Shown piece by piece: positions 1 to 64,000 of a DNA stretch of 64,000 nt (its first letter is position 1; each line of letters opens with the position of its first letter). Origin of the DNA: Flavobacterium sp. MC2016-06 (lineage in GTDB: Bacteria; Bacteroidota; Bacteroidia; Flavobacteriales; Flavobacteriaceae); assembly GCF_009711165.2 (NCBI RefSeq), contig NZ_WMID02000005.1:218135-282134 (forward strand), written 5' to 3'. The translations under genes were made by a program, and so were the position numbers. A model generated the notes under the pieces. That model did not search any database. It saw nothing but the letters and a program-made list of their open reading frames with translations, and had not been told where the DNA came from.

Positions 1-395
1 GACATTTGTAAAAAAAATAGTATCTAATTTTTTAACATTTAATATATTGATTTATAGTAAGTTGAGTTTGTTTTACTGGTTTTGGTTCAATTTTTTTTTC
101 GTATAAAAAACCAAAACATTCTTTAAGCCGTAGATACCCCTATAAATAAAAATCTAATTATGAAAACTTAAATATAAACGGGTATTTAAATCATTTATAA
201 ATTTTTTGAAGTATAGCGATACTAAAAAATAGACAAAATTAATAGTACTTAAGTGTCGAATTAATTCTACAGGTTCTATATAAATCTGCTACAAATCTAT
301 ATGATTTAAATAATGAAATTTGTGACTTAAATCAATTGACGATTGATATAATTCATTGTGTAAATAAAGACTTATGAAATATAAAATAAATATTG
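1..395. other. AT-rich intergenic region
   Basis: No convincing gene is seen here. The stretch is very AT-rich, with T-runs and several stop codons in all frames. It must hold the promoter and leader of the gene that starts at 396, but I cannot fix a promoter motif with confidence. Confidence 0.5.
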
Positions 396-1490
396 ATGAA
401 TAAAAAATACATATTCTACATTATAATTTTTCTACTGCTAAATGTTTGTTTCCCTTTTAAATCATTTTCTCAAAAGAATCTTTATGCTGGAATAGAAATT
501 GGAAGTAAAGGAATAAAATTTTCGGTAATTGATGTAAATAACATTAAAAAAGGAGATTACACAATATTATCGTATTGGACAGAAAATGTTGGAATTGCTA
601 AAGGCATCGCTATAGATGGAAAACTTGCTAATGAGGACATGAATAATGCAGGATATGTTGTTGTTGGGAATTTAAAAATCATTAGAACCAAATTTAATGT
701 TCCTGATGAAAACATCTTTATTGTTGCTTCTTCTGGAGTAGCAATGGCAAATAATACTGCAGAATTAAAAACTAAAATTAAGAATCTAACCAATAAAGAC
801 CTTGATTTTATTGATGCCGAAACCGAAGGTAAAATGCTTTTAAAAGGTTCTATACCTCCTACAGAATATAACGATGCCATAATTCTGGATATTGGCGGCG
901 GTAATACAAAAGGTGGATTCGTAAATACTCAAAATCAAAATAAATTTGAATTTTTTCCTTTAAAATTAGATTATGGAACAATAACGTTGACAGAAGCAAT
1001 TAATAAAACAATTGTAATTCCAAGTCAAATAAATGATATGTCTGTTTATAAAGAAAAATCATTTGAATATGCTCCTATTTTGCGAGATAAAATAAAAGAG
1101 ATGCTTAATGCAAAACCAATGTCATTAAGAAAAAATGAAATTTATTTATCAGGCGGAGCTATTTGGGCTTTTGCAACTTTATACTATGACAAAAATACCG
1201 AAGACCATTTTGTGCCATTAGAATACCAAGACATTATTGATTATGATGCAGTCTTGAAGAATAATTTTGTGAAGTATGAAAACTTAGCTAAAACCAGTAA
1301 AGAAGCAGAAAAAGTTATTAATGCATACAGTCAAAGACATTTAATCTCGGCAAACAATATATTAATTGCCTGTCTGGAAAGTATTCCTAATTTAAAATCA
1401 AAGAAAATATATTTTGCTAAAGAAGGACAAATAGCATGGCTTGTTTCCTATGTTGTTGATCGTTCAAAAAAAGTCAAGAATAATTTCTAG
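396..1490 (+). CDS. Exported Ppx/GppA-like ASKHA-fold protein
   Basis: The 364-residue product starts with a clear signal peptide (hydrophobic residues 5-20, likely cut after the Ser-Gln near 26). It then shows the two phosphate-binding loops of the actin/Hsp70/sugar-kinase fold: GIEIGSKGIKFSVI at about 32-45 and ILDIGGGNTKGG at about 164-175. The second loop is typical of Ppx/GppA exopolyphosphatase and guanosine pentaphosphatase proteins. Those enzymes normally act in the cytoplasm, so an exported version is odd. The ATG at 396 is preferred over a TTG one codon earlier. The C-terminal half carries a GGAIWA motif that fits the same superfamily. The substrate is unknown; polyphosphate or another phosphoanhydride is only an inference. 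The next gene follows after 94 bases and may be co-transcribed. Confidence 0.65.
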   Translation: MNKKYIFYIIIFLLLNVCFPFKSFSQKNLYAGIEIGSKGIKFSVIDVNNIKKGDYTILSYWTENVGIAKGIAIDGKLANEDMNNAGYVVVGNLKIIRTKFNVPDENIFIVASSGVAMANNTAELKTKIKNLTNKDLDFIDAETEGKMLLKGSIPPTEYNDAIILDIGGGNTKGGFVNTQNQNKFEFFPLKLDYGTITLTEAINKTIVIPSQINDMSVYKEKSFEYAPILRDKIKEMLNAKPMSLRKNEIYLSGGAIWAFATLYYDKNTEDHFVPLEYQDIIDYDAVLKNNFVKYENLAKTSKEAEKVINAYSQRHLISANNILIACLESIPNLKSKKIYFAKEGQIAWLVSYVVDRSKKVKNNF

Positions 1491-1584
1491 TCAAAAAAAA
1501 AAACGATACCATTTACAATAAAACAATTTCCATATAGCTGTAACGGCTATTTATAACTAAACATAACAATTTAAAACAAGTAAA

Positions 1585-1959
1585 ATGTCTGACTTTTTAA
1601 CACAATTTGGGGATGAAATCAAAAAAAACATTCCTGGTTATATAGCAACTGCTGTAACCGAAATTAAGAGTGGTATTTCTTATTACAGTGATTCTGCCGT
1701 AGCCGGTTTTGATCCAGAATTAGCTTCTGCTTTCAACCTTGAAGTTGTAAAAGCAAAGTTAAATGCTATAAGTGCATTAGGATTAAAACAAGCTATTGAT
1801 GAAATCATGATTTCCCTTACAGATCAAATTCACATTATTGATATCTCAGAAAACAATGAGTATTTTATTTATTTAGCTGTAGATTCAAAAGTTGCTAATT
1901 TGGGATTAACAAGAGCATTATTGAATAAATACAAAAAAGAGATTTCAGGTAAACTGTAA
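1585..1959 (+). CDS. Small roadblock/LC7-like protein
   Basis: This is a 124-residue cytoplasmic protein with no signal peptide. Its centre and C-terminus resemble the roadblock/LC7 (MglB-like) fold: an alternating beta region around residues 75-105 followed by VANLGLTRALLNKYKKEI, which fits the typical final 'anlGl.r' helix of that family. In bacteria such proteins usually bind small Ras-like GTPases, for example MglA, but no GTPase gene lies nearby. The assignment rests on pattern only and a different alpha/beta fold is possible. A hairpin at 2056-2097 ends the transcript. Confidence 0.4.
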   Translation: MSDFLTQFGDEIKKNIPGYIATAVTEIKSGISYYSDSAVAGFDPELASAFNLEVVKAKLNAISALGLKQAIDEIMISLTDQIHIIDISENNEYFIYLAVDSKVANLGLTRALLNKYKKEISGKL

Positions 1960-2055
1960 ATTTATTAAGCCTTTGTAACCTTCTTTATCAAGATCGCTGC
2001 AGGCTATTATCAGCTTATAACTTGTTTTGTAAGAATACAATACTGGCAAAATGAT

Positions 2056-2097
2056 TTTAAAAAGCTTATTGATTTTTTTTTCAATAAGCTTTTTAAA
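2056..2097 (+). terminator. Hairpin terminator after the roadblock-like gene
   Basis: The arms 2056-2072 and 2081-2097 are perfectly complementary over 17 bases, around a loop of eight T. The right arm runs into a short T tract. It lies 97 bases after the stop at 1959. Confidence 0.6.
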
Positions 2098-2221
2098 TAT
2101 AGTTTAAGATGTGTTTTTGGTACTAATAGCAAAGTCCGTGAATTAAGATAGAAATATAATACAACAAAGCTAAAACAAACCTATTAATGTTTGGTAAATA
2201 AAGAGCTGTTAGAGCATTTTG

Positions 2222-2692
2222 ATGGATAAATTAAATGAAGTTTTAGAAATTAGTTTTAATGATTTTGATACCATAAAAGACATCCTTTATGAATCTAAAT
2301 TGATAGAGGAAAAACTTTTTAATTTAGAAAATGCTGCACTGCTGATAAAAGATAAATTACGCAGAAATAAGATTAAAATTTTTATAAAGAAAGAAGACAA
2401 TATTATTGTAGGTTTCTCAATCCTGCATTACAAAATAAATCCACGTTTGCTGCTAAAATGCAATTGGCATATTTCTTATCTCTATGTCAAAAAAGATTTT
2501 AGAAGAAAATATATTGGGAGAGAAATTATTGCTAAATGTATAGACTATGCTAGAAAAAATAATATTGAACATATTTCATTAAATACAGATACGCAAAATT
2601 ATGCAGCACAAATGCTGTATGAAAGTTTTGGTTTTGTTAGGAAAAACTACATTTCTAATTACTATTACTATGAAATGAAATTGCAGCAATAA
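2222..2692 (+). CDS. GNAT family N-acetyltransferase
   Basis: The 156-residue protein has the acetyl-CoA binding segment of GNAT enzymes: the strand ISYLYVKKDFRRKYIG with the R-R-K-Y-I-G pyrophosphate loop at about residues 94-99. The usual C-terminal strand-helix unit follows, ending in ESFGFVRKN. It would move an acetyl group from acetyl-CoA to an amine; the acceptor cannot be told. The ATG at 2222 is preferred over the TTG directly before it. An MFS transporter gene follows after 55 bases on the same strand. The two are probably one operon, which hints at detoxification or export of a small amine, but this is inference. Confidence 0.75.
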   Translation: MDKLNEVLEISFNDFDTIKDILYESKLIEEKLFNLENAALLIKDKLRRNKIKIFIKKEDNIIVGFSILHYKINPRLLLKCNWHISYLYVKKDFRRKYIGREIIAKCIDYARKNNIEHISLNTDTQNYAAQMLYESFGFVRKNYISNYYYYEMKLQQ

Positions 2693-2747
2693 AAAATACT
2701 TTTGATAGTATTCAATCCAAAAAACATATTTAATTTTTTTTTCATTT

Positions 2748-4010
2748 ATGATAACAACATTACTTAAAAATTACATAAAAAATTTCAGCCAATTTTCTCC
2801 AGAAGTAAAAGTATTGGCCGTTGCAACTTTTATTAATAGAATGGGAGCTATGGTAGTCCCATTTCTTTCTAAATACATGTTAGAAAAACTTCATTTTAGT
2901 TACGGTCAGATAGGCTGGGTAATGGTATTCTTTGGAGTAGGCTCTTTCCTGGGGACTTGGATAAGCGGAAAATTATCAGATAAAATTGGTTTTTATAAAG
3001 TTATGGTATTCAGTCTTTTTACCACAGGTTTTATATTCATCTTACTTCAATTTCTAACCAGTTTTTACAGTTTTTGTTTTGGAGTATTATTGTTAACCAC
3101 AATATCAGATATGTATCGACCAGCAATGTTAGTCTCTTTAGATACTTATGCTACCAAAAAAGAAAGTACAAAGGCATTATCATTAGTGCGCTCATCGGTA
3201 AATTTAGGTTTTATGTTTGGTCCGTTAATAGGCGGTATTATTATTACACTTTTCAACTATACTTTTTTATTTTATATCGATGGCTTGACTTGTATTTTAA
3301 GTATTCTATTATTTGTGTTTTTTGTAAAAGAAAGAAAACTGCCTTACAAACTAAACTCATTTAAATATCTAAAAGAAGAGAATTCTATTCTGGAAGACAA
3401 ACCATTTTTAATTCACCTTTTGGTTACTTTAATAACAGGTATATTGTTTTTTCAAATGTTTACAACACTATCTCTTTATTATAAAGAAGTCTTCAGTTTT
3501 TCGAGTATAGAAAGTGGTTTGTTTTTGGCACTGAATGGAGTATTAATTTTAATTTTTGAGTTGTCTATTGTATCCTATGTCGAATCAAAAAATATAGACA
3601 AACTTTTAATGGTTTCTTATGGAGTTTTAGCAATGAGCGTGAGTTATCTGTTTTTGTTGATAGAACACAGTATTGCAGCATTGATTGTAATGATGATTTT
3701 TATGACAATTGGTATTATGCTAACTTTTCCTTTTGCAAATTCATTTGTAAAAAAGAGATCTTTAAAGAAACAAGAAGGTAAATTTATGGCAGTTTTTACA
3801 ATGAGTTACAGCGTTGCACATATTCTGAGTACCAAATCGGGAATGGAAATTATAGAATTATATGGCTATAGAGCAAATTGGGTCTTTTTATCTTGTTTGG
3901 GTTTTTTAGGTTTTATTTTGGCTTATCGTTTGATTTTTATTGTAAAAAAAGAAAAAGAATCCATCAATGAAAAAATTGTAGAATCCTTATTTTCAACAGG
4001 TAATAAATAA
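2748..4010 (+). CDS. MFS transporter
   Basis: A 420-residue protein with about twelve hydrophobic membrane segments. It has the major facilitator signature loop between segments 2 and 3 (GSFLGTWISGKLSDKIGFYKV, about residues 65-85), where G-x-L-S-D-K-I-G matches the family motif. The length is typical of drug or metabolite antiporters of this superfamily. It lies 55 bases behind the GNAT gene and is followed by a hairpin at 4121-4154. The substrate cannot be inferred from sequence. Confidence 0.8.
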   Translation: MITTLLKNYIKNFSQFSPEVKVLAVATFINRMGAMVVPFLSKYMLEKLHFSYGQIGWVMVFFGVGSFLGTWISGKLSDKIGFYKVMVFSLFTTGFIFILLQFLTSFYSFCFGVLLLTTISDMYRPAMLVSLDTYATKKESTKALSLVRSSVNLGFMFGPLIGGIIITLFNYTFLFYIDGLTCILSILLFVFFVKERKLPYKLNSFKYLKEENSILEDKPFLIHLLVTLITGILFFQMFTTLSLYYKEVFSFSSIESGLFLALNGVLILIFELSIVSYVESKNIDKLLMVSYGVLAMSVSYLFLLIEHSIAALIVMMIFMTIGIMLTFPFANSFVKKRSLKKQEGKFMAVFTMSYSVAHILSTKSGMEIIELYGYRANWVFLSCLGFLGFILAYRLIFIVKKEKESINEKIVESLFSTGNK

Positions 4011-4120
4011 GTTATAAGCCAAAAGTGCAATAAGTTTAAAAAAAATGCTTTTAGACCAAGTCCAAGTAATCGAAAATTTCGTATGTGATTTTATTCGATA
4101 TAGCTTGTATAGTTATAAGT

Positions 4121-4160
4121 CAATAATCACTTTAATTTTTTAAGATGATTATTGTGTTTT
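4121..4160 (+). terminator. Candidate terminator after the MFS gene
   Basis: Nine-base arms CAATAATCA (4121-4129) and TGATTATTG (4146-4154) are followed by TGTTTTTT. The stem is AT-rich and the loop is 16 bases, so it is only moderately strong. Confidence 0.45.
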
Positions 4161-4202
4161 TTATTATGGTAAAAGATCAAGCTTAATAATTTAAACATTG
4201 TC

Positions 4203-4835
4203 ATGAAAAAAAAATTAAAGGTTTTATTAGTAGACGATCATAGTGTAGTACGTCATGGAGTGTCTGTATTGTTAAAAAAGACTTTTGAGGAAATTGCTAT
4301 AACTCACGCCGAAAATTTTGATGAGCTTACCAGTAAATTAATAGAAAAACAAGATTTAATTTTTTTAGATATAAATCTTCCTGGAGGAAATAGTACTAAA
4401 ATGATTAAACAAATCCGATTAAGCAATCCTGATCTGCTTATTATGATGTTTTCTGCTTATGATGAAAGTCGATATGCTTTGCGGTATATACATGCTGGTG
4501 CTAACGGTTTTTTAAATAAATACAGTAGTGACGAAGTCATTATTAATGCTGTTCAATTATTATTAGAAAACGGAAATTACATAAGTGATGCTGTAAAAGA
4601 AAAAATTATAGAAAATGCACTTTATAATAATCCTATAAATCCTTTAGAAAAATTATCAGACAGAGAAATTGAAGTCGCAGAACTACTTGTAAATGGTGAC
4701 GGAAATATTGAAATTTCGAATAAACTAAATATCCAAATGACAACCGTAAGTACTTTTAAAAGCAGAATTTTTGAGAAACTCGGAATTAATAATATTGTCA
4801 AATTAATTGAAATTTTAAAAGTATATAGAAATTAA
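4203..4835 (+). CDS. LuxR/NarL-family response regulator
   Basis: The 210-residue protein has an N-terminal receiver domain with acidic pair D11-D12, phospho-acceptor D56 (in FLDINLPGG), S84 and K106. Residues 150-205 form a GerE/LuxR-type helix-turn-helix beginning LSDREIEVAELLVNG. Phosphorylation at D56 would control DNA binding. No histidine kinase gene is adjacent, so it is an orphan here. The gene stands alone with about 190 bases upstream and 250 downstream. Its targets are unknown; the L,D-transpeptidase-like gene downstream is a possible one on position only. Confidence 0.85.
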   Translation: MKKKLKVLLVDDHSVVRHGVSVLLKKTFEEIAITHAENFDELTSKLIEKQDLIFLDINLPGGNSTKMIKQIRLSNPDLLIMMFSAYDESRYALRYIHAGANGFLNKYSSDEVIINAVQLLLENGNYISDAVKEKIIENALYNNPINPLEKLSDREIEVAELLVNGDGNIEISNKLNIQMTTVSTFKSRIFEKLGINNIVKLIEILKVYRN

Positions 4836-5087
4836 CTTTTTTCTTGATGAGGTAACATTACTTTTAGTGAATTTTAGGCGCATTTAATTGTTGTTTATCG
4901 GAATTTTAGAAATATTTTTTTCGTAAAAGGCATAATATCAAATATTTATATTATATTTAACATTGGAAACATGGGAATTATGTAAAATTTCTACATAATT
5001 TTGCAAAGTGAAAAAGTCAAATATAAAAATGATGTTTTTGACACTGCAAACCCAATCTGCTGTTAACTTTAATTTATTGCCCTGCTT

Positions 5088-5690
5088 ATGAGAGTATTTT
5101 TTATGGCACTGCTTTTTTCTTTAAGTTCTTTTACTACCTACAATGTAACAGATAAAAAAGAAATATTAAACGAAATTGAACTGGTAAGACTTACAGATCA
5201 TGTAAGCGAAGTAAAATCTTTTACTGCTTTAAACCGTGGTTACAACAGAAAAATTGCTTTTCTTGTTGATATGAAAATCAAATCAGGAAAAAACCGTTTT
5301 TTTGTTTATGATCTTGAGAATGAAAAGATCATTGATCAGGGACTTGTTGCACATGGCTCAGGTTCAGAGACAGGAATTAAAGGTGATATTTTACAGTTTA
5401 GTAATGAGCCAAATTCTAACTGTACTTCATTAGGACGTTATTGTGTAGAGAAGTCTTATAATGGTGTTTTTGGAAAAGCTTTTAGACTTAGTGGTTTGGA
5501 CGAAACCAATAGCAATGCTCAGAAAAGAGCAATCGTACTTCACTGCTATAAAGAGGTTCCAGACGAAGAGAAAGAATATTACATACTAAACAGTCATGGC
5601 TGTCCGATGGTAAGCGAAGTGTTTTTTAAAAGACTTCAAAAAATAATAGAAAGTTCTGATTCTAAAATCATGCTTTCAGTTTATTATTAA
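5088..5690 (+). CDS. Exported murein L,D-transpeptidase-like protein (YkuD_2 type)
   Basis: The 200-residue protein starts with a short hydrophobic export signal (residues 3-17). The catalytic signature S169-H170-G171-C172 sits in NSHGCPMV, and H152 precedes it in VLHCY. This pattern matches the murein L,D-transpeptidase catalytic domain family common in Bacteroidota. C172 would form the acyl-enzyme with the peptidoglycan stem peptide, giving 3-3 cross-links or anchoring in the periplasm. The length fits single-domain members. It is monocistronic and ends at the strong hairpin at 5742-5775. A precise substrate is not shown by the sequence. Confidence 0.8.
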   Translation: MRVFFMALLFSLSSFTTYNVTDKKEILNEIELVRLTDHVSEVKSFTALNRGYNRKIAFLVDMKIKSGKNRFFVYDLENEKIIDQGLVAHGSGSETGIKGDILQFSNEPNSNCTSLGRYCVEKSYNGVFGKAFRLSGLDETNSNAQKRAIVLHCYKEVPDEEKEYYILNSHGCPMVSEVFFKRLQKIIESSDSKIMLSVYY

Positions 5691-5741
5691 ATTCAGAAAA
5701 TGATACTTCTAGGATAATAGATGTCCTGACAAAATAGATAA

Positions 5742-5775
5742 AAAAAAAATGGTGTATTTATACACCATTTTTTTT
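5742..5775. terminator. Bidirectional terminator between convergent genes
   Basis: The 15-base arms 5742-5756 and 5761-5775 are fully complementary around a TTTA loop. The stem has ATGGTGTA at its core, with A-tract and T-tract flanks. It can serve the gene ending at 5690 on the plus strand and the one ending at 5804 on the minus strand. Confidence 0.85.
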
Positions 5776-5803
5776 ATTCCTATCTTTTATTGATCTTTTT
5801 CGA

Positions 5804-7264
5804 TCAAAAAAGTTTATCCCAAGGATTATTTGTACGGAAAGGCACGGCAGGAAAACCTTCTTTATTGATAAAATTAGATTGAGCAGTTTCGTTCCAGCCA
5901 AAACGTGCCGAAATGGGATGTGGCACTTCAGTTGAACTAAGAATTATTTTATTGTCTTTTATTACGGCTTCTGCTATTGCAAATTTTCCATCTGTTCCTG
6001 CTATGCTAAACCAGTTAAGCGGTTTTCCGTCGCGACTTGCCAGGCCGCTTCCGGTGTTTGTAAAAGTAAGTTCAATGTTATGATCCGTTATTTTCATTTT
6101 TTTATAAACAGGCCCAGAAAAAATAACGTTTTTTTGTCCGTAAGCCTTATTTGCAGCAAGAAGACTCAAACGACGGCCAACTTCCCATTTATATCCGGGA
6201 TGCAGATCGGCAATACTGTCGACCAAATCGGTAATGGCAATTGTGTTGGTATTTTTTAGATGAAGAGCAAGTCGCTGTGCTTCCCAAAATTCGGGAAGGT
6301 TTTCTGGATTGTGGGTGCGTTCATCTTTGGTGGTAGAATAGGCGTAAGGAGCAATTTGAACAAAGTAAAAAGGCAGTTTTTTGTCGTTCCAGTCGTTTCG
6401 CCAGCTTTCTATCAGTGTTTTAAGCTTATAAGCATATCGAATATTTTCATTCAAGAAACAATTTGATTCTCCCTGATACCAAAGAAATCCTTTTATAGTA
6501 AAAGGAATTAAAGGCTGTATCATCGTATCATAAAATTTACCAGGATCACCGCCATCACTGCTGAGTTTATCGAGCGTTTTTCCGTTTTTCATTACAGGAG
6601 ATACTTCCATTTTCGAAGCCTGAATCCAAGGTTCAATTCTGCTTCCAGGCACTGCAGCAGAAATCATTCCAATCGGCACATGCAATTTAGCATACAAATC
6701 TTTTGCAAAATAATAGCCTACAGCCGAAAAGTCCACCAAAGGTTTTCCCATTGCAGAATCCCAGCCAAGATGCTCAGGACTTGGATCCATGTATTTTCGA
6801 CGGTCTAGAAAAATGCGGATATTAGGATTGTCGGCCTTATTCAAATCATCCTCAGGCGGTTTATATCCTTTCGTAGCAGTTTCAAATTTACTGTATTTTC
6901 GCATGGCATATTCCATGTTTGACTGACCTGAACAAAGCCAGACCTCACCAATCAGTATGTTTTTTAAAACAATCGTATTACTTCCTTTAATAATCATTTC
7001 CTGTGGCGTAAACGATGCTTTCATTGCACTCAGTTTCACTGACCATTTACCAGAACTGTCAGCTACAGCTATTTTTTTCTGTCCGGCAAAATCTACCGAT
7101 ATTTTTTCACCCGCGCTTGCAGTTCCCCATATCGGTATTTCTTTTCGCTGCTGTAAAACCATATTATGCCCCAGAACCTTCGGAAGTGTAACTTGGCTAA
7201 AAAGATTGAAAGTGCATAGAAGTAAAATGCCTAATGAAGAGAAAGTCCATTTATTGGAATCCAT
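5804..7264 (-). CDS. Sialate O-acetylesterase family protein
   Basis: The 486-residue protein has a signal peptide (residues 7-23, ending at Ser-Gln). It has the SGNH-hydrolase block GEVWLCSGQSNMEYAM, with the nucleophile S115 in GQSNM. WYQGESN follows near residue 265, and a late DLHPGYKWEVGRRLS carries the catalytic Asp/His pair. These are hallmarks of 9-O-acetylesterases that strip acetyl groups from sialic acids or from acetylated plant polysaccharides. It sits next to a SusC/SusD pair in opposite orientation, so it probably belongs to the same glycan-use region. Which ester it cuts cannot be read from sequence. Confidence 0.85.
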   Translation of the reverse strand: MDSNKWTFSSLGILLLCTFNLFSQVTLPKVLGHNMVLQQRKEIPIWGTASAGEKISVDFAGQKKIAVADSSGKWSVKLSAMKASFTPQEMIIKGSNTIVLKNILIGEVWLCSGQSNMEYAMRKYSKFETATKGYKPPEDDLNKADNPNIRIFLDRRKYMDPSPEHLGWDSAMGKPLVDFSAVGYYFAKDLYAKLHVPIGMISAAVPGSRIEPWIQASKMEVSPVMKNGKTLDKLSSDGGDPGKFYDTMIQPLIPFTIKGFLWYQGESNCFLNENIRYAYKLKTLIESWRNDWNDKKLPFYFVQIAPYAYSTTKDERTHNPENLPEFWEAQRLALHLKNTNTIAITDLVDSIADLHPGYKWEVGRRLSLLAANKAYGQKNVIFSGPVYKKMKITDHNIELTFTNTGSGLASRDGKPLNWFSIAGTDGKFAIAEAVIKDNKIILSSTEVPHPISARFGWNETAQSNFINKEGFPAVPFRTNNPWDKLF

Positions 7265-7469
7265 ATTTTTCTGTTTTTTATAAAGTCACCGAATATCAAA
7301 AGTTTTCAATGTTTTTTTGCTAATGTAAAAGTGCTGTTATCCAGAATTATTTTCAGCTTATCTAACGAAATAATTTTTAACGAACAATTTCAAAAATAGA
7401 GAAATAGCGTACTGTATGCATCCTGTTGTGTCCTGAGAAACATTCTTCTAAAGTTTTTTTTCACGCAGT

Positions 7470-7485
7470 CCCGATAGCTATCGGG
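7470..7485. repeat. 16-base perfect palindrome
   Basis: CCCGATAGCTATCGGG is its own reverse complement. It lies just before the MITE-like repeat. It may be a dispersed palindromic element or a protein-binding site; only one copy is seen in this window. Confidence 0.5.
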
Positions 7486-7486
7486 C

Positions 7487-7600
7487 AATGTCATTAAGTT
7501 AAGCTATTTTTTCACGCAGATTCGGCAGATTTTTATTCTTTTTCCGCTAAAATCTGCGAAATCTGCGAGAAACTTTTTTTTAATAATCCTTAAAGTAAAG
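7487..7600. repeat. MITE-like intergenic repeat, copy 1
   Basis: This copy opens with AATGTCATTAAGTTAAG (7487-7503). It then has TTTTTTCACGCAGATTC, a pyrimidine stretch, CCGCTAAAATCTGCGAAATC and an A/T-rich tail ending near CCTTAA. The same order of blocks recurs at 45121-45242. The opening sequence is the exact reverse complement of the right end of copy 2. The right end of this copy has decayed. The CGCAGATT and AATCTGCG blocks can also pair inside the element. No coding capacity is present. Confidence 0.7.
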
Positions 7601-7736
7601 CAGCTTTTTTTTGTAAAAAGAAGAAGTCTTAAATATTGTGCTGTATTTTTAGCAGTTTACGTATTTTTTATTTTTTTAAGAATTTTCTTTTGGAATGTAT
7701 TTTTTTAATGCCTAAAAAAGCGCCTAAATGCAATAT

Positions 7737-7804
7737 CAAGACTTTAGGATACCCAAAAACGTATTTTATTACTCCCTATTAGAACCATTTATTAGTCAAT
7801 TTTG
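7737..7804 (+). promoter_or_regulatory. Conserved box and -7 element upstream of susC
   Basis: The block CAAGACTTT (7737-7745) is followed by TACCCAAAAACGTA and TTTATTACTCC (to 7775). These recur with 33 of 39 bases identical at 13497-13535, ahead of the lyase-like gene. At 7797-7804 the sequence CAATTTTG is close to the Bacteroidota -7 consensus TAnnTTTG. The gap from box to -7 is 21 bases, against 20 at the second site. No -33 TTG is seen at the usual distance, which suggests an activator-dependent promoter. The regulator is not identified. Confidence 0.65.
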
Positions 7805-7891
7805 CCCCGTAAATTATTTATTACGATTTAACCAGTATTGTAATGATTTTCAAAAACTAACTATTTAATTAACCAAAAATTGAAACCAAGA

Positions 7892-10800
7892 ATGACAAAT
7901 TTTATTAGGATTAAAAAAGGTACTGACAGCGTATCTGGATTTAATTTGATAAAGAAGACAATCCTGTTTTGTGTATTGTTTTCGTTATCTCAAGTTCATG
8001 GATATGCTATTAGTTTTAAGAGTACAACAACTTCAAAAGATGTACTAGAGCAAAAAAGTATTAAAGGACAAGTTACCGATGAAAATGGTGTACCGCTGCC
8101 AGGAGTAACTATTTTAGAAAAAGGAAGTAAAAATAGCACCTTGACAGATTTTGACGGAAAATTTACTTTAAAAGTAGATAACGAAAATTCGGTATTAGTC
8201 TTTTCTTATTTGGGTTATGTAACTGCAGAAGTTACTTTAAAAGAACAAACTACAATTAATGTAAAATTACAAAAAGCAACAACATCATTAGACGAGGTAG
8301 TTGTAGTAGGTTATGGTAAAATGAAGAAAAAGGATTTAACGGGAGCAATTGTTCAGATTACACCAGACAAGTTAGCAAACCAAAATCCGCAAACCGTTCA
8401 AGACATCCTGAGAGGTACTCCTGGCGTAAGAGTAGGTTACGATCCTTCTGCAAAAGGAGGAGGAAGATTGCAAATACGTGGACAAACTTCTGTTTACAAT
8501 CCGAATAATGATGGTGTACATAATTCGCCGCTTATTATTTTAGACGGAATGCAGTTTTATGGTGAGCTTTCAGAAATTAACCCTGATGATATCGGACAGA
8601 TCGATATTTTAAAAGACGCATCGGCTGCATCTGTATACGGTGCAAAAGCAGCAGCAGGAGTTATTCTTATTTCTACCAAAAAAGGCAAAACCGGTAAGCC
8701 TATCGTTAGTTTTAGTACAAATACCACAATTAGTAACAAGAGCGCCTATCGCGGTGTATATTCTCCAGAAGGGTATTTAAAATATCGTGAAGATTGGGAG
8801 ACTGCCCAAACTTATGGTGTTAATACAACAAGCGGGCAATACGAAGCATTTATTTCTGGAACGGTTGCCGCTGGTAAACCGGGATATTTCTCAAGCCCTA
8901 ATGATTTGGGTAAATGGGGCATTACAGAAGCCCAATGGTTAGCATATCAGCCAGCTGCGCAAACAGCAGGAAAAAGCTCGAAAGAAGTGTGGGGAACACG
9001 TTTGGGATTGAATTTTGATCCTTCGCTGATGGCTAATTTCTTGGCAGGAAAAACACACGATTGGAGTAATAGCTCTTTTAGAACAGGGATTAATCATGAT
9101 AATAATTTGAGTATTTCTGGAGCAAGTGATAAGGTAAATTATTATATGTCTTTTGGTTATTTAACTTCAGAAGGAGCTATTGTTGGAAACGATTATAAAG
9201 CAGCTCGTTCTAATATGAAAATTGACGCTAAAATTACGGATTGGCTTGATTTTGTGGCAAATGTTAATTTTCAGGATCGCTCAGATGGAGATGTTACTCC
9301 TTCTTTAGGTACAAATTCTGGAGATAATAATATGATGAGAACCAGCCCGTTTGGAACCTTTATAGATGCAAATGGCAACTATGAAAGACAGCCAATGGGG
9401 AAAAATGTTTCTGGACAGAATTATAACTATTACTATGAACGCCAATTTATAGAGAAGGAAACAGGATATACTACATTGAATACTATTTTTAATACAAAGA
9501 TAACATTGCCTGCAGGTATTACGTATTCATTTAACATTGCTCCTCGTTATCAATTTTTTCACGATCGCTATTTCAGGTCAACACAAAACCCAAACTGGCC
9601 AGCAGCTACGACTGGAGTAAATAGAAATAATGCTACAAGATTTGATTATAACTTGAATAATACATTAGCGTGGGATTATACAATTGCTGAAAAACATCAC
9701 ATCATTGCAACTTTTGTTCAGGAAGCTGAAGAACGCCGTTATTGGTCAGACGGAATGGATGCTTATAATATTCAACCTTCAGATGCTTTAGGTTTTCATA
9801 ATGTTAATACTGCAACTTTGGCCAATAGTGTACTTAGATCAAAAGATACACATGAAACAGCTGATGCATTGATGGCAAGACTTTTCTATTCGTTTGATAA
9901 TCGTTATATGCTGACAGCTACTGTCCGTCGTGACGGATATTCGGCATTTGGAGCTTCAAATCCTTATGCAGTTTTCCCTTCTTTTGGAGTGGCATGGAAT
10001 TTTAAAAATGAAAACTGGTTTCAATGGGAACCTATGAGTACAGGTAAATTACGTTTGTCTTGGGGTAAAAATGGAAACAGGTCTCTTGATGATCCGTACA
10101 TTTCTTTGGCAAACTTAGTCAATACTGGAACAATGGGATATTTAGATGCTGGAGGAAAACCGCTTGAAATTAAGTATTTAGCACTAGATCGTATGGCAAA
10201 TCCAAATTTGGTATGGGAAAAAACAACATCAACAAATATTGGTCTTGACTTAGGTTTCTTACATGATCGTATTACTGCTACTTTAGATATGTACAGATCA
10301 GCTACACACGATATGATTATGAGTCAATCTCTGCCTGGTTTTACTGGATTTTCATCAATTGCAACTAATCTTGGAGAGGTTCAGAATCAAGGTATAGAAT
10401 TGAGTGTCAATACTCTTAATGTGAAAAAATCAAACTTCGAATGGAGTACCACATTTGGGATATCTTACAACGAAAATAAAATTATCTCATTGTATGGTAA
10501 TAAGGTAGATATTAAGGATGCTAATGGTAATGTAATTGGAAGTAAAGAGGGAGATGATTCAGCTAATGGATGGTTTATTGGTAGACCAATAACTCAAATT
10601 TGGGATTATAAAGTAACTGGAATTTGGCAAAAGGACGAATGGAAAGAAGCTCAAAAATACGGACAGCGTCCTGGAGATCCAAAAGTTCAAAACAGTTATA
10701 CTGCAGATGATGTGGACGCAGTAGGACCTGATGGCCCTTATAAAAAAGCAGTTTATAATGAAAAAGACAAACAGTTTTTAGGAAATTCAAATTCTCCTGT

Positions 10801-11266
10801 ACAATGGTCGATGCGTAATGATTTTAAGATTTATAAAAGATGGGATTTGGCTATTAGTATGTATTCTAATAATGGAGGCAAGTCACTTAGTTCAACTTAT
10901 ATGAATACTTTCAACGATAGTAGTTTGTATAAATTCAACTTCAATCCATATGTAAATCCATATTGGACACTTGACAACCCAACTAATCAGTGGGCACGTC
11001 TTGACGCTAAAGGACCTGCTGGAACTCCGGTTGCTCCGGGTAGAATATATGATCGCAGTTTTATTCGTCTAGATAATATTTCGATAGCTTATTCGCTGCC
11101 TAAAGATCTTTTAGAACGTGCACATATTAAAAATCTAAAAATTTACACTTCGGTTCAAAACGTAGCAACTTGGTCGGCTTCTAAGGAATGGAAATATTTT
11201 GGAGATCCTGAAACAGGAGGATTGGCTACCAGACAGTTTAATTTAGGTTTAAACGTACAACTTTAA
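7892..11266 (+). CDS. SusC/RagA family TonB-linked outer-membrane transporter
   Basis: This protein of about 1124 residues begins with a signal peptide, then a carboxypeptidase-regulatory-like domain (KGQVTDENGVPLPGVT onward). The TonB-dependent plug follows, announced by SLDEVVVVGYGKMKKKDLTG. It includes PLIILDGMQF and DILKDASAASVYGAKAAAGV, both typical of SusC. A long beta-barrel reaches the C-terminus. With the SusD lipoprotein 13 bases downstream it would form the lid-and-barrel complex that imports oligosaccharides. The ATG at 7892 is preferred over a TTG at 7880. The promoter box upstream is shared with the lyase-like gene at 13667. The glycan is unknown. Confidence 0.95.
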   Translation: MTNFIRIKKGTDSVSGFNLIKKTILFCVLFSLSQVHGYAISFKSTTTSKDVLEQKSIKGQVTDENGVPLPGVTILEKGSKNSTLTDFDGKFTLKVDNENSVLVFSYLGYVTAEVTLKEQTTINVKLQKATTSLDEVVVVGYGKMKKKDLTGAIVQITPDKLANQNPQTVQDILRGTPGVRVGYDPSAKGGGRLQIRGQTSVYNPNNDGVHNSPLIILDGMQFYGELSEINPDDIGQIDILKDASAASVYGAKAAAGVILISTKKGKTGKPIVSFSTNTTISNKSAYRGVYSPEGYLKYREDWETAQTYGVNTTSGQYEAFISGTVAAGKPGYFSSPNDLGKWGITEAQWLAYQPAAQTAGKSSKEVWGTRLGLNFDPSLMANFLAGKTHDWSNSSFRTGINHDNNLSISGASDKVNYYMSFGYLTSEGAIVGNDYKAARSNMKIDAKITDWLDFVANVNFQDRSDGDVTPSLGTNSGDNNMMRTSPFGTFIDANGNYERQPMGKNVSGQNYNYYYERQFIEKETGYTTLNTIFNTKITLPAGITYSFNIAPRYQFFHDRYFRSTQNPNWPAATTGVNRNNATRFDYNLNNTLAWDYTIAEKHHIIATFVQEAEERRYWSDGMDAYNIQPSDALGFHNVNTATLANSVLRSKDTHETADALMARLFYSFDNRYMLTATVRRDGYSAFGASNPYAVFPSFGVAWNFKNENWFQWEPMSTGKLRLSWGKNGNRSLDDPYISLANLVNTGTMGYLDAGGKPLEIKYLALDRMANPNLVWEKTTSTNIGLDLGFLHDRITATLDMYRSATHDMIMSQSLPGFTGFSSIATNLGEVQNQGIELSVNTLNVKKSNFEWSTTFGISYNENKIISLYGNKVDIKDANGNVIGSKEGDDSANGWFIGRPITQIWDYKVTGIWQKDEWKEAQKYGQRPGDPKVQNSYTADDVDAVGPDGPYKKAVYNEKDKQFLGNSNSPVQWSMRNDFKIYKRWDLAISMYSNNGGKSLSSTYMNTFNDSSLYKFNFNPYVNPYWTLDNPTNQWARLDAKGPAGTPVAPGRIYDRSFIRLDNISIAYSLPKDLLERAHIKNLKIYTSVQNVATWSASKEWKYFGDPETGGLATRQFNLGLNVQL

Positions 11267-11279
11267 AAATTATTCAAAA

Positions 11280-13283
11280 ATGAAAAGATATATAAAAAAT
11301 AAAATTTCAAGACTAGTGCCTTTAATAGTATTGGTTGCTTTATCTAGTTCTTGTACAAAAGATTTTCTCGATTCAGACCCGCTTTCGTTTTACGAACCAG
11401 AGGCTACATTTTCTACAGAAGCTGGTTTGCAGGCAACTTTAGCATTGTGCGATAAACAGCTGCGTAATAATTATATTCACTATAATTATTCGGGTGTTAA
11501 TGTGCCAATTGGTACAGAGTATCTTTTCTCTGACATGGCACAATATGGAAAAACGGATACAGGCAGTAATACTGCAGATTATGCTGCTACTGTTGTTCCT
11601 ACTGGAGATTTCCGAAGAGATGCAGGTGGTGAGAATCTTTATCTTGGATTTCTTTGGACAGAAGCCTATACAGGTATTAAAAATGCTAATACCGTATTAA
11701 CGTATATTGGGAATGTGACCACTTTATCAGAAGAGGTTAAAAATAAATATATTGGGCAGGCTTATTTTCATAGAGCATATCGTTATCTGAATTTAGTGTA
11801 TGAATTTGGAGATATACCGTTGATTACTAAAATATTGGAAGTTCCAAAGCAGAGTTATTATTCTACTAAAAAAGAAGCCATCATAGAAATGATTACAGCA
11901 GATATGGAGAAAGCTGTACAATGGGTACCTGAGCAGTCAAAAATAGGATATGTAGGTATGGTTAGTAAAGGAGCATGCCGTCAGTTATTAATAAAATGTT
12001 ATTTGGCGTCTGGCAGATTTGCTGATGCAGAAGCACAAGCCAATATTTTGATTAATCAATCCGGTTATTCTTTGGTACAAGGCAATTTAGGAATTTTTGA
12101 TCCGGGAGGAAATCCTACCGCATGGCCTATTACCAGAAATGTAATCTGGGATTTGCATAGACCTGAGAACAAGGTGATCACTGCTAATACTGAAGCGATA
12201 TTGGTTGCACCAAATGGAGGAGCACAATCATTTTTAGCCTTTTCTTCGATGAGAATTTTTGGGCCAAACTGGAATGATGCTAATTTAATTACCCCTGATG
12301 GTAAAACAGCAGCACCGCGTTTTCCATTGACGGATAAGACTAATTATAATGCAAAATACGATTATCAAAGAGCAATAGGGCGCGGTATTGGGACTATAAG
12401 TGGTTCTTATTATTCACAGCATCCTATGTGGGTTGTAAATCATATAGAAGACAAGGCAGATCTTAGACATAACAGCACCGTTGGAAACTGGGTGAATATG
12501 GAAGACCTTAAATACGCTCCTGGAGCAGGTGGCAGTGCTGCATGGGCTGGGCAGAATTTTAGAATGAAAGATGCATCTGGCAAACTGTTAGCGCAAGATT
12601 CTATTCGTGATTGGTTTGATTTTCCGCATTATAAAATCTTTTTGCACGATGTTGTAGCAGAAGCTAATCCTGCAGCAAATGATTTTCAAGGAGCTACAGC
12701 AGGTGCTAGTGCACATTTATACATATATCGTTTAGCCGAAACGTATCTATTACGTGCTGAAGCGCGTTTTTATCAAGGCAACGCTACAGGAGCTGCTCAA
12801 GATGTGAATGTCGTAAGAACAAGAGCAAAAGCTTCGCAAATGTATACCACAGTAACAATTGGTGATATTTGTGCAGAAAGAGGAAGAGAGCTTTATCTTG
12901 AAGAATGGAGAAATGTAGAGTTAAAACGTATTTCACACTGTTTAGCTCTAAGCGGAAAACCAGACGAATGGGGCAATACTTATAGCGTAACCAATTGGGA
13001 TAAACAATCTGGAACAGATGCATCGGGAGGTAGTTATTGGTATCAGCGTATTGTGCATTATACCCTTTACAACAAATATCCAGCTGGTATTGCCATTAAA
13101 CCTGGTGTAAAGTTTTACAGTATGGACAAACGTAATAATTACTGGCCAATTCCGTATAGACTTGCTATAGAGCCAAATATTAAAGGTCAGTTAAGTCAGA
13201 ACTTTGGTTATGATGGTTACAATGCAGGTGTTAAAGTCTGGGATAAATGGGAAGATGCCGTTGCAGATGAAAGTAAAATTTAA
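11280..13283 (+). CDS. SusD/RagB family nutrient-binding lipoprotein
   Basis: The 667-residue product carries a lipoprotein signal peptide with lipobox LSSSC and lipidated C25. The classic SusD opening follows (CTKDFLDSDPLSFYEPEATFS). TPR-like helices follow, with the conserved AYFHRAYRYLNLVYEFGDIPL segment and the C-terminal YLLRAEARFYQGN and RGRELYLEEWRNVELKR motifs. It starts 13 bases after susC and is surely co-transcribed with it. It would cap the SusC barrel on the cell surface and bind the glycan. A terminator lies at 13368-13398. Confidence 0.95.
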   Translation: MKRYIKNKISRLVPLIVLVALSSSCTKDFLDSDPLSFYEPEATFSTEAGLQATLALCDKQLRNNYIHYNYSGVNVPIGTEYLFSDMAQYGKTDTGSNTADYAATVVPTGDFRRDAGGENLYLGFLWTEAYTGIKNANTVLTYIGNVTTLSEEVKNKYIGQAYFHRAYRYLNLVYEFGDIPLITKILEVPKQSYYSTKKEAIIEMITADMEKAVQWVPEQSKIGYVGMVSKGACRQLLIKCYLASGRFADAEAQANILINQSGYSLVQGNLGIFDPGGNPTAWPITRNVIWDLHRPENKVITANTEAILVAPNGGAQSFLAFSSMRIFGPNWNDANLITPDGKTAAPRFPLTDKTNYNAKYDYQRAIGRGIGTISGSYYSQHPMWVVNHIEDKADLRHNSTVGNWVNMEDLKYAPGAGGSAAWAGQNFRMKDASGKLLAQDSIRDWFDFPHYKIFLHDVVAEANPAANDFQGATAGASAHLYIYRLAETYLLRAEARFYQGNATGAAQDVNVVRTRAKASQMYTTVTIGDICAERGRELYLEEWRNVELKRISHCLALSGKPDEWGNTYSVTNWDKQSGTDASGGSYWYQRIVHYTLYNKYPAGIAIKPGVKFYSMDKRNNYWPIPYRLAIEPNIKGQLSQNFGYDGYNAGVKVWDKWEDAVADESKI

Positions 13284-13367
13284 ATCCCCTTATTTGTCTT
13301 AAATTGAAGCTTTAGGAATATAACAATAACATAAACAGCTTCATACTATCCAAAAGAAAGCTAAAGC

Positions 13368-13400
13368 AAAAACGAGTTAATTTATTTAACTCGTTTTTTT
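13368..13400 (+). terminator. Terminator of the susCD operon
   Basis: The arms 13368-13380 (AAAAACGAGTTAA) and 13386-13398 are fully complementary around a 5-base loop. The hairpin runs straight into a T tract. Confidence 0.85.
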
Positions 13401-13496
13401 GTTTTAGAATATGCTCATTATTAATTGTTTGAATACTGTATGTTTTTTTATTGATATTATTTTTTTAACCTAAAATATTGATACAAAATTCATTAG

Positions 13497-13563
13497 CAAG
13501 ACTTTTTTGTACCTAAAAACGTACTTTATTACTCCTTGTGAAAATTCTTATTAATCAACTTTG
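13497..13563 (+). promoter_or_regulatory. Conserved box and -7 element upstream of the lyase-like gene
   Basis: This is the second copy of the box described at 7737-7804: CAAGACTTT, then TACCTAAAAACGTA and TTTATTACTCC (to 13535). CAACTTTG at 13556-13563 stands in the -7 position. Box-to-start spacing is similar in both copies, which supports common control of susCD and the gene at 13667. Confidence 0.65.
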
Positions 13564-13666
13564 CAATGTCAATTGATGTAAATTTTGAGAATGAGATAAA
13601 ACCGTCTTTTTCAGCATCAAAGGATATAATTACTATCTATTATTTACTAACCTTTAATTTTTTAAA

Positions 13667-14455
13667 ATGAAAAAAATCTTAAGATTAACAAGTTTGCTAT
13701 TTATTACAGCATTAGTGTTTAATTCCTGTGGAAATGAACAAGATTTACATGAGCCACAAGCCGTTAATAAGGACGAGCAAAAAATCGTTAACAATGAAGC
13801 CGTCTCGGCTAATGTAACATCAGAAAGTGCGACAGCAAAAGGTGGTGGTGCAGGAGCTAAAACGATCACATTACAAACAAATACCCTAACATGTCCTGGT
13901 GGTTTGTGTACATCGTATAGTGTTTCATCAACAGGCATTTACACCGTTTGGTTCAAGATGAAATTTAATTCCGGATTTTATTGGAGCAGAGGAGGTAAAT
14001 GCGGTTATGGAATATTAATTGGAGATCAAAATACCGGTGGTGACCCAGGATGGGATGGCAATGGAGGTAGTGCGAGATTTATGTGGTATTGCCCGAATGG
14101 ATCAAACACTGCCAAAGGAAGCGGCGCTTATCTACAGCCTTACGTTTATTATAGAGATCAACCGGGACAATTTGGTAATGATTTTGGAAAAAAATATTAC
14201 ATTCAAGAAGGAGTGACCTACGATTGTCAAATATCTGTTAAGTTAAATACAGGTTCAAGTACTAATGGATATGTCAAATATTATGTAAACGGCACGGAGA
14301 TATTAAATCAAACAATTCGCTGGGTGACCAACGATGCTAAACGAGTTATTAATGCAGTAAGTCTTCACACTTTCCGTGGCGGTAGTCAAGATTACTGGAC
14401 AGCTCCTGTAACAAGTTCTATTTATTATCAAGATGCAGCTTGGGATGCTCAATAG
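13667..14455 (+). CDS. Lipoprotein resembling polysaccharide lyase family 14
   Basis: The 262-residue product has a lipoprotein signal (lipobox VFNSC, C21) and a Gly-rich linker near residue 60. A single beta-jelly-roll-like domain follows. GGKCGYGILIGD at about 110, then GGSARFMWYC, a Tyr-rich YVYYRD segment, a VKLNTGSSTNGYVKYYVNG stretch and a late LHTFRGGSQDYW match the order of blocks in PL14-type lyases. There, GGKLPG, SARLMWR, LN..G..NG and FFGG occur. The Lys in GGK is kept. PL14 enzymes cleave alginate or glucuronan by beta-elimination. This protein may instead be a carbohydrate-binding relative. It has its own promoter sharing the susC box. Confidence 0.55.
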   Translation: MKKILRLTSLLFITALVFNSCGNEQDLHEPQAVNKDEQKIVNNEAVSANVTSESATAKGGGAGAKTITLQTNTLTCPGGLCTSYSVSSTGIYTVWFKMKFNSGFYWSRGGKCGYGILIGDQNTGGDPGWDGNGGSARFMWYCPNGSNTAKGSGAYLQPYVYYRDQPGQFGNDFGKKYYIQEGVTYDCQISVKLNTGSSTNGYVKYYVNGTEILNQTIRWVTNDAKRVINAVSLHTFRGGSQDYWTAPVTSSIYYQDAAWDAQ

Positions 14456-14517
14456 TAGTATCTATTAGCTTTAGCGACTTATAACGGCATAAGTTTATAA
14501 GCTGTCTCAATATTAAG

Positions 14518-14564
14518 AATTCCATAACAAACAGAATACAAACTGTTGTTATGGAATTTTTTTT
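14518..14564 (+). terminator. Terminator after the lyase-like gene
   Basis: The arms 14518-14534 and 14543-14558 pair over 16 bases with one bulged A, and are followed by a T tract. It separates this gene from the seven-gene operon that begins at 14762. Confidence 0.8.
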
Positions 14565-14761
14565 ATAGAGATGATTTAATACTTTTTTTATAAATGAAGA
14601 GATACTGAATCATTTAAAAATTTGATTACATCTTTTTGAAGATGTTAGATCTTATACTGCGATTTAGGTTTCTTATGGATAAGAATTCGGTACTCATACC
14701 TTTTTTTTAATTTCAGCTGTTGTGTCAATGTATTTTTATAAGAAATAAAAATAAAAAACCA

Positions 14762-16114
14762 ATGACAAATTCAACTAACTCAGACCAGCAAACATGTCCA
14801 TATTTGGCGCAGCAAGCAGCGACAGCAGTAATTCCAGACATTACAACTCCACTTGTATCAACAACTAATCAACAGCCAGTTATTGGAACTTCTAATATCG
14901 GGCTCTTAAATAGTTTTATTGGTACTTGGAACAGCCCTACAGGAGCTGACGCAACAGGTTACAATGTAATGCCTCTGCCACAAGTAGATACTCCCAACGG
15001 TTACATCACTAAAAACTTTCCTTATTTTGAAGAAATCTCATTCTCGGCTATAGCTGGTGGTGCACCAAATCGTGAAGGACAGTATACACAGACAAGCGGC
15101 GTGTTGTTTTATGAGCAAAGAGTTTACATTGCAAACAATGCCGATCCAAGTGGCGCACAGCCAATTCAAAATACCTTAATTCATGCCGAAAATGGTGCTT
15201 GGCTGTATCATAATATAATGAACCAATTAGAGGGACCATATGGTCCAGATTTTGTTCCAGATCCAAATTTAATTCCCTCACAAAATTTAGCAACTCAGTA
15301 CAACAAACAAATTTCGGTACCTCATGGTGTTTCTATTTTAATGACAGGAGGACCAGTTAATTCTGGAACAGGAAATCCAGTTTTTCCAACTGCGGATAGA
15401 ACTCAGTTACCATTCACAGATCCTACGATTATTGATCCATCAACTTATTTGACACAACAATTGGCTGGATTGAATGCTAAAGGCATTACTGTTACTAATT
15501 ATTCAAGTATTACAGTTAGTACTACTAATCAAGGCGGTGGAGTAAGTAATATAAATTTTGAAAGTTCTTTTGGAAAAGTACTTTCAATGAACACCACTTG
15601 GTACGTTGAAACTTTAAGTAACGGAACCACGCAGTTACAATACATTCAAAATATTGTTTTAGAGTTTATAATTGATGGTCTTCCAACACCTTTTTTACAT
15701 ATTGACGCCAACACGCTGCAATTAGTAGAAACGTTTGTTCAGGTTAATTCAACGCAGCCATGGCAGGATACAGGAATTACTGTACAAGGAAGCCCAGTAA
15801 CAATAAGTTACAAGTCTGGTTTATGGACTGCAGATCCAGCAACAAATAATGGTAATCTATATGACGCAAATGGATGTCCAGGTAATATTATACCTCCATC
15901 ACTAACAGGCTATCCAATTCAAGGTATAAATATGGGTGCGCTAATAGGACAAGTTGGAACTAATCCTCCATTTTTAATTGGAGACGGACCAACTATAACT
16001 CCAGCAGGACAAAGCGGGACATTGAAATTATGTATCAATGATGATTTATATGGTATATACGGATCTGGATTAACCGATAACATTGGCAGTTTACAAGTGC
16101 GTATACAGCTTTAA
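14762..16114 (+). CDS. Haem-barrel (nitrobindin-like) and LecA-like lectin fusion protein
   Basis: The product is 450 residues if it starts at the ATG at 14762, which I prefer over a TTG at 14720. No signal peptide is visible. Residues about 45-330 resemble the FABP/nitrobindin-like haem-binding barrel, with LNSFIGTWNSPTGADATGYN, YFEEISFSAIAGG and a later LIHAENGAWLYH. The last 85 or so residues resemble the PA-IL/LecA galactose lectin: NMGALIGQVGTNPPFLIGDG, SGTLKLCINDD and DNIGSLQVRI. In LecA the matching Asn/Asp residues hold the calcium and sugar. It is the first gene of a seven-gene operon, 94 bases before the decarboxylase. The joint role is unknown; binding a haem or hydrophobic ligand at a glycan surface is inference. 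Confidence 0.6.
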   Translation: MTNSTNSDQQTCPYLAQQAATAVIPDITTPLVSTTNQQPVIGTSNIGLLNSFIGTWNSPTGADATGYNVMPLPQVDTPNGYITKNFPYFEEISFSAIAGGAPNREGQYTQTSGVLFYEQRVYIANNADPSGAQPIQNTLIHAENGAWLYHNIMNQLEGPYGPDFVPDPNLIPSQNLATQYNKQISVPHGVSILMTGGPVNSGTGNPVFPTADRTQLPFTDPTIIDPSTYLTQQLAGLNAKGITVTNYSSITVSTTNQGGGVSNINFESSFGKVLSMNTTWYVETLSNGTTQLQYIQNIVLEFIIDGLPTPFLHIDANTLQLVETFVQVNSTQPWQDTGITVQGSPVTISYKSGLWTADPATNNGNLYDANGCPGNIIPPSLTGYPIQGINMGALIGQVGTNPPFLIGDGPTITPAGQSGTLKLCINDDLYGIYGSGLTDNIGSLQVRIQL

Positions 16115-16208
16115 ATACTAAAACTGAAATGTCTTCAAAAGAGCAAGAACCCAATGATCTCTAGCTGAAAGACATTATATGACTTCCTAATCTAGAAAAT
16201 CAAACCAA

Positions 16209-17927
16209 ATGAAAACTACTAAAGAATTTACAGTTGCAGATTATCTGCTCACTCGACTTAAACAATTAAATGTTACCGAAGTTTTTCAAATTCCAGGCGA
16301 TTATGTAAAACATTTTACACAGGCTTTAGAAAACTTTGAAGGTGTTAAAACGATTGGAACTTCTAATGAATTGGATGCTTCTTATGCAGCAGATGCTTAT
16401 GCACGTACCCGAGGCTTAGGTGCTGTATCTCTACAATATGGAGTAAGTACTTTTAGTGCCTTAAATGCAATTGCAGGAGCTTATGTAGAACGCAGTCCTG
16501 TTGTTGTAATTAGTGCTGCTCCGGGAGCAGATGCCAGACAAATAGGGAATATGTACAATGTACTTTATCATCACTCGACAGGGAATCTCAACGCAGATCA
16601 AGAAGTGTATGAAAGAGTAACTGTTGCAGCTGAAACGTTGAGTAGCTCTGTAGATGCTCCAGAAAAAATCGACAATTTAATTATCGCAGCACTTACACAC
16701 CAGCGTCCTGTTTATATAGCATGTTATAAAGAAGTGTGGGGAGAACCCTGCCCGAAGCCATCTAATAAAAAATTAGAGGCTCAAATAATAAAGAGTGAAA
16801 AAGCAGCACTCGAAAATGCTGTTTCTCAAGCTTGGACTCAAATTAGTCAAGCAAAATCACCTCTAATTTTGGCAGGTGTAGAAATCTTGCGTCACGATTT
16901 AACCAATCAACTAGAAGAACTTATCAAAGAAAGCGGTATGTTGTATACTACCACTTCGCTGGGAAAAACGGTTCTGGATGAAAAAGGAGATAAATTTATT
17001 GGCACCTATTCAGATCAAGCCTCAATACCAGAAGTAATCAAGCTGGTTGAAGCTTCAGATTGTATTCTGTCTTTAGGAACAATTATTACTGATGATTATT
17101 TATGGCTCGTAGAAAATAAATTTTCAGATATGATTCAGGCCACCACGCAAGAAATGCGAGTTGGTTATTTTACGTATCAAAATGTAACTTTAAAAGACTT
17201 TATAGAAGCATTAATCGAACGTTTTAAAAAAGCATCAGCATATCCTTTAAAAACGAAAGCGCCAGCACAGCCAAAATTTCCAGAACCTTGGAGATCTAAC
17301 TCAGATCCTAAATACGATAAAACACCCGAAGTAATCACATTCAATCGCTTTTTTGAGCATACAGTTTCTTTCTTAGAAAAGAATAAAATGCTGAAAGATA
17401 TTGTGATGACTTTTGGCGTGAGCTCATCTATGTATGTGGCTACCAATATTTACGGATTAGCAAAGAATGCCTTTATTTCTTCGGCAGCTTGGCAGTGTAT
17501 AGGTTTTGAAACGGGTGCAGCTTCTGGTGCGCAGCTTGGAAGCGGTAAACAGGCTTGGACTATAGCCGGAGATGGAGGTTTTATGATGGTTGCACAATCA
17601 CTTTCGACCCTTGTAAAATACAATATCAACTCGATAATGTTTGTAATGAGTAACGGTGTGTATGCCATAGAGCAGGTATATGTAGATATAGACTCGTTTG
17701 AGGCAGGAACAAGTCATAAGTTTGATGAATTTGATATTCTTCCAAAATGGGATTATCAAGCATTAGCTAAAGCATTTGGGGCAAACAGCTACCGAGCTGA
17801 AACCGTTACAGAGTTAGATGAAGTACTTCTTAAACTTAAGAAAAAAACAAATCTTCCAACTCTGGTAGAAATTGTAATCCCGCAAAAAGATCTAGCACAG
17901 CAAATGGCAAGATTGGGTAACGAATAA
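16209..17927 (+). CDS. ThDP-dependent 2-oxo acid decarboxylase (pyruvate/indolepyruvate type)
   Basis: The 572-residue protein has the three-domain plan of pyruvate and indolepyruvate decarboxylases. The cofactor-activating E54 lies in TSNELDASYAADAYAR. The catalytic His pair H121-H122 is in LYHHSTG. The ThDP/Mg motif starts at about residue 453 with AGDGGFMMVAQSLST and ends in SNGVYAIEQ. These enzymes turn 2-oxo acids into aldehydes and CO2. The gene lies 47 bases before a flavin amino acid oxidase, whose product would be an imino or 2-oxo acid. It may therefore take the oxidase product, which fits an aromatic or branched amino acid pathway. The substrate itself cannot be read. Confidence 0.85.
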   Translation: MKTTKEFTVADYLLTRLKQLNVTEVFQIPGDYVKHFTQALENFEGVKTIGTSNELDASYAADAYARTRGLGAVSLQYGVSTFSALNAIAGAYVERSPVVVISAAPGADARQIGNMYNVLYHHSTGNLNADQEVYERVTVAAETLSSSVDAPEKIDNLIIAALTHQRPVYIACYKEVWGEPCPKPSNKKLEAQIIKSEKAALENAVSQAWTQISQAKSPLILAGVEILRHDLTNQLEELIKESGMLYTTTSLGKTVLDEKGDKFIGTYSDQASIPEVIKLVEASDCILSLGTIITDDYLWLVENKFSDMIQATTQEMRVGYFTYQNVTLKDFIEALIERFKKASAYPLKTKAPAQPKFPEPWRSNSDPKYDKTPEVITFNRFFEHTVSFLEKNKMLKDIVMTFGVSSSMYVATNIYGLAKNAFISSAAWQCIGFETGAASGAQLGSGKQAWTIAGDGGFMMVAQSLSTLVKYNINSIMFVMSNGVYAIEQVYVDIDSFEAGTSHKFDEFDILPKWDYQALAKAFGANSYRAETVTELDEVLLKLKKKTNLPTLVEIVIPQKDLAQQMARLGNE

Positions 17928-17974
17928 AAACTTCCACTAAACAAACAAATAAAAACCTTAAAAAACTTACGATC

Positions 17975-19969
17975 ATGAGCAAGAAAACATATTCCATTTT
18001 TGGAGCAGGTGCAGCTGGACTCTATACTGCTTGGAGACTACTTGAAGGAAAATCCAAAGAAAAAAACAACGAAAAAATGCTTGTTAAAGGCGATGTATTA
18101 GAGCTCTATGACTGGGGACAATATGATTTTTCTAAAAAAAATCCAGGAACTAGAGAACCAGGCGCACGTGTTTGTACATGGCATTATAAAGACAATAAAG
18201 ACAATTCGTACCTAGAATTGGGCGGTATGAGATATTCTTATTGGAACGGTACTCCTATGGGAGCTGGACATCGTGTAGTGACTAAAACCATAGAAAAATT
18301 GGACCTAAAAAAAGATTCAATTTCATTTAATGAGTCAGCAGATCCATTAATGTCTTTACGCGCTAAAAACATGTATATATCAGACATTAATTCTAATCAG
18401 CCAGCTCCGTATGCCGTAAACAATTATGGCGAAGATGCTCCGCCAGATGATGGATTTACAACCATACAATCTGTAGCAATTACACAAACATCTGGACCTG
18501 TTACCAGAAGAGAATGGTGTAAATTTTATGAAGATGGAAAAATCAATATTGATATGCCTGATAGTTCTATCTTTCAAAAAGGAGATTTACTAAAAGAGAT
18601 CGGATATTGGAATCTTGGTTATGATATGCTCGGGCAAGAAGGATTTAGTTATTTAGCCGATGGAAATGGCTATAGTTCAAACGTAGTAAACAGCCATAGT
18701 GCTCAGTCTTTTAATGTTAATGACGAATTTACTCCCGGAACCGAATACAAAACTTTAGTAAAAGGATATTCCAGTTTATTTGATACTTTATTTTTGGAAG
18801 TTGAAAAGCTGGCCAAAGCAAAAGGAATCACTTTAAATTATTTTCCAAATACTAGATTGCGTTCTATTGTGCATACCAAAGCAGGAATAAATTTTACAAC
18901 CGCAACACGCCAAGACCCAGACAAGCTTGCCGAAAGTAAAATTTGTAACGCAGCATTTTTGGCAATGCCGAGAGCAGCCATAGAATTAGTAGCAGAAGCA
19001 AGTAGATATAGCGACAAAGAAGGTTTAGATGTACTAAATCACGAAAAAGTGCAATTGTATTTAGAGTCTGTAATTATGGAACCTTCTTATAAAGTAGGTA
19101 TGTTTTTCAAGACACCATGGTGGAGAGAAACGCTAGACGGAGGTCCAACTTATCCTGCTAAGCTTACAAGTTACTTCTTGACACAAGACGGAATTGCTAA
19201 ATTAAAAAAAGAGAATTTCCCGTCTAATTATCTTAAAGAAATAGAATTGGCTAAAAGCCCCGTTATCATAGGAAATTCATTTAATGATAAAGTCAGTTTT
19301 ATAGCTGCTGTAGAAAATGCCATTCAAGAGCGTTTGACTTTTAAACAAGAAAAACAAATCGCAGTTATAGCCGAATTAGATACTATCGGGCCAAGTATTA
19401 CAGATATGCCTATTCGTCAAGTGGTTTATTTTGGTGATAATGCCAGAGACGAAAAAGGAGAAAAAGTATATGGTATTCTTGCCAGTTATGATGATATTCA
19501 ATATGCAACATTTTGGAAAGCATTAGAACTTGGGCCAAATGCCTCACGTGAAATTCCAGAATCTAGAGACTGTCAACCGCTTATAGGACCAAGAGAAGCT
19601 ACACCTGTAATGGTAAAAATGCTTCGTTCGCAATTAGCATCATTGCATTTTGGACCACAAGCAGATTACTCTTCAGTTCCTGAACCTTTAGAAACAAGGT
19701 ATATGGACTGGTCACTTCCTCCATTTAATGCAGGTTATCATGCCTATAAATCACATTATAGTTTAGGCGATGTACAAAGAAAAATTAGAAAACCATCACA
19801 GCTTATTCCAAAAACAGACTGCGATATTTTTATAGTTGGCGAAACCTATTCAAATGATCAAGCTTGGGTAGAAGGAGCCTTTTGTACTGCCGAATCTGTT
19901 TTGAATGATTTCTTTGGTATCGAAGAAATTATAGATCAAAAACATTACCCATTTATTTCTCCAGAATAA
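17975..19969 (+). CDS. FAD-dependent L-amino acid oxidase-like flavoprotein
   Basis: The 664-residue protein begins with the dinucleotide fold (YSIFGAGAAGLYTAWRLLEG, glycines 10, 12, 15). It has an arginine motif GARVCTWHY and the LELGGMRYS block that contacts the flavin in amine oxidases. Its C-terminus carries IVGETYSNDQAWVEGAFCTAE, the second FAD contact of this family. It is expected to oxidise an amino acid to the imine with release of hydrogen peroxide, like VioA, RebO and other L-amino acid oxidases. No signal peptide is seen. It lies between a 2-oxo acid decarboxylase and a VioB-type ferritin-like protein. Both neighbours could use its product. Confidence 0.8.
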   Translation: MSKKTYSIFGAGAAGLYTAWRLLEGKSKEKNNEKMLVKGDVLELYDWGQYDFSKKNPGTREPGARVCTWHYKDNKDNSYLELGGMRYSYWNGTPMGAGHRVVTKTIEKLDLKKDSISFNESADPLMSLRAKNMYISDINSNQPAPYAVNNYGEDAPPDDGFTTIQSVAITQTSGPVTRREWCKFYEDGKINIDMPDSSIFQKGDLLKEIGYWNLGYDMLGQEGFSYLADGNGYSSNVVNSHSAQSFNVNDEFTPGTEYKTLVKGYSSLFDTLFLEVEKLAKAKGITLNYFPNTRLRSIVHTKAGINFTTATRQDPDKLAESKICNAAFLAMPRAAIELVAEASRYSDKEGLDVLNHEKVQLYLESVIMEPSYKVGMFFKTPWWRETLDGGPTYPAKLTSYFLTQDGIAKLKKENFPSNYLKEIELAKSPVIIGNSFNDKVSFIAAVENAIQERLTFKQEKQIAVIAELDTIGPSITDMPIRQVVYFGDNARDEKGEKVYGILASYDDIQYATFWKALELGPNASREIPESRDCQPLIGPREATPVMVKMLRSQLASLHFGPQADYSSVPEPLETRYMDWSLPPFNAGYHAYKSHYSLGDVQRKIRKPSQLIPKTDCDIFIVGETYSNDQAWVEGAFCTAESVLNDFFGIEEIIDQKHYPFISPE

Positions 19970-19984
19970 TTCAATTAACCCAAA

Positions 19985-20038
19985 AAAGGCAGACTAATAC
20001 TAGTTTCAGTTTATGTATACAAAGGTTAGTCTGCTTTT
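19985..20038 (+). promoter_or_regulatory. Hairpin inside the operon, possible attenuator or processing site
   Basis: The arms 19985-19997 and 20026-20038 pair over 13 bases with one G-U pair. The core is GCAGACTAA with TTAGTCTGC. The loop is 28 bases and four T plus AA follow the stem. It lies between the oxidase and the ferritin-like gene. It could cause partial termination or protect one side of the transcript. It also argues against an ATG at 20013, which falls inside the loop. Confidence 0.5.
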
Positions 20039-20051
20039 AAATTTCAAACCT

Positions 20052-21566
20052 ATGAAAACAAAAAAACTTTTTACACTTTCGAATGAAGTAACAAAAGACA
20101 ATATCAAGGAAGTAATGCAGCAGGCAATTGCACTGGAGCTGGCTACTATTCCAACATATTTGTCTACCTATTATTCGATAAATAGAGCACAAGATCAAGA
20201 CAACTTGTACGCTAAACTTTATGCACAGCTTTCTATATTTGGTGAGCGAACTGCTGAAGAAATTGATGCGTTAGCACAAGAATTAAAATTAGATATATTG
20301 GTTTATTCCAATAAATCAGCAGCTTTAATTATGAGTGTTGTTATCGAAGAAATGCTGCATTTGGCATTATCATGCAATGTGAAGCAAGCCGTTTGTCAAA
20401 CACCTCCAGATCTTATGGGAATTGGAAAAGTATTATCGTTTCCAACTCAATTAGACGGGCATATTCCTGAATTTCAAATTAATGCGGCAAAATTATCATT
20501 AAAGCAATTAACTACTTTTTTACAGATAGAAAGTCCTGAACCGTTTGTAGATCCTTATGCAGAAGTACAATTAAAAAATACAATTGATTATCAAACGATT
20601 GGTCGTTTGTATGATATGATTATTTCTTGTGTAAAAGAAGATTTTCCAGGGCCCTATATAGAGCAGCCACAATTACTTCCTCCAGATAATCCATCACGCC
20701 CTAGACCATTCTATTCTCAAAACTCAATGAACACGGTACATTATGACAGAGAACACAATCCGCAATTTGCAAATGGTAATGACAGTGGCGGACTAGTTGG
20801 TGTGCATGATGCTCATTCGGCAGTAGATGCTCTAGAGCGTATTGTAGAACAAGGAGAAGGAAGGAGTAAAGAGAAACAGCATACGCTAATTTGGGGAGCA
20901 AATAAAATGCCGGTACCAATGGAGGTAATAGATGGCAAAGTAACCTTCTGGGAAGGAGATTATGATGATACAGGAAAAGAAGCAGCACATTTTGCCAAAT
21001 TTCTAGAAGCATATAGCCTTGGGGGTTATTATCAAGAAAAATTCAGCAAGATTCAGGGTTTAGATGATTTCTTCAGCTATTTTGTATACGATACAGATGC
21101 CAATCCTTCAACAGCAGATTACAAAGCTTCGGGTAACGAAGCGCTTGCACTTTGTTCAGAATTGGGTAATGCTGTTTTCGCCTATATTCTTTTAATGATC
21201 GAAACCTGTTATTATAAAGACGAAAGCACCCAATACGACTTATTCATGTACGGAATTCATAAATCAATGATCTGGCTTTTAAGCGGCGTAGGAAATCAAA
21301 TCAATTATTATACTTACAGCAAAGGTAATCAGGCTTACAAAGGAGCATTAACATTTGAACCTTTTTTATTCGAAAATAGTTCCTTAAGACCAAAAGCACA
21401 AATCATGAACTTGGTAGATCAATTAGCAAAAGCAGATCCTGATAATTGGGGTTGGGCAATTAAGAGCGAAAATTATTTCCCGTCTTTACCAGATGTAGGA
21501 TTAGATCATAGTGTTGTAGCAGATATGCCCAACGTACCAAGTACACCTTACAGCCATCAGCATTAA
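20052..21566 (+). CDS. Ferritin-like protein of the VioB/iminophenyl-pyruvate dimer synthase type
   Basis: The 504-residue protein opens with QQAIALELATIPTYLSTYYSI (about 23-43) and then VVIEEMLHLALSC (about 96-108). These two helices supply E29, E100 and H103 for a di-metal site. This pattern is that of the ferritin-like domain (PF12902 type) found in VioB and related imine-dimer synthases. VioB couples two indolepyruvate imines made by the flavin enzyme VioA. Here a flavin oxidase lies directly upstream, so a similar use of an imino acid is plausible. It is about half the length of VioB, so the reaction may differ. The ATG at 20052 is preferred over 20013, which lies in a hairpin loop. Confidence 0.7.
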   Translation: MKTKKLFTLSNEVTKDNIKEVMQQAIALELATIPTYLSTYYSINRAQDQDNLYAKLYAQLSIFGERTAEEIDALAQELKLDILVYSNKSAALIMSVVIEEMLHLALSCNVKQAVCQTPPDLMGIGKVLSFPTQLDGHIPEFQINAAKLSLKQLTTFLQIESPEPFVDPYAEVQLKNTIDYQTIGRLYDMIISCVKEDFPGPYIEQPQLLPPDNPSRPRPFYSQNSMNTVHYDREHNPQFANGNDSGGLVGVHDAHSAVDALERIVEQGEGRSKEKQHTLIWGANKMPVPMEVIDGKVTFWEGDYDDTGKEAAHFAKFLEAYSLGGYYQEKFSKIQGLDDFFSYFVYDTDANPSTADYKASGNEALALCSELGNAVFAYILLMIETCYYKDESTQYDLFMYGIHKSMIWLLSGVGNQINYYTYSKGNQAYKGALTFEPFLFENSSLRPKAQIMNLVDQLAKADPDNWGWAIKSENYFPSLPDVGLDHSVVADMPNVPSTPYSHQH

Positions 21567-21583
21567 TTAAAAAATAAAAAAAT

Positions 21584-22171
21584 ATGTCAGAATTAATAAC
21601 TAGAGAGCTTCATGTATGCATGGGACTTAATTCTTGCAAAAATGCAGGATATTCAGAAAATAATGATTGTGCAGGAAAAGGAGATTGTTCAACAGCTGTT
21701 GGTCATCCCTGCCACACTTTAAATTCATGTAAAAGCCAAGGTGGATGCGGAATTTTTGGAACTACCGAAGAACTTTGCCATCCAGGGGAAAACGACTGCC
21801 GTTATCAAGGAAGCTGCGGTGTGCCTATTTTATCTTCACGTTTTATGGCGCAAGGTCCAAATAAAGGACTTAGCGTTTGGCAGTTAGCAAGAGCACGTTT
21901 TGAAGAAAAAAGACAAAAAAACGGTGAATCATTTGGAGAAGCGCCACAGCAATACGGACCAAGTGAAGATTACGTAAACACCGTTCGCGGTACTACAGGT
22001 CAAGATTATTCTTCTTGTGGACAAAGCGGGTCAAGATCTTGTTCCTATATAAACAATCCTGCAGAAAGACAAACAGCTGCAGCTGCAAGGGTTTTGAAAA
22101 TGGAAGAAGAAAGCGCTAAAAAACTGCCTGAGACTATTTCAAACTGTTGTTCAAAAAACAATGACCACTAG
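21584..22171 (+). CDS. Cysteine-rich protein with CX5C repeats, candidate MNIO substrate
   Basis: The 195-residue product has 14 cysteines: 12, 18, 29, 35, 43, 49, 55, 65, 72, 78, 145, 153, 188 and 189. The first ten form repeated CX5C units with related sequence, such as LNSCK (twice), NDCAGKGDC, NSCKSQGGC and NDCRYQGSC. There is no signal peptide. The middle part (about 85-140) has the segment GLSVWQLARARFEEKRQ and no cysteine. Its stop overlaps the start of the DUF692 gene by 11 bases, which implies translational coupling. DUF692 enzymes modify Cys-rich peptides, so this is the likely substrate. It is much longer than most RiPP precursors, so it could instead be a metal-binding or electron-transfer partner. 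Confidence 0.6.
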   Translation: MSELITRELHVCMGLNSCKNAGYSENNDCAGKGDCSTAVGHPCHTLNSCKSQGGCGIFGTTEELCHPGENDCRYQGSCGVPILSSRFMAQGPNKGLSVWQLARARFEEKRQKNGESFGEAPQQYGPSEDYVNTVRGTTGQDYSSCGQSGSRSCSYINNPAERQTAAAARVLKMEEESAKKLPETISNCCSKNNDH

Positions 22172-23075
22172 ACTCGGATTACCCAATTTAGGATTGGGAT
22201 TAGGACTTAGAAGTCAGCATTTTGAGCATATTCTTGAAAAGAATCCTGCAGTAGATTGGTTTGAAGTAATCTCTGAGAATTTTATGGATTCGCACGGACG
22301 GCCAAGATACATCTTACAGCAAATAGCAGAAAAATATCCCGTGGTTATGCACGGGGTATCACTGTCTATAGGAAGTACAGATCCATTAAATTTTGATTAC
22401 CTAAAAAGTTTAAAACAGCTTGCAAGCGAGGTCAAACCAGCTTGGATTAGCGATCATTTGTGCTGGACAGGAGTTTTAACCACCAATTCGCACGATTTAT
22501 TACCGTTGCCGCTCAATGAAGATTCATTAAAACATGTTTGCAATCGAATCCTGCAAGTACAAGATTATTTAGAACGTCCGCTTATTATAGAGAATCCAAG
22601 TACCTACGCATCTTTTAATAATTCGACCATTTTAGAATGGGATTTTTTAAGAATCATGACCGAAGAAACGGGCTGTGGATTACTTTTAGATGTAAACAAT
22701 GTCTATGTATCTTCTTTTAATAATGATTTTGATCCTGTAGAATACATCAACGGAATTCCACATGATAAAGTTGTACAAATGCATTTGGCGGGACATCAAA
22801 ACTGTGGCAGCTATATTATAGATACACACGATAGAGAAGTCACTAGTCAGGTTTGGAAATTGTTCCAGCAAGCTTATCAATTGGCAAATCAAGCTTCGGT
22901 TTTATTAGAGTGGGATGGAAATATTCCAGCCTTTGATGTTTATCATTCTGAATTGCTTAAATCGAAGCAATATATGGATGCAGCATTTGTAGGAGCTGAA
23001 AATGAAGTTTTATCTCTAGATGAAGAACAAGTTTCAAATCCACTGAATATATTTAGTATGAATAAATTTTTATAA
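22161..23075 (+). CDS. DUF692 multinuclear non-haem iron oxygenase (MNIO family)
   Basis: The 304-residue protein opens with LGLGLRSQHFEHIL, which fits the DUF692 TIM barrel. Metal-ligand candidates are H64 (MHGVSLSIGS), D98-H99 (ISDHLCW), E144-N145 (IIENPSTY), D177/N180 (LLLDVNNVYVSS), H208/H212 (MHLAGH), D221/H223 and E250 (LEWDGNIP). All positions expected for the two or three iron ions are present. Known family members (MbnB, TglH, ChrH, BufB) oxidise cysteine or related residues in ribosomal peptides. The start overlaps the Cys-rich gene and the DUF2063 partner gene follows after 9 bases. This is the classic enzyme-plus-partner arrangement. Confidence 0.9.
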   Translation: MTTRLGLPNLGLGLGLRSQHFEHILEKNPAVDWFEVISENFMDSHGRPRYILQQIAEKYPVVMHGVSLSIGSTDPLNFDYLKSLKQLASEVKPAWISDHLCWTGVLTTNSHDLLPLPLNEDSLKHVCNRILQVQDYLERPLIIENPSTYASFNNSTILEWDFLRIMTEETGCGLLLDVNNVYVSSFNNDFDPVEYINGIPHDKVVQMHLAGHQNCGSYIIDTHDREVTSQVWKLFQQAYQLANQASVLLEWDGNIPAFDVYHSELLKSKQYMDAAFVGAENEVLSLDEEQVSNPLNIFSMNKFL

Positions 23076-23084
23076 ATCTCAAAG

Positions 23085-23924
23085 ATGTCCAAAGACGTTC
23101 AAATACCATTGAAAGACTTTCAGCAATGGATGCAGCAGCTTTTATTAGATCCTTACCAGCAAACAGGAATTGATCCTAGTAATTTACTTTCGAATGCCAT
23201 AAACGCCTCTTCAATTGAAGACGTAATTTGTCATTCTGAAAAATTGACCGCGCAAGAACATTTGGGTATTTACCAGCGAAGTTACATCGCGCGTTTACGA
23301 AATTGTATGTCGCAGCAATTTAGTGCTTTAGAATATGCTTTAGGTGAAACTATTTTTTGCGCTTTCGCCGATGATTATCTCGCTTCAAGACCATCTCATA
23401 ATTACAATTTATCTTTTTTAGGAGCTCACTTTTCAGAATATCTTCAAAATAACAGACCCGATGCTGAAGAAGAAGTGAAAGAAGATTGGATTGATTTTAT
23501 GATTGAACTGGCTCAGTTTGAATATGCCATTGGTGTTATTTTTGAAGAGAAAGCCGAAGAAAATTATCAATTAGCAACAACTAATACACCCGAAGAAGAT
23601 TTAAAATTAGTGCCTATATGTGCTTTATTTAAGTTTCAATTTCCGGTACGAAAGTATTATTCTGATTTTAAAAATGAAAAACAACCGAGTCTGCCTCTTG
23701 AAAACGAAACTTATGGTGTCGTTTTGCGTCACAAATTTAAATTGGCGGTTTATGATTTACACAAAGAGCAATATGATTTTTTAAATCTTTTGAAAGAACA
23801 AAAAGATATTGCTGCAACAAAAGAAATTTTTAAAGTTCAGTATAAAGAAAATGATACTTTATTTGAACAAGTGTGGAGTAGTTGGAAAGAACGTTGGATA
23901 GCTGCTAATTTTTTCCGCGTTTAG
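23085..23924 (+). CDS. DUF2063 family MNIO partner protein
   Basis: The 279-residue protein carries the DUF2063 (HvfC/BufC-like) pattern in its first half. HLGIYQRSYIARLRNCMSQQFSALEYALGETIFCAFADDYLASRPSHNYNL precedes FLGAHFSEYLQ. The middle DWIDFMIELAQFEYAIGVIFEE is also typical. In studied systems this protein helps the DUF692 enzyme recognise the precursor peptide. An early annotation as a DNA-binding domain is probably misleading. It is the last gene of the operon, 9 bases behind the MNIO gene, and a strong terminator lies at 23957-23995. Confidence 0.85.
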   Translation: MSKDVQIPLKDFQQWMQQLLLDPYQQTGIDPSNLLSNAINASSIEDVICHSEKLTAQEHLGIYQRSYIARLRNCMSQQFSALEYALGETIFCAFADDYLASRPSHNYNLSFLGAHFSEYLQNNRPDAEEEVKEDWIDFMIELAQFEYAIGVIFEEKAEENYQLATTNTPEEDLKLVPICALFKFQFPVRKYYSDFKNEKQPSLPLENETYGVVLRHKFKLAVYDLHKEQYDFLNLLKEQKDIAATKEIFKVQYKENDTLFEQVWSSWKERWIAANFFRV

Positions 23925-23956
23925 TAAACAGGATAAAGTATAGATAAAATACTTAA

Positions 23957-23998
23957 AAAAGGAAAGCTTATCTTTTTAAGACGAGCTTTCCTTTTATT
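23957..23998 (+). terminator. Terminator of the seven-gene operon
   Basis: The arms 23957-23968 (AAAAGGAAAGCT) and 23984-23995 are fully complementary, with a 15-base loop and a T-rich tail. It lies 33 bases after the DUF2063 stop. Confidence 0.85.
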
Positions 23999-24067
23999 TT
24001 ATAAAACGAAATAATTTTTCGTAATACATTGATTTTTGATTTGTTTTAAAGAAGGGAAGTCTCTTTG

Positions 24068-24820
24068 TTATTTCTCTTTCAAATATTCTACTTTTCCTGT
24101 TTTCATATCATAAACGGCACCAACAATTAGGAGTTCTCCTTTTTTCTCCATATCAGCAAGAATCGGGCTTTTTGTTCTAATTTGCTGTATTGCATAGAAA
24201 ACATTTTCATCGCATACGGCTTCAATAAAAGCAGGATTTGATGAGGTTGTTTCACCTTTAAAATTTGCTTTAGCAGTTGCCAAAGGAGGTTTTATTTTGT
24301 TTAAAAGTGCTGTAATATTACCTAATTCAACTCCATCAATAGCAGATTTAATCGCACCGCAATATTCATGACCTAATACAACTATCACTTTAGCACCAGA
24401 AACTCTAGTACCAAATTCTAGGCTTCCCAAGATATCTTCATTAACAATATTTCCTGCAACTCTTGCTACAAAAAGATTACCGAGACCGCTGTGAAAAACG
24501 TCTTCTACAGGTACTCTTGAATCTAGACACGAAAGTATAACGGCTTTTGGAAATTGTCCTAATGAGGCTTGTCTAACACGTTCAGTATTATTACGTACTG
24601 TCAATCGATCTGCTATAAAATCTTGATTTCCTTTTTGAAGACGATCTAAAATTTCTTTTGGAGTTAATTTTTGCTGTTGTTCTGCGGTTAATATATCAGA
24701 GGTTAAAATAGCGTCTTTTTTAATTACAACGTCATTACCTCCAACTGGATCTTTTTCTTTTTTTTCATTATTACATGCAGCTAAAACGCATAATAGTAAA
24801 ACAAGTACTGTTTTTTTCAT
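24068..24820 (-). CDS. Beta-class carbonic anhydrase with lipoprotein signal
   Basis: The 250-residue protein has a lipoprotein signal peptide with lipobox VLAAC (C16). The zinc site of beta carbonic anhydrases is complete: C98, D100 and R102 in SCLDSRVP, and H151 and C154 in GHEYCGA. The VARVAGNIV segment is also typical. It would interconvert CO2 and bicarbonate in the periplasm or at the cell surface, which is less usual than the cytosolic form. It is a single gene, convergent with the seven-gene operon. The clear lipobox and full active site make the call firm. Confidence 0.9.
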   Translation of the reverse strand: MKKTVLVLLLCVLAACNNEKKEKDPVGGNDVVIKKDAILTSDILTAEQQQKLTPKEILDRLQKGNQDFIADRLTVRNNTERVRQASLGQFPKAVILSCLDSRVPVEDVFHSGLGNLFVARVAGNIVNEDILGSLEFGTRVSGAKVIVVLGHEYCGAIKSAIDGVELGNITALLNKIKPPLATAKANFKGETTSSNPAFIEAVCDENVFYAIQQIRTKSPILADMEKKGELLIVGAVYDMKTGKVEYLKEK

Positions 24821-25250
24821 TTTGTAAATTTTTAGGTTTAATAATTAATATATAATGGTTTGTGAATTATAAAGTGTCTTTTGCATGAGGAGGCAAGACT
24901 GCGTGGAGGAAGATAGGGAAGGAGTAGATTATAGAAATAAATCTTTGCGGATTATATGGATTATTCTTGGTCTCATGAATTATTTGAAAGAACAGATATT
25001 AACCTTATTTTTAATACAAATATATGAAAATAAACGAATTACGATATTATTAAATAAAAAATTATAAATAAAAAACTTACTTATTTATGGTTTATAAGCA
25101 GATTTTTTCAGATTTAAAAGAGAAACTAAATTTGCCTTTAAATGGGTTTTAGTATTGTATAGTTTCTGCAAATAACTTTAATAGGTCAAGATTATGGCAG
25201 TACAGCTTTGTAATCATAAGTGTATTATGATTATATTATATTGCGTTCAT

Positions 25251-25288
25251 ATATTGTGTTCCCAAGGTTGAAACCTTGGGCTATGTTT
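25251..25288 (+). repeat. 38-base repeat, left copy
   Basis: The sequence is identical to the reverse complement of 25461-25498. Its core CCCAAGGTTGAAACCTTGGG is itself nearly a perfect palindrome and would form a tight hairpin. Such paired palindromes resemble REP/BIME elements mobilised by Y1-transposase relatives. Confidence 0.75.
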
Positions 25289-25460
25289 TTATAGTAGATT
25301 GTGTAGATATTTTCAATACGAATAAGTCCGACAATGATTTCTGGACAAATTTTAATCATTTATCAATTTTGTTAAATTTTTTCAACTATTTGATATTCAG
25401 TTAAAAATATTGAATCTTTTGAAGTATTAAAATTAGACTAAAAAAGAAGACCCAACGATT

Positions 25461-25498
25461 AAACATAGCCCAAGGTTTCAACCTTGGGAACACAATAT
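25461..25498 (-). repeat. 38-base repeat, inverted right copy
   Basis: This is an exact inverted copy of 25251-25288, separated by 172 bases. A third, partial copy of the hairpin arm (TTGAAACCTTGGGC) follows at 25511-25524. Confidence 0.75.
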
Positions 25499-25583
25499 AT
25501 ATTCTAAAGATTGAAACCTTGGGCATATTTATAAAAGATTATATAGAGACCTGCGGAGTTATTAAAAATGAAATGTTTTATTA

Positions 25584-26390
25584 TTATTTTTTAGATTGTT
25601 CTCTTCTTACATCAGAAGAAGCATCTTCGGCTTGACCGTATTTCCAATATGAATAAGTCTGCCATTGGTTTCTGGACAAATTCTCATCATTTCTAAGCTT
25701 TTGCTGAATTTTTTCTGCAGTTTGATATTCTGCAGCAGCATAAATAAATTTACTGCCAGATGGAAAATCTGTTGTTTCAAAAGAGTCTGCCAGTTCCGAT
25801 TTTTCTCCAGGTTTAGTATTGAAGTTCCAAATAAGATCTATATTTTCTGGTTTCTTTAATTTTAGAATATCAGCTTCACTAAATACTTCGATAATAGCTT
25901 TTCCCTGTGCATCTGCCGGAAGAGATTCTAGTATTACACTAATAACTGGTAATGCCGTATGATCGCCTATAAGAAGATACCAGTCTGACGGAATAAATAA
26001 AGGTTTTGTTTTTACTTTCATGAAAACAACCAATTGGTCTCCAGCCTTTGCATTATTTGCCCATTTTGAGGCAGGTCCAGTGTCTCCGTGTGCCACAAAA
26101 TCTATTGTCATTAACCCTTTTTCCAAATCAAGATCGCGCATGGTATAAGTACGCATAAGCGGACGTTTTCCATCGGCGCGGTTTGTAAAATCGGCTAATG
26201 TAAACTCTTGTTCTTTGTTTGGCGGAATTATAATTTTATTGTTATCACCAACACGAGCATTAGCAAAAATAGCCATATCATCTCCTTCAAGAATAATACG
26301 AATATAGTTTGGTGTTAAAAATGTTTTTGTTTTTACTTTTAAAACAGCCTGCATTACTACTGGCTTTTCATTATTGTTATTTTCAGACAT
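25584..26390 (-). CDS. Siderophore-interacting FAD-binding protein
   Basis: The 268-residue protein has the flavin-binding RTYTMRDLDL segment, then IDFVAHGDTGPASKWA, and a C-terminal SIP domain ending in QTYSYWKYGQAED. This order matches the ViuB/YqjH-type siderophore-interacting proteins. They reduce ferric siderophores in the cytoplasm with a bound flavin to free the iron. There is no signal peptide, as expected. It is a single gene on the minus strand with no siderophore genes nearby. A link to peroxide or iron needs of the MNIO operon is only speculation. Confidence 0.85.
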   Translation of the reverse strand: MSENNNNEKPVVMQAVLKVKTKTFLTPNYIRIILEGDDMAIFANARVGDNNKIIIPPNKEQEFTLADFTNRADGKRPLMRTYTMRDLDLEKGLMTIDFVAHGDTGPASKWANNAKAGDQLVVFMKVKTKPLFIPSDWYLLIGDHTALPVISVILESLPADAQGKAIIEVFSEADILKLKKPENIDLIWNFNTKPGEKSELADSFETTDFPSGSKFIYAAAEYQTAEKIQQKLRNDENLSRNQWQTYSYWKYGQAEDASSDVRREQSKK

Positions 26391-26735
26391 AATTTAATAC
26401 TTATTCATTACATGAAATGGATTGAATAGTAAGACTCAAAAATTTCATTTCTATTATTTTATAAGTAACAATATTACAATTTATTTGAACCGGCAGATTG
26501 CGTAATCTCCCAAATAGAGTTCACAATAGATATAAACAGTTTTTCAATCGATTAGTTTATCCGTCAACTTGCGGTAAATAGGTTTTGCTGACTGTAAATA
26601 TTGCGGGGAAGAATTAAGAATATATAGAAGATTTATTCTTTTATTTTGAAAATTAAAAAACTGGAGTTAGTAAAGCTCCAGTTTTTGTTTTTTTATAAAA
26701 TGCGTTTCTAATTTTTAGCAGCACATAAAACTATT
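26391..26735. other. Intergenic region
   Basis: The region holds the promoter side of the siderophore-interacting gene and the terminator of the hydrolase operon (26655-26686). I see no other gene or repeat in it. Confidence 0.5.
26655..26686 (-). terminator. Terminator of the hydrolase operon
   Basis: The arms 26655-26666 (AAAAAACTGGAG) and 26676-26686 pair around a 9-base loop. Read on the minus strand, the stem runs into a T tract just after the stop at 26736. Confidence 0.8.
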
Positions 26736-27506
26736 TTATAGTGCTTCATACCACTTTAAAATAAAATCGGCTACAGTTTCCCAGCCTGGTTCTCCACAGA
26801 TAAAATGGCTTTTTCCATCAAATATTTTTATATCGACTTGACTGTTGCGGTCTTTGTATTTACCCGCTATTGTATTTGTAAGAGCAGGCGGAAATATATG
26901 ATCACTGCCGCCGCCAACAAATAGAATAGGAGCATGAGCTTTTTTAAAATCAATATTAGAAAAAGAATTTAAAACTAATTCTCGACTGACTTTATAGCTT
27001 TCAGGAACTGCAAATTTTTCAAAGGCAATTTTCTTTTCTGCAAATGGTATTGTATTAAAAAAGGCATTGTCGTACCAATCACGGCTGCCCATAAAATATT
27101 TTTCAGAAGAAAAAAATCCAAATGCAGGCAGCACTGTTTTTAGAGTTTGAAATGGCGGAAAAACATTTTTTGGCGGTGCGCCGTCAATGCTTACTCCAGC
27201 GCTGGCTTTTCCCAATTCGATTAATTTTAATACCGCCATTCCTGCCATCGAATGTCCAATAATTAAAGGCTTTTCGGGTAAAGTGTCTAGTAGTTTATTG
27301 ATATTATTTACTACATCTATAAAACCAGTTTTAACGAGGTCAGGATGAACTTTTGCTCTTAGTTCACTAGTATTGCCTTCATGTCCTGGATTTGCAGGAG
27401 TATAAACGGTATAGCCTTTTTGTTCATAGTACTTTTTCCATTCTGTCCAACTGCTGTCGTTTACAAAATTTCCGTGAATAAGTACAATAGTTTTTGATTT
27501 TGCCAT
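26736..27506 (-). CDS. Alpha/beta hydrolase, last gene of a five-gene operon
   Basis: The 256-residue protein has an oxyanion-hole HGNFVNDSSW and the nucleophile elbow GHSMAG with S86. Late residues FVGGGSDHIFPP and GKSHFICGEPGW hold the likely Asp and His of the triad. It has no signal peptide. It lies 7 bases behind the isochorismatase-family gene. It is clearly paralogous to the hydrolase at 35081-35866; both share an ITG/IHG start, GHS elbow, LGFF/FGFF and the final W..TA/TVA.FI..W pattern. The ester or other substrate is unknown. Confidence 0.8.
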   Translation of the reverse strand: MAKSKTIVLIHGNFVNDSSWTEWKKYYEQKGYTVYTPANPGHEGNTSELRAKVHPDLVKTGFIDVVNNINKLLDTLPEKPLIIGHSMAGMAVLKLIELGKASAGVSIDGAPPKNVFPPFQTLKTVLPAFGFFSSEKYFMGSRDWYDNAFFNTIPFAEKKIAFEKFAVPESYKVSRELVLNSFSNIDFKKAHAPILFVGGGSDHIFPPALTNTIAGKYKDRNSQVDIKIFDGKSHFICGEPGWETVADFILKWYEAL

Positions 27507-27513
27507 AATTATT

Positions 27514-28053
27514 TTATTTAATTAAGTTTAGAATTTCTCTAAAAATTTCTCTTTTAGAATTTTTAACGAGTTCATAAAGACACATTTCTATATTGGTTAA
27601 AGCAGCACCTTTGGTTTGTAATTTTTGCAATGCTAAATCAATACTTTCTTTAGATCGAGAAGAAACACAATCGGATACAATTTCGACTTCAAAATTGTTT
27701 TCCAATAAGCCTAAAGCAGTTTGATAAACACAAATATGCGCTTCAATACCACAGATTAACCATTGCTTTCTATTAGATTCTAAAACAGCTTGTTTAAAGC
27801 TGTCGTTATCAAAAGCATTAAAAGAAAATTTCTCCAATGGTTTTTGGTTTACCAATAATTTTTCTAATTCAGGTATTGTATGTCCAAGTCCTTGCGGATT
27901 TTGTTCCACCCAAACAATAGGTAATGATAGTATCTGGCAGCCGCGAATTAGTTTCTCAAGATTTGATACTAATTTTTCGCTTTCGTTTACAATGCGGGCA
28001 AGTCTGCCTTGTAGATCAACTATTATTAATCCTGTGTTTTCTTGTATAAGCAT
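27514..28053 (-). CDS. Isochorismatase-like cysteine hydrolase
   Basis: The 179-residue protein has the full catalytic triad of the cysteine hydrolase superfamily. D13 is in LIIVDLQGRL, K75 in LEKFSFNAF, and C108 in CGIEAHICVYQTA with its preceding cis-peptide Gly-Ile/Glu. The form is like YcaC and other small members, whose substrates vary widely. It is the fourth gene of the operon, 16 bases behind the unknown gene and 7 bases ahead of the hydrolase. Confidence 0.85.
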   Translation of the reverse strand: MLIQENTGLIIVDLQGRLARIVNESEKLVSNLEKLIRGCQILSLPIVWVEQNPQGLGHTIPELEKLLVNQKPLEKFSFNAFDNDSFKQAVLESNRKQWLICGIEAHICVYQTALGLLENNFEVEIVSDCVSSRSKESIDLALQKLQTKGAALTNIEMCLYELVKNSKREIFREILNLIK

Positions 28054-28069
28054 TCGCTTGATTATTAAA

Positions 28070-28600
28070 TTAGTTCCAAATACCTTTTAGTGCTTTAGCT
28101 TCAATATCTTTTGCAAAAAGCGGTGTTTCTTGGTTATTGTGGTTTATTACATTTTGCAGCATATTATCTGATACCGATTTTAGGTCTGTAATTTTTAAAG
28201 ATTCAAGCAAAGCCAAAAACTCGTCTGTTGCTTTTACAACAACATGATTAGTAAGTTCACAGCTTAATGAAGTATGTTCCTTAATTTTCAGTTCCCAAAT
28301 AATTTTCAGCGTAGTTTTTCCTATTGCAGAAATAGAATCAGAAATAGATTCTACCCTACAGTGATCTTTAAGACTAATATCTTCCACATAATGCTGAATT
28401 AAAAGATTACCCGAAATCTGTTCTACATTTATAGACATTCGCTTTCCATCTTTAGTTAAAGAATTTCCTGCAGCTAAATGATCTATAGAGCAGTTTTGAT
28501 ATTCAAAGTCCTTTAATGTAAACAGCCATTCAGTTAAATCAATGCTTTCAAGCGGAGCATTAATAATAGCATTACAAATACTTTCGGCTAATAATTTCAT
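28070..28600 (-). CDS. Unknown 176-residue protein in the hydrolase operon
   Basis: I do not recognise this protein. It has no signal peptide or membrane segment. The central part (about 55-135) alternates strands and looks like a small alpha-plus-beta barrel, possibly of the SnoaL or START-like type, since it has a hydrophobic core with VEQISGNLLIQHYV and LKIIWELKI. That guess is weak. Its start overlaps the stop of the upstream isochorismatase-like gene by 4 bases (ATGA type). It is therefore tightly coupled to the operon and probably acts with the two cysteine hydrolases. Confidence 0.6.
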   Translation of the reverse strand: MKLLAESICNAIINAPLESIDLTEWLFTLKDFEYQNCSIDHLAAGNSLTKDGKRMSINVEQISGNLLIQHYVEDISLKDHCRVESISDSISAIGKTTLKIIWELKIKEHTSLSCELTNHVVVKATDEFLALLESLKITDLKSVSDNMLQNVINHNNQETPLFAKDIEAKALKGIWN

Positions 28601-29211
28601 TTTAAACTTTCTAAAAATTCATCGGTAGTTAAGAGACTATGTCCATAATTTGGAAAATTAGTTTCTACAGTAGCCTTAATCTCTTCCCAATTAAAAGCAC
28701 CAATTCCATCTTTTATCAAAGTTACATGATACCCGAGTTCAACGCCGTATCTTGCGGTAGAATCAATACAAGTATTAGCTCTCATTCCAGCAACAATAAT
28801 GCGGTTAATGCCATGTTGTTTCAAAATAAAATCAAGATCCGTATTAGCAAATCCGCTCGCTGTCCAATGATTTTGCGCTATTAAATCTTCTTTTTGAGGT
28901 TGTAAATCAGAGTGAAATTCACCGCCCCAAGTACCTTTTTCAAAAAGAGTCAATTTTAAACTTCCCATATGAGATGGAGATAAGAAATTCCAATTTAAAT
29001 AATCTTCTTTTTCTGTTTTTCTATGAGGAGCGTATACAATCTGAATTTTGCTTTTTCTGCATTCAGATACCAGTTTCTTTAAATTTTCAACGACATTATT
29101 TCCTTCCACAGTTTCTTTAACATTATTCCATAATTTTCCACCTTCCGAAAGAAAATCATTAAAAGGGTCGACTAAGATTAATGCTGTTTTGTTAGATTGA
29201 TCTGTTTTCAT
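28597..29211 (-). CDS. Isochorismatase-like cysteine hydrolase, possible lysine loss
   Basis: The 204-residue protein has D15 (LILVDPFNDF) and C148 (AGMRANTCIDSTAR) of the isochorismatase-like family. FANTDLDFIL matches the conserved region after the catalytic lysine. However, the preceding segment reads IAQNHWTASGF, where a Lys is expected near 113-114. The lysine seems to be replaced by Gln or Asn. This may reduce activity or mark another reaction. The gene follows the HSL-type hydrolase by 22 bases and overlaps the next gene by 4 bases. Confidence 0.75.
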   Translation of the reverse strand: MKTDQSNKTALILVDPFNDFLSEGGKLWNNVKETVEGNNVVENLKKLVSECRKSKIQIVYAPHRKTEKEDYLNWNFLSPSHMGSLKLTLFEKGTWGGEFHSDLQPQKEDLIAQNHWTASGFANTDLDFILKQHGINRIIVAGMRANTCIDSTARYGVELGYHVTLIKDGIGAFNWEEIKATVETNFPNYGHSLLTTDEFLESLK

Positions 29212-29233
29212 AACATTTAGATTTAATACACCG

Positions 29234-30271
29234 TTATTTTAAATATTTTTTAAGTTCTGCAGCAGCTTGTAGAAACAATGCTTTGGTTTGCGGAATTTCA
29301 GCTAAACCATTTAGTAAACCAAAATCATGAATCACATCGTTGTAGCGAACAGTTGTAACCACTACGCCGGCATCACTTAATTTACGTCCGTATGCTTCGC
29401 CTTCATCTCTTAAAATGTCATTTTCGGCTACCTGAATCAAAGTAGGAGGTAAACCTTTTAATTGCGCTAAAGTTGCTTGCAATGGCGATGCATAAATTTC
29501 TTTTCTTTTAGACGGATCTATATATTGATCCCACATCCATTGCATTAAGCTAGATGTCAAGAAACGCTGTTTGCCATATTGTTTATACGAATCCGTTTCA
29601 AAATCAGCATTGGCAACAGGCCAGAAAAGAATTTGTACTTTATACAGCGGCGTTCCTTTTTCTTTAGCCATCAAGGCACTTGCAGTGGCTAAATTTCCGC
29701 CAGCGCTATTACCAACAATTCCGAGTTTACTGCCGTCAACATTTATTTCATTTCCATGTGCGGCAATCCATTTCGCGGCAGCGTAAACTTCATTTACAGC
29801 TAGTGGATATTTAGCTTCTGGTGCAAGTGAGTAATTAACAAAAACGCCCACATAACCTGTAAGCACGCTCAAATCTCTAACCATGCGTTTGTGCGTAGGG
29901 TAATCGCCCAAAACCCAGCCGCCACCATGAATAAACATAAAGACAGGCAGTTTTCCTTTAGTTCTCGCAGGTCGTACAATATTCAGTTTTATTTTATAAC
30001 CGTCGGCAGTAATTTCTTTTTCAGATTCATCAATACCAGATAAATCAACCTTAAATGCATTTTGTGCACCAACAAGAACATTTCTTGCATCTGCGGGCGG
30101 AAGCGATTCTAGCGGCGCGCCTCCAGAATTTAGAGGTTTTAAAAACTCTTTTACCGCAGGAGTTAAATGCGGATCTGATGCATAATCAATTTGTGCGTAA
30201 GTTTTCATAGTGTTGTTTGCTAAAATTAGAAATAGAGTTAAGACAATTTTTGGTAAACTGAAATTCTTCAT
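29234..30271 (-). CDS. Exported alpha/beta hydrolase of the hormone-sensitive lipase family
   Basis: The 345-residue protein has a signal peptide (residues 8-26), then the HSL-family oxyanion motif HGGGW (115-119) and the nucleophile elbow GNSAGG (S189). The late QVAENDILRDEGE and VIHDFG segments supply the Asp and His. Such enzymes hydrolyse short to medium chain esters. It is the first gene of the five-gene operon that runs to 26736. A sigma-54-like promoter lies 32-51 bases before its ATG. Its export contrasts with the cytosolic genes behind it, so the substrate may be cut outside and taken further inside the cell. Confidence 0.85.
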   Translation of the reverse strand: MKNFSLPKIVLTLFLILANNTMKTYAQIDYASDPHLTPAVKEFLKPLNSGGAPLESLPPADARNVLVGAQNAFKVDLSGIDESEKEITADGYKIKLNIVRPARTKGKLPVFMFIHGGGWVLGDYPTHKRMVRDLSVLTGYVGVFVNYSLAPEAKYPLAVNEVYAAAKWIAAHGNEINVDGSKLGIVGNSAGGNLATASALMAKEKGTPLYKVQILFWPVANADFETDSYKQYGKQRFLTSSLMQWMWDQYIDPSKRKEIYASPLQATLAQLKGLPPTLIQVAENDILRDEGEAYGRKLSDAGVVVTTVRYNDVIHDFGLLNGLAEIPQTKALFLQAAAELKKYLK

Positions 30272-30302
30272 GATAAGTGGTTTTAAGGGTTAATCATCCT
30301 TA

Positions 30303-30322
30303 AGAAACCAATATACATGCCA
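30303..30322 (-). promoter_or_regulatory. Candidate sigma-54 promoter of the hydrolase operon
   Basis: Read on the minus strand from 30322, the sequence is TGGCATGTATATTGGT. The GG of the -24 element and the G at the -12 element stand at the standard spacing; consensus is TGGCAC-N5-TTGC. Only the last base of the -12 core (G for C) differs. The start of transcription would fall about 20 bases ahead of the ATG at 30271. A sigma-54-dependent activator is encoded at 33111-35084. Confidence 0.5.
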
Positions 30323-30468
30323 TACCAAAAAAAGCATTACCAAGACCGTATTTCAATAGTTTCAGTTTGTTTAACAACGCTGTATTTCGCTAAATAGATT
30401 TATATTAGTGAGATTTCGCTATCTCAAAACAAGTTTAAACACACACTATCAAATTAAGAGAAACTAAA

Positions 30469-32904
30469 TTATATGCCTTTTGTATTTATTTGAAATTCCT
30501 GAGAGAATTCAATTTTTAGGATTGTTCCATTATTATTTTCCAATGCAAGTTTTGCTTCCAAGTCATCACTTAAACCTTTTATCAAAGTCATCCCAAACGA
30601 ATTACTTTTTTTATTGGTACTGTCATCTTCAAAACCAATTCCGTTATCAGCAATAGTAAGCAAGTGTTTATTATCAGCAGTTTCTTCAAGCGTAATAAAA
30701 ATCATTCCCGTGCGCTCACTCGGAAAAGCATATTTGATAGAATTTGTTATCGCTTCATTCAAAATAAGCCCAAGCGGAACAGCTTGCGCAACATCCAATT
30801 CTAAAGGTTCTATTTTTAATTCAAACCTAATTTTTTGTCCAAGTGTAAAAGATTCTTTCAGATATTCGACTAATTCTTTAATATAATTTGGCATATTTAT
30901 CGTCGAAATATTTTCAGAATTATATAATTTTTGATGAATTAAAGACATAGAATGAATACGATGCTGACTGTTTTTAATAGCCGACAAAGCCATATCATTG
31001 TCTAAATATGCCGATTGAGAATTGAGCAGACTAATTACGGTTTGAAGATTGTTTTTTACACGATGATGAATCTCTTTTAAAAGCCATTCTTTTTCATCGA
31101 GTAAATGCCTTAAATTGGTATTTGCACTGCTGATTTCTTTTTCTTTAAGTTCAAGTTTTACATTATTTCGTTGTTTTAAACGATAACGATTGTACAATAA
31201 TCCAACCGTTATTAAAAGTAAAACCAAACACCAAATCGATACGCTGTTAAGCATTTTTGATTTTTTTAATGCCGTTTCCTGCAAATTAGATTCTTTGTTC
31301 AGTTGTTTGATTTCCTGCTCTTTGTGTGCTGTTTCATATTGGATTTTTAACTCTTGTATCTGTTTGTTTTTTGCAGCAGTAAGAAGAGAATCTTCAATGC
31401 TTTTATAATTACGAAAATGCGTTAATGCCGAGAGATGGTTTCCATTTGTTGAATCAATTTTATAGGATGCAATTTGAAGATCTATCGAATTATAGTTTTG
31501 ATGCAGCGATTTGGCAAGCAGCCTGATTTTATCAATGATTACTTTGCTTTTTTGGGTGTTGTTTCTATTAGCATAAAAGGCAGCCATTGAAGAAAGCGAA
31601 TTAGCTTTATCTTTAAAAGTTTCAGGGCTTTTTAATAATTCGGTACTCACAGCCATTTTGTTAAAATATTTTTCAGCCATAGCATAGTTCTTTAACCGCC
31701 AATAGCAATTTGCGAGACTAAAGTTCAGAATCATTTCATCAAAAGCATTTGTAGGCGGATTTGTTACTGTTAAAGAATTCAGATACTCAATAGCTTCTTT
31801 ATTTTTCCCTTTTAATGATAAAGCACGAACTGTACTAAAAAAAGCTTTATACCAACTGCCGCTATTTATATTTTTCTGTCCAAATTCAGCACTTTTTTGA
31901 AACATTTGAATAGCTTCTTCATAATGATACATATTGCCGTAAACACCGCCCAAACGAAAATAAAAAATATCTGCAAAAGTATAATCGTTTGTAGTTTCCA
32001 TTCTCCTTACACTCTTTAAAGCATAGTATAAAGCACTCTTTATATTAAACTGCCAGCTCTCAATAAAAGAAATTGTAGTTTCGTTAAACTGCTCGTGCTT
32101 AAAGCCAATTTTACGCATGTCAACAAGACTTTGGTACAGCAGTTTCTTAGACTGACTAATTTTTTCTCCCCAAAAATAAATCGTATTAAGATTCATGTTG
32201 GTTTCTATTCTTTTTTCTTCCTGTCCTAATTGTTTATAAAGCCTTGAAGCTTCTATAAGCAATTGTTCTTTTTTAGGATCTGCAGGCATGAGATAAACAG
32301 CCTGATTTTCTATTGCCTCAGCGAGAGCAAGTTTGTCATTTTCTTTTCGGCATTCGTTTGTTACCTGCTCAAAACATTTTTTGCTTTCAGTAAGATTATT
32401 GATCTGAGCATAATATTTACCAAGAAGCATTAAACTCAAATGCTGCCATTTTTTGTCTTTAAGCTGATTGCTTAAAAGATTTGCTTCTTTACTATACAAC
32501 TCGGCATTTTTAAGATCATCGGGTTTTGTTCCAGGTTTAAAAAGATAAAAACTGCCCAATTGCACCAATAATTTTATTCGGTCTGTATTCTTAGATTTAG
32601 CCAAAAGTAATTTGGCGGCATCAATATCACCTTTTTCTAAGAGTTCACTTCCAATTATATAAGAACCATTATTATAACCTTCGTCATAACTTAAAGAAAC
32701 AGGCAGTTTATAAGCTTTGCAGGCCAATACAACAGAACTGTCTGCATCTATAACACCTTGATTAGAGTTGTACAAGTACATAGAACAAAGCTGGATAAGC
32801 AGTCTTTTTTTCTTTAAATCATAATTAGCAACAGTTGAAGAGTTTTGTGCTAATCCTGTACAGGAAATAAAGAGCATTAAACAGAGAAAATATAATTGCT
32901 TCAT
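30469..32904 (-). CDS. TPR-containing sensor histidine kinase (HisKA_2 type)
   Basis: The 811-residue protein has a signal peptide. A long periplasmic part built of tetratricopeptide-like helical repeats follows (about 25-520). It then has one membrane segment (about 550-572), a short coiled coil and a HisKA_2 phospho-acceptor motif KEIHHRVKNNLQTVISLLNSQ near residue 612. The ATPase domain follows, with NEAITNSIKYAF near 717 and ADNGIGFEDD near 750. There is no receiver domain. It is divergent from the sigma-54 response regulator, 206 bases apart, and the two surely form a pair. TATATTTG at 32950-32943 on the minus strand matches the -7 consensus. Confidence 0.9.
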   Translation of the reverse strand: MKQLYFLCLMLFISCTGLAQNSSTVANYDLKKKRLLIQLCSMYLYNSNQGVIDADSSVVLACKAYKLPVSLSYDEGYNNGSYIIGSELLEKGDIDAAKLLLAKSKNTDRIKLLVQLGSFYLFKPGTKPDDLKNAELYSKEANLLSNQLKDKKWQHLSLMLLGKYYAQINNLTESKKCFEQVTNECRKENDKLALAEAIENQAVYLMPADPKKEQLLIEASRLYKQLGQEEKRIETNMNLNTIYFWGEKISQSKKLLYQSLVDMRKIGFKHEQFNETTISFIESWQFNIKSALYYALKSVRRMETTNDYTFADIFYFRLGGVYGNMYHYEEAIQMFQKSAEFGQKNINSGSWYKAFFSTVRALSLKGKNKEAIEYLNSLTVTNPPTNAFDEMILNFSLANCYWRLKNYAMAEKYFNKMAVSTELLKSPETFKDKANSLSSMAAFYANRNNTQKSKVIIDKIRLLAKSLHQNYNSIDLQIASYKIDSTNGNHLSALTHFRNYKSIEDSLLTAAKNKQIQELKIQYETAHKEQEIKQLNKESNLQETALKKSKMLNSVSIWCLVLLLITVGLLYNRYRLKQRNNVKLELKEKEISSANTNLRHLLDEKEWLLKEIHHRVKNNLQTVISLLNSQSAYLDNDMALSAIKNSQHRIHSMSLIHQKLYNSENISTINMPNYIKELVEYLKESFTLGQKIRFELKIEPLELDVAQAVPLGLILNEAITNSIKYAFPSERTGMIFITLEETADNKHLLTIADNGIGFEDDSTNKKSNSFGMTLIKGLSDDLEAKLALENNNGTILKIEFSQEFQINTKGI

Positions 32905-32942
32905 TGGTTATTCAGAATTAAATTTCTAATGGTTTTGGTAAA

Positions 32943-32950
32943 CAAATATA
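32943..32950 (-). promoter_or_regulatory. Candidate -7 element of the histidine kinase gene
   Basis: On the minus strand this reads TATATTTG, an exact match to the Bacteroidota TAnnTTTG box. It lies 39 bases before the ATG at 32904. No TTG is seen at the usual -33 distance, so support is partial. Confidence 0.35.
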
Positions 32951-33110
32951 GAAAGAAACGGATTTGCTTTGTTGAAAAAATATCAAGAAAATTCAGATAA
33001 ATGATGTTTTTTATAATTTAAATTTTGAAAATTGACTATTTTAATGGTGATAATTAACTAATTTTATGCCAATATATTAATCTTGTTATAGTACTAAAAA
33101 TACCACATTT

Positions 33111-35084
33111 ATGAAAATGGTTTCTGAGAATGGTAATAAAGCTGTTGAGTCAACACTTAAAAAGCGAATTTTAATTGTTGAAGATCAATTTATAGAAGCG
33201 CATGATTTGCAGTTAATTCTTGAAAAGGCAAATTATGATGTTTTAGGAATTGCTCGCTCTGTTGATCAAGCTTTAGAACAAATTCTAATAGAAAAACCGG
33301 ATTTAGTTTTTGTAGATATTATGCTGAAGGGAAGCAGAAACGGAATTGAACTGGCACATATTCTTAAAGAAAATCATATTGGGTTTATATTTATTTCGGC
33401 CAATTCCAGCAAAAGTATTTTAGATAAAGCCAAAACTACGCAGCCTTTTGGGTTTATTGTAAAACCTTTTCGAGATCAAGATGTGTTGACGACTTTAGAA
33501 ATTGCTTTTTATCGTCAGGAATACAGTTTAGAAACACAGTTAATGCAGCAAATGCAATTGCAGAAGAATATTACTGCGATTATAAATTTAAATCTAAAAA
33601 AAGAAGAAGCTTTGCTGGCATTTGGAAAAGTAGTGCAGGCTTTTATTTCTTTTGATTATTTGGAAGTTGGTTTTGTTAACGAAACGCATTATGATAATCT
33701 CGGAATCGTGCGTAAAAATATTGATGATTATCAGATTATCAGCCCGCTGAAGCTTTCTCAAATTGCAGCTATTACTACAAAAGAATTAGACGAAACATAC
33801 AAGAAATCTAAGATAGATGTAGAACCTGTTATATATAGTGAAGAATCATTGATTAACAACTTTCAGGCCGCGCCGATAAAAGGTTTGATTGCACATAATT
33901 TTGGCATAAAATCGTATTTGGTTTTTCCTGTTTCAATTGCATCCATTCAAAAATTTCACTTTACGTTTTATAGCAGAAACTTTAATATTTACGCGAAAGA
34001 GCATTTAAATCTTTTAAGTAATTTAGAAAATATCTTATCGCAGTTGATTGCTAAATTGTATGCTGAAGAAGATATAAGTTTAAGCTTAAAAGAAACCATT
34101 ATTAAAATCCCAAAGCCAATAAAAACTGCAAATGGTTTTGAAGGCATTATAGGAAACAGCTCCCAAATGATTACGGTTTTTGATTATATTAGAAAAGTTG
34201 CTCCATCTGATACTTCTGTTTTGGTTTTAGGTGAAAGTGGTACAGGAAAAGAAAAAATTGCGCAAAGTATTCATGCTTTATCACCTCGAAAAGAAAAACC
34301 TTTGGTTATTATAAATTGTGGTGCGATTCCAGAAAATCTGGCTGAATCACTGCTTTTTGGACATGAAAGAGGTGCTTTTACTGGCGCAATAGACAAACGC
34401 ATTGGTAAATTTGAACTTGCTGATGGCGGTACTATTTTTTTAGACGAAATAGGAGAGATGCCTTTAGAACTTCAAGTAAAATTACTGCGTGTATTGCAAG
34501 AGAGAGAAATTGAGCGAATTGGAAGTATTTCGCCTATAAAAATTGATGTGAGAATTATTGCAGCGACCAATAAAAATCTAGAAGAAGAAGTTGCGGCTGG
34601 CAGATTTAGAATGGATTTGTATTATCGTTTACATGTTTTTCCGATTTTGGTGCCGCCACTTAAAAAAAGAAAAGAAGATATTCCAGAATTAGCCCAGCAT
34701 TTTATTACGGTTTACAGCGAAAAAATGGGCAGAAAAATACCAATTCTTTCTGATTTTGCTTTACAGCAGATTATGAATTACAATTGGCCCGGAAATATTA
34801 GAGAACTTGAACACGTTATACAGCGCGCTATTTTATTGACTGACGGAAATACGATTAAGGATATTGAAATTTCGGCTTCTTTAAAAATGCATCCAGAACA
34901 ACTAAGCGAATCTTTTTCTATTAAAACAATTCTTGAAAACGAAAGAGATTACATTTTGTATATTCTGAAAAAATGCAACGGAAAAATATCGGGTACGGGC
35001 GGTGCAGCAGAGATTTTAGACATTCATCCTTCTACTTTAAATTCAAAAATAAAAAAACTCGAAATCAAGAAAGAATTAAATTAA
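33111..35084 (+). CDS. Sigma-54-dependent response regulator (NtrC type)
   Basis: The 657-residue protein has a receiver domain with phospho-acceptor D69 ([10 protein letters not shown]). The central part (about 150-330) probably folds as a GAF-like sensor. It then has an AAA+ domain with Walker A GESGTGKE near 374, the sigma-54 contact loop GAFTGA near 421, Walker [10 protein letters not shown] and an arginine finger region. It ends in a Fis-type helix-turn-helix (about 610-655). The GAFTGA loop shows that it works with RNA polymerase holding sigma-54. The histidine kinase gene is divergent. Its stop overlaps that of the convergent hydrolase gene by 4 bases. The extra GAF-like part is longer than in ordinary NtrC. 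Confidence 0.92.
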
Positions 35085-35866
35085 ATCACTTTTTCTAACC
35101 AATTTGCAATAAATTGCGCGGTATTTTCCCAATTAGATTGATATAAAACTAAATGGTTTCTACCCTTAAATTCTTTATAACAAGTAATAGAATGAAGGTT
35201 TTTGTATTTTCTAAAATTAGAATAATTAAGAGAAGAAGGTATAATTTGATCTTCGGAACCTGATATAAACAACAAAGGTTCGTGTTTTTTTCTAAAGTTT
35301 ATTTTGGCTGTTTGGGTTAAAACATCTCGTAAAACTAGTTTAGATTCTGGAATTACTAATTTTTCGTAAGATGCCTTTTGTTCTTCAAACGACATTTTGT
35401 TTGTAAAGGCATATTGCCATTCTTTAAATGACATTAAATAGGTTTTTGCTGTTGAAGTAAAAAAGCCTAAAGGTTTCCAAATGGCTTTATAAAAAGAGCG
35501 TTTTGAAGGCAGTACAAATTGCGGCGAAACAGAATGAATACAAACTCCGGCTATACCCAATTCTTTCTGAATCAATAATTGTGTTAAAAGTCCTCCGTAA
35601 GAATGCCCGATTAAAATTGGTTTTTCAGAGAGTTTTTCTATAATTTCTGTATAATAATCAATCAAATCTGCTAAACGCAAAATAGCGATTCTTGAATCTG
35701 GATGCTGGGTTCTTAACTCTTCTGCCGATTCATTTTTATAAGGCCACGGCGCAGCAGCAGTTTTGTATCCTTTGTTTTCAAAAAAAACAATCCATTCCTC
35801 CCAACAAGAATGACTAACAAATGCTCCTGTAATAAACACAATTGTTTTTGTATTGGATAGATACAT
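35081..35866 (-). CDS. Alpha/beta hydrolase, paralogue of 26736-27506
   Basis: The 261-residue protein has an [14 protein letters not shown] oxyanion segment and the nucleophile elbow GHSYGG with S89. [12 protein letters not shown] and [19 protein letters not shown] near the C-terminus hold the acid and His. It is related along its length to the last gene of the hydrolase operon, but the first-strand motif has ITG instead of IHG. It is monocistronic. An imperfect sigma-54-like site (AGGCATATGTTTTGT on the minus strand near 35948-35934) lies upstream, so both paralogues may answer to the same regulator. Confidence 0.75.
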
Positions 35867-36178
35867 GTTGAGGTATTTTTGAGATTACTTTCTAGAAATG
35901 TAACAGCACACAAATTTGAGTCTTCTTTGTAAAAACAAAACATATGCCTTTTTGGGGAAGTATTGATTATAAAAGAATTCTTTCGTAAAACGAAATTTAT
36001 AATTATTATATATCGTTAAAAAAGATTTTAGATTCTTGAAATATCATTCTTAATAGATTTTTGAACGACAGATTCATCAAAACAGAAAGCATATACTAAT
36101 ATTTCTTAATATTAATAAATTGTAGTAATAATCTTATTTATTTTGTTAAATTTGAAATTCTTCTTTAGAGTTTTAAAT
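35867..36178. other. Intergenic region between divergent genes
   Basis: The region is AT-rich and serves as a divergent promoter region. A weak sigma-54-like site toward the hydrolase is the only motif I can point to. Confidence 0.4.
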
Positions 36179-37792
36179 ATGATGACACGATTATTATCCT
36201 TATTTTTTTTCGTTTTTTCTTTTAATATTCATTCACAGTCTTCAACAAAAGAACTGATTGATAGTTTAAATACAATTAACGATCATGCAAAAAAGGTAGA
36301 ACTGTACCGCAAAATTGCATTAAGTCTTCAGAAATCTGATTGGAATAGCGCTGTAAAATATTTAGAATTTGCCGAAGCCGAAGCCAAAAATACAGAGCAG
36401 TCTGCACTTACTTTGGCTTATGTCTACACTACTGCAGGTAAAATGTATGCATCAAAAGAAGTTTTAGATATTGCTTTAAAGTATTATTTAAAAGCATATG
36501 ATATCTATAAAAACAGCGACAAGATTGAGGAAACTGCCAAATTAGAAAACAATCTCGCCATTATTTATGCGCAGGGAAAAAATAAAGAAAAAGCATTACA
36601 ATATTTTTCAAACGTGTATCACTATCAAAAGTCTAAGAACGATCCTGTAAAACTTGTAAAAATTCTAAATAATATAGGCACCTTATATTTAGATAAAAAT
36701 ATAGACTCTTCTTTATATTATTATCACAAGGCACATTCAATAAATAATACGATAAAAGACAATACTTTAAAAGTTTATGTCTGTACTAATTTGGCACGCG
36801 CTTACGCTTTAAAAAAAGATAAAACAAATGCTACTTATTATTTTGACAAAGCTTTTGCTGCAATAAATAAGTCTGTCGATTCTTTAGTACAAGCTTTTGT
36901 TTATGAGGCTTTTTCTGAATATATGCTAAAAGAAAAAAACTACGATACTGTAATTGTAAATGCAAAAAAAGCATTAGAACTAAGTAGAGAAAATGAATAT
37001 AGTTTTTCGGGTTTAAATTTGAATAAAATACTTTATCAAGTTTATATAAATAAAGAAGATTATAAAAGTGCAGTTTATTATTTTCAGAAATACAATGCAA
37101 TAAAAGACAGTATAAATGTTGAGGAAAGAGCAGTAAACTTAGAGAAAGTGAAGCTGGAGCAGGATTATAAAGCTCGAACCCAAATAAAAACACTAACAGA
37201 ACAAAAGAAACTGTTTAAGTATTTTGTGATAGGATTAATATTAGTCGTTGGGATATTGATTTTAATTATTTCATTGGTAAAATATCGAAATAAGAATATT
37301 AAAAACCAACTGAGAAAAGAGAAATTAAAAACAAAGATGCACGAGCTTAAGCAGCACTTAAAAGCTAAAAATAGGGTTCTGATAGGAAAGGCAATGTCAG
37401 AAATACATCGTACAGATAGTATAAATGAAATTTTGACTGATCTTAAAAAAATTAAACTCAAAACCATTAATAAAGAAATGCAGGAAGCTATTGATAAAGT
37501 TTTAAAGCGCCTGGAAAAAAATTTGAATACTGATATCTGGAAAGAATTTGAAATAAGCTTTGAGCAGGTACATAAATCCTTTTTTGATAAATTAAAAACC
37601 GACTATCCTTCACTTACTCCAAAAGACCGCAGATTGTGTGCTCTTTTATATCTAGATCTAACTACAAAAGAAATTTCTCAAATTACGGGACAATCTTTTA
37701 AATCTATAGAGAATGCCCGAACAAGACTTCGTAAAAAGTTTGATTTGACTAATGAAAAAGTAAATCTTTCTACTTATCTAAATACATTTTAA
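36179..37792 (+). CDS. TPR membrane regulator with C-terminal LuxR-like helix-turn-helix
   Basis: The 537-residue protein has a signal peptide, about seven tetratricopeptide-like repeats (about 25-320) and one membrane segment (about 345-368, FVIGLILVVGILILIISLV). A cytoplasmic coiled coil follows, and then a LuxR-like helix-turn-helix: LTPKDRRLCALLYLDLTTKEISQITGQSFKSIENARTRLRKKF (about 478-522). This plan is found in Bacteroidota one-protein signalling regulators that join a periplasmic TPR sensor to DNA. The ATG at 36179 is preferred over a TTG at 36143. The giant M4 protease gene lies 350 bases downstream and is a likely but unproven target. Confidence 0.8.
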   Translation: MMTRLLSLFFFVFSFNIHSQSSTKELIDSLNTINDHAKKVELYRKIALSLQKSDWNSAVKYLEFAEAEAKNTEQSALTLAYVYTTAGKMYASKEVLDIALKYYLKAYDIYKNSDKIEETAKLENNLAIIYAQGKNKEKALQYFSNVYHYQKSKNDPVKLVKILNNIGTLYLDKNIDSSLYYYHKAHSINNTIKDNTLKVYVCTNLARAYALKKDKTNATYYFDKAFAAINKSVDSLVQAFVYEAFSEYMLKEKNYDTVIVNAKKALELSRENEYSFSGLNLNKILYQVYINKEDYKSAVYYFQKYNAIKDSINVEERAVNLEKVKLEQDYKARTQIKTLTEQKKLFKYFVIGLILVVGILILIISLVKYRNKNIKNQLRKEKLKTKMHELKQHLKAKNRVLIGKAMSEIHRTDSINEILTDLKKIKLKTINKEMQEAIDKVLKRLEKNLNTDIWKEFEISFEQVHKSFFDKLKTDYPSLTPKDRRLCALLYLDLTTKEISQITGQSFKSIENARTRLRKKFDLTNEKVNLSTYLNTF

Positions 37793-38139
37793 CCTAAATA
37801 AATGTATTTTTTGAATTAAGTTAATGTGTTGATTTACTTTATTTTGCGTTGTTTTGAGTGTTTTTTTTGTGTCACTTTTATGCCGTTGAGTGTTTTTGTG
37901 ATAGTCAATTTTTTTAAAAACAGCTGTCTCTATTCTACATTTACTAAATCGATATAATCGAAAAGTTTGCAGCTACCTGCTGAAGAAACAAAAACAAAAA
38001 ATCCCTTTTTTAAATCTGAAAACTAAAAATCAACCCCCAATTGATTTTTAGAAAAGCTTCAATGGTTTTTTCTCAAAACCATTGAAGCTTGATGATTTTA
38101 ACCAAGTAAACCAAAACATTAATTTTTAAAATTAAAAGA
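37793..38139. other. Intergenic region before the M4 protease gene
   Basis: No gene is seen. The region carries a perfect 16-base inverted repeat at 38054-38090, described separately. The rest is AT-rich and probably holds the protease promoter. Confidence 0.5.
38054..38090 (+). promoter_or_regulatory. Strong hairpin upstream of the M4 protease gene
   Basis: The arms 38054-38069 (AAGCTTCAATGGTTTT) and 38075-38090 are exactly complementary around a 5-base loop. It ends 49 bases before the ATG at 38140. No T tract follows, so it is not a typical terminator. It may be a leader structure, an operator or a decayed repeat. Confidence 0.5.
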
Positions 38140-41100
38140 ATGAATCAGAATTACTTTAAAATTAGGTATTTATTTGTTTTGTTAGGTTTCTTTGTCTGTT
38201 CCTCAGGAATGGCTCAGTCTCCTTTTCAGAATGTAAAAAAAGAGGATGTGAAAACGGCTGTAGAAGCTCCCGACGTTGTAAAGGAACAAGTTTCTAAAAA
38301 AAACAGTGACCCAAATGTTATTAAAAACAATGATGCCGACAATCTCTTCTATCAAAAAGAAGAAAACACAATAGGCACAATTCTTTCTGATGAAGAGAAT
38401 GAATCTGTTAAAAAGCGAATAGAAGAAAGTCAAAAATTATTTGAAAAAAAATTAATAAATACTGCCGATAAAATATACGCGCAGGATTCTGTTAGTACAA
38501 AGGTTAAATCTTTTGCCAAGTCTTCAAATTTGAGTGCGAAGAATATATTTGAAGTTAAAAAAGAAGATTTTGATTTGCCTAAGTCCGATAAAATGCAATT
38601 AAAATCAATTTCAGATAATCATGGTAGAACTCTGGCTACTTATCAGCAATTGCACAATTCTATTCCTGTTGAAGGAGCAATCTATAAAGTTAGAGAAAAC
38701 AAAACCAAGATTGATGCATTTGGTTCTACGTCTAAGAAACTGCCTGTAAATAGCAATTATAAAATAAATGCTGCTACAGCCTTAGAAACTGCACTTAAAA
38801 CTGTAAATGCCAAACAATATATTTGGGAAAGTAAAAAGCTGGGTTCTTTAGTCAATAAAAATATAAGCACAAAACCGCAAGGTGAATTGGTTTATGCTGG
38901 ACCTAATTTTTCTTCAGAATTAAAAGAATATCACTTGGCGTGGAAATACGATATTTATGCGACCAATCCGCAATCTAGCCAGACTATTTATGTAGATGCA
39001 AACTCGGGAAAAACAATTCTTATTATAGACCTAAACCGAGATGTTCGTTTTACAGGTCAGAGTATTGGTAAAGGTAACTCACGATATTCTGGAGAAGTAA
39101 CCTTTAATACAAAACAATATTCTGACGGTTATAGACTAGAGGCTTTACAGGGAAAATACAATGTACCGATTCAGACTTTAAATATGAATCATGCAGATAA
39201 TGCATCAGATGAAGTAATTACTGATTTTATTGATGAAGATAATATTTGGAATGATCTGCATAATGAAAATCATGATGAAGCAGCTATAGACATACATTGG
39301 GGTATGCAAAAAACGATAGATTATTATGGAGAAAAATTTAATCGAAATAGTGTAGACAACAAAGGAATGGAAATTATAGGTCTCGCACACTTGGGTAATA
39401 AAGTTGAAAATGCTTCATGGACTGGAGGCTGGGCTCAATTTGGAGATGGAAATAATACGCCTTTTGTTAGTTTAGGAATTACAGCACATGAGCTGACTCA
39501 TGCTGTTACACAATTTTCGGCAGGTTTAATCTACAGAGGAGAATCGGGTGCTTTAAACGAATCTTTCAGTGACATTTTTGGTGTATCGGTTGAATTTTAT
39601 CTTGGAAAAAGTACCAAAGAAGATATTTGGATGCTGGGTAATGAATTGTACAAACACGGAAGCATGAGAAGTATGTCTAACCCAAAAGCGCAAGGTCAGC
39701 CAAGTACTTATGGCGGCGAAAATTGGGCCAACCCGTTAGATACTACTTATGATAATGGAGGAGTGCACATTAACAGCGGTATTACCAATTACTGGTATTA
39801 TCTTTTATGTGAAGGCGGTCAAGGTATAAACGATCTTAAAAGCAGTTATAATGTTAAACCTATTGGTATTGCAAAAGCAGAGAAAATTGCATACATAACC
39901 CTTACCGAGTATTTATCACCTTCTTCAAACTTCAGCGATATGCGCGAGGCAACTTTAATGGCTGTAGAAGATTTGTACGGATTGGGTTCCGAAGAATACA
40001 AACAAGTTACCAATGCTTGGTATGCTATTGGTGTTGGCGCGGCTTATACAGATAAACAAATAACACTTGTTGCTGTTGAAAAACCTACTTCAGTTTGCGG
40101 ACCTTTAAAAGGTGATGAACCTTTTTATGTTACCATTAAAAACACAGGATCTACTGTAATTAAAGCAAATGAGATTTTAAATTACAAATTAAGAGTATTG
40201 GTACAAGGTTTTGGCGGTAAATTTTCTTCTGTATACACAAACAATGGCAGCATAAATTTCGCAAAAGATCTGAACATAGGTGAGCAAATAACTGTAAAAA
40301 TTCAAGACAAAATTCCTTATATAATAAGTGCAAGTACTGTAAATTATGTAGAAATTAAGTTGGATTTTAAGCCTATTGAAGAGTTTGGTACAAAAGACGG
40401 AATTTCTTTTGTTTCAGATTTATTGATACCTCCAGGACAAAAAGATTTTGACATTAAAATTGTGGGATTAAATCTTCCAGAGTATTCAGGTGAAGCGTTG
40501 TCAGCAAATCATCCGTTAGCCGTTACGATTTACAATTTAGGCTGTAAGGACATACCAGTTGGTTCAAAATTAAAAGTTGGATATCTAAATACGCTTCCCG
40601 AAAATGAAACGGTCTGGAAAGATATTACACTAGATACTGCTTTTAAAATGAATTCAGAAATGACAATTCCTTTTGATGGTACTATCGACTTATCTGCAGC
40701 CGGATTGTATACTTATGAAGCTTTTGTAACCTACAGCCAAGATCCTGTAACGACTAATAACAGTACTATAAATGCTGTTTATAATGGTGTTATAAATCAA
40801 TTTCCGTATAATCAGGATTTTGAAAGAACACCGGGTGGCTGGTTTTCAAAATCAATACTTACAAATCAGAAATTTTTATGGCAGCAGTATAATTATTCTT
40901 TTAGAGACTTAAAATCTAAATGCTTATGGATTTCTACAGATCTTTCTGGTTCTGAAAAAATGGCTCTGAATTCTAATTTTACACTACAATCGCCAATATT
41001 TGATTTTACTAATGTTACGTCTCCTTATGTAGAGTTTGATATGACTTATTTGTTCTATAGAGGATATGACGGATTGATTGTTGAATATTCTGATGATAAA

Positions 41101-44100
41101 GGTCAAAATTGGAAAAAAGTTACCGATATTGATTATCCTTCAACAATACATTATAATGACTTAATAACTGGACCATGGTTTACCGCAATTAATAATGATC
41201 CTGATAAAAAGCCATATGGAATGCACTTAAATGAGCTTGCAGGTAAAAAAGGATCTTTTCGTTTCCGTATCGTTAAAGATAAATATGCGAACAATTTTTT
41301 AGGAGCTTTTATAGACAATATTCGAGTAAGTGATGCTCCTTATGATTTAGAAGTTGTAGCAGCAAGATTAGAAGCCGGTACTTGTGCCATTAAAAATGAT
41401 AATGCGACAATAAAGGCTGAGATCGTTAATAATTTTGCAGCAACAAATGAGAAGGTCAATGTCGTAGTCAAAATTCTTGATCGTGCAAAAAATGAAGTTT
41501 TTTCTAAAACTGAAAATACATCATTAGTATTCAATAAATATAGAGATACGATAACCTATTCTATCCCGAATATTAATTTGAAAAGTATTGGTGAAAATAC
41601 AATTACGATTTCAGTTTTTCCTGAAGATATGACTCGCGAAGTTAAACCAGAAAATAACTCTTTTGTATTTGGTTACGACAATTGGAACAATGAAGATATG
41701 AAAGTATCTGTACTTCCATACACAATGGATTTTGAAGATGTAACACAATATAAAGGATGGAGAACTTCTGAAAATAAAAATAGTGCAGGCTGGAAATATG
41801 GCACAAATGATGATCTAGATTCTCAAGGATGGCGTATACCAGATCATACTCATTTTATGGCGAGCAACGATGATAAATGCAATTGTAATGCATCAAATGA
41901 TATGTTAATCTCTCCTGTATTTGATTTGAGTAATTATAAAGAAGCGCATTTATCATTTGATGGCTTTGGAGACGGAGCCAGACTTTCTAACGGATTTGTA
42001 AAAGTAAGTACAGATGGAGGCGTAAATTGGCAGACTGTATTTAAAATGCCTTACATCAATAATTGGATAGAATATTATGTAGATTTAACTGCTTATGCAG
42101 GAAAATCTTGTGTTCTTGTAGCATTTCAGCATAATGATAATGAATTATTTGCTCATGGTTTTGCTGTTGATAATATTAAGATCAAAGAAACACGAGATTA
42201 TTTGAAGCTTTCTAATTTGAGTGTTGCAGAAACCGTTTATGAAGATGCACCATCATACGAGTTCTTTATAAGCGCAAAGAATTCATCTTATAATACACTT
42301 AATAAAGTTACGATCGAATACCAAATTACCCAAAACGGTACAGTCGTAGGTAAACCAATTGCATTAGAAAGAAAAGGTACATTATTACAATACCAAACTC
42401 TTGTTTATAAAATAGACGGTATTCCGCAACTGGCAGCAGGAAATTATGAAATTAATGTAAAAGTAATTGCAGACGGACAGTCTAAAGCTGAGGCAGAAAG
42501 TCTTACAGGAAAATTTAAAGTTATTGCGAAAGCATCAAATTTAGATACTGAAACTTTTTCAACTGTGCCGCAAGGTTCATTATTTGGAACAAAAGGATTT
42601 GTTTCTAACCAAAGTGATGACAATTATCCGTGGAAAACAGTTATTAAACCTGATAATAAAAGCCTGACACTTCCTCAAAAAGATCACACAGGAGATAGTG
42701 CAGGAGTAATGCTTTACAATCAACTTGAAAATTATGCAGTTTATGGAGAATTAATCTCACCAATGTATCAATTACCAGAAAGCACCACTACTCTAGAATT
42801 TTATTACGCACTGCAAAGTAATTATAACAATGCTTTTATTGTAGATCTTAAAACTACAGGCGTCGAATGGAATGAAGTATGGAGAGCTTCTAAACAAGGA
42901 AGTTATGTAGACAAAGAATGGCAGAAAGGTGCAGTAAATTTAAGTAAGTATGCAGGAAAATCTGTTATGCTGCGATTTAGACATGCTAAAGCAGCTGGGT
43001 ATTCTTATATGGTACTTGATGATTTAAAAATAACTAGTGAGCCTATTGTAGATGTATCTGTACAAATGCTCTCACCAAAAGATATATGCGGCGGATCTGA
43101 TGTAAAGGTGAAGTTAACCAATGAAGGACAAATTGCAATTCAAGGAAAAACAATTCAATTAGATTTAGTATACAGCAATACGCTTGAGACTATTTCAGAA
43201 AGTATTGAAGCAGGAATTCCTGTTGGTGAAAGCATAGAATATACTTTCAAAAAACAGCCTAAACTTGCAGCAGACGGTGACTCTCATGTATTTAATGTTA
43301 CGGCTAAACTAGAAAATGATTTTATCGAGCAAAACAATCAAGTAAAAAATTATACCTATCAAGATATAGCTGCAGGTTTTAAAATATTCGACAATCCAAT
43401 AATTCATGGATATGCAGGCAAAGACTTGTATATAGAGGCCGAAACTAATTTTAGTATTGGCAAATTAGACGTTGCTTCATACAAATGGAGTACAGGTGAC
43501 GTTACTAATGGGATTAGAATAAATAAGGCAGGAGATTATACTGTAACAGCAGCGATGAAAAATGGATGTACGCTTACGGAAACCATAAAAGCTGTATTTG
43601 ATACTTTTGAGTCTGAATTACCAAGCGGAGCTGTCTGTGGTCCTGAAGTTGTTTTGAATCCTGGAAATTATAAATCTTATGAATGGTTTGATGGTTCGAC
43701 AGAACCAATTTATACTACAGCAAAAAGCGGTAATTATTATGTAACCGTTTATAATGAAAATGGCATTGGTAAAATTTTTAATACAACTATTTCAATTCTT
43801 GAAAACAGCATTGTATCTGAAATTAAAGCTGCAGGCGATAGAAAATTAAGCTCTTCAAACGAGGGAACTTCCTATCAATGGTTTTTAAACAATAGACCGA
43901 TACCAAATGCAAACGAAAAATCTATAATTACGGTTTGGGAAGGAAATTACAGCCTTCAAGTAACTAATGCTAATGGGTGTAGTAGTATTTCTAAACCATT
44001 TGATTCAAAAGGAATGTTTGTTGGAAAAATAATAAATCCTTTTAGAGTATTTCCTAATCCAGCTGTAGATATTATAAATCTCTTCTTAGCAGATAAAGTT

Positions 44101-44271
44101 GAGGGAGAAGTGCAAATCAAAATTTTTGGAATGGATGGTAAAGCAGTTTGGAATAAAACGTATACAAGTATTCCATCAAACATAAATGTAAGCGGATTAA
44201 GTCCGGGAGTTTATGTTTTAGAATGCGATGTACAAGGCAAGAAATATACAGTTAAGATTATAAAAAAGTAA
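38140..44271 (+). CDS. Giant secreted M4 (thermolysin-like) metalloprotease with T9SS sorting domain
   Basis: The 2043-residue protein has a signal peptide, an FTP/PepSY-type propeptide and an M4 peptidase domain. H450-E451-x2-H454 (THELTHAV) and E474 (GALNESFSD) give the zinc ligands at the usual 20-residue distance. A later active-site His lies in YDNGGVHINSG. After about residue 640 come CARDB-like and jelly-roll/MAM-like adhesin domains in several copies. Each copy of the latter has the pattern YVEFDMTY / LEFYYAL / FRFRI / AFIDNI or VLDDLKI. The last 80 residues form a type A T9SS sorting domain (FRVFPNPAVD, then ISGLSPGVYVL-like and KIIKK end). It would be exported by T9SS and attached to or released from the cell surface to degrade protein. 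Confidence 0.93.
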   Translation: MNQNYFKIRYLFVLLGFFVCSSGMAQSPFQNVKKEDVKTAVEAPDVVKEQVSKKNSDPNVIKNNDADNLFYQKEENTIGTILSDEENESVKKRIEESQKLFEKKLINTADKIYAQDSVSTKVKSFAKSSNLSAKNIFEVKKEDFDLPKSDKMQLKSISDNHGRTLATYQQLHNSIPVEGAIYKVRENKTKIDAFGSTSKKLPVNSNYKINAATALETALKTVNAKQYIWESKKLGSLVNKNISTKPQGELVYAGPNFSSELKEYHLAWKYDIYATNPQSSQTIYVDANSGKTILIIDLNRDVRFTGQSIGKGNSRYSGEVTFNTKQYSDGYRLEALQGKYNVPIQTLNMNHADNASDEVITDFIDEDNIWNDLHNENHDEAAIDIHWGMQKTIDYYGEKFNRNSVDNKGMEIIGLAHLGNKVENASWTGGWAQFGDGNNTPFVSLGITAHELTHAVTQFSAGLIYRGESGALNESFSDIFGVSVEFYLGKSTKEDIWMLGNELYKHGSMRSMSNPKAQGQPSTYGGENWANPLDTTYDNGGVHINSGITNYWYYLLCEGGQGINDLKSSYNVKPIGIAKAEKIAYITLTEYLSPSSNFSDMREATLMAVEDLYGLGSEEYKQVTNAWYAIGVGAAYTDKQITLVAVEKPTSVCGPLKGDEPFYVTIKNTGSTVIKANEILNYKLRVLVQGFGGKFSSVYTNNGSINFAKDLNIGEQITVKIQDKIPYIISASTVNYVEIKLDFKPIEEFGTKDGISFVSDLLIPPGQKDFDIKIVGLNLPEYSGEALSANHPLAVTIYNLGCKDIPVGSKLKVGYLNTLPENETVWKDITLDTAFKMNSEMTIPFDGTIDLSAAGLYTYEAFVTYSQDPVTTNNSTINAVYNGVINQFPYNQDFERTPGGWFSKSILTNQKFLWQQYNYSFRDLKSKCLWISTDLSGSEKMALNSNFTLQSPIFDFTNVTSPYVEFDMTYLFYRGYDGLIVEYSDDKGQNWKKVTDIDYPSTIHYNDLITGPWFTAINNDPDKKPYGMHLNELAGKKGSFRFRIVKDKYANNFLGAFIDNIRVSDAPYDLEVVAARLEAGTCAIKNDNATIKAEIVNNFAATNEKVNVVVKILDRAKNEVFSKTENTSLVFNKYRDTITYSIPNINLKSIGENTITISVFPEDMTREVKPENNSFVFGYDNWNNEDMKVSVLPYTMDFEDVTQYKGWRTSENKNSAGWKYGTNDDLDSQGWRIPDHTHFMASNDDKCNCNASNDMLISPVFDLSNYKEAHLSFDGFGDGARLSNGFVKVSTDGGVNWQTVFKMPYINNWIEYYVDLTAYAGKSCVLVAFQHNDNELFAHGFAVDNIKIKETRDYLKLSNLSVAETVYEDAPSYEFFISAKNSSYNTLNKVTIEYQITQNGTVVGKPIALERKGTLLQYQTLVYKIDGIPQLAAGNYEINVKVIADGQSKAEAESLTGKFKVIAKASNLDTETFSTVPQGSLFGTKGFVSNQSDDNYPWKTVIKPDNKSLTLPQKDHTGDSAGVMLYNQLENYAVYGELISPMYQLPESTTTLEFYYALQSNYNNAFIVDLKTTGVEWNEVWRASKQGSYVDKEWQKGAVNLSKYAGKSVMLRFRHAKAAGYSYMVLDDLKITSEPIVDVSVQMLSPKDICGGSDVKVKLTNEGQIAIQGKTIQLDLVYSNTLETISESIEAGIPVGESIEYTFKKQPKLAADGDSHVFNVTAKLENDFIEQNNQVKNYTYQDIAAGFKIFDNPIIHGYAGKDLYIEAETNFSIGKLDVASYKWSTGDVTNGIRINKAGDYTVTAAMKNGCTLTETIKAVFDTFESELPSGAVCGPEVVLNPGNYKSYEWFDGSTEPIYTTAKSGNYYVTVYNENGIGKIFNTTISILENSIVSEIKAAGDRKLSSSNEGTSYQWFLNNRPIPNANEKSIITVWEGNYSLQVTNANGCSSISKPFDSKGMFVGKIINPFRVFPNPAVDIINLFLADKVEGEVQIKIFGMDGKAVWNKTYTSIPSNINVSGLSPGVYVLECDVQGKKYTVKIIKK

Positions 44272-44291
44272 CAAATTACAGATAGAAATAA

Positions 44292-44320
44292 GGTAACTCT
44301 CTTTTGGGAGTTACCATTTT
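44292..44320 (+). terminator. Terminator after the M4 protease gene
   Basis: The arms GGTAACTC (44292-44299) and GAGTTACC (44308-44315) enclose an 8-base loop. ATTTTTAAAA follows. It lies 20 bases after the stop and makes an upstream start (TTG at 44304, inside the loop) unlikely for the next gene. Confidence 0.7.
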
Positions 44321-44333
44321 TAAAAACAAACAA

Positions 44334-44978
44334 ATGATTATGAAAAAATCGATGCTAATTTTATACACACTATTTTTAAGTGTGACTGTTATTGCTCAAA
44401 ATAAAAAAGTTAATGTAGGATTAAAAGCAGGTTTAAATATTTCGAGCCTTTCTTTTGATGAAAGTGAATTAAATTCATCAAGTAAAGCAGGATTTACGGC
44501 AGGACTTATGGTTGAAATTCCTATGACGGAAAAATTTTCGCTTCAGCCAGAATTATTGTACAGCCAGCAAGGAACAAAAACTTCCTTTTTTGATGGAGAT
44601 GTAACAAATTCTAGCTACAAAGGCACTATCGAATTAAATTATTTAAACATTCCTTTAATGCTAAAATATTATGTAATAAAGGGATTTAGCGTGCAGGCTG
44701 GGCCTCAATTAGGAATACTTCTAAAGGCCGATCATAAATATCAGGATAATTTTTTGGGTTATAAAAATTATGGCAGCTTTAATTTATTCGATCATTCAAG
44801 CGGTGTAGATACTTCGGTAAATTTGGGATTAGGTTATCAATTTAAAGATAAAATTTATACAGACTTAAGATATAATCTTTCGTATTCTAATGTATTTAAA
44901 AATGGAGATACAGATTATTTCATTAACAAAGACATGAAGAATAGAGTTTTTCAAATTACGATTGGTTATTTCTTTTAA
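44334..44978 (+). CDS. Small outer-membrane beta-barrel protein (PorT-like)
   Basis: The product is 214 residues from the ATG at 44334, or 212 from the ATG at 44340, which gives the cleaner signal peptide (MKKSMLILYTLFLSVTVIAQ). The mature part starts KKVNVGLKAGLNISSLSF, then shows alternating amphipathic strands such as FSLQPELLYSQQG, LNYLNIPLMLKYYVI and YTDLRYNLSYSN. It ends in a strand with aromatic C-terminus (ITIGYFF). This is the porin-family/PorT-like barrel fold, found widely in Bacteroidota. The exact job is unknown. A terminator-like hairpin at 44292-44315 separates it from the protease gene. Confidence 0.75.
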   Translation: MIMKKSMLILYTLFLSVTVIAQNKKVNVGLKAGLNISSLSFDESELNSSSKAGFTAGLMVEIPMTEKFSLQPELLYSQQGTKTSFFDGDVTNSSYKGTIELNYLNIPLMLKYYVIKGFSVQAGPQLGILLKADHKYQDNFLGYKNYGSFNLFDHSSGVDTSVNLGLGYQFKDKIYTDLRYNLSYSNVFKNGDTDYFINKDMKNRVFQITIGYFF

Positions 44979-45070
44979 ATAATTATTGTTTCTAATACCA
45001 TTAAATGATATTCGAAACATAAAATTGTAGAATTGTTAATAGTTGAGTTTTTAGTTAGGTTTTTATTGGA

Positions 45071-45104
45071 AAGCCTGTGAACATATTGTTTGCAGGTTTT
45101 TTTT
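45071..45104 (+). terminator. Terminator after the beta-barrel gene
   Basis: The arms 45071-45082 and 45088-45099 pair over 12 bases, three of them G-U, and run into a T tract. It stands about 90 bases after the stop at 44978. Confidence 0.65.
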
Positions 45105-45120
45105 ATGAAGTATCTGAGAC

Positions 45121-45242
45121 AATGCAATTAAGTTAAGTTATTTTTTCACGCAGATTCTGCAGATTTGGCAGATTTTTTTTTCCGCTAAAATCTGCGAAAT
45201 CTGCTTGAAACTTTTTTAAACAATCCTTAACTTAATGACATT
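45121..45242. repeat. MITE-like intergenic repeat, copy 2
   Basis: The left end AATGCAATTAAGTTAAG (45121-45137) and the right end CTTAACTTAATGACATT (45226-45242) are nearly perfect inverted repeats, with a mismatch or two. The inside has CACGCAGATTCTGCAGATT and AATCTGCGAAATCTGC, which can pair. The same plan recurs at 7487-7600. TCTGAG stands on both flanks (45113-45118 and 45247-45252), which could be a target duplication. A small piece (CTGCGTGAAAAAAT, 52935-52948) is seen further on. Confidence 0.75.
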
Positions 45243-45265
45243 GGTGTCTGAGCGTAATTCTAAAA

Positions 45266-48200
45266 TTATTGAAAAGAATAACGTAAAGTAAATCCCGAAC
45301 TAATAGTCGTTAACGGATATGAAGTTGAAACTAGAGGTTTTGAGAAAGAATGATTGTAATAAAAAATCATAGTAAGATTTTTGCTTAAAGAATAATCTGC
45401 TGTCGTTTTAAGTGTCCAAATGTTTTGTCCCGCCGCGATTTGATTGTTGTCGTAATCGAGGTAACGTACTATCGTTTGATTCTTTCTCAAAGTCAAATCG
45501 GCTTTAATGATAATATCACTTTTTATGGTGCCCGTTGGGTTGTCTGCCAATTTAGAAGACATTATTACATCTTTTATACGATAACCTAGACCAACAACAT
45601 ATTCAATTCCGTTTACTTCAGTCAAATTGTTATTGTCAAAACTCATCGATAAAGTTCTGTCCTTATTAATTTGAGTTAAAAGTTTAAATGAGTTTTTTAA
45701 TTCAAAATCTATTTTTAATAGCGGATTAAATTGCTCTGCCAGCGTAACATTTGAAGTTATCGTTGGATTGTAATAATTACCGTTATCATCTGTACCATTT
45801 GGATTTTTGGTATAATTGTAATTAGAGTTAAAAGCACTTACAGTATAGGTTGCTTGATAAGTATGCTGCAAAGAGAAGCGTTTGAATGTTTTTTTGAAGA
45901 AATTATACTGCATTAAACCATTGTATTTGATGGACCAGTTTGGAATAGGAATACTTCTAAAAATACCTAACGAAGCATTATTAGCATCAGTTCCTGTATA
46001 AGCTGCCAAAAAAGAAGCCAGCAAAACGGCCTGACTTGAACTTCCATAACCTATGGGAAATCCATCTACACCAATATTTGCAGGATTGTTGATATTTACG
46101 CCTTTTTTAACCGCCAATCTATTGGCAATTGTTAATCTGTTTTTTCTAAAATCATCAAAAGCTTCAGAATTGTTTTCATCACTTTTAAAAAAAGAAGTTT
46201 TTATTAATACCGTCGTAATTGCAAAAGTTCCAGAAGTATAAGGTGATCTCGAATTATATTGTCCATTGCTGACATCGTATTGTTCTGAAAAATTCTGCGA
46301 ATAGGCTCTGTTTGCGATAAAATCAATTTTTAAATCGGGAGTAAGTTCTACGTTTGCAGCACCTTTAAAAGTTTTACTATTTGTTGTAGTATAGTTTTGA
46401 TTGAATTCTTGATAAGTTGTCAGCGATCCTTTTTTGGCCGCTTCATAGCGAATGTCGTCTTGACTTCCAAAAGCAAAACCTAAAGTTGATTTAGAGAATC
46501 CAAAAAAACTTGGAGTAGGTAAGTAACCCGGTAAAACAGTGCCGTTGTTTTCGGCAAAACTAAGCGTCACATTTTTTACACTAGTTAAGATGTTGTAAAA
46601 GCTTTTTAGAAATGGGCTTCTTTCATTTTTTTGAGGAATATCAACTTTTGTGATTTTTTCTCCTGGTTTAATAATAGTCTTTTTTTGAGGTTGATTTGAA
46701 GCTTTAGAAGTTTTAGAAATTCCAATGTATTTGTAAAACGATTCCATATTAAAACTTGCATTCAAACTGCTTGTGTTGGCATTTTGAATCGTATTTCCTA
46801 AATCATAAGAAATGCCGTCAACTTCTATTTTTGATAAAGCTTCAGAAGAACGCTGCCAGCTGTAATCTCCGGTATAACTTACATTGGCTTTTACAAAACT
46901 AAAAACAGGCAGTTTATTGATAGGAATATCATACGTTACAATAAGCTTTTGAGTATGTTTATTAGGATCACCAATATTAAAATAATTGTCTGAAATTTTA
47001 AAAGAATCAATAGGTTCTCCGTCTTTGTTTAAATAATCTTTTACAATATTGCTAGAAGATGCCGTATAATTTAGTTTTAAAGATTTTGTCAAATTAAAAT
47101 TAAATCCATATTGATAATTAAACTCAAAATTCCTGCTCGATGATGGATCCAGCGGAATTCCTTCAACATCAATCTGTCTGTATTGCTGACTATTATACTG
47201 CCTAGTAATATTGGTATTGAAGGTTATATTTGATGGCATATAATTAAAATTAAAGTCACTAAGCAATTTCCAATAACTGCTTTTTTTCATGAAATCAGTT
47301 TTCTTAAAAGGCTGAACATTTTCTGGATTTGTGCTAAAATCATAGTTTAGCGTAGTACTGCTTTTTTGATCTACGTAACTTTCTCTTTCATAATCATGAC
47401 GAGAAGTTTCGTTGTAAGACTGCGAAAAAGTAAAGTTTTCTATATCGTAAATATGTGCTTTTTGTTCTGGTTTTCTTTCTTTTCTAACGCCAATAAAATT
47501 GATGCTTGTATTCTTAGTATAATCTATAGCTCTATTTTTAATACTGGCTCTTTCCTGCTCATTTTCTGCAGCATCAAGCATAGTCTGCAAAGTAATATCT
47601 GGATTTTCGGGATCGTATTTTGGAGTAATGATTTCCTCAGACGCCGCATAATTAAAAGGCAGCACAGCACCCCATTTTTTGGGTAATAATTTACCAAGAT
47701 TGGCATTTGTGACAATATTATACTGCATGGTGTTTTCCTGGCTTCTTTCGCTGGAGCTTTGTTCTAAAGACCCAAAACCAATAGTACTCATTTTTCCTGT
47801 AGCCGAAATAGAACCAAAATCGGCAAGATTGGTGTCTAGATTTACAACTGCAGCCATTCCGCCCGAATTGTCCATTTCGGCCAATCGCATTTCATCAAAC
47901 CAAACTTCACCTTTTATATCTTGATGTGGATCATTATTTTTAATTCCGACCATTAAACTTCGGACTGAACCCAAATTAGGATTTCCTTTTACACCCAGTT
48001 TTAACTTGTTTATTTTAGAACTTAATGTTGGATCCATTTTCTCGTCGTCTTCACTTAAATAATAAATTCCACTTGTGGGCAGCGTGCTCACATCTACTTT
48101 TTTGGAGAGTAATTTCAACTTAGATAATAAAGCCAATGATAAATCAATCTCATTTTCATCTGGCCATACTGCTACAGCGCTCAACGGACCACAGCCAGCT

Positions 48201-51200
48201 GGAATAGTCACTTTTAACGGGATTTCGATTTGATAAAAATTCTCGGTGTAATCATTTCCTAGACGAATAAAACCTACCATTTGATTGTCTGTAAGGACCG
48301 TTTGACTAGTAAGTGATTCTGCATGCAGGAACATTTTCAGTTTTTTGTATTGGCGCATATCAACACTTACACTTTTGTAAACCGCTCTAGAATCTAGAGG
48401 TTCAAGTCCAGTTCCCGAAACTTTTAATCCTAAAGACTGCTCATTTTGATAAATAATAGAATTACCGCTGTACGATTGTTCTCTTACTACACCCGGAGGA
48501 AGTATATAATTTACGGGACATTTACCATCGTTTTCCTCAATATTTACAGCCAGTACATCTAGATTTGTACTATCATCTGTAACATTAGTATCATTAGCAT
48601 CAAGTGTTTCGGTATAAGTACGCCATTCGCCTTTTTGTAAATTTAAAGAACCAAATCGCATCGTTACAGGACTACTGAAATTAGACATAAAAATACGCAT
48701 AAAACGGATAGAAGTAAAATCTGAAATACTTCCAATAGTATTTTCTGGCTGCGAAATAGGAATTTTAAACTGAATCCATCTGGCTTCTGTTGTGTTTCCG
48801 TTTGGCAGTGTAACTTGAGTATTTCGTATGTCTGTAATATAATTTTCACCAATTGCCATATTCGGTTTCATATCAACACTGTATTCATAATACGCATTGA
48901 TGGTATTCATTGTATAATCGCCGTTGATGTCTTCTGTATTGGGCAGTGTAGTCGAGGCTTTGTTGGCGGCATCTGTACTAACTTCTGAATTTCCTTCTGT
49001 ACCATTATAATTTTTATAACGTTCTAATACGTCTCCTGTAGTGTTGAGGTAATAGAGATAATCATCTGCAGCGGGATCTGTTTCAGAAGCATAATTGGTA
49101 TAAATTAATCTTTCCTGATCATTTTTTAAACCATCCAAACCAATATCCTGACTGGAACGATTTGCAGAATCGGTATCAAAAGCATACGTTAATGACTGCG
49201 ATGCAGGAACATCTCCCCAAATTCCCTGAGGCGTTACCACGAGTTGATCTGTACCAAGACCATTTTCATATTGTTTTCTGCCGTCTTTTAAAACATCTTC
49301 TGAAATTTCACCCAAGTTAAAATAGATTTTACCAGAATTCTCCGGTGCTGTTTTCCCGTTTCCAACATAAGGATCTAAAACCCAAAACTGAATATATTCT
49401 ACATTTCCCTGCTCAAAATTTGTCGTGCTCAGCGATCGCATGATACCTCCAAAATTATCTTTTGGAGTCGTTGAAAAATTTGGCGAGTTATTGTAAGGAC
49501 CTCGTTCCGAAGGATAATAACTCAAATCTAAAGTACTTACCACAAGTGTTTGTCCTGTGGCAGTTTCGGTGTTCGGGTATAGTTCTTCTTTGTAAACCCT
49601 TCGTGTAGCATTCAGCGAAAGATCATCATTAGTAATTCCAGATGGTTTTGAGGTATAAAAAATAGGATCAATGGTATACCAAGATAATTTTGCTCTTTTG
49701 AAACCATAACTCAAATCATTAGCACTTTCGTTAAAATTATAAGCACTTGTAGTATTATTTCCAGGTGTTGACGATAAACTCCAAGAATATGCCGAAGTCA
49801 AATCGATAGTAGTAGTAGAACTCTCAAAATCATCAACATAAACCGTTGATTCTCCTTCAAAATCACTTGCTTTTGCTGTATTTGGTTTTAAAAATGCCAC
49901 TTCGCCTCTTACCGAAAGATTGGAAGGAACATCAGTATCTATATTGGGCAGTTTATTGACCAAACGGGTAAAAAAAGGAACTTCACTTGAAAAAGTAGTA
50001 TTAAGACCAAAAATAGAATTGTCTACAGATTCCTGCCCGTAATTTGATTTCTGTGTCAAAGGTTTTTCGGTATATTTTAAATAAGTCGCTCCAATTGTAA
50101 AATCATCCGATACTTTGTGTTCTATATTAAAACCGACAAAACTTTTAGTCTGCTGTCCAAAAACAGAATTGTTTTCTACATTAACCGTAATGCTAGCATT
50201 AGAAGCGATAAGTGAGGCATCAAGAATATGTACTTTTCCTAACTGATAATCTACGCTGTAGTCAATACCTTCGGTCAAAGTTCTTCCATCGGCAGTAACT
50301 ACAACAGAACCGCTCGCAATATTATAGGAACCAATAGAAATACCATCAGAACCTGTAGATTTGTATTTTCCTTTTAATAAATATTTGTTTTTATCACTGT
50401 CTTGCAAAGCTCCCGTTTGCGTATTGCTGTACATACTTTTAAAAACATATTTTTTCTGATTGGCATTGTAAGACGCTGTATTGTCATAACTTTCACCCGT
50501 ATTCGTAGAAAGTTTATTAAAAATAAGTTCACCAAAAGGTTCTTTAGTTGTAAAAATAATTCGTCCGTTTTGTGCGTCAATAGTCAAGCCAGAAACAAAA
50601 TCAAAGAAACCGTCACCTTCTTTTTGAATGTCATTGTTAGTATTAAGCCTGTCTAAATTAAAAACCCTAAGCAAGGGAGTTTCAGCAACTTTATTTTCAT
50701 CTGTCGGATTAGACGGAAAAGAAGTTACAGGCGTAATATAATTTAAGGCTGATGGATTGGCATATAGAATATTAAATTTAAAATCCTGCTGGTTGATTTG
50801 ATACGCATTTGGAATTTGATAAATATTCTTCATCATTAAATTCCAAACAGGATTTTTTAGATTTACCAAACTGCTTTTCAGCATTTTTAAAACTAAACTC
50901 TGCGTTGTAACCGTTTGTGTGGTAACCACAGTAGCATCAACACCATCTGTGGCAAATTCTCCAACTTGATATACTTGATCTCCAGAAGTATATTGATACG
51001 CTACAGCAAGAACCTCATCATTGGCTAATTTCTGCTGTAAAGAAATATACCCCAATTGTTTATTCAAAGTATATTCGGTTGTGGCAAGTTTACGTGCATT
51101 TTCTAGTTTAGAATAATCTTGCCCTTCTCTTGCGGTGGTATTAAAACCAGAATTAGAAGTGGCTATTTCGCGTATTTGACTGTTTAATAATCCCGATCCT

Positions 51201-52378
51201 GCTTTTATTTGTGCTGGATCATAATCATTATTAGAATTGTCTGGTGGCGAATCTGCGGCTTTGTTAAACATTCCAGACGATGGATCTAAAACTACAACTT
51301 CATTATCGGCAAGACCCGTTAATTGTGCTTCTCCCAAATCCTGAAGTGCGATGATATTTCGCAGATTATTAGCTGTTGTACTTACGGCCGTTTTTTTGTT
51401 GGTAACCCAGACTTCTATTTTAGTAATTTGAATTCTACTGTCTATTAAAGGATAATTTTTTAGAGAAGCATCGTATTTATTTCTAAAATACTGCGATAAG
51501 AAAAAATGTCGGTTACTGTCGTAATCAAGTGCATATAAGCTAAATTCTTGCACTGTACCACTTCCTTGAGCTACCACACTTTTGGTTTCTGATTTTTGCT
51601 GCGAAAAAACTCCTGTTACCGTTGTTTTACCAAACTGCAATTGTGCTTTTACACCAAACAAATTTTGAGCACCTGTTATAAGTGTACTGTTTAATGGCAT
51701 GCTGACATTTCCGACTTCTATTTTCTGAACAATATCATCTTCGTCTGGCGTATAGGCTAATTTAAAAACATTCTGAAACGCAAATGTAGACTGCGTATCA
51801 TAATTGACGTTTACTTGAAGTCGGGTTCCAATTTTCCCCATTAAACTCAAGCTTATTTTTTGATCAAAATTGAAATTAAGGCTGGATCTGTTTCTCGCAG
51901 ACAAGGCGGGATTATCTTGTTTGTTGTAGAGTAATCCTAAATCCATTTCTACAGATCCAGTTGGTTTAACATCGATTGTGTTGCTTCCAAAAAGAGATTC
52001 AAAAAAGGCAGATCTTACATAATATCTCGGCAGTAAATCTTTTTGTGCTGCTTTACTGCCTGCTTTTTTGGCTTCGATAGCATCTGTTTTTTTTCTGAAA
52101 TAATCACGCATAGATTCCTTCACCTTTAGCTTTTCATATTGCTCTGGCGTTAAATAAATAGGATAATCTATGCTGAAATTGTCTAAAGAACTCGTATAGA
52201 TATAAGTATCTGTAACAGGATCATAAGTATAACCAGAAAGTATACTGTTTGTAGTATTGAACGCAATTTTTCCGGTTGCATATTGTTTTTTGACAGTATC
52301 TTGTACAGCCTGCTGAATTTGAGCATGTGATACAACGGTACAAGAAAAAACCAGAAAAAAAATAAGTGTTTTGCGCAT
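45266..52378 (-). CDS. sprA: SprA, T9SS outer-membrane translocon protein
   Basis: This 2370-residue protein has a signal peptide (MRKTLIFFLVFSCTVVSHAQ) and is almost wholly beta-strand rich. It matches the cell-surface protein SprA/Sov by its size (SprA proteins are about 2400 residues) and by motifs. These include GSVEMDLGLLYNKQDNP, FDQKISLSLMGKIGTRLQVNVNYDTQ, FVGFNIEHKVSDDFTIGATYL, ESTVYVDDFESST and a final TLRYSFQ barrel strand. SprA forms the 36-stranded barrel through which cargo with C-terminal sorting domains leaves the cell, and it is needed for gliding. The giant protease at 38140 has such a domain. In the flavobacterial genomes I recall, sprA lies next to ruvA and gcvH; neither is here, so a paralogue is possible. 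Confidence 0.9.
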   Translation of the reverse strand: MRKTLIFFLVFSCTVVSHAQIQQAVQDTVKKQYATGKIAFNTTNSILSGYTYDPVTDTYIYTSSLDNFSIDYPIYLTPEQYEKLKVKESMRDYFRKKTDAIEAKKAGSKAAQKDLLPRYYVRSAFFESLFGSNTIDVKPTGSVEMDLGLLYNKQDNPALSARNRSSLNFNFDQKISLSLMGKIGTRLQVNVNYDTQSTFAFQNVFKLAYTPDEDDIVQKIEVGNVSMPLNSTLITGAQNLFGVKAQLQFGKTTVTGVFSQQKSETKSVVAQGSGTVQEFSLYALDYDSNRHFFLSQYFRNKYDASLKNYPLIDSRIQITKIEVWVTNKKTAVSTTANNLRNIIALQDLGEAQLTGLADNEVVVLDPSSGMFNKAADSPPDNSNNDYDPAQIKAGSGLLNSQIREIATSNSGFNTTAREGQDYSKLENARKLATTEYTLNKQLGYISLQQKLANDEVLAVAYQYTSGDQVYQVGEFATDGVDATVVTTQTVTTQSLVLKMLKSSLVNLKNPVWNLMMKNIYQIPNAYQINQQDFKFNILYANPSALNYITPVTSFPSNPTDENKVAETPLLRVFNLDRLNTNNDIQKEGDGFFDFVSGLTIDAQNGRIIFTTKEPFGELIFNKLSTNTGESYDNTASYNANQKKYVFKSMYSNTQTGALQDSDKNKYLLKGKYKSTGSDGISIGSYNIASGSVVVTADGRTLTEGIDYSVDYQLGKVHILDASLIASNASITVNVENNSVFGQQTKSFVGFNIEHKVSDDFTIGATYLKYTEKPLTQKSNYGQESVDNSIFGLNTTFSSEVPFFTRLVNKLPNIDTDVPSNLSVRGEVAFLKPNTAKASDFEGESTVYVDDFESSTTTIDLTSAYSWSLSSTPGNNTTSAYNFNESANDLSYGFKRAKLSWYTIDPIFYTSKPSGITNDDLSLNATRRVYKEELYPNTETATGQTLVVSTLDLSYYPSERGPYNNSPNFSTTPKDNFGGIMRSLSTTNFEQGNVEYIQFWVLDPYVGNGKTAPENSGKIYFNLGEISEDVLKDGRKQYENGLGTDQLVVTPQGIWGDVPASQSLTYAFDTDSANRSSQDIGLDGLKNDQERLIYTNYASETDPAADDYLYYLNTTGDVLERYKNYNGTEGNSEVSTDAANKASTTLPNTEDINGDYTMNTINAYYEYSVDMKPNMAIGENYITDIRNTQVTLPNGNTTEARWIQFKIPISQPENTIGSISDFTSIRFMRIFMSNFSSPVTMRFGSLNLQKGEWRTYTETLDANDTNVTDDSTNLDVLAVNIEENDGKCPVNYILPPGVVREQSYSGNSIIYQNEQSLGLKVSGTGLEPLDSRAVYKSVSVDMRQYKKLKMFLHAESLTSQTVLTDNQMVGFIRLGNDYTENFYQIEIPLKVTIPAGCGPLSAVAVWPDENEIDLSLALLSKLKLLSKKVDVSTLPTSGIYYLSEDDEKMDPTLSSKINKLKLGVKGNPNLGSVRSLMVGIKNNDPHQDIKGEVWFDEMRLAEMDNSGGMAAVVNLDTNLADFGSISATGKMSTIGFGSLEQSSSERSQENTMQYNIVTNANLGKLLPKKWGAVLPFNYAASEEIITPKYDPENPDITLQTMLDAAENEQERASIKNRAIDYTKNTSINFIGVRKERKPEQKAHIYDIENFTFSQSYNETSRHDYERESYVDQKSSTTLNYDFSTNPENVQPFKKTDFMKKSSYWKLLSDFNFNYMPSNITFNTNITRQYNSQQYRQIDVEGIPLDPSSSRNFEFNYQYGFNFNLTKSLKLNYTASSSNIVKDYLNKDGEPIDSFKISDNYFNIGDPNKHTQKLIVTYDIPINKLPVFSFVKANVSYTGDYSWQRSSEALSKIEVDGISYDLGNTIQNANTSSLNASFNMESFYKYIGISKTSKASNQPQKKTIIKPGEKITKVDIPQKNERSPFLKSFYNILTSVKNVTLSFAENNGTVLPGYLPTPSFFGFSKSTLGFAFGSQDDIRYEAAKKGSLTTYQEFNQNYTTTNSKTFKGAANVELTPDLKIDFIANRAYSQNFSEQYDVSNGQYNSRSPYTSGTFAITTVLIKTSFFKSDENNSEAFDDFRKNRLTIANRLAVKKGVNINNPANIGVDGFPIGYGSSSQAVLLASFLAAYTGTDANNASLGIFRSIPIPNWSIKYNGLMQYNFFKKTFKRFSLQHTYQATYTVSAFNSNYNYTKNPNGTDDNGNYYNPTITSNVTLAEQFNPLLKIDFELKNSFKLLTQINKDRTLSMSFDNNNLTEVNGIEYVVGLGYRIKDVIMSSKLADNPTGTIKSDIIIKADLTLRKNQTIVRYLDYDNNQIAAGQNIWTLKTTADYSLSKNLTMIFYYNHSFSKPLVSTSYPLTTISSGFTLRYSFQ

Positions 52379-53122
52379 ATTAATTTGGCTCTAGTAACCT
52401 TTGGGTATTATTTTAATCACAGCATTTGCATACTGCCAGTTTTATTCTATGTTTTAATTGAATAGCATGAATAGAAAGCTCAGAAATAAGCTTTTATTAT
52501 TTTAAATTGATGCCGTACTTTTTGCCAAAAACAAAGAATTTATTTTTGTGTTACTAGAGTTAGTTTTGTTTAATAGGCTTGGAAATTTTATGTTGGTATT
52601 TGGTTTTTAGAAACCCATAGCCTCAAGAATTTTGAAAGCTATGGGTAATTATTCTACAGGCATTACTTGTATGAATTTGCAGATCAAAGGAATGATTTAT
52701 AGCCGTCTTAAAATAATAAAGTAGAAGTATAGACCTATTTGCTATACTAGGATATGAATCCTATCGATGAAAATGAGATTGAGGTGCTAATTTATCTATG
52801 AAATAAATGGCTTTTGGTAGTTTTTGTTGATTTAAATAGAAAGAAAACCATTAGTTTGAGATTGAAATTATTGATTTAGTCAAGATTTTTGTAATTAGAA
52901 TGAGTGTCTTACTAGTGAATTTATTGGTTGTAGTCTGCGTGAAAAAATAATAAACAGAAATCTTTTTTTAATTGAAATAAATTAAATTTGATTTTTGCGT
53001 TCACGAGCAGGACGCTTAAGTCAGCTTATAGAAATACAGGCTTTCAAATTTGCCTTTGACAATAGAGAACGTTCATATCAAAATGATCCTTGATATTTAT
53101 TAAACAAATAAAACAGTAAATT
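52379..53122. other. Long intergenic region with decayed repeats
   Basis: No gene is recognised in these 744 bases. An inverted repeat ACCCATAGC...GCTATGGGT (52613-52646) forms a hairpin. A piece of the MITE-like repeat (CTGCGTGAAAAAAT) lies at 52935-52948. The promoter of sprA must lie near the left end. Confidence 0.55.
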
Positions 53123-53539
53123 ATGAAAAATATGTTTTTAGCTGCATTGTCAATAGTCTTTTTTTCTTGTGTGTCTGAAAAAGACAAAACAGACTGTCAT
53201 AATGCAGTAACAATTCAAAATAAGTCAAATAGTGTAATTTATTTTGGAGGTAGAGATTCAAATTCTCAAATCAGCTATAATCCTCTTAAATCAGGTGAAT
53301 ATTTTAAAATAGTTCCAGGTGCAACTAAAGATGACATTTTCGGTAAAGATAGAGGCTGTTATGAAGATTTGTTTACAGAAAACAATAATAAATTATATTA
53401 TTTACTCTACGATGAGCAAGTTTTATTAAACGAACCTTGGGATAGTATCGTAAAATATGATAAAGTTTTAAAGCGATTTAGTTTTACTTTAAAAGAGATG
53501 CAGGATGCTAATTGGGAAATTATTTATGATGGTAACTAA
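53123..53539 (+). CDS. Small lipoprotein of unknown function
   Basis: The 138-residue product has a short lipoprotein signal (VFFSC, C16). I do not recognise its family. The mature part has two cysteines (C25 and C79) that could form a disulphide, with VTIQNKSNSVIYFG and LKSGEYFKIVPGA strands. These suggest a small beta-sandwich. Genes like this are common single lipoproteins in Flavobacterium. No neighbour on the same strand is near. A hairpin terminator follows at 53655-53679. Confidence 0.6.
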   Translation: MKNMFLAALSIVFFSCVSEKDKTDCHNAVTIQNKSNSVIYFGGRDSNSQISYNPLKSGEYFKIVPGATKDDIFGKDRGCYEDLFTENNNKLYYLLYDEQVLLNEPWDSIVKYDKVLKRFSFTLKEMQDANWEIIYDGN

Positions 53540-54026
53540 TTTAGTTACAGAAAAAGAACTAACCCGATCGCTCGGATAAGCAATAATTTTCTCATTAAGG
53601 ATAGCGTGGTTTTGCAAACCGTGCCCACAAACGAGAGCAAAATAGTCAAAAAAGAAAAGCTCGCAATTTGCGAGCTTTTTTATACTTAAAGCTTTATTTT
53701 ATTATTTAATAAAATTTTTATTCTTTTTTATCGAGCATTTAAAAATGATTTTAATAAGGATATTTTTCTCATCTTCATTGAGAAGATTTAAGTAGTAATA
53801 TTTATTCTTTTAGGTTGTTTTGGTTGATTTAAATCGAATGAGAATGGTGAGTTTGCTATTGAAATTATTGATTTGGTTAAAATTTTTGATGCTGCATTAA
53901 ACAAGGCTTTATAGTATTATAAAATAAAAATTCTTAAAAATCCAGCATTGCTAATAAGGGAGAAAAGACTATTTTAGTTGTTTATAAACAATTACTACTA
54001 AACCATTAATAACTTCCAAAAATATT
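53540..54026. other. Intergenic region with a hairpin repeat
   Basis: No gene is seen. GCGTGGTTT TGC AAACCGTGC near 53604-53624 forms a short hairpin and looks like part of a dispersed repeat. A terminator at 53655-53679 follows. The rest is AT-rich. Confidence 0.45.
53655..53680 (+). terminator. Terminator after the small lipoprotein gene
   Basis: The arms AAAAGCTCGCA and TGCGAGCTTTT pair fully around a short AT loop and continue into T. Confidence 0.8.
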
Positions 54027-55439
54027 TTGAAAAAATTACTGTCTAAAATAGCATCATTGCCCGTTATACAATTTTCTCATTCCCAAAAAACGAAAACCAT
54101 TAATGACGAACCGAATCCGTCAGACAAAAAAATCATCATTGAACATTTAAAAAAAGATGAATTTGCAAGTATTGATCATAATTTGATCTTTAAACCTGAA
54201 ATTTCTAAAATTGATTTTTACAGATTAAAAGAAATGGATTTCAGTTGGGAAGTATTAAAACCGTTGTCTGAAAAAGTTACAGCATATTGTGAGGAAAATG
54301 AATTAAATCATAGAATTGGAATAAAAATATTAACCGAAGAACAGAAAGCACTCTATTTTTGGTGGTATTTAGATGCACAAGTTACAAATGGTGGATTCAG
54401 TCAATTTATTTATAATGGATATGATAAATATTTCCCCGCAATCCTTAATGGATTAAAATTACTTCCAGACCAAAAATATTATAATCTTATTGAAAAAGTA
54501 TATTTATATTATATACAAGAAGGCTTAGAAAATCTTGATAGAAATGAGGTAGATTATTTTGAGAATAAATTTTACGAGAATGATTTTCTATCCGATGCTG
54601 ATGAATTGTATTATAAATTGAATAAACAGTTGTATATAGACTTTGAAGTATTTATTAGAAAAAATCAATCAAAATATATAAAACCTATAGAGAATAAATT
54701 CTCTGGAGAAATTTTTGAAAAAAAAGCTAATGGTATAGAAGAATCTCTTTTTGTAGTAGACGGTATACCAAATGGTTATTATGAAAAAAAAGAAAAAGGT
54801 ATATTTATTGAAAAGCTAAAATACGAAAATGGTATAGTGATAGAAGAAAACACATACACAGATGGAGTATTATTAGAAAAAATAACTATCAACAATATCG
54901 ATTCAACTAAAGTGAAATTAATTTTCTTTCCAAACGGAAATATTAAAGAGGAGAATTTAATGAAAATTAAAAGTAAAAATAATTGGGTTTCTATAACTCA
55001 GAAGAAATTTTTTGATAATGGAAATATTGAATTTGAATCTTGGACTGATAACGAGTTAAAGAAGAATTTGAAAAAATACTTTTTAGATGGAACCGTAAAA
55101 AGTCATTCGCGAAAATGGGAAAATAAAGATGATTCTTCGATAACCCAAACGGATTATCTAATATGTTATGATGAGAATAAAAAACAAACCTTGATAAACG
55201 GTAAAGGTATTTTTTTAGGCAGTAATCAATCTGGAGATAACATTTATGAATATATTGTTAACTGTGAAGATTATAAAGCCAATGGAGAATCTTTAATTTA
55301 TGAAGATGGCGTTATTTGGCTAAAAGAAAACTATGTAAAAGGAATGAAGGATGGTATTGAAATTGAATATGATGAAAAAGGGAATGAGAAAAAAAGAAGT
55401 GAATATAAAACGGGACAATATATTGGAAAAATAAAATAG
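54027..55439 (+). CDS. DUF4375 (DMP19-like) protein with MORN-like repeats
   Basis: The 470-residue product seems to start at a TTG, since the next Met is about 65 codons on and the first residues (MKKLLSKIASLPVI) look native. Residues about 100-210 show the DUF4375/DMP19 pattern: EEQKALYFWWYLDAQVTNGGFSQFIYNGY, then YYNLIEKVYL. After about 230 come repeats of YwqK/MORN-variant type, such as FFPNGNIKEENL, FFDNGNIEFESW, YFLDGTVKSHSR and YDEKGNEKKRSEYKTG. Such repeats occur in proteins annotated as toxin-antitoxin or immunity related. A role in immunity is a guess. No toxin gene is next to it. Confidence 0.6.
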   Translation: MKKLLSKIASLPVIQFSHSQKTKTINDEPNPSDKKIIIEHLKKDEFASIDHNLIFKPEISKIDFYRLKEMDFSWEVLKPLSEKVTAYCEENELNHRIGIKILTEEQKALYFWWYLDAQVTNGGFSQFIYNGYDKYFPAILNGLKLLPDQKYYNLIEKVYLYYIQEGLENLDRNEVDYFENKFYENDFLSDADELYYKLNKQLYIDFEVFIRKNQSKYIKPIENKFSGEIFEKKANGIEESLFVVDGIPNGYYEKKEKGIFIEKLKYENGIVIEENTYTDGVLLEKITINNIDSTKVKLIFFPNGNIKEENLMKIKSKNNWVSITQKKFFDNGNIEFESWTDNELKKNLKKYFLDGTVKSHSRKWENKDDSSITQTDYLICYDENKKQTLINGKGIFLGSNQSGDNIYEYIVNCEDYKANGESLIYEDGVIWLKENYVKGMKDGIEIEYDEKGNEKKRSEYKTGQYIGKIK

Positions 55440-55726
55440 GCCTTCTTCCTGATGTGATTCGATGAAATATTTACAGGAAACTAACTGTTTAAATTATAAT
55501 ATTTTTAATCAAAAGTCTTTCCAAAACCTTTTAAACAATAATATAAAGTCTTTCATTTTGTATTTTTGATGTTCATTTAATTTAAGCAGCATTTTTATAT
55601 TAAAAAGGTTATTTTTTTAGGCTGCAAAAGTAAATTTAAGAACTCGATCATTTGTTACACAAAAAGCCACATAAATTGTATTATAAGACATTTATTGATC
55701 GATGTATTCAAGTTTGAAATAAAAAA

Positions 55727-57469
55727 TTATCTTCTCTCACCAACCTGCTGACGCCACATAGAATAATAAAGTCCTTTTTGTTCCAGAAGTTCCTCATGCG
55801 AGCCAGTCTCAGAAATTTTTCCTTTTTCTAAAACATAAATAGTATCGGCATGCATTATGGTTGAGAGCCTGTGAGCGATTAAAATAGTCATTCGCTGTTT
55901 ACTCAATGATATTTCCCTGATTGTAGCGGTAATTTGTTCTTCGGTTAAAGAATCTAATGCAGAAGTAGCTTCATCAAATATAAGAAGTTGCGGTTTTCGT
56001 AATAAAGCTCTCGCTATCGAAAGGCGCTGTTTTTCGCCGCCCGAAAGTTTCATACCGTTTTCTCCCAATAGTGTATCTAAACCATGCGAAGCCTTTGCAA
56101 TCAATGCGGTAGCCGATGCTTTGTTTAACGCTTCTGTAATTTCTTTGTCTGTTGCAGTAGGATTTACAAAAAGCAGATTGTCTTTAATAGATCCCGCATA
56201 TAGCTGTGTATCTTGGGTAACAAAACCAATTTGTCTTCGCAAAGGATTGTAACGAATCTGGTCTGAATTAATTTCATTAAAATAAATATCCCCGTTTACA
56301 GGAATATAAAGTCCAACAAGTAATTTTACAAGAGTAGATTTCCCAGATCCCGATGGCCCGACAAACGCGATAGTATGCCCAAGATTGATTTTAAAAGAAA
56401 TACCATCAATTGCATTATAAGTAGAAGTTTTGTGCTTAAAAATTACATTTTTAAATTCAAGAGATTCTAATTTTTCAACTTCAATAGAATTTTCGGGACG
56501 TTTTTCTATAGGTCTATTCATCAATTTGTCGAAGGTTTTTAAAGACGCATCAGCTTCTCTGTAAAGTATAATCATATTTCCCAAATCCTGCAGTGGCGTA
56601 AAGATAGCAGTCGAAATAAATTGCATGGCGATTAATTCTCCTGTAGTAAGGACTTTTCTAAAAATAAGCCACAACAATATAAATAATATCGATTGTTTAA
56701 GAAGATTAAGCATATTGCCTTGAAGGAAAGACAGCACACTTACTTTTTTAGCCTTTGTCATCTCGAGATTGTAAATACTTAACGTAAGCTGATTCATTCT
56801 TTTAATCTCGGCAAAAGTAAGCCCAAGACTTTTTACGAGTTCTATGTTTCGCAAACTCTCTGTAATTACGCCAGCCTGTTTATCGGTTTGTTTGTTGATA
56901 GATTTTTGAATGCCTTTTATTTTTTTTGAAACCAATCCAGTAAGTGAACCTAATAAAACTACACCAATAAAAAAGACAGGTACAAGCAGCCAATTTTTAT
57001 TAATGCTGTACCAAATAAGAAAACCAACACCTATAAGCGAGGAATACATTACATTGATAAAGGAATTGATAAATCGCTCTGAATCTGTTTTTACTTTTTG
57101 CAGGACAGACAAAGTTGTTCCGCTTCTGCTTTCTTCAAATTCCTCGTAAGAAAGTCTTAGAGTTTGTTTTAGTCCGTCATTAAAAATTGACATTCCAAAA
57201 GCAGCTACGGCTTTTCGAGTAACGTAATCTTGCGCCGCTTTACTTAGTCTTGCTAATATTCCAATAGCAAGTGCAATTATAAGCCAGTATAATATACCTG
57301 AGATCAATTCTTTTTCAGCAAGATTGTATTTATTTGTTGCATATTGATCTATAATTTTTCCGAAGATTATTGGGTCAACTAAAGTTAAAAGCTGTGCAGT
57401 TCCTGCTAGAAATAGCGCAAGAAAAATAAGATTACGATGCGGCTGTAAATATTTCCAGAGTATTTTCAT
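55727..57469 (-). CDS. ABC transporter, fused membrane and ATPase domains (exporter type)
   Basis: The 580-residue protein is a half-size exporter. Six membrane helices (about 15-310) precede an ATPase domain with Walker A GPSGSGKST near 370, Q-loop in IGFVTQDTQLYAGS, signature LSGGEKQR near 475, Walker B LLIFDEATSALDS and the switch His in IAHRLS. It would act as a homodimer and export lipids, drugs or peptides. The ATG at 57469 is preferred over a TTG one codon earlier. It is monocistronic and divergent from the dienelactone hydrolase. The substrate cannot be told. Confidence 0.9.
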   Translation of the reverse strand: MKILWKYLQPHRNLIFLALFLAGTAQLLTLVDPIIFGKIIDQYATNKYNLAEKELISGILYWLIIALAIGILARLSKAAQDYVTRKAVAAFGMSIFNDGLKQTLRLSYEEFEESRSGTTLSVLQKVKTDSERFINSFINVMYSSLIGVGFLIWYSINKNWLLVPVFFIGVVLLGSLTGLVSKKIKGIQKSINKQTDKQAGVITESLRNIELVKSLGLTFAEIKRMNQLTLSIYNLEMTKAKKVSVLSFLQGNMLNLLKQSILFILLWLIFRKVLTTGELIAMQFISTAIFTPLQDLGNMIILYREADASLKTFDKLMNRPIEKRPENSIEVEKLESLEFKNVIFKHKTSTYNAIDGISFKINLGHTIAFVGPSGSGKSTLVKLLVGLYIPVNGDIYFNEINSDQIRYNPLRRQIGFVTQDTQLYAGSIKDNLLFVNPTATDKEITEALNKASATALIAKASHGLDTLLGENGMKLSGGEKQRLSIARALLRKPQLLIFDEATSALDSLTEEQITATIREISLSKQRMTILIAHRLSTIMHADTIYVLEKGKISETGSHEELLEQKGLYYSMWRQQVGERR

Positions 57470-57617
57470 CAAGATATTTTTAAGAGAGAGGATTTATGGC
57501 TAAAATTGAATTCTACTAAGTTAACACTCTTAGATTAAAGAGAATATTTTTTTGGAAAATTTGATGAAGAATGGTAAATCATTTTTTTTTATATTTAACG
57601 TATATAAAATTTACAGT

Positions 57618-58508
57618 ATGGAAACTCCAAAGAAAGAAGAGATTAAGCAGGAAGTATTTGATTTATATGATGATTATGCGCATAACAGACTATCGCGTCG
57701 TGATTTTGTACAAAAATTATCTATTTATGCAGTAGGAAGCCTTACTGTACCTGCGTTATTGAGTTTTCTTACGCCAGATTATGATGTAAATTTGCAGATT
57801 AAAGCCAACGATCCTAGAATTACAGAAACCTACATAACTTACACTTCGCCAAAAGGCGGCGGTACCATAAAAGCATTATTATGTGTGCCAAAAGGCAATA
57901 CTAAAAAGTTAGGAGGCGTTGTTGTTGTGCATGAAAACAGAGGACTTAATCCGTATATTGAAGATGTTGCCAGAAGAACAGCTTTGGCTGGATTTATCAG
58001 TCTTGCCCCAGACGCACTTACTCCGTTAGGCGGTTATCCGGGTAATGATGATAAAGGAAGAGAAATGCAGAGTAAAAGAGACCGAAATGAAATGCTTGAA
58101 GATTTTATTGCTGCTTTTGAATATTTGAAGAATAATAAATCTTGTAACGGAAGAGTAGGCGTGGTCGGATTTTGTTTTGGAGGCTGGATCTCTAATATGA
58201 TGGCAGTTCGTTTACCAGATTTGGCTGCAGCAGTTCCTTATTATGGAGGACAGCCTTCTGTCGAAGATGTACCCAATATAAAAGCACCTTTGCAATTGCA
58301 TTATGCCGAACTAGATACTAAAGTTACAGGAGGATGGCCAGCTTACGAAGAAGCCTTAAAAGCCAATAACAAAAAATATACAGCTTATATTTATCCTAAT
58401 GTCAATCATGGTTTTCATAATGATTCTACACCGCGTTATGATAAACCAGCTGCAGAATTAGCATGGAAACGTACGATTGATTTTTTTAATGAAAATTTGA
58501 ATAAATAA
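57618..58508 (+). CDS. Dienelactone hydrolase family protein, possible Tat substrate
   Basis: The product is 296 residues from the ATG at 57618; ATG 57564 and TTG 57552 would add a poorly conserved hydrophobic lead. The first part has a twin-arginine pattern SRRDFVQKL (R27-R28) followed by a hydrophobic stretch, like Tat signals. The hydrolase domain has a Cys nucleophile C186 in GFCFGGW, D in [10 protein letters not shown] and a His in [11 protein letters not shown], the C-D-H triad of dienelactone hydrolases. Actual substrates of such proteins vary. It is a single gene with a terminator at 58545-58577. Confidence 0.8.
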
Positions 58509-58544
58509 TTAATAAATGAAGAATTTATACTTGTAAACTAAAAC

Positions 58545-58577
58545 AAAAAGCAACTCAAAATTCTGAGTTGCTTTTTT
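58545..58577. terminator. Bidirectional terminator between convergent genes
   Basis: The arms 58545-58557 (AAAAAGCAACTCA) and 58564-58576 are fully complementary around a 6-base loop, with A and T tracts outside. It serves the hydrolase gene on the plus strand and the CBM6-type gene on the minus strand. Confidence 0.85.
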
Positions 58578-58605
58578 GTTTGCATAGCTTTTCCAGCTTA
58601 AAAAA

Positions 58606-59259
58606 TTAATTGGAACTAAAAGTCAAATAATCTAGATTCATATTGCCGTTGGTAATAATGCGTACAGTAAGTAATTGTTTTCCTTTTTTCAGCTTTATGT
58701 TTCCTAGAAAATCTGACTTGTTCCAATGATGCCATTGCCTCCAAGCAATTGTATCTCGATCATCATGAGTTGATTCTATTTTAATTATTCCAGTTGCATC
58801 TTTTCCATTTACATCAATAGAGATTTCTCCATTGCCGTTTGACGTATAAAGTGCACCAATCTTATAAGTTCCAGATTTAGTGACCTCAACCGTATAATTT
58901 ACCCATTCTGCAGGCTGTGTCCAGCCCAAATAAAGTTGTCCTATACTTCTAGAGGTTTTATTAAACGGATTATTATCAATATCGCCATCTTTGGTATATG
59001 AAATATCTGCGCCGTCTTTTATTCTAAATTCATTGAGCGGATTTCCGTTTACGGGATTTAGTTTGCCGCTGCCATTATTTTCGGCATCTGTATCATGATA
59101 CGCAGCACCTTCGCCGCCTTCATCATACAATTCACATTCTACTTTACCTGGAATCTGCTGTGGTTTGCCTTGCCAAGGTTTACCAATTTGGACTGGTTTT
59201 ATAAAGGATGCCAGACTTATTATGGCAATTCCGCAAATTATTGTTTTCCAAGTTTTCAT
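58606..59259 (-). CDS. Exported carbohydrate-binding protein with CBM6-like domain
   Basis: The 217-residue protein has a signal peptide (about 1-20) and a single CBM6/CBM35-like jelly roll. IPGKVECELYDEGGEGAAYHDTD opens the domain, then GWTQPAEWVNYTVEVTKSGTYKIGALYTS and a final LTVRIITNGNMNLDYLTF. The Tyr/Trp/Asn positions are typical for sugar binding. It has no catalytic domain of its own. It lies 18 bases behind the GH30 glycosidase gene, as the last gene of a four-gene operon, and may help that enzyme hold its glycan. Confidence 0.8.
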   Translation of the reverse strand: MKTWKTIICGIAIISLASFIKPVQIGKPWQGKPQQIPGKVECELYDEGGEGAAYHDTDAENNGSGKLNPVNGNPLNEFRIKDGADISYTKDGDIDNNPFNKTSRSIGQLYLGWTQPAEWVNYTVEVTKSGTYKIGALYTSNGNGEISIDVNGKDATGIIKIESTHDDRDTIAWRQWHHWNKSDFLGNIKLKKGKQLLTVRIITNGNMNLDYLTFSSN

Positions 59260-59277
59260 AGTATGAATGTTGTTTTG

Positions 59278-60741
59278 TTAACGAATTTCTACGGTAGCGA
59301 TAGAATGTGCAAGACTCGTTGTTTTTGCTGCTTTTCCTTTTATCCAAAGAAAATAGTCAACATCAGTATCACCTTGATTCATTACGATAATTTCCAGTTT
59401 TCCATCTGGGTTTACAAAAGCAGTCGATAACAGTTTATTACTGCTTGCAGAACAAGCTATACGTTTTGCTCCCGGACGAATGAATTTAGAAAAATGACCT
59501 AAATAATAATAACCGTTAGTATAAATAAGAGCACCGGTTTTTAAATCGGCATGAATAGGCGACATACAAAAATTCTGTACATGGTTTGGTCCGCCTTTTT
59601 CGTCTAATAAAATATTCCAATCTGTCCAAGCAACAGTTCCAATATTAAAATCGTTAATCATAGACATTCCGTATTTTTCACCAAAACTCCAATCTGTTAA
59701 TAGTTTTGGATCAAAATCTGCCGCACAACCTTCTGTTAATATAAGAGGTTTATCTGGGAAAGCTTGAGCAACGCGACGTTCAGCTTCAAAGTTCATTCCG
59801 TTTTTCATCCAATCTTCGTACCAGTGATAGCCAACTCCCCAAACGTATTTAGCAGCTTCTTTATCTTCTAAAACAGTACTAACACGCTGGTACATTAAAT
59901 CACGATTGTGATCCCACATGATTAAGTTCTTTTTAGAAAGTCCTGCTTTCTTCATAGTTGGCCCAAGATAATCTTTTATAAAATCACGTTCTTCTTCGGC
60001 AGTAAATATGCACGATTCCCAACGCTGAACTGCCATTGGCTCGTTTTGTACTGTATAACCCCAAATCGGAATTCCTTCTTTTTCGTAAGCATTAATAAAT
60101 TTTACAAAAAAGTTAGCCCAGCTCTGACGAAATTCTGGCTTTAGAGAACCGCCTTGCAAAACATTATTATTGGTTTTCATCCATGCGGGCGGACTCCACG
60201 GCGAAGCGTATAACGTTAATTTTCCACCAGATTTTGCAATAGCTTCTTTTATTAACGGAATTCTATATTTTTCATCGTGGCTAATGTCAAAGGTTTTAAG
60301 GTCTTTGTCGTTTGCTGCAATGTAGCTGTAAATATCACTAGAGAAATCGCAGCTTTGCATATTGGTTCTGGCAAGCGTATAGCCAATACCTTTGTCTTTG
60401 TCATAATAAGCAGTCAAAATCTCTTGCTGTTTGTCTTTTGGAAGCTGATAGAAAACTTCTGCGGAAGCATCTGTTATAGCACCGCCAATTCCCAGCATAG
60501 TTTGAAAAGTTATAGAAGGATCTACAAACACAGCAATTTCTTTTTCAGTTGTTTGTGGTTTATCAATAAATTGAAGCGTTCCAGATTCCGTAAGTTTCTT
60601 GTCGGTATTTTTTGCCGTAACAAAAACCTTTACAGATTTACCTGTCAAAGGATCTGCAGCTGTTTTTTGCGCGAATACATTTGATGTAACAGTTAAAAAA
60701 AGAAAAGCACCAGCAAAACAATTTTGAATGTTTTTATTCAT
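59278..60741 (-). CDS. Glycoside hydrolase family 30 (glucosylceramidase-like)
   Basis: The 487-residue protein has a signal peptide. MLGIGGAITDASAEVFYQLP opens the catalytic TIM barrel. The acid/base E234 is in VQNEPMA and the nucleophile E337 in LTEGC. The side beta domain follows at the C-terminus. GH30 enzymes cleave beta-linked glucose, xylose or fucose chains; the form here is close to the glucosylceramidase/beta-1,6-glucanase subgroups. The gene lies 9 bases behind an aldo/keto reductase and 18 bases ahead of a CBM6-type gene, so a joint role in glycan use is likely. Confidence 0.9.
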   Translation of the reverse strand: MNKNIQNCFAGAFLFLTVTSNVFAQKTAADPLTGKSVKVFVTAKNTDKKLTESGTLQFIDKPQTTEKEIAVFVDPSITFQTMLGIGGAITDASAEVFYQLPKDKQQEILTAYYDKDKGIGYTLARTNMQSCDFSSDIYSYIAANDKDLKTFDISHDEKYRIPLIKEAIAKSGGKLTLYASPWSPPAWMKTNNNVLQGGSLKPEFRQSWANFFVKFINAYEKEGIPIWGYTVQNEPMAVQRWESCIFTAEEERDFIKDYLGPTMKKAGLSKKNLIMWDHNRDLMYQRVSTVLEDKEAAKYVWGVGYHWYEDWMKNGMNFEAERRVAQAFPDKPLILTEGCAADFDPKLLTDWSFGEKYGMSMINDFNIGTVAWTDWNILLDEKGGPNHVQNFCMSPIHADLKTGALIYTNGYYYLGHFSKFIRPGAKRIACSASSNKLLSTAFVNPDGKLEIIVMNQGDTDVDYFLWIKGKAAKTTSLAHSIATVEIR

Positions 60742-60750
60742 AGCTATAAA

Positions 60751-61758
60751 TTAATTACCGTTAGTATTTAGAATATTTTCTATTGCCTGAAGTTCATCAA
60801 TAGTAAAAGTAAGATTTTGCAGCGCACCTACAGAATCTATAACCTGCTCAGGTTTACTAGCTCCAATAAGAACAGAAGAAATACGATTGTCCTTTAAAAC
60901 CCACGCTAAAGCCATTTGTGCCAGACTTTGATCGCGTTTTGCTGCAATTTCGTTTAAGCTTCTTGCTTTAGCAATATTATCAGGCGTTATAACATCTTCT
61001 GCAATGGCGCCGTTTCCTCTTTGAGAGGCCGCTCTTGAATCCTGAGGAATTCCATCTAGATATTTATTAGTCAAAAGACCTTGTGCAAGAGGCGAGAAGG
61101 CAATACTGCCCACACCATTTTCTCCAAGTACATCTAGTAATCCATCTTCAACCCATCTGTCAAACATAGAATATCTTGGCTGATGAATAAGACAAGGCGT
61201 TCCTAAATCCTTCAATATTTTAATGGCATTTTGAGTTTCAGTAGGGCTGTAACTTGATATACCAACATATAATGCTTTTCCTTGTCGTACAATTAAATCC
61301 AGCGCTCCCATAGTTTCTTCAAGAGGCGTATTTGGATCTGGTCTGTGGTGATAATAAATATCTACATAATCTAATCCCATTCTTTTAAGACTTTGATCTA
61401 AACTGGCAACTAGATATTTTTTAGAACCCCAATCTCCATAAGGACCTTCCCACATTTGCCATCCCGCTTTAGTAGAAACTAAAATCTCATCGCGAAATGC
61501 TTTAAAATCTTCTTTAAAAATCTGTCCAAAAGTGGTTTCGGCTGATCCCGGAGGCGGACCATAATTATTAGCCAAATCAAAATGTGTAATACCGTTATCA
61601 AAAGCGGTATGCATTATATTTCTAGAGTTTTCGGTATTATCAATTGCGCCAAAGTTGTGCCATAATCCAAGAGAAAGAGCAGGTAACATTAAACCGCTTT
61701 TTCCGCAGCGACGGTAATCCATTTTTTGATAGCGATCTGTATCAGGTAAATAAGTCAT
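60751..61758 (-). CDS. Aldo/keto reductase (YghZ-like)
   Basis: The 335-residue protein has the catalytic tetrad pattern: D in HFDLANNYGPPPGSAE (with catalytic Tyr), K in LVSTKAGW and H in DIYYHHRPDP. NADPH contacts are IAFSPLAQGLLTNKY and SVLIGASKPEQV. The YGPPPGSAE form is typical of the YghZ/GPR branch, which reduces glyceraldehyde-3-phosphate-type or toxic aldehydes. The ATG at 61758 is preferred. The TTG at 61782 would overlap the preceding gene. It lies 10 bases behind the GlcG-like gene. Confidence 0.88.
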   Translation of the reverse strand: MTYLPDTDRYQKMDYRRCGKSGLMLPALSLGLWHNFGAIDNTENSRNIMHTAFDNGITHFDLANNYGPPPGSAETTFGQIFKEDFKAFRDEILVSTKAGWQMWEGPYGDWGSKKYLVASLDQSLKRMGLDYVDIYYHHRPDPNTPLEETMGALDLIVRQGKALYVGISSYSPTETQNAIKILKDLGTPCLIHQPRYSMFDRWVEDGLLDVLGENGVGSIAFSPLAQGLLTNKYLDGIPQDSRAASQRGNGAIAEDVITPDNIAKARSLNEIAAKRDQSLAQMALAWVLKDNRISSVLIGASKPEQVIDSVGALQNLTFTIDELQAIENILNTNGN

Positions 61759-61768
61759 GTTTTTGTTT

Positions 61769-62209
61769 TTATAAATTTGCAAAAGCTTTTGTTACAATTT
61801 CTAAATCGGTAATTCCTCTAAAACCACTGAATCCGATTGAAAGACAAGTATCATCTTCAAGGAAAATAGGTTGTCCGCCCTGCCAGCCAATAAGATCTGG
61901 AGCTTCGATACCGTTAGCATTTTCATCAATAAGTTTATTGAAAACTAATTTTTCATAATCACCCGTTTTAATTCCGGTAAGCCATACCTGACTGGCTTTT
62001 GTCCAAGCAATTTTATAAGAATGACGCAAACGAGCTTTATCTGTTCCGTACATTTTTCCGTAAACATTTCCATCAGTAGTAATAATGCATATCGCTACAT
62101 TTCCGTTAGAAATTTGTCTGTCTTCATCTACTTGAAGATACTCCGTAATTAAACCTTCAATAGCTTTTAAAGCAAGATTAATTTTGGAATCTAAGGTTTG
62201 GTTATTCAT
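61769..62209 (-). CDS. GlcG/HbpS family protein
   Basis: The 146-residue protein matches the GlcG/HbpS (DUF336) fold. SNGNVAICIITTDGNVYGKMYGTDKARLRHSYKIAWTKASQVWLTGI is the typical start of the fold, and the C-terminal GGQPIF...SIGFSGFRGITDLEIVTKA matches the end. HbpS binds haem and senses oxidative stress; most members have no known role. There is no signal peptide. It is the first gene of the operon with aldo/keto reductase, GH30 and CBM6 genes. It is divergent from the Crp/Fnr regulator 148 bases away. Confidence 0.8.
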   Translation of the reverse strand: MNNQTLDSKINLALKAIEGLITEYLQVDEDRQISNGNVAICIITTDGNVYGKMYGTDKARLRHSYKIAWTKASQVWLTGIKTGDYEKLVFNKLIDENANGIEAPDLIGWQGGQPIFLEDDTCLSIGFSGFRGITDLEIVTKAFANL

Positions 62210-62357
62210 TTTTTTAACTTTATAATTATCAAGGTTTCAAAGATTAAAGTTTCTTTTTAGAAAAGTCTTAAACTAGATCAAGAATATTATTAAATAAAAT
62301 CATCTTATATTTACTTCTTCAGAATATAAGTTTCAGATACTAAATCAATTTTAAAAA

Positions 62358-62942
62358 ATGTACCAGAAAATAGGAGGATATCTTTCAAGATTTGCTAACC
62401 TTTCGGCAGAAGAGCTAAAGCTTTTCGAAAATAATCTTGAATTCAGAAAGGTTCCTAAAAAAACGATTTTACTGCGTGCAGGTGAGATATGTAACTTTGA
62501 AGCCTATATAAACAAAGGAATTATTCGGGAATATTTTATCAATGGCGATGGCGAAGACATCACATTGCAATTTGCCTCTGAAGATTGGTGGGTAAGTGAT
62601 ATTGTTAGTTTTGAAGATCAAACACCAAGCGATAGATATATCGAAGTTCTGGAAGATTGTGAGTTAATGGTATTAAGCCGGGAAGCAAAAGATAAATTGC
62701 TGCGCGAAATTCCGCAATTAGAAAGAATGTTTCGTTTAATGATTCAAAGACATCTCTCGAAGGTTCAAAAACGACTGTTTAAGTCTATTTCGACTCCAGC
62801 TATGGATCAGTATATTGAATTTATAAATCGATATCCAGTTATTAATCAAAGAGTGCCGCAACACTACATAGCTTCTTATCTCGGAATCACACCTGAATTT
62901 TTAAGCAGACTTCGCGCAAAACATTTGAAGGGTGAAAAATAA
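62358..62942 (+). CDS. Crp/Fnr family transcription regulator
   Basis: The 194-residue protein has an N-terminal cyclic-nucleotide-like barrel (LLRAGEICNFEAYINKGIIREYFINGDGEDITLQFASEDWWVSD). A dimer helix and a C-terminal helix-turn-helix (PQHYIASYLGITPEFLSRLRAKHL) follow. It has no Fe-S cysteine cluster. Small Crp-like regulators of this form are common in Bacteroidota. It faces the four-gene operon starting at 62209, so it may well control it. The next gene, a DNA glycosylase, follows after 42 bases on the same strand. Confidence 0.85.
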   Translation: MYQKIGGYLSRFANLSAEELKLFENNLEFRKVPKKTILLRAGEICNFEAYINKGIIREYFINGDGEDITLQFASEDWWVSDIVSFEDQTPSDRYIEVLEDCELMVLSREAKDKLLREIPQLERMFRLMIQRHLSKVQKRLFKSISTPAMDQYIEFINRYPVINQRVPQHYIASYLGITPEFLSRLRAKHLKGEK

Positions 62943-62984
62943 AGATTTGGGTCTGAATATTTTTAAAACAAAAAATCAGTTAAT

Positions 62985-63590
62985 TTGAAATTACAATTGT
63001 CTTATTATCTTAATCAAGATGTACTTTTTTTAGCCCAAGATCTTTTGGGAAAAGTGCTTTTTACTCAAATTGATGGAGAGATTACTGCTGGTATTATTGT
63101 AGAAACCGAGGCTTATTATGGTATTGAAGATAAAGCTTCTCATGCTTATGGTGACCGACGTACTAATCGTACTGAAATTATGTACAGTGAAGGCGGGGTT
63201 TCGTATGTTTATTTGTGTTACGGTATACATTATATGATTAATGTGGTTACTTCTGTACAAAATGAACCTCACGCTATATTGATTAGAGCAATTGAACCTC
63301 TGGAAGGAAAAGATGTTATAGAACGCCGAAGAAATATGTCTGTTACTAAACCTTCAATTTCATCTGGTCCAGGTTCTGCGGCAAAAGCTTTAGGAATAAA
63401 TATTTCTTTGAATAAAAAAGATTTAACGGGCAATGAAATTTGGATTGAAGATCAAGGTATTCGGTATAATCTTGAAGATATTGCTGCTGTTCCCCGCGTA
63501 GGTATTGCTTATGCGCAGGAACATGCTCTTTTGCCTTGGCGTTTTTTTGTAAAAGGTAATAAATACGTGAGTAAGCCTAATAAGATTTAA
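62985..63590 (+). CDS. 3-methyladenine DNA glycosylase (AAG/MPG family)
   Basis: The 201-residue protein has the family order QDVLFLAQDLLGKVLF, IVETEAYYGIEDKASHAYGDRRTNRTEIMY, SYVYLCYGIHYMINVVT, AILIRAIEPLEG and GPGSAAKALGI. The catalytic Glu lies in VETEAY and the DNA-intercalating Tyr in VYLCYGIH. It removes alkylated and deaminated purines from DNA in base excision repair. The gene starts at a TTG, since homologues have the same N-terminus and no ATG is near. It lies 42 bases behind the Crp/Fnr gene. Confidence 0.93.
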   Translation: MKLQLSYYLNQDVLFLAQDLLGKVLFTQIDGEITAGIIVETEAYYGIEDKASHAYGDRRTNRTEIMYSEGGVSYVYLCYGIHYMINVVTSVQNEPHAILIRAIEPLEGKDVIERRRNMSVTKPSISSGPGSAAKALGINISLNKKDLTGNEIWIEDQGIRYNLEDIAAVPRVGIAYAQEHALLPWRFFVKGNKYVSKPNKI

Positions 63591-63618
63591 AGGATTAATT
63601 GTTATTTATTCCTAAATA

Positions 63619-63794
63619 TTTGTCATTTCTGTAAAGGTTACTTATTTTGGTAACGAATATTTTGTACTCATTTACCACAATCTTGTCATTTCTCCTTCGT
63701 CGAAATGACAAATAGAGCCTTTAAAATAAAAATAGCAGAATAATATATTTCAATTTTGTTACCGAAATATCTAACCTTTACAGAAAATGACAAG
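63619..63794. repeat. Imperfect inverted repeat element of about 175 bases
   Basis: TGTCATTTCTGTAAAGGTTA (63621-63640) and its reverse complement with one extra A (63772-63792) form the ends. Inner parts also pair (GGTAAC at 63649-63654 with GTTACC at 63758-63763). In the middle TGTCATTTC (63684-63692) pairs with GAAATGACA (63702-63710). No protein is encoded. This looks like a MITE or a large hairpin repeat. Confidence 0.6.
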
Positions 63795-63805
63795 ATTATC
63801 TCGCA

Positions 63806-63838
63806 AACTTTGTCAAAGTTTAAAACTTTGACAAAGTT
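63806..63838. repeat. 15-base perfect inverted repeat
   Basis: AACTTTGTCAAAGTT (63806-63820) and AACTTTGACAAAGTT (63824-63838) are exact reverse complements, 3 bases apart. Each arm is itself almost palindromic. Confidence 0.65.
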
Positions 63839-63916
63839 AAACACTCACAGTTTATGTATAAAGCTTGTCATTTCGAGCGAAGTCGAGAAATCACACAAGT
63901 AACTCCACCCCTTAAA

Positions 63917-64000
63917 ATAACTCATAACTCATAACTCATAACTCATAACTCATAACTCATAACTCATAACTCATAACTCATAACTCATAACTCATAACTC
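63917..64000. repeat. Tandem repeat of ATAACTC, 12 copies to the window end
   Basis: Twelve perfect copies of the 7-base unit fill the last 84 bases and probably continue beyond. Because 7 is not a multiple of 3 and no gene runs into it, it is probably a non-coding variable repeat. Confidence 0.95.

Follow-up and report, generated by a model that had tools for sequence, protein, structure and literature searches.

A conserved four-gene MNIO cassette with a ferritin-like partner, joined to an amino-acid oxidation module in Flavobacterium

Introduction

Research on MNIO enzymes deals with their role in making copper-binding peptides that are secreted or periplasmic. A string of seven genes in Flavobacterium sp. 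MC2016-06, located in a stretch of 64,000 nucleotides (the window), raises the question of what such an enzyme does beside a ferritin-like protein, an L-amino-acid oxidase and a 2-oxo-acid decarboxylase, and whether these genes belong to one function. A first-pass annotation had regarded them as a single operon making an unknown product from an amino acid together with, or attached to, a modified Cys-rich protein, and knew of no described pathway with this set; our literature search has likewise returned no paper on it.

Results

All seven ORFs lie on the plus strand within positions 14762-23924 of the window, and both their coordinates and the intergenic gaps from g1 to g7 (94, 47, 82, 17, -11 and 9) have been reproduced. 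The MNIO/DUF2063 unit and its putative Cys-rich substrate are found in one gene string with the oxidase and the decarboxylase, as had been described.

g1, 14762..16114, plus strand: heme-binding beta-barrel protein (NF040572, "FMP"); accessory
g2, 16209..17927, plus strand: ThDP-dependent 2-oxo-acid decarboxylase of the indolepyruvate/2-keto-acid decarboxylase group; accessory
g3, 17975..19969, plus strand: FAD-dependent L-amino-acid oxidase, closest to 7x7i and the L-Lys/L-Arg oxidases; accessory
Hairpin, ~19985..20038, plus strand: terminator-like, 14 bp stem and T-run, in the g3-g4 gap exactly at the module boundary
g4, 20052..21566, plus strand (longest ORF from 20013): PF12902 ferritin-like protein with a complete putative diiron ligand set; core
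g5, 21584..22171, plus strand: Cys-rich protein distantly related to BufA2, putative substrate of the MNIO; core
g6, 22161..23075, plus strand: MNIO (PF05114), above the NCBIfam BufB equivalog cut-off; core
g7, 23085..23924, plus strand: DUF2063 protein (PME-type 1, BufC/HvfC-like partner); core
Hairpin, ~23955..23995, plus strand: terminator-like, with T-run, 3' of g7 and before a convergent carbonic anhydrase gene

The strong terminator that had been placed after the last gene is present, at a hairpin which the terminator pattern scan skipped (loop >8), but its description as the only one is incomplete because of the second hairpin in the g3-g4 gap. The latter has a folding energy of -17.8 kcal/mol, and none of 500 mononucleotide shuffles was equally low. 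In 22 of 26 Flavobacterium rows (some genomes being counted twice) this gap is 20-47 nt long and hairpin-free, and longer gaps with hairpins have also been observed in L033/L088 and L068. The promoter pattern TTTG-N17-21-TANNTTTG gave no match in the scanned intergenic stretches or on the plus strand of the window, and sigma-70-like sites were no more frequent than in shuffles.

The unit that is conserved across phyla is a four-gene cassette of g4, g5, g6 and g7. The genes for the ferritin-like, Cys-rich, MNIO and DUF2063 proteins co-occur in 66 of 70 named loci from Bacteroidota, Pseudomonadota and Actinomycetota; these loci were fetched by g5 patterns and the count is therefore silent on cassettes without g5, g4 or MNIO genes lacking a g5 neighbour being outside the survey. 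Among the four incomplete loci, the contig ends within the MNIO gene in L094, the DUF2063 match is absent on the short contig of L137, the ferritin-like match is absent from the contig-limited L147, and L142 carries the three other core genes with no g4 match in 8.6 kb downstream. In two loci of Bacteroidota (L182 and L183) the PF12902 and Cys-rich domains form a single ORF, followed by the MNIO and DUF2063 genes. Because of the 66 loci and these two fusions, the ferritin-like gene has to be assigned to the MNIO half and not to the oxidase half, and the initial division into an oxidase set including a VioB-type protein and a separate MNIO set has been given up. Locus genes were called as longest ORFs, so that starts in G+C-rich loci are unreliable. 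Clustering of neighbouring ORFs has revealed no additional family that is common beyond close relatives or generic genes. As to the origin of the locus, 44 pattern matches in viral contigs yielded no confirmed relative and no plasmid match was obtained, and a role in anti-phage defence found no backing in the PADLOC models, which matched none of the seven proteins at E <= 0.001.

The g4 protein comprises 504 aa with a clear PF12902 match (6.6e-33), no further Pfam or NCBIfam domain, and a profile match to 3hl1 (7.6e-20). It carries two ExxH motifs, E100xxH103 and E310xxH313, and among 29 sequences the putative diiron ligands E29, E100 and H103, E160, E269 and H313 are invariant and E310 nearly so; in the fused protein of L182, judged by eye, the final ExxH appears to be without its Glu.

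The adjacent g5 contains 14 Cys, of which eight are invariant in 30/30 relatives, and C49 is followed by R or K in 29 of them. The listed relatives are strongly conserved proteins of about 155-251 aa. The Pfam search of g5 gave no family, and BufA2 is the sole NCBIfam match of its relatives (28/30 at E <= 0.01, best 2.4e-7); g5 itself scores 16.5 bits, far below the curated cut-off of 60, and does not carry the BufA1/BufA2/EGKCG precursor signature. A search with NF050166 (BufA2) gave no match in 99 Bacteroidota genomes, nor in the 14 control genomes, so that its answer is empty rather than negative. Inspection by eye and crude hydropathy, used in place of a dedicated predictor, showed no obvious signal peptide. 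The predicted structure (mean pLDDT 67.7) is weakest in the Cys-rich part, with residues 1-60 mostly under 60, and consequently gives no site geometry; the profile of the Cys-rich family had no match in the PDB.

The g6 protein contains PF05114 and exceeds the NF050167 BufB cut-off (357.7 against 310 bits), and a BufB match at E <= 1e-10 is found in 25/25 MNIO relatives; g7 exceeds the PF09836 cut-off (56 against 27.2 bits) and falls below that of NF050145 HvfC (50 against 142 bits), and DUF2063 is recognised in 30/30 partner proteins at E <= 0.001. According to the available text of PMC12452194, bufferins are copper chelators, substrates without signal peptide pair with PME-type 2 partners, and PME-type 1 proteins are speculated to mask the signal peptide; the captophorin paper, in its available part, describes MNIO-PME1 systems as broadly installing 5-thiooxazole (PMC13097082). 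With a type 1 (DUF2063) partner in 30/30 cases and a putative substrate without obvious signal peptide, the cassette, as far as its sequences tell, runs against this pairing rule. The BufB-type MNIO and the DUF2063 partner are shared with bufferins and captophorins (BufA2-BufB-BufC; 5-thiooxazole copper-binding RiPPs; PMC12452194 and PMC13097082, available parts), as is a putative substrate that is rich in Cys, carries C-K/R motifs and has a weak BufA2 similarity recurring among its relatives. In contrast to bufferins, the putative substrate is a larger conserved protein with a ferritin-like partner gene or fusion, and the DoxX and sigma factor of bufferin operons have not been encountered among the inspected neighbourhoods listed. 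Signal-peptide-less Cys-rich proteins beside MNIO genes are also known as adjamnio-1, -2 and -I (the last with 122-293 aa and 8-21 Cys); these are reported to have PME-type 2 instead of DUF2063 partners, and the available text does not mention a ferritin-like gene (PMC12452194).

Turning to the accessory genes, g1 has been confirmed as heme-binding (NF040572, 183 bits, cut-off 150), whereas the lectin part of its earlier description as a lectin/haem-barrel protein has not been recovered (no lectin domain in Pfam at E <= 0.1). The proposal of a ThDP decarboxylase for g2 has held: it contains the three ThDP domains PF02776/PF00205/PF02775, the catalytic motifs NELD..YAAD, YHHST, GDGG..N and NGVYAIE, and the HH motif and catalytic Glu residues of pyruvate/indolepyruvate-type decarboxylases, and it stays under each equivalog cut-off among the best 25 of 54 families. 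The PF01593 match of g3 is sub-threshold, and clear amino-acid-oxidase relatives exist in the PDB; its labelling as VioA/RebO-type was right as to an amino-acid oxidase but imprecise, the nearest solved relatives being the FAD enzyme 7x7i and L-Lys/L-Arg oxidases. Fold and flavin-site family agree with those of the L-lysine oxidase AncLLysO (7EIH-7EIJ, PMC8405998), whose R76, E383, K387 and Y516 have counterparts in g3, and of the L-arginine oxidase PT-AROD (8T8A/8JT7, PMC11694665), from which g3 differs by an Ala at the selectivity residue E493. Since L013 and L036, members of the g3 clade, have Gln for E383, the substrate is not readable from these residues.

The oxidase/decarboxylase pair is an add-on to the cassette. 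It lies nearby in 17/17 loci of the close Flavobacterium group that have good flanking sequence, and a decarboxylase gene does so in only 2 of 38 other loci. The idea that the two halves occur apart in related genomes does not apply inside this group but largely does outside it, where the g1-g3 type genes stand alone in L013, L036 and L173, and where in L172 g1-g3 persist while the core is reduced to a g7-like remnant. The opposite loss is seen in L037, like L172 a Flavobacterium relative, in which g4-g7 persist and g1 and g3 are present as remnants. Co-occurrence of all seven families has been found in full order in L033 and L034 (protein identity 79-92%), while L042, from another family, has a six-gene version without g1. 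Among 299 Flavobacterium genomes, g3 and g5 occur together in 10, g3 alone in three and g5 alone in five (Fisher p 6e-13, uncorrected for kinship), where three samples of 299 have been taken as identical genomes because handles and totals agree. On the MNIO tree, the label "oxidase + decarboxylase" changes at least 4 times, and of the 12 labelled rows one (L115) has a BBE-type FAD oxidase in place of an LAAO; the joined LAAOs fall into three unrelated clades, with arginine-type enzymes in L042, L112 and L148 and an L-glutamate-oxidase-like one in L068. Because oxidases from unlike families came to the cassette on several occasions, some functional tie between both is likely. As these families and probably their substrates differ, a single specific product made from one amino acid, as first proposed for the operon, is unlikely, and so is one common to all loci.

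Discussion

We tentatively favor, at somewhat less than even confidence, that the MNIO and DUF2063 proteins modify Cys of a cytosolic partner of the ferritin-like diiron protein, with amino-acid oxidation connected in some lineages only. By analogy to bufferins, the Cys of g5 that lie in N-x-C-K/R stretches would be oxidised by the MNIO-DUF2063 pair, 5-thiooxazoles being the most likely products, and the modified protein may provide a soft-metal (Cu-type) or redox site. The matured g5 would not be secreted as a peptide product but would stay in the cytosol as partner or subunit of g4, the two proteins forming a metalloprotein of two components for the handling of O2, peroxide or metal. The oxidase g3, the decarboxylase g2 and the heme protein g1 would form a second, optional module, which may convert an L-amino acid via the 2-oxo acid to the aldehyde with release of NH3, CO2 and H2O2, would be joined to the cassette transcriptionally in the close Flavobacterium group, and probably supplies it with substrate or peroxide. 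A more far-reaching version, which we consider doubtful, is that the MNIO matures a protein-borne cofactor instead of yielding a natural-product peptide: a ferritin-like diiron oxidase would have the Cys-rich domain, modified in the cytosol, as its metal or electron-transfer subunit, in some cases within one polypeptide, and varied amino-acid oxidases would have been recruited to feed it peroxide, imine or aldehyde. If true, the role of MNIO enzymes would extend to enzyme-subunit maturation with a cytosolic protein domain as substrate, and the cassette offers a direct test of the proposal on PME types and signal peptides in the available text of PMC12452194.

It is less probable, but still to be taken seriously, that in Flavobacterium two independent modules merely share one transcript, namely an oxidase/decarboxylase operon that is catabolic or produces H2O2 and a bufferin-like metal-handling cassette. 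Pseudoalteromonas luteoviolacea has such an arrangement in the Pl-LAAO operon, where an L-amino-acid oxidase and an indolepyruvate-decarboxylase-like gene resembling g2-g3 form one putative operon, whose neighborhood, as described in the available text, contains no ferritin-like, Cys-rich, MNIO or DUF2063 gene (PMC6316408); the tie may therefore be loose. Both the persistence of separate halves and the hairpin between them in the window agree with independence. It is opposed by the repeated joining of unrelated oxidases to the cassette, by the co-occurrence of g3 and g5 in the genus (10 against 3 and 5, kinship uncorrected), and by the short, hairpin-free gap in 22/26 rows.

Rather improbable is a cytosolic metal buffer, in which modified g5 chelates copper as bufferins do (PMC12452194, available text) and g4, in the manner of a mini-ferritin, stores or oxidises iron. 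The two would have no joint catalysis, and the heme protein and DyP peroxidases would belong with them to one response to oxidative or metal stress. Apart from the BufB/DUF2063/BufA2 kinship, this reading draws on relatives of g1 (heme_FMP), which adjoin the core at 5-110 bp in 11/70 loci including Saccharothrix, and on DyP-type peroxidase genes upstream of g4 in L127 and L148. No recurrent metal-resistance gene has been found near the cassette, however, and the absence of DoxX and sigma factor from the neighborhoods listed, the lack of an obvious signal peptide on g5, and the g4-g5 fusions, which suggest more than two separate buffers, speak against it as well. Least probable, in our view, is the pathway of the first-pass annotation, in which the oxidase delivers an imino acid to a VioB-like protein, and a compound derived from the amino acid is either coupled to the modified Cys-rich protein or formed jointly with it. 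VioB/RebD chromopyrrolate-type synthases are heme-containing proteins of ~1000 aa that act on the IPA imine, and in VioA/VioB a PF12902 protein is coupled to an amino-acid oxidase. The VioA/VioB and RebO/RebD pathways and the present locus do have in common a PF12902 protein next to an FAD amino-acid oxidase, and the recurrent recruitment of oxidases would fit; the oxidase here is nearer to L-Lys/L-Arg oxidases, however, the unlike oxidase families make a single specific product unlikely, and most of the surveyed loci retain the ferritin-like gene with no oxidase nearby. What g4, at half the length, shares with VioB is the PF12902 domain alone, and the "VioB-type" label stands to that extent. 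A coupling of this kind has also been described in fungi, where lodA-like oxidase genes have a PF12902 gene nearby (PMC4417212, available text).

The operon and its core cassette

The operon occupies window positions 14762–23924 on the plus strand, and a recount has exactly reproduced the seven one-strand genes and the gaps of 94, 47, 82, 17, −11 and 9 bases described in the first-pass annotation. It is conserved within the genus, and the nearest named relatives belong to Flavobacterium species.

Genes of the operon in their order (plus strand)
g1, heme-binding protein (NF040572)
g2, ThDP 2-oxo-acid decarboxylase
g3, FAD amino-acid oxidase
g4, PF12902 ferritin-like protein
g5, Cys-rich putative substrate, 195 aa, 14 Cys
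g6, MNIO
g7, DUF2063 protein

The single terminator claimed after the last gene has been only partly borne out, as one terminator-like hairpin lies 3′ of g7 and another within the g3–g4 gap; the latter is particular to a few strains, because this gap is short and hairpin-free in 22 of 26 rows examined.

Across 29 sequences of the g4 family, residues E29, E100, H103, E160, E269 and H313 never vary and E310 hardly does, matching a putative ferritin-like diiron site, and the sole clear solved relative is 3hl1, a "ferritin like protein" (7.6e-20). Eight Cys of g5 are invariant in 30/30 relatives, with C49 followed by R or K in 29/30 and C18 by K in 23/30. Its sole NCBIfam relative is BufA2 (28/30 relatives at E ≤ 0.01, best 2.4e-7), with scores under the curated cut-off wherever a cut-off was displayed, and its AlphaFold model is weak, being poor over the Cys-rich residues 1–60 and good in the C-terminal helices. 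Several relatives outside Flavobacterium (loci L105, L106, L110, L113, L114, L116, L127 and L042) carry an N-terminal tail of repeated NGCG/GCG motifs ahead of the conserved ELHxCMG start. The MNIO g6 exceeds the BufB cut-off, BufB matches 25/25 of its relatives, and DUF2063 has been found in 30/30 relatives of g7. MNIO-PME1 systems are reported to install 5-thiooxazoles on Cys (PMC13097082; PMC12452194). PMC12452194 pairs substrates without signal peptide with PME-type 2 partners; the g5–g7 family appears to depart from this rule, as crude inspection of g5 has revealed no evident signal peptide, yet the partner is DUF2063 (type 1).

Distribution across phyla

A scan for the g5 family in named bacterial and archaeal genomes has yielded 120 pattern matches and 70 confirmed loci, and with HMMs built from the window genes and their matches, the families of g4, g5, g6 and g7 are all present in 66 of these 70 loci, which were fetched via g5. 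They span Bacteroidota, Gamma- and Betaproteobacteria and Actinomycetota, the last with the order g5-g6-g7-g4. Among the four incomplete loci, L094 and L137 are short contigs, the HMM search of L142 gave no g4 match, and L147 (Acidobacteria MAG), also without a g4 match, lies on a short contig. Close relatives and generic genes aside, no additional recurrent neighbour family has been found at the cassette loci. A class-wide search gave matches in 8/395 genomes, two of the matches falling inside long ORFs. These ORFs combine a PF12902 domain at the N-terminus with a g5-type domain at the C-terminus (L182, 519 aa, 1.5e-32 and 1.2e-42; L183, 492 aa, 4.8e-33 and 2.6e-35), and each is followed by genes for MNIO and DUF2063. 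These fusions argue that the ferritin-like and Cys-rich proteins would act as one unit, with no oxidase needed.

The oxidase module

When only loci with flanks of 5 kb or more on either side are counted (55 in all), the close Flavobacterium group has a ThDP gene no further than 6.5 kb from the cassette in 17/17 cases, against 2/38 for the others. An oxidase match is near the cassette in 17/17 vs 4/38, these four including L109 (opposite strand) and L133 (6.1 kb off, at the locus edge). A minimum of four changes is required to place the label "oxidase + ThDP" on the 52-row MNIO tree, one labelled row being L115, which lacks an L-amino-acid oxidase (LAAO). Of 299 Flavobacterium genomes, 15 have g5, 13 have g3 and 10 have the two together (Fisher p 6e-13, without correction for kinship); 11 have an L-glutamate-oxidase-like gene, five of these with g5.

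The nearest match of g3 is 7x7i (502 bits), described just as "FAD dependent enzyme", followed by L-lysine oxidase (7eih/7eii) and L-arginine oxidase (AROD, 8t8a/8jt7), the latter being the enzyme of PMC11694665. Counterparts of R76, E383, K387 and Y516 of the L-lysine oxidase AncLLysO (PMC8405998) are retained in g3, and Ala stands at the place of the AROD selectivity residue E493 (PMC11694665). Since the E383 counterpart is Gln in the g3 relatives of L013 and L036, a basic amino acid is at most a plausible substrate. Both AROD signatures are present in the oxidases of L042 (736 bits vs AROD), L112 and L148. The g3-type, AROD-type and L-glutamate-oxidase-like enzymes form three separate clades, each matched by its own ThDP partner clade, in a tree with several long branches and unsure placement of some rows. 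In L115 (gammaproteobacterial MAG, 2–5627), a ThDP decarboxylase and a laminin-G/FAD_binding_4/BBE oxidase (851 aa) precede the cassette, with an oxidase of another type in the place of the LAAO. In L068, a second oxidase pair, its oxidase related to L-glutamate oxidase, lies downstream of the cassette; other Flavobacterium genomes carry such an L-glutamate-oxidase-like and ThDP pair directly downstream of g7, and in the window's own genome one lies beyond the window, ~17 kb 5′ of the operon:
C5:212752–216235 (L171:7753–11236), L-glutamate-oxidase-like oxidase and ThDP decarboxylase pair

Heme proteins and peroxidases are further companions. Heme_FMP genes adjoin the core (5–110 bp) in 11/70 loci, from Bacteroidota and Saccharothrix, and DyP-type peroxidase relatives lie 5′ of g4 (L127:6878–8431; L148:6347–8440) or beside g1–g3 (L173:10583–12554, minus strand). 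In L173 and L148, a conserved ~150-aa small protein without Pfam match accompanies the DyP relative. Chemistry of O2 and H2O2 may be the theme common to these genes. As the oxidases differ, a shared product, perhaps H2O2 or some unspecific aldehyde, would link the loci better than any single amino acid.

Interpretation

As a tentative preference, at slightly below an even chance, the MNIO-DUF2063 pair would modify Cys of the presumably cytosolic g5-type protein, itself the partner of a ferritin-like protein with a putative diiron site; in some lineages the amino-acid-oxidising module would supply or accompany this core. Two independent modules are a less likely reading. Several observations speak against a strict tie: L172 retains g1–g3 plus just a g7-like remnant, L037 retains g4–g7 plus remnants of g1 and g3, g2–g3 occur without adjoining cassette in L173, L013 and L036, and a putative LAAO and indolepyruvate decarboxylase operon without MNIO is described in PMC6316408. 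A cytosolic metal buffer is considered improbable. The joint amino-acid/peptide product proposed by the first-pass annotation appears least probable of all.

Among the literature matches listed, no paper describes a single system pairing MNIO with ferritin-like, VioB, PF12902 or amino-acid oxidase; in PMC8224329, which also names DUF692, "ferritin-like" occurs just in a reference title. It may be that g5 is already contained in the adjamnio families of PMC12452194, whose alignments stand in its supplement. Another pairing of PF12902 with amino-acid oxidases is a fungal PF12902 gene near lodA-like quinoprotein oxidase genes (PMC4417212).

Neighbouring features

Directly 5′ of the operon lies a polysaccharide lyase 14 family gene (13667–14455), preceded by a SusD-like lipoprotein gene; the lyase gene is not conserved alongside the operon in the inspected loci. 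In the stretch that separates a carbonic anhydrase gene from the following one, a palindromic CCCAAGGTTGAAACCTTGGG hairpin followed by a T-rich tail (25261–25280, both strands, to 25488) occurs in two copies within ~230 bases.
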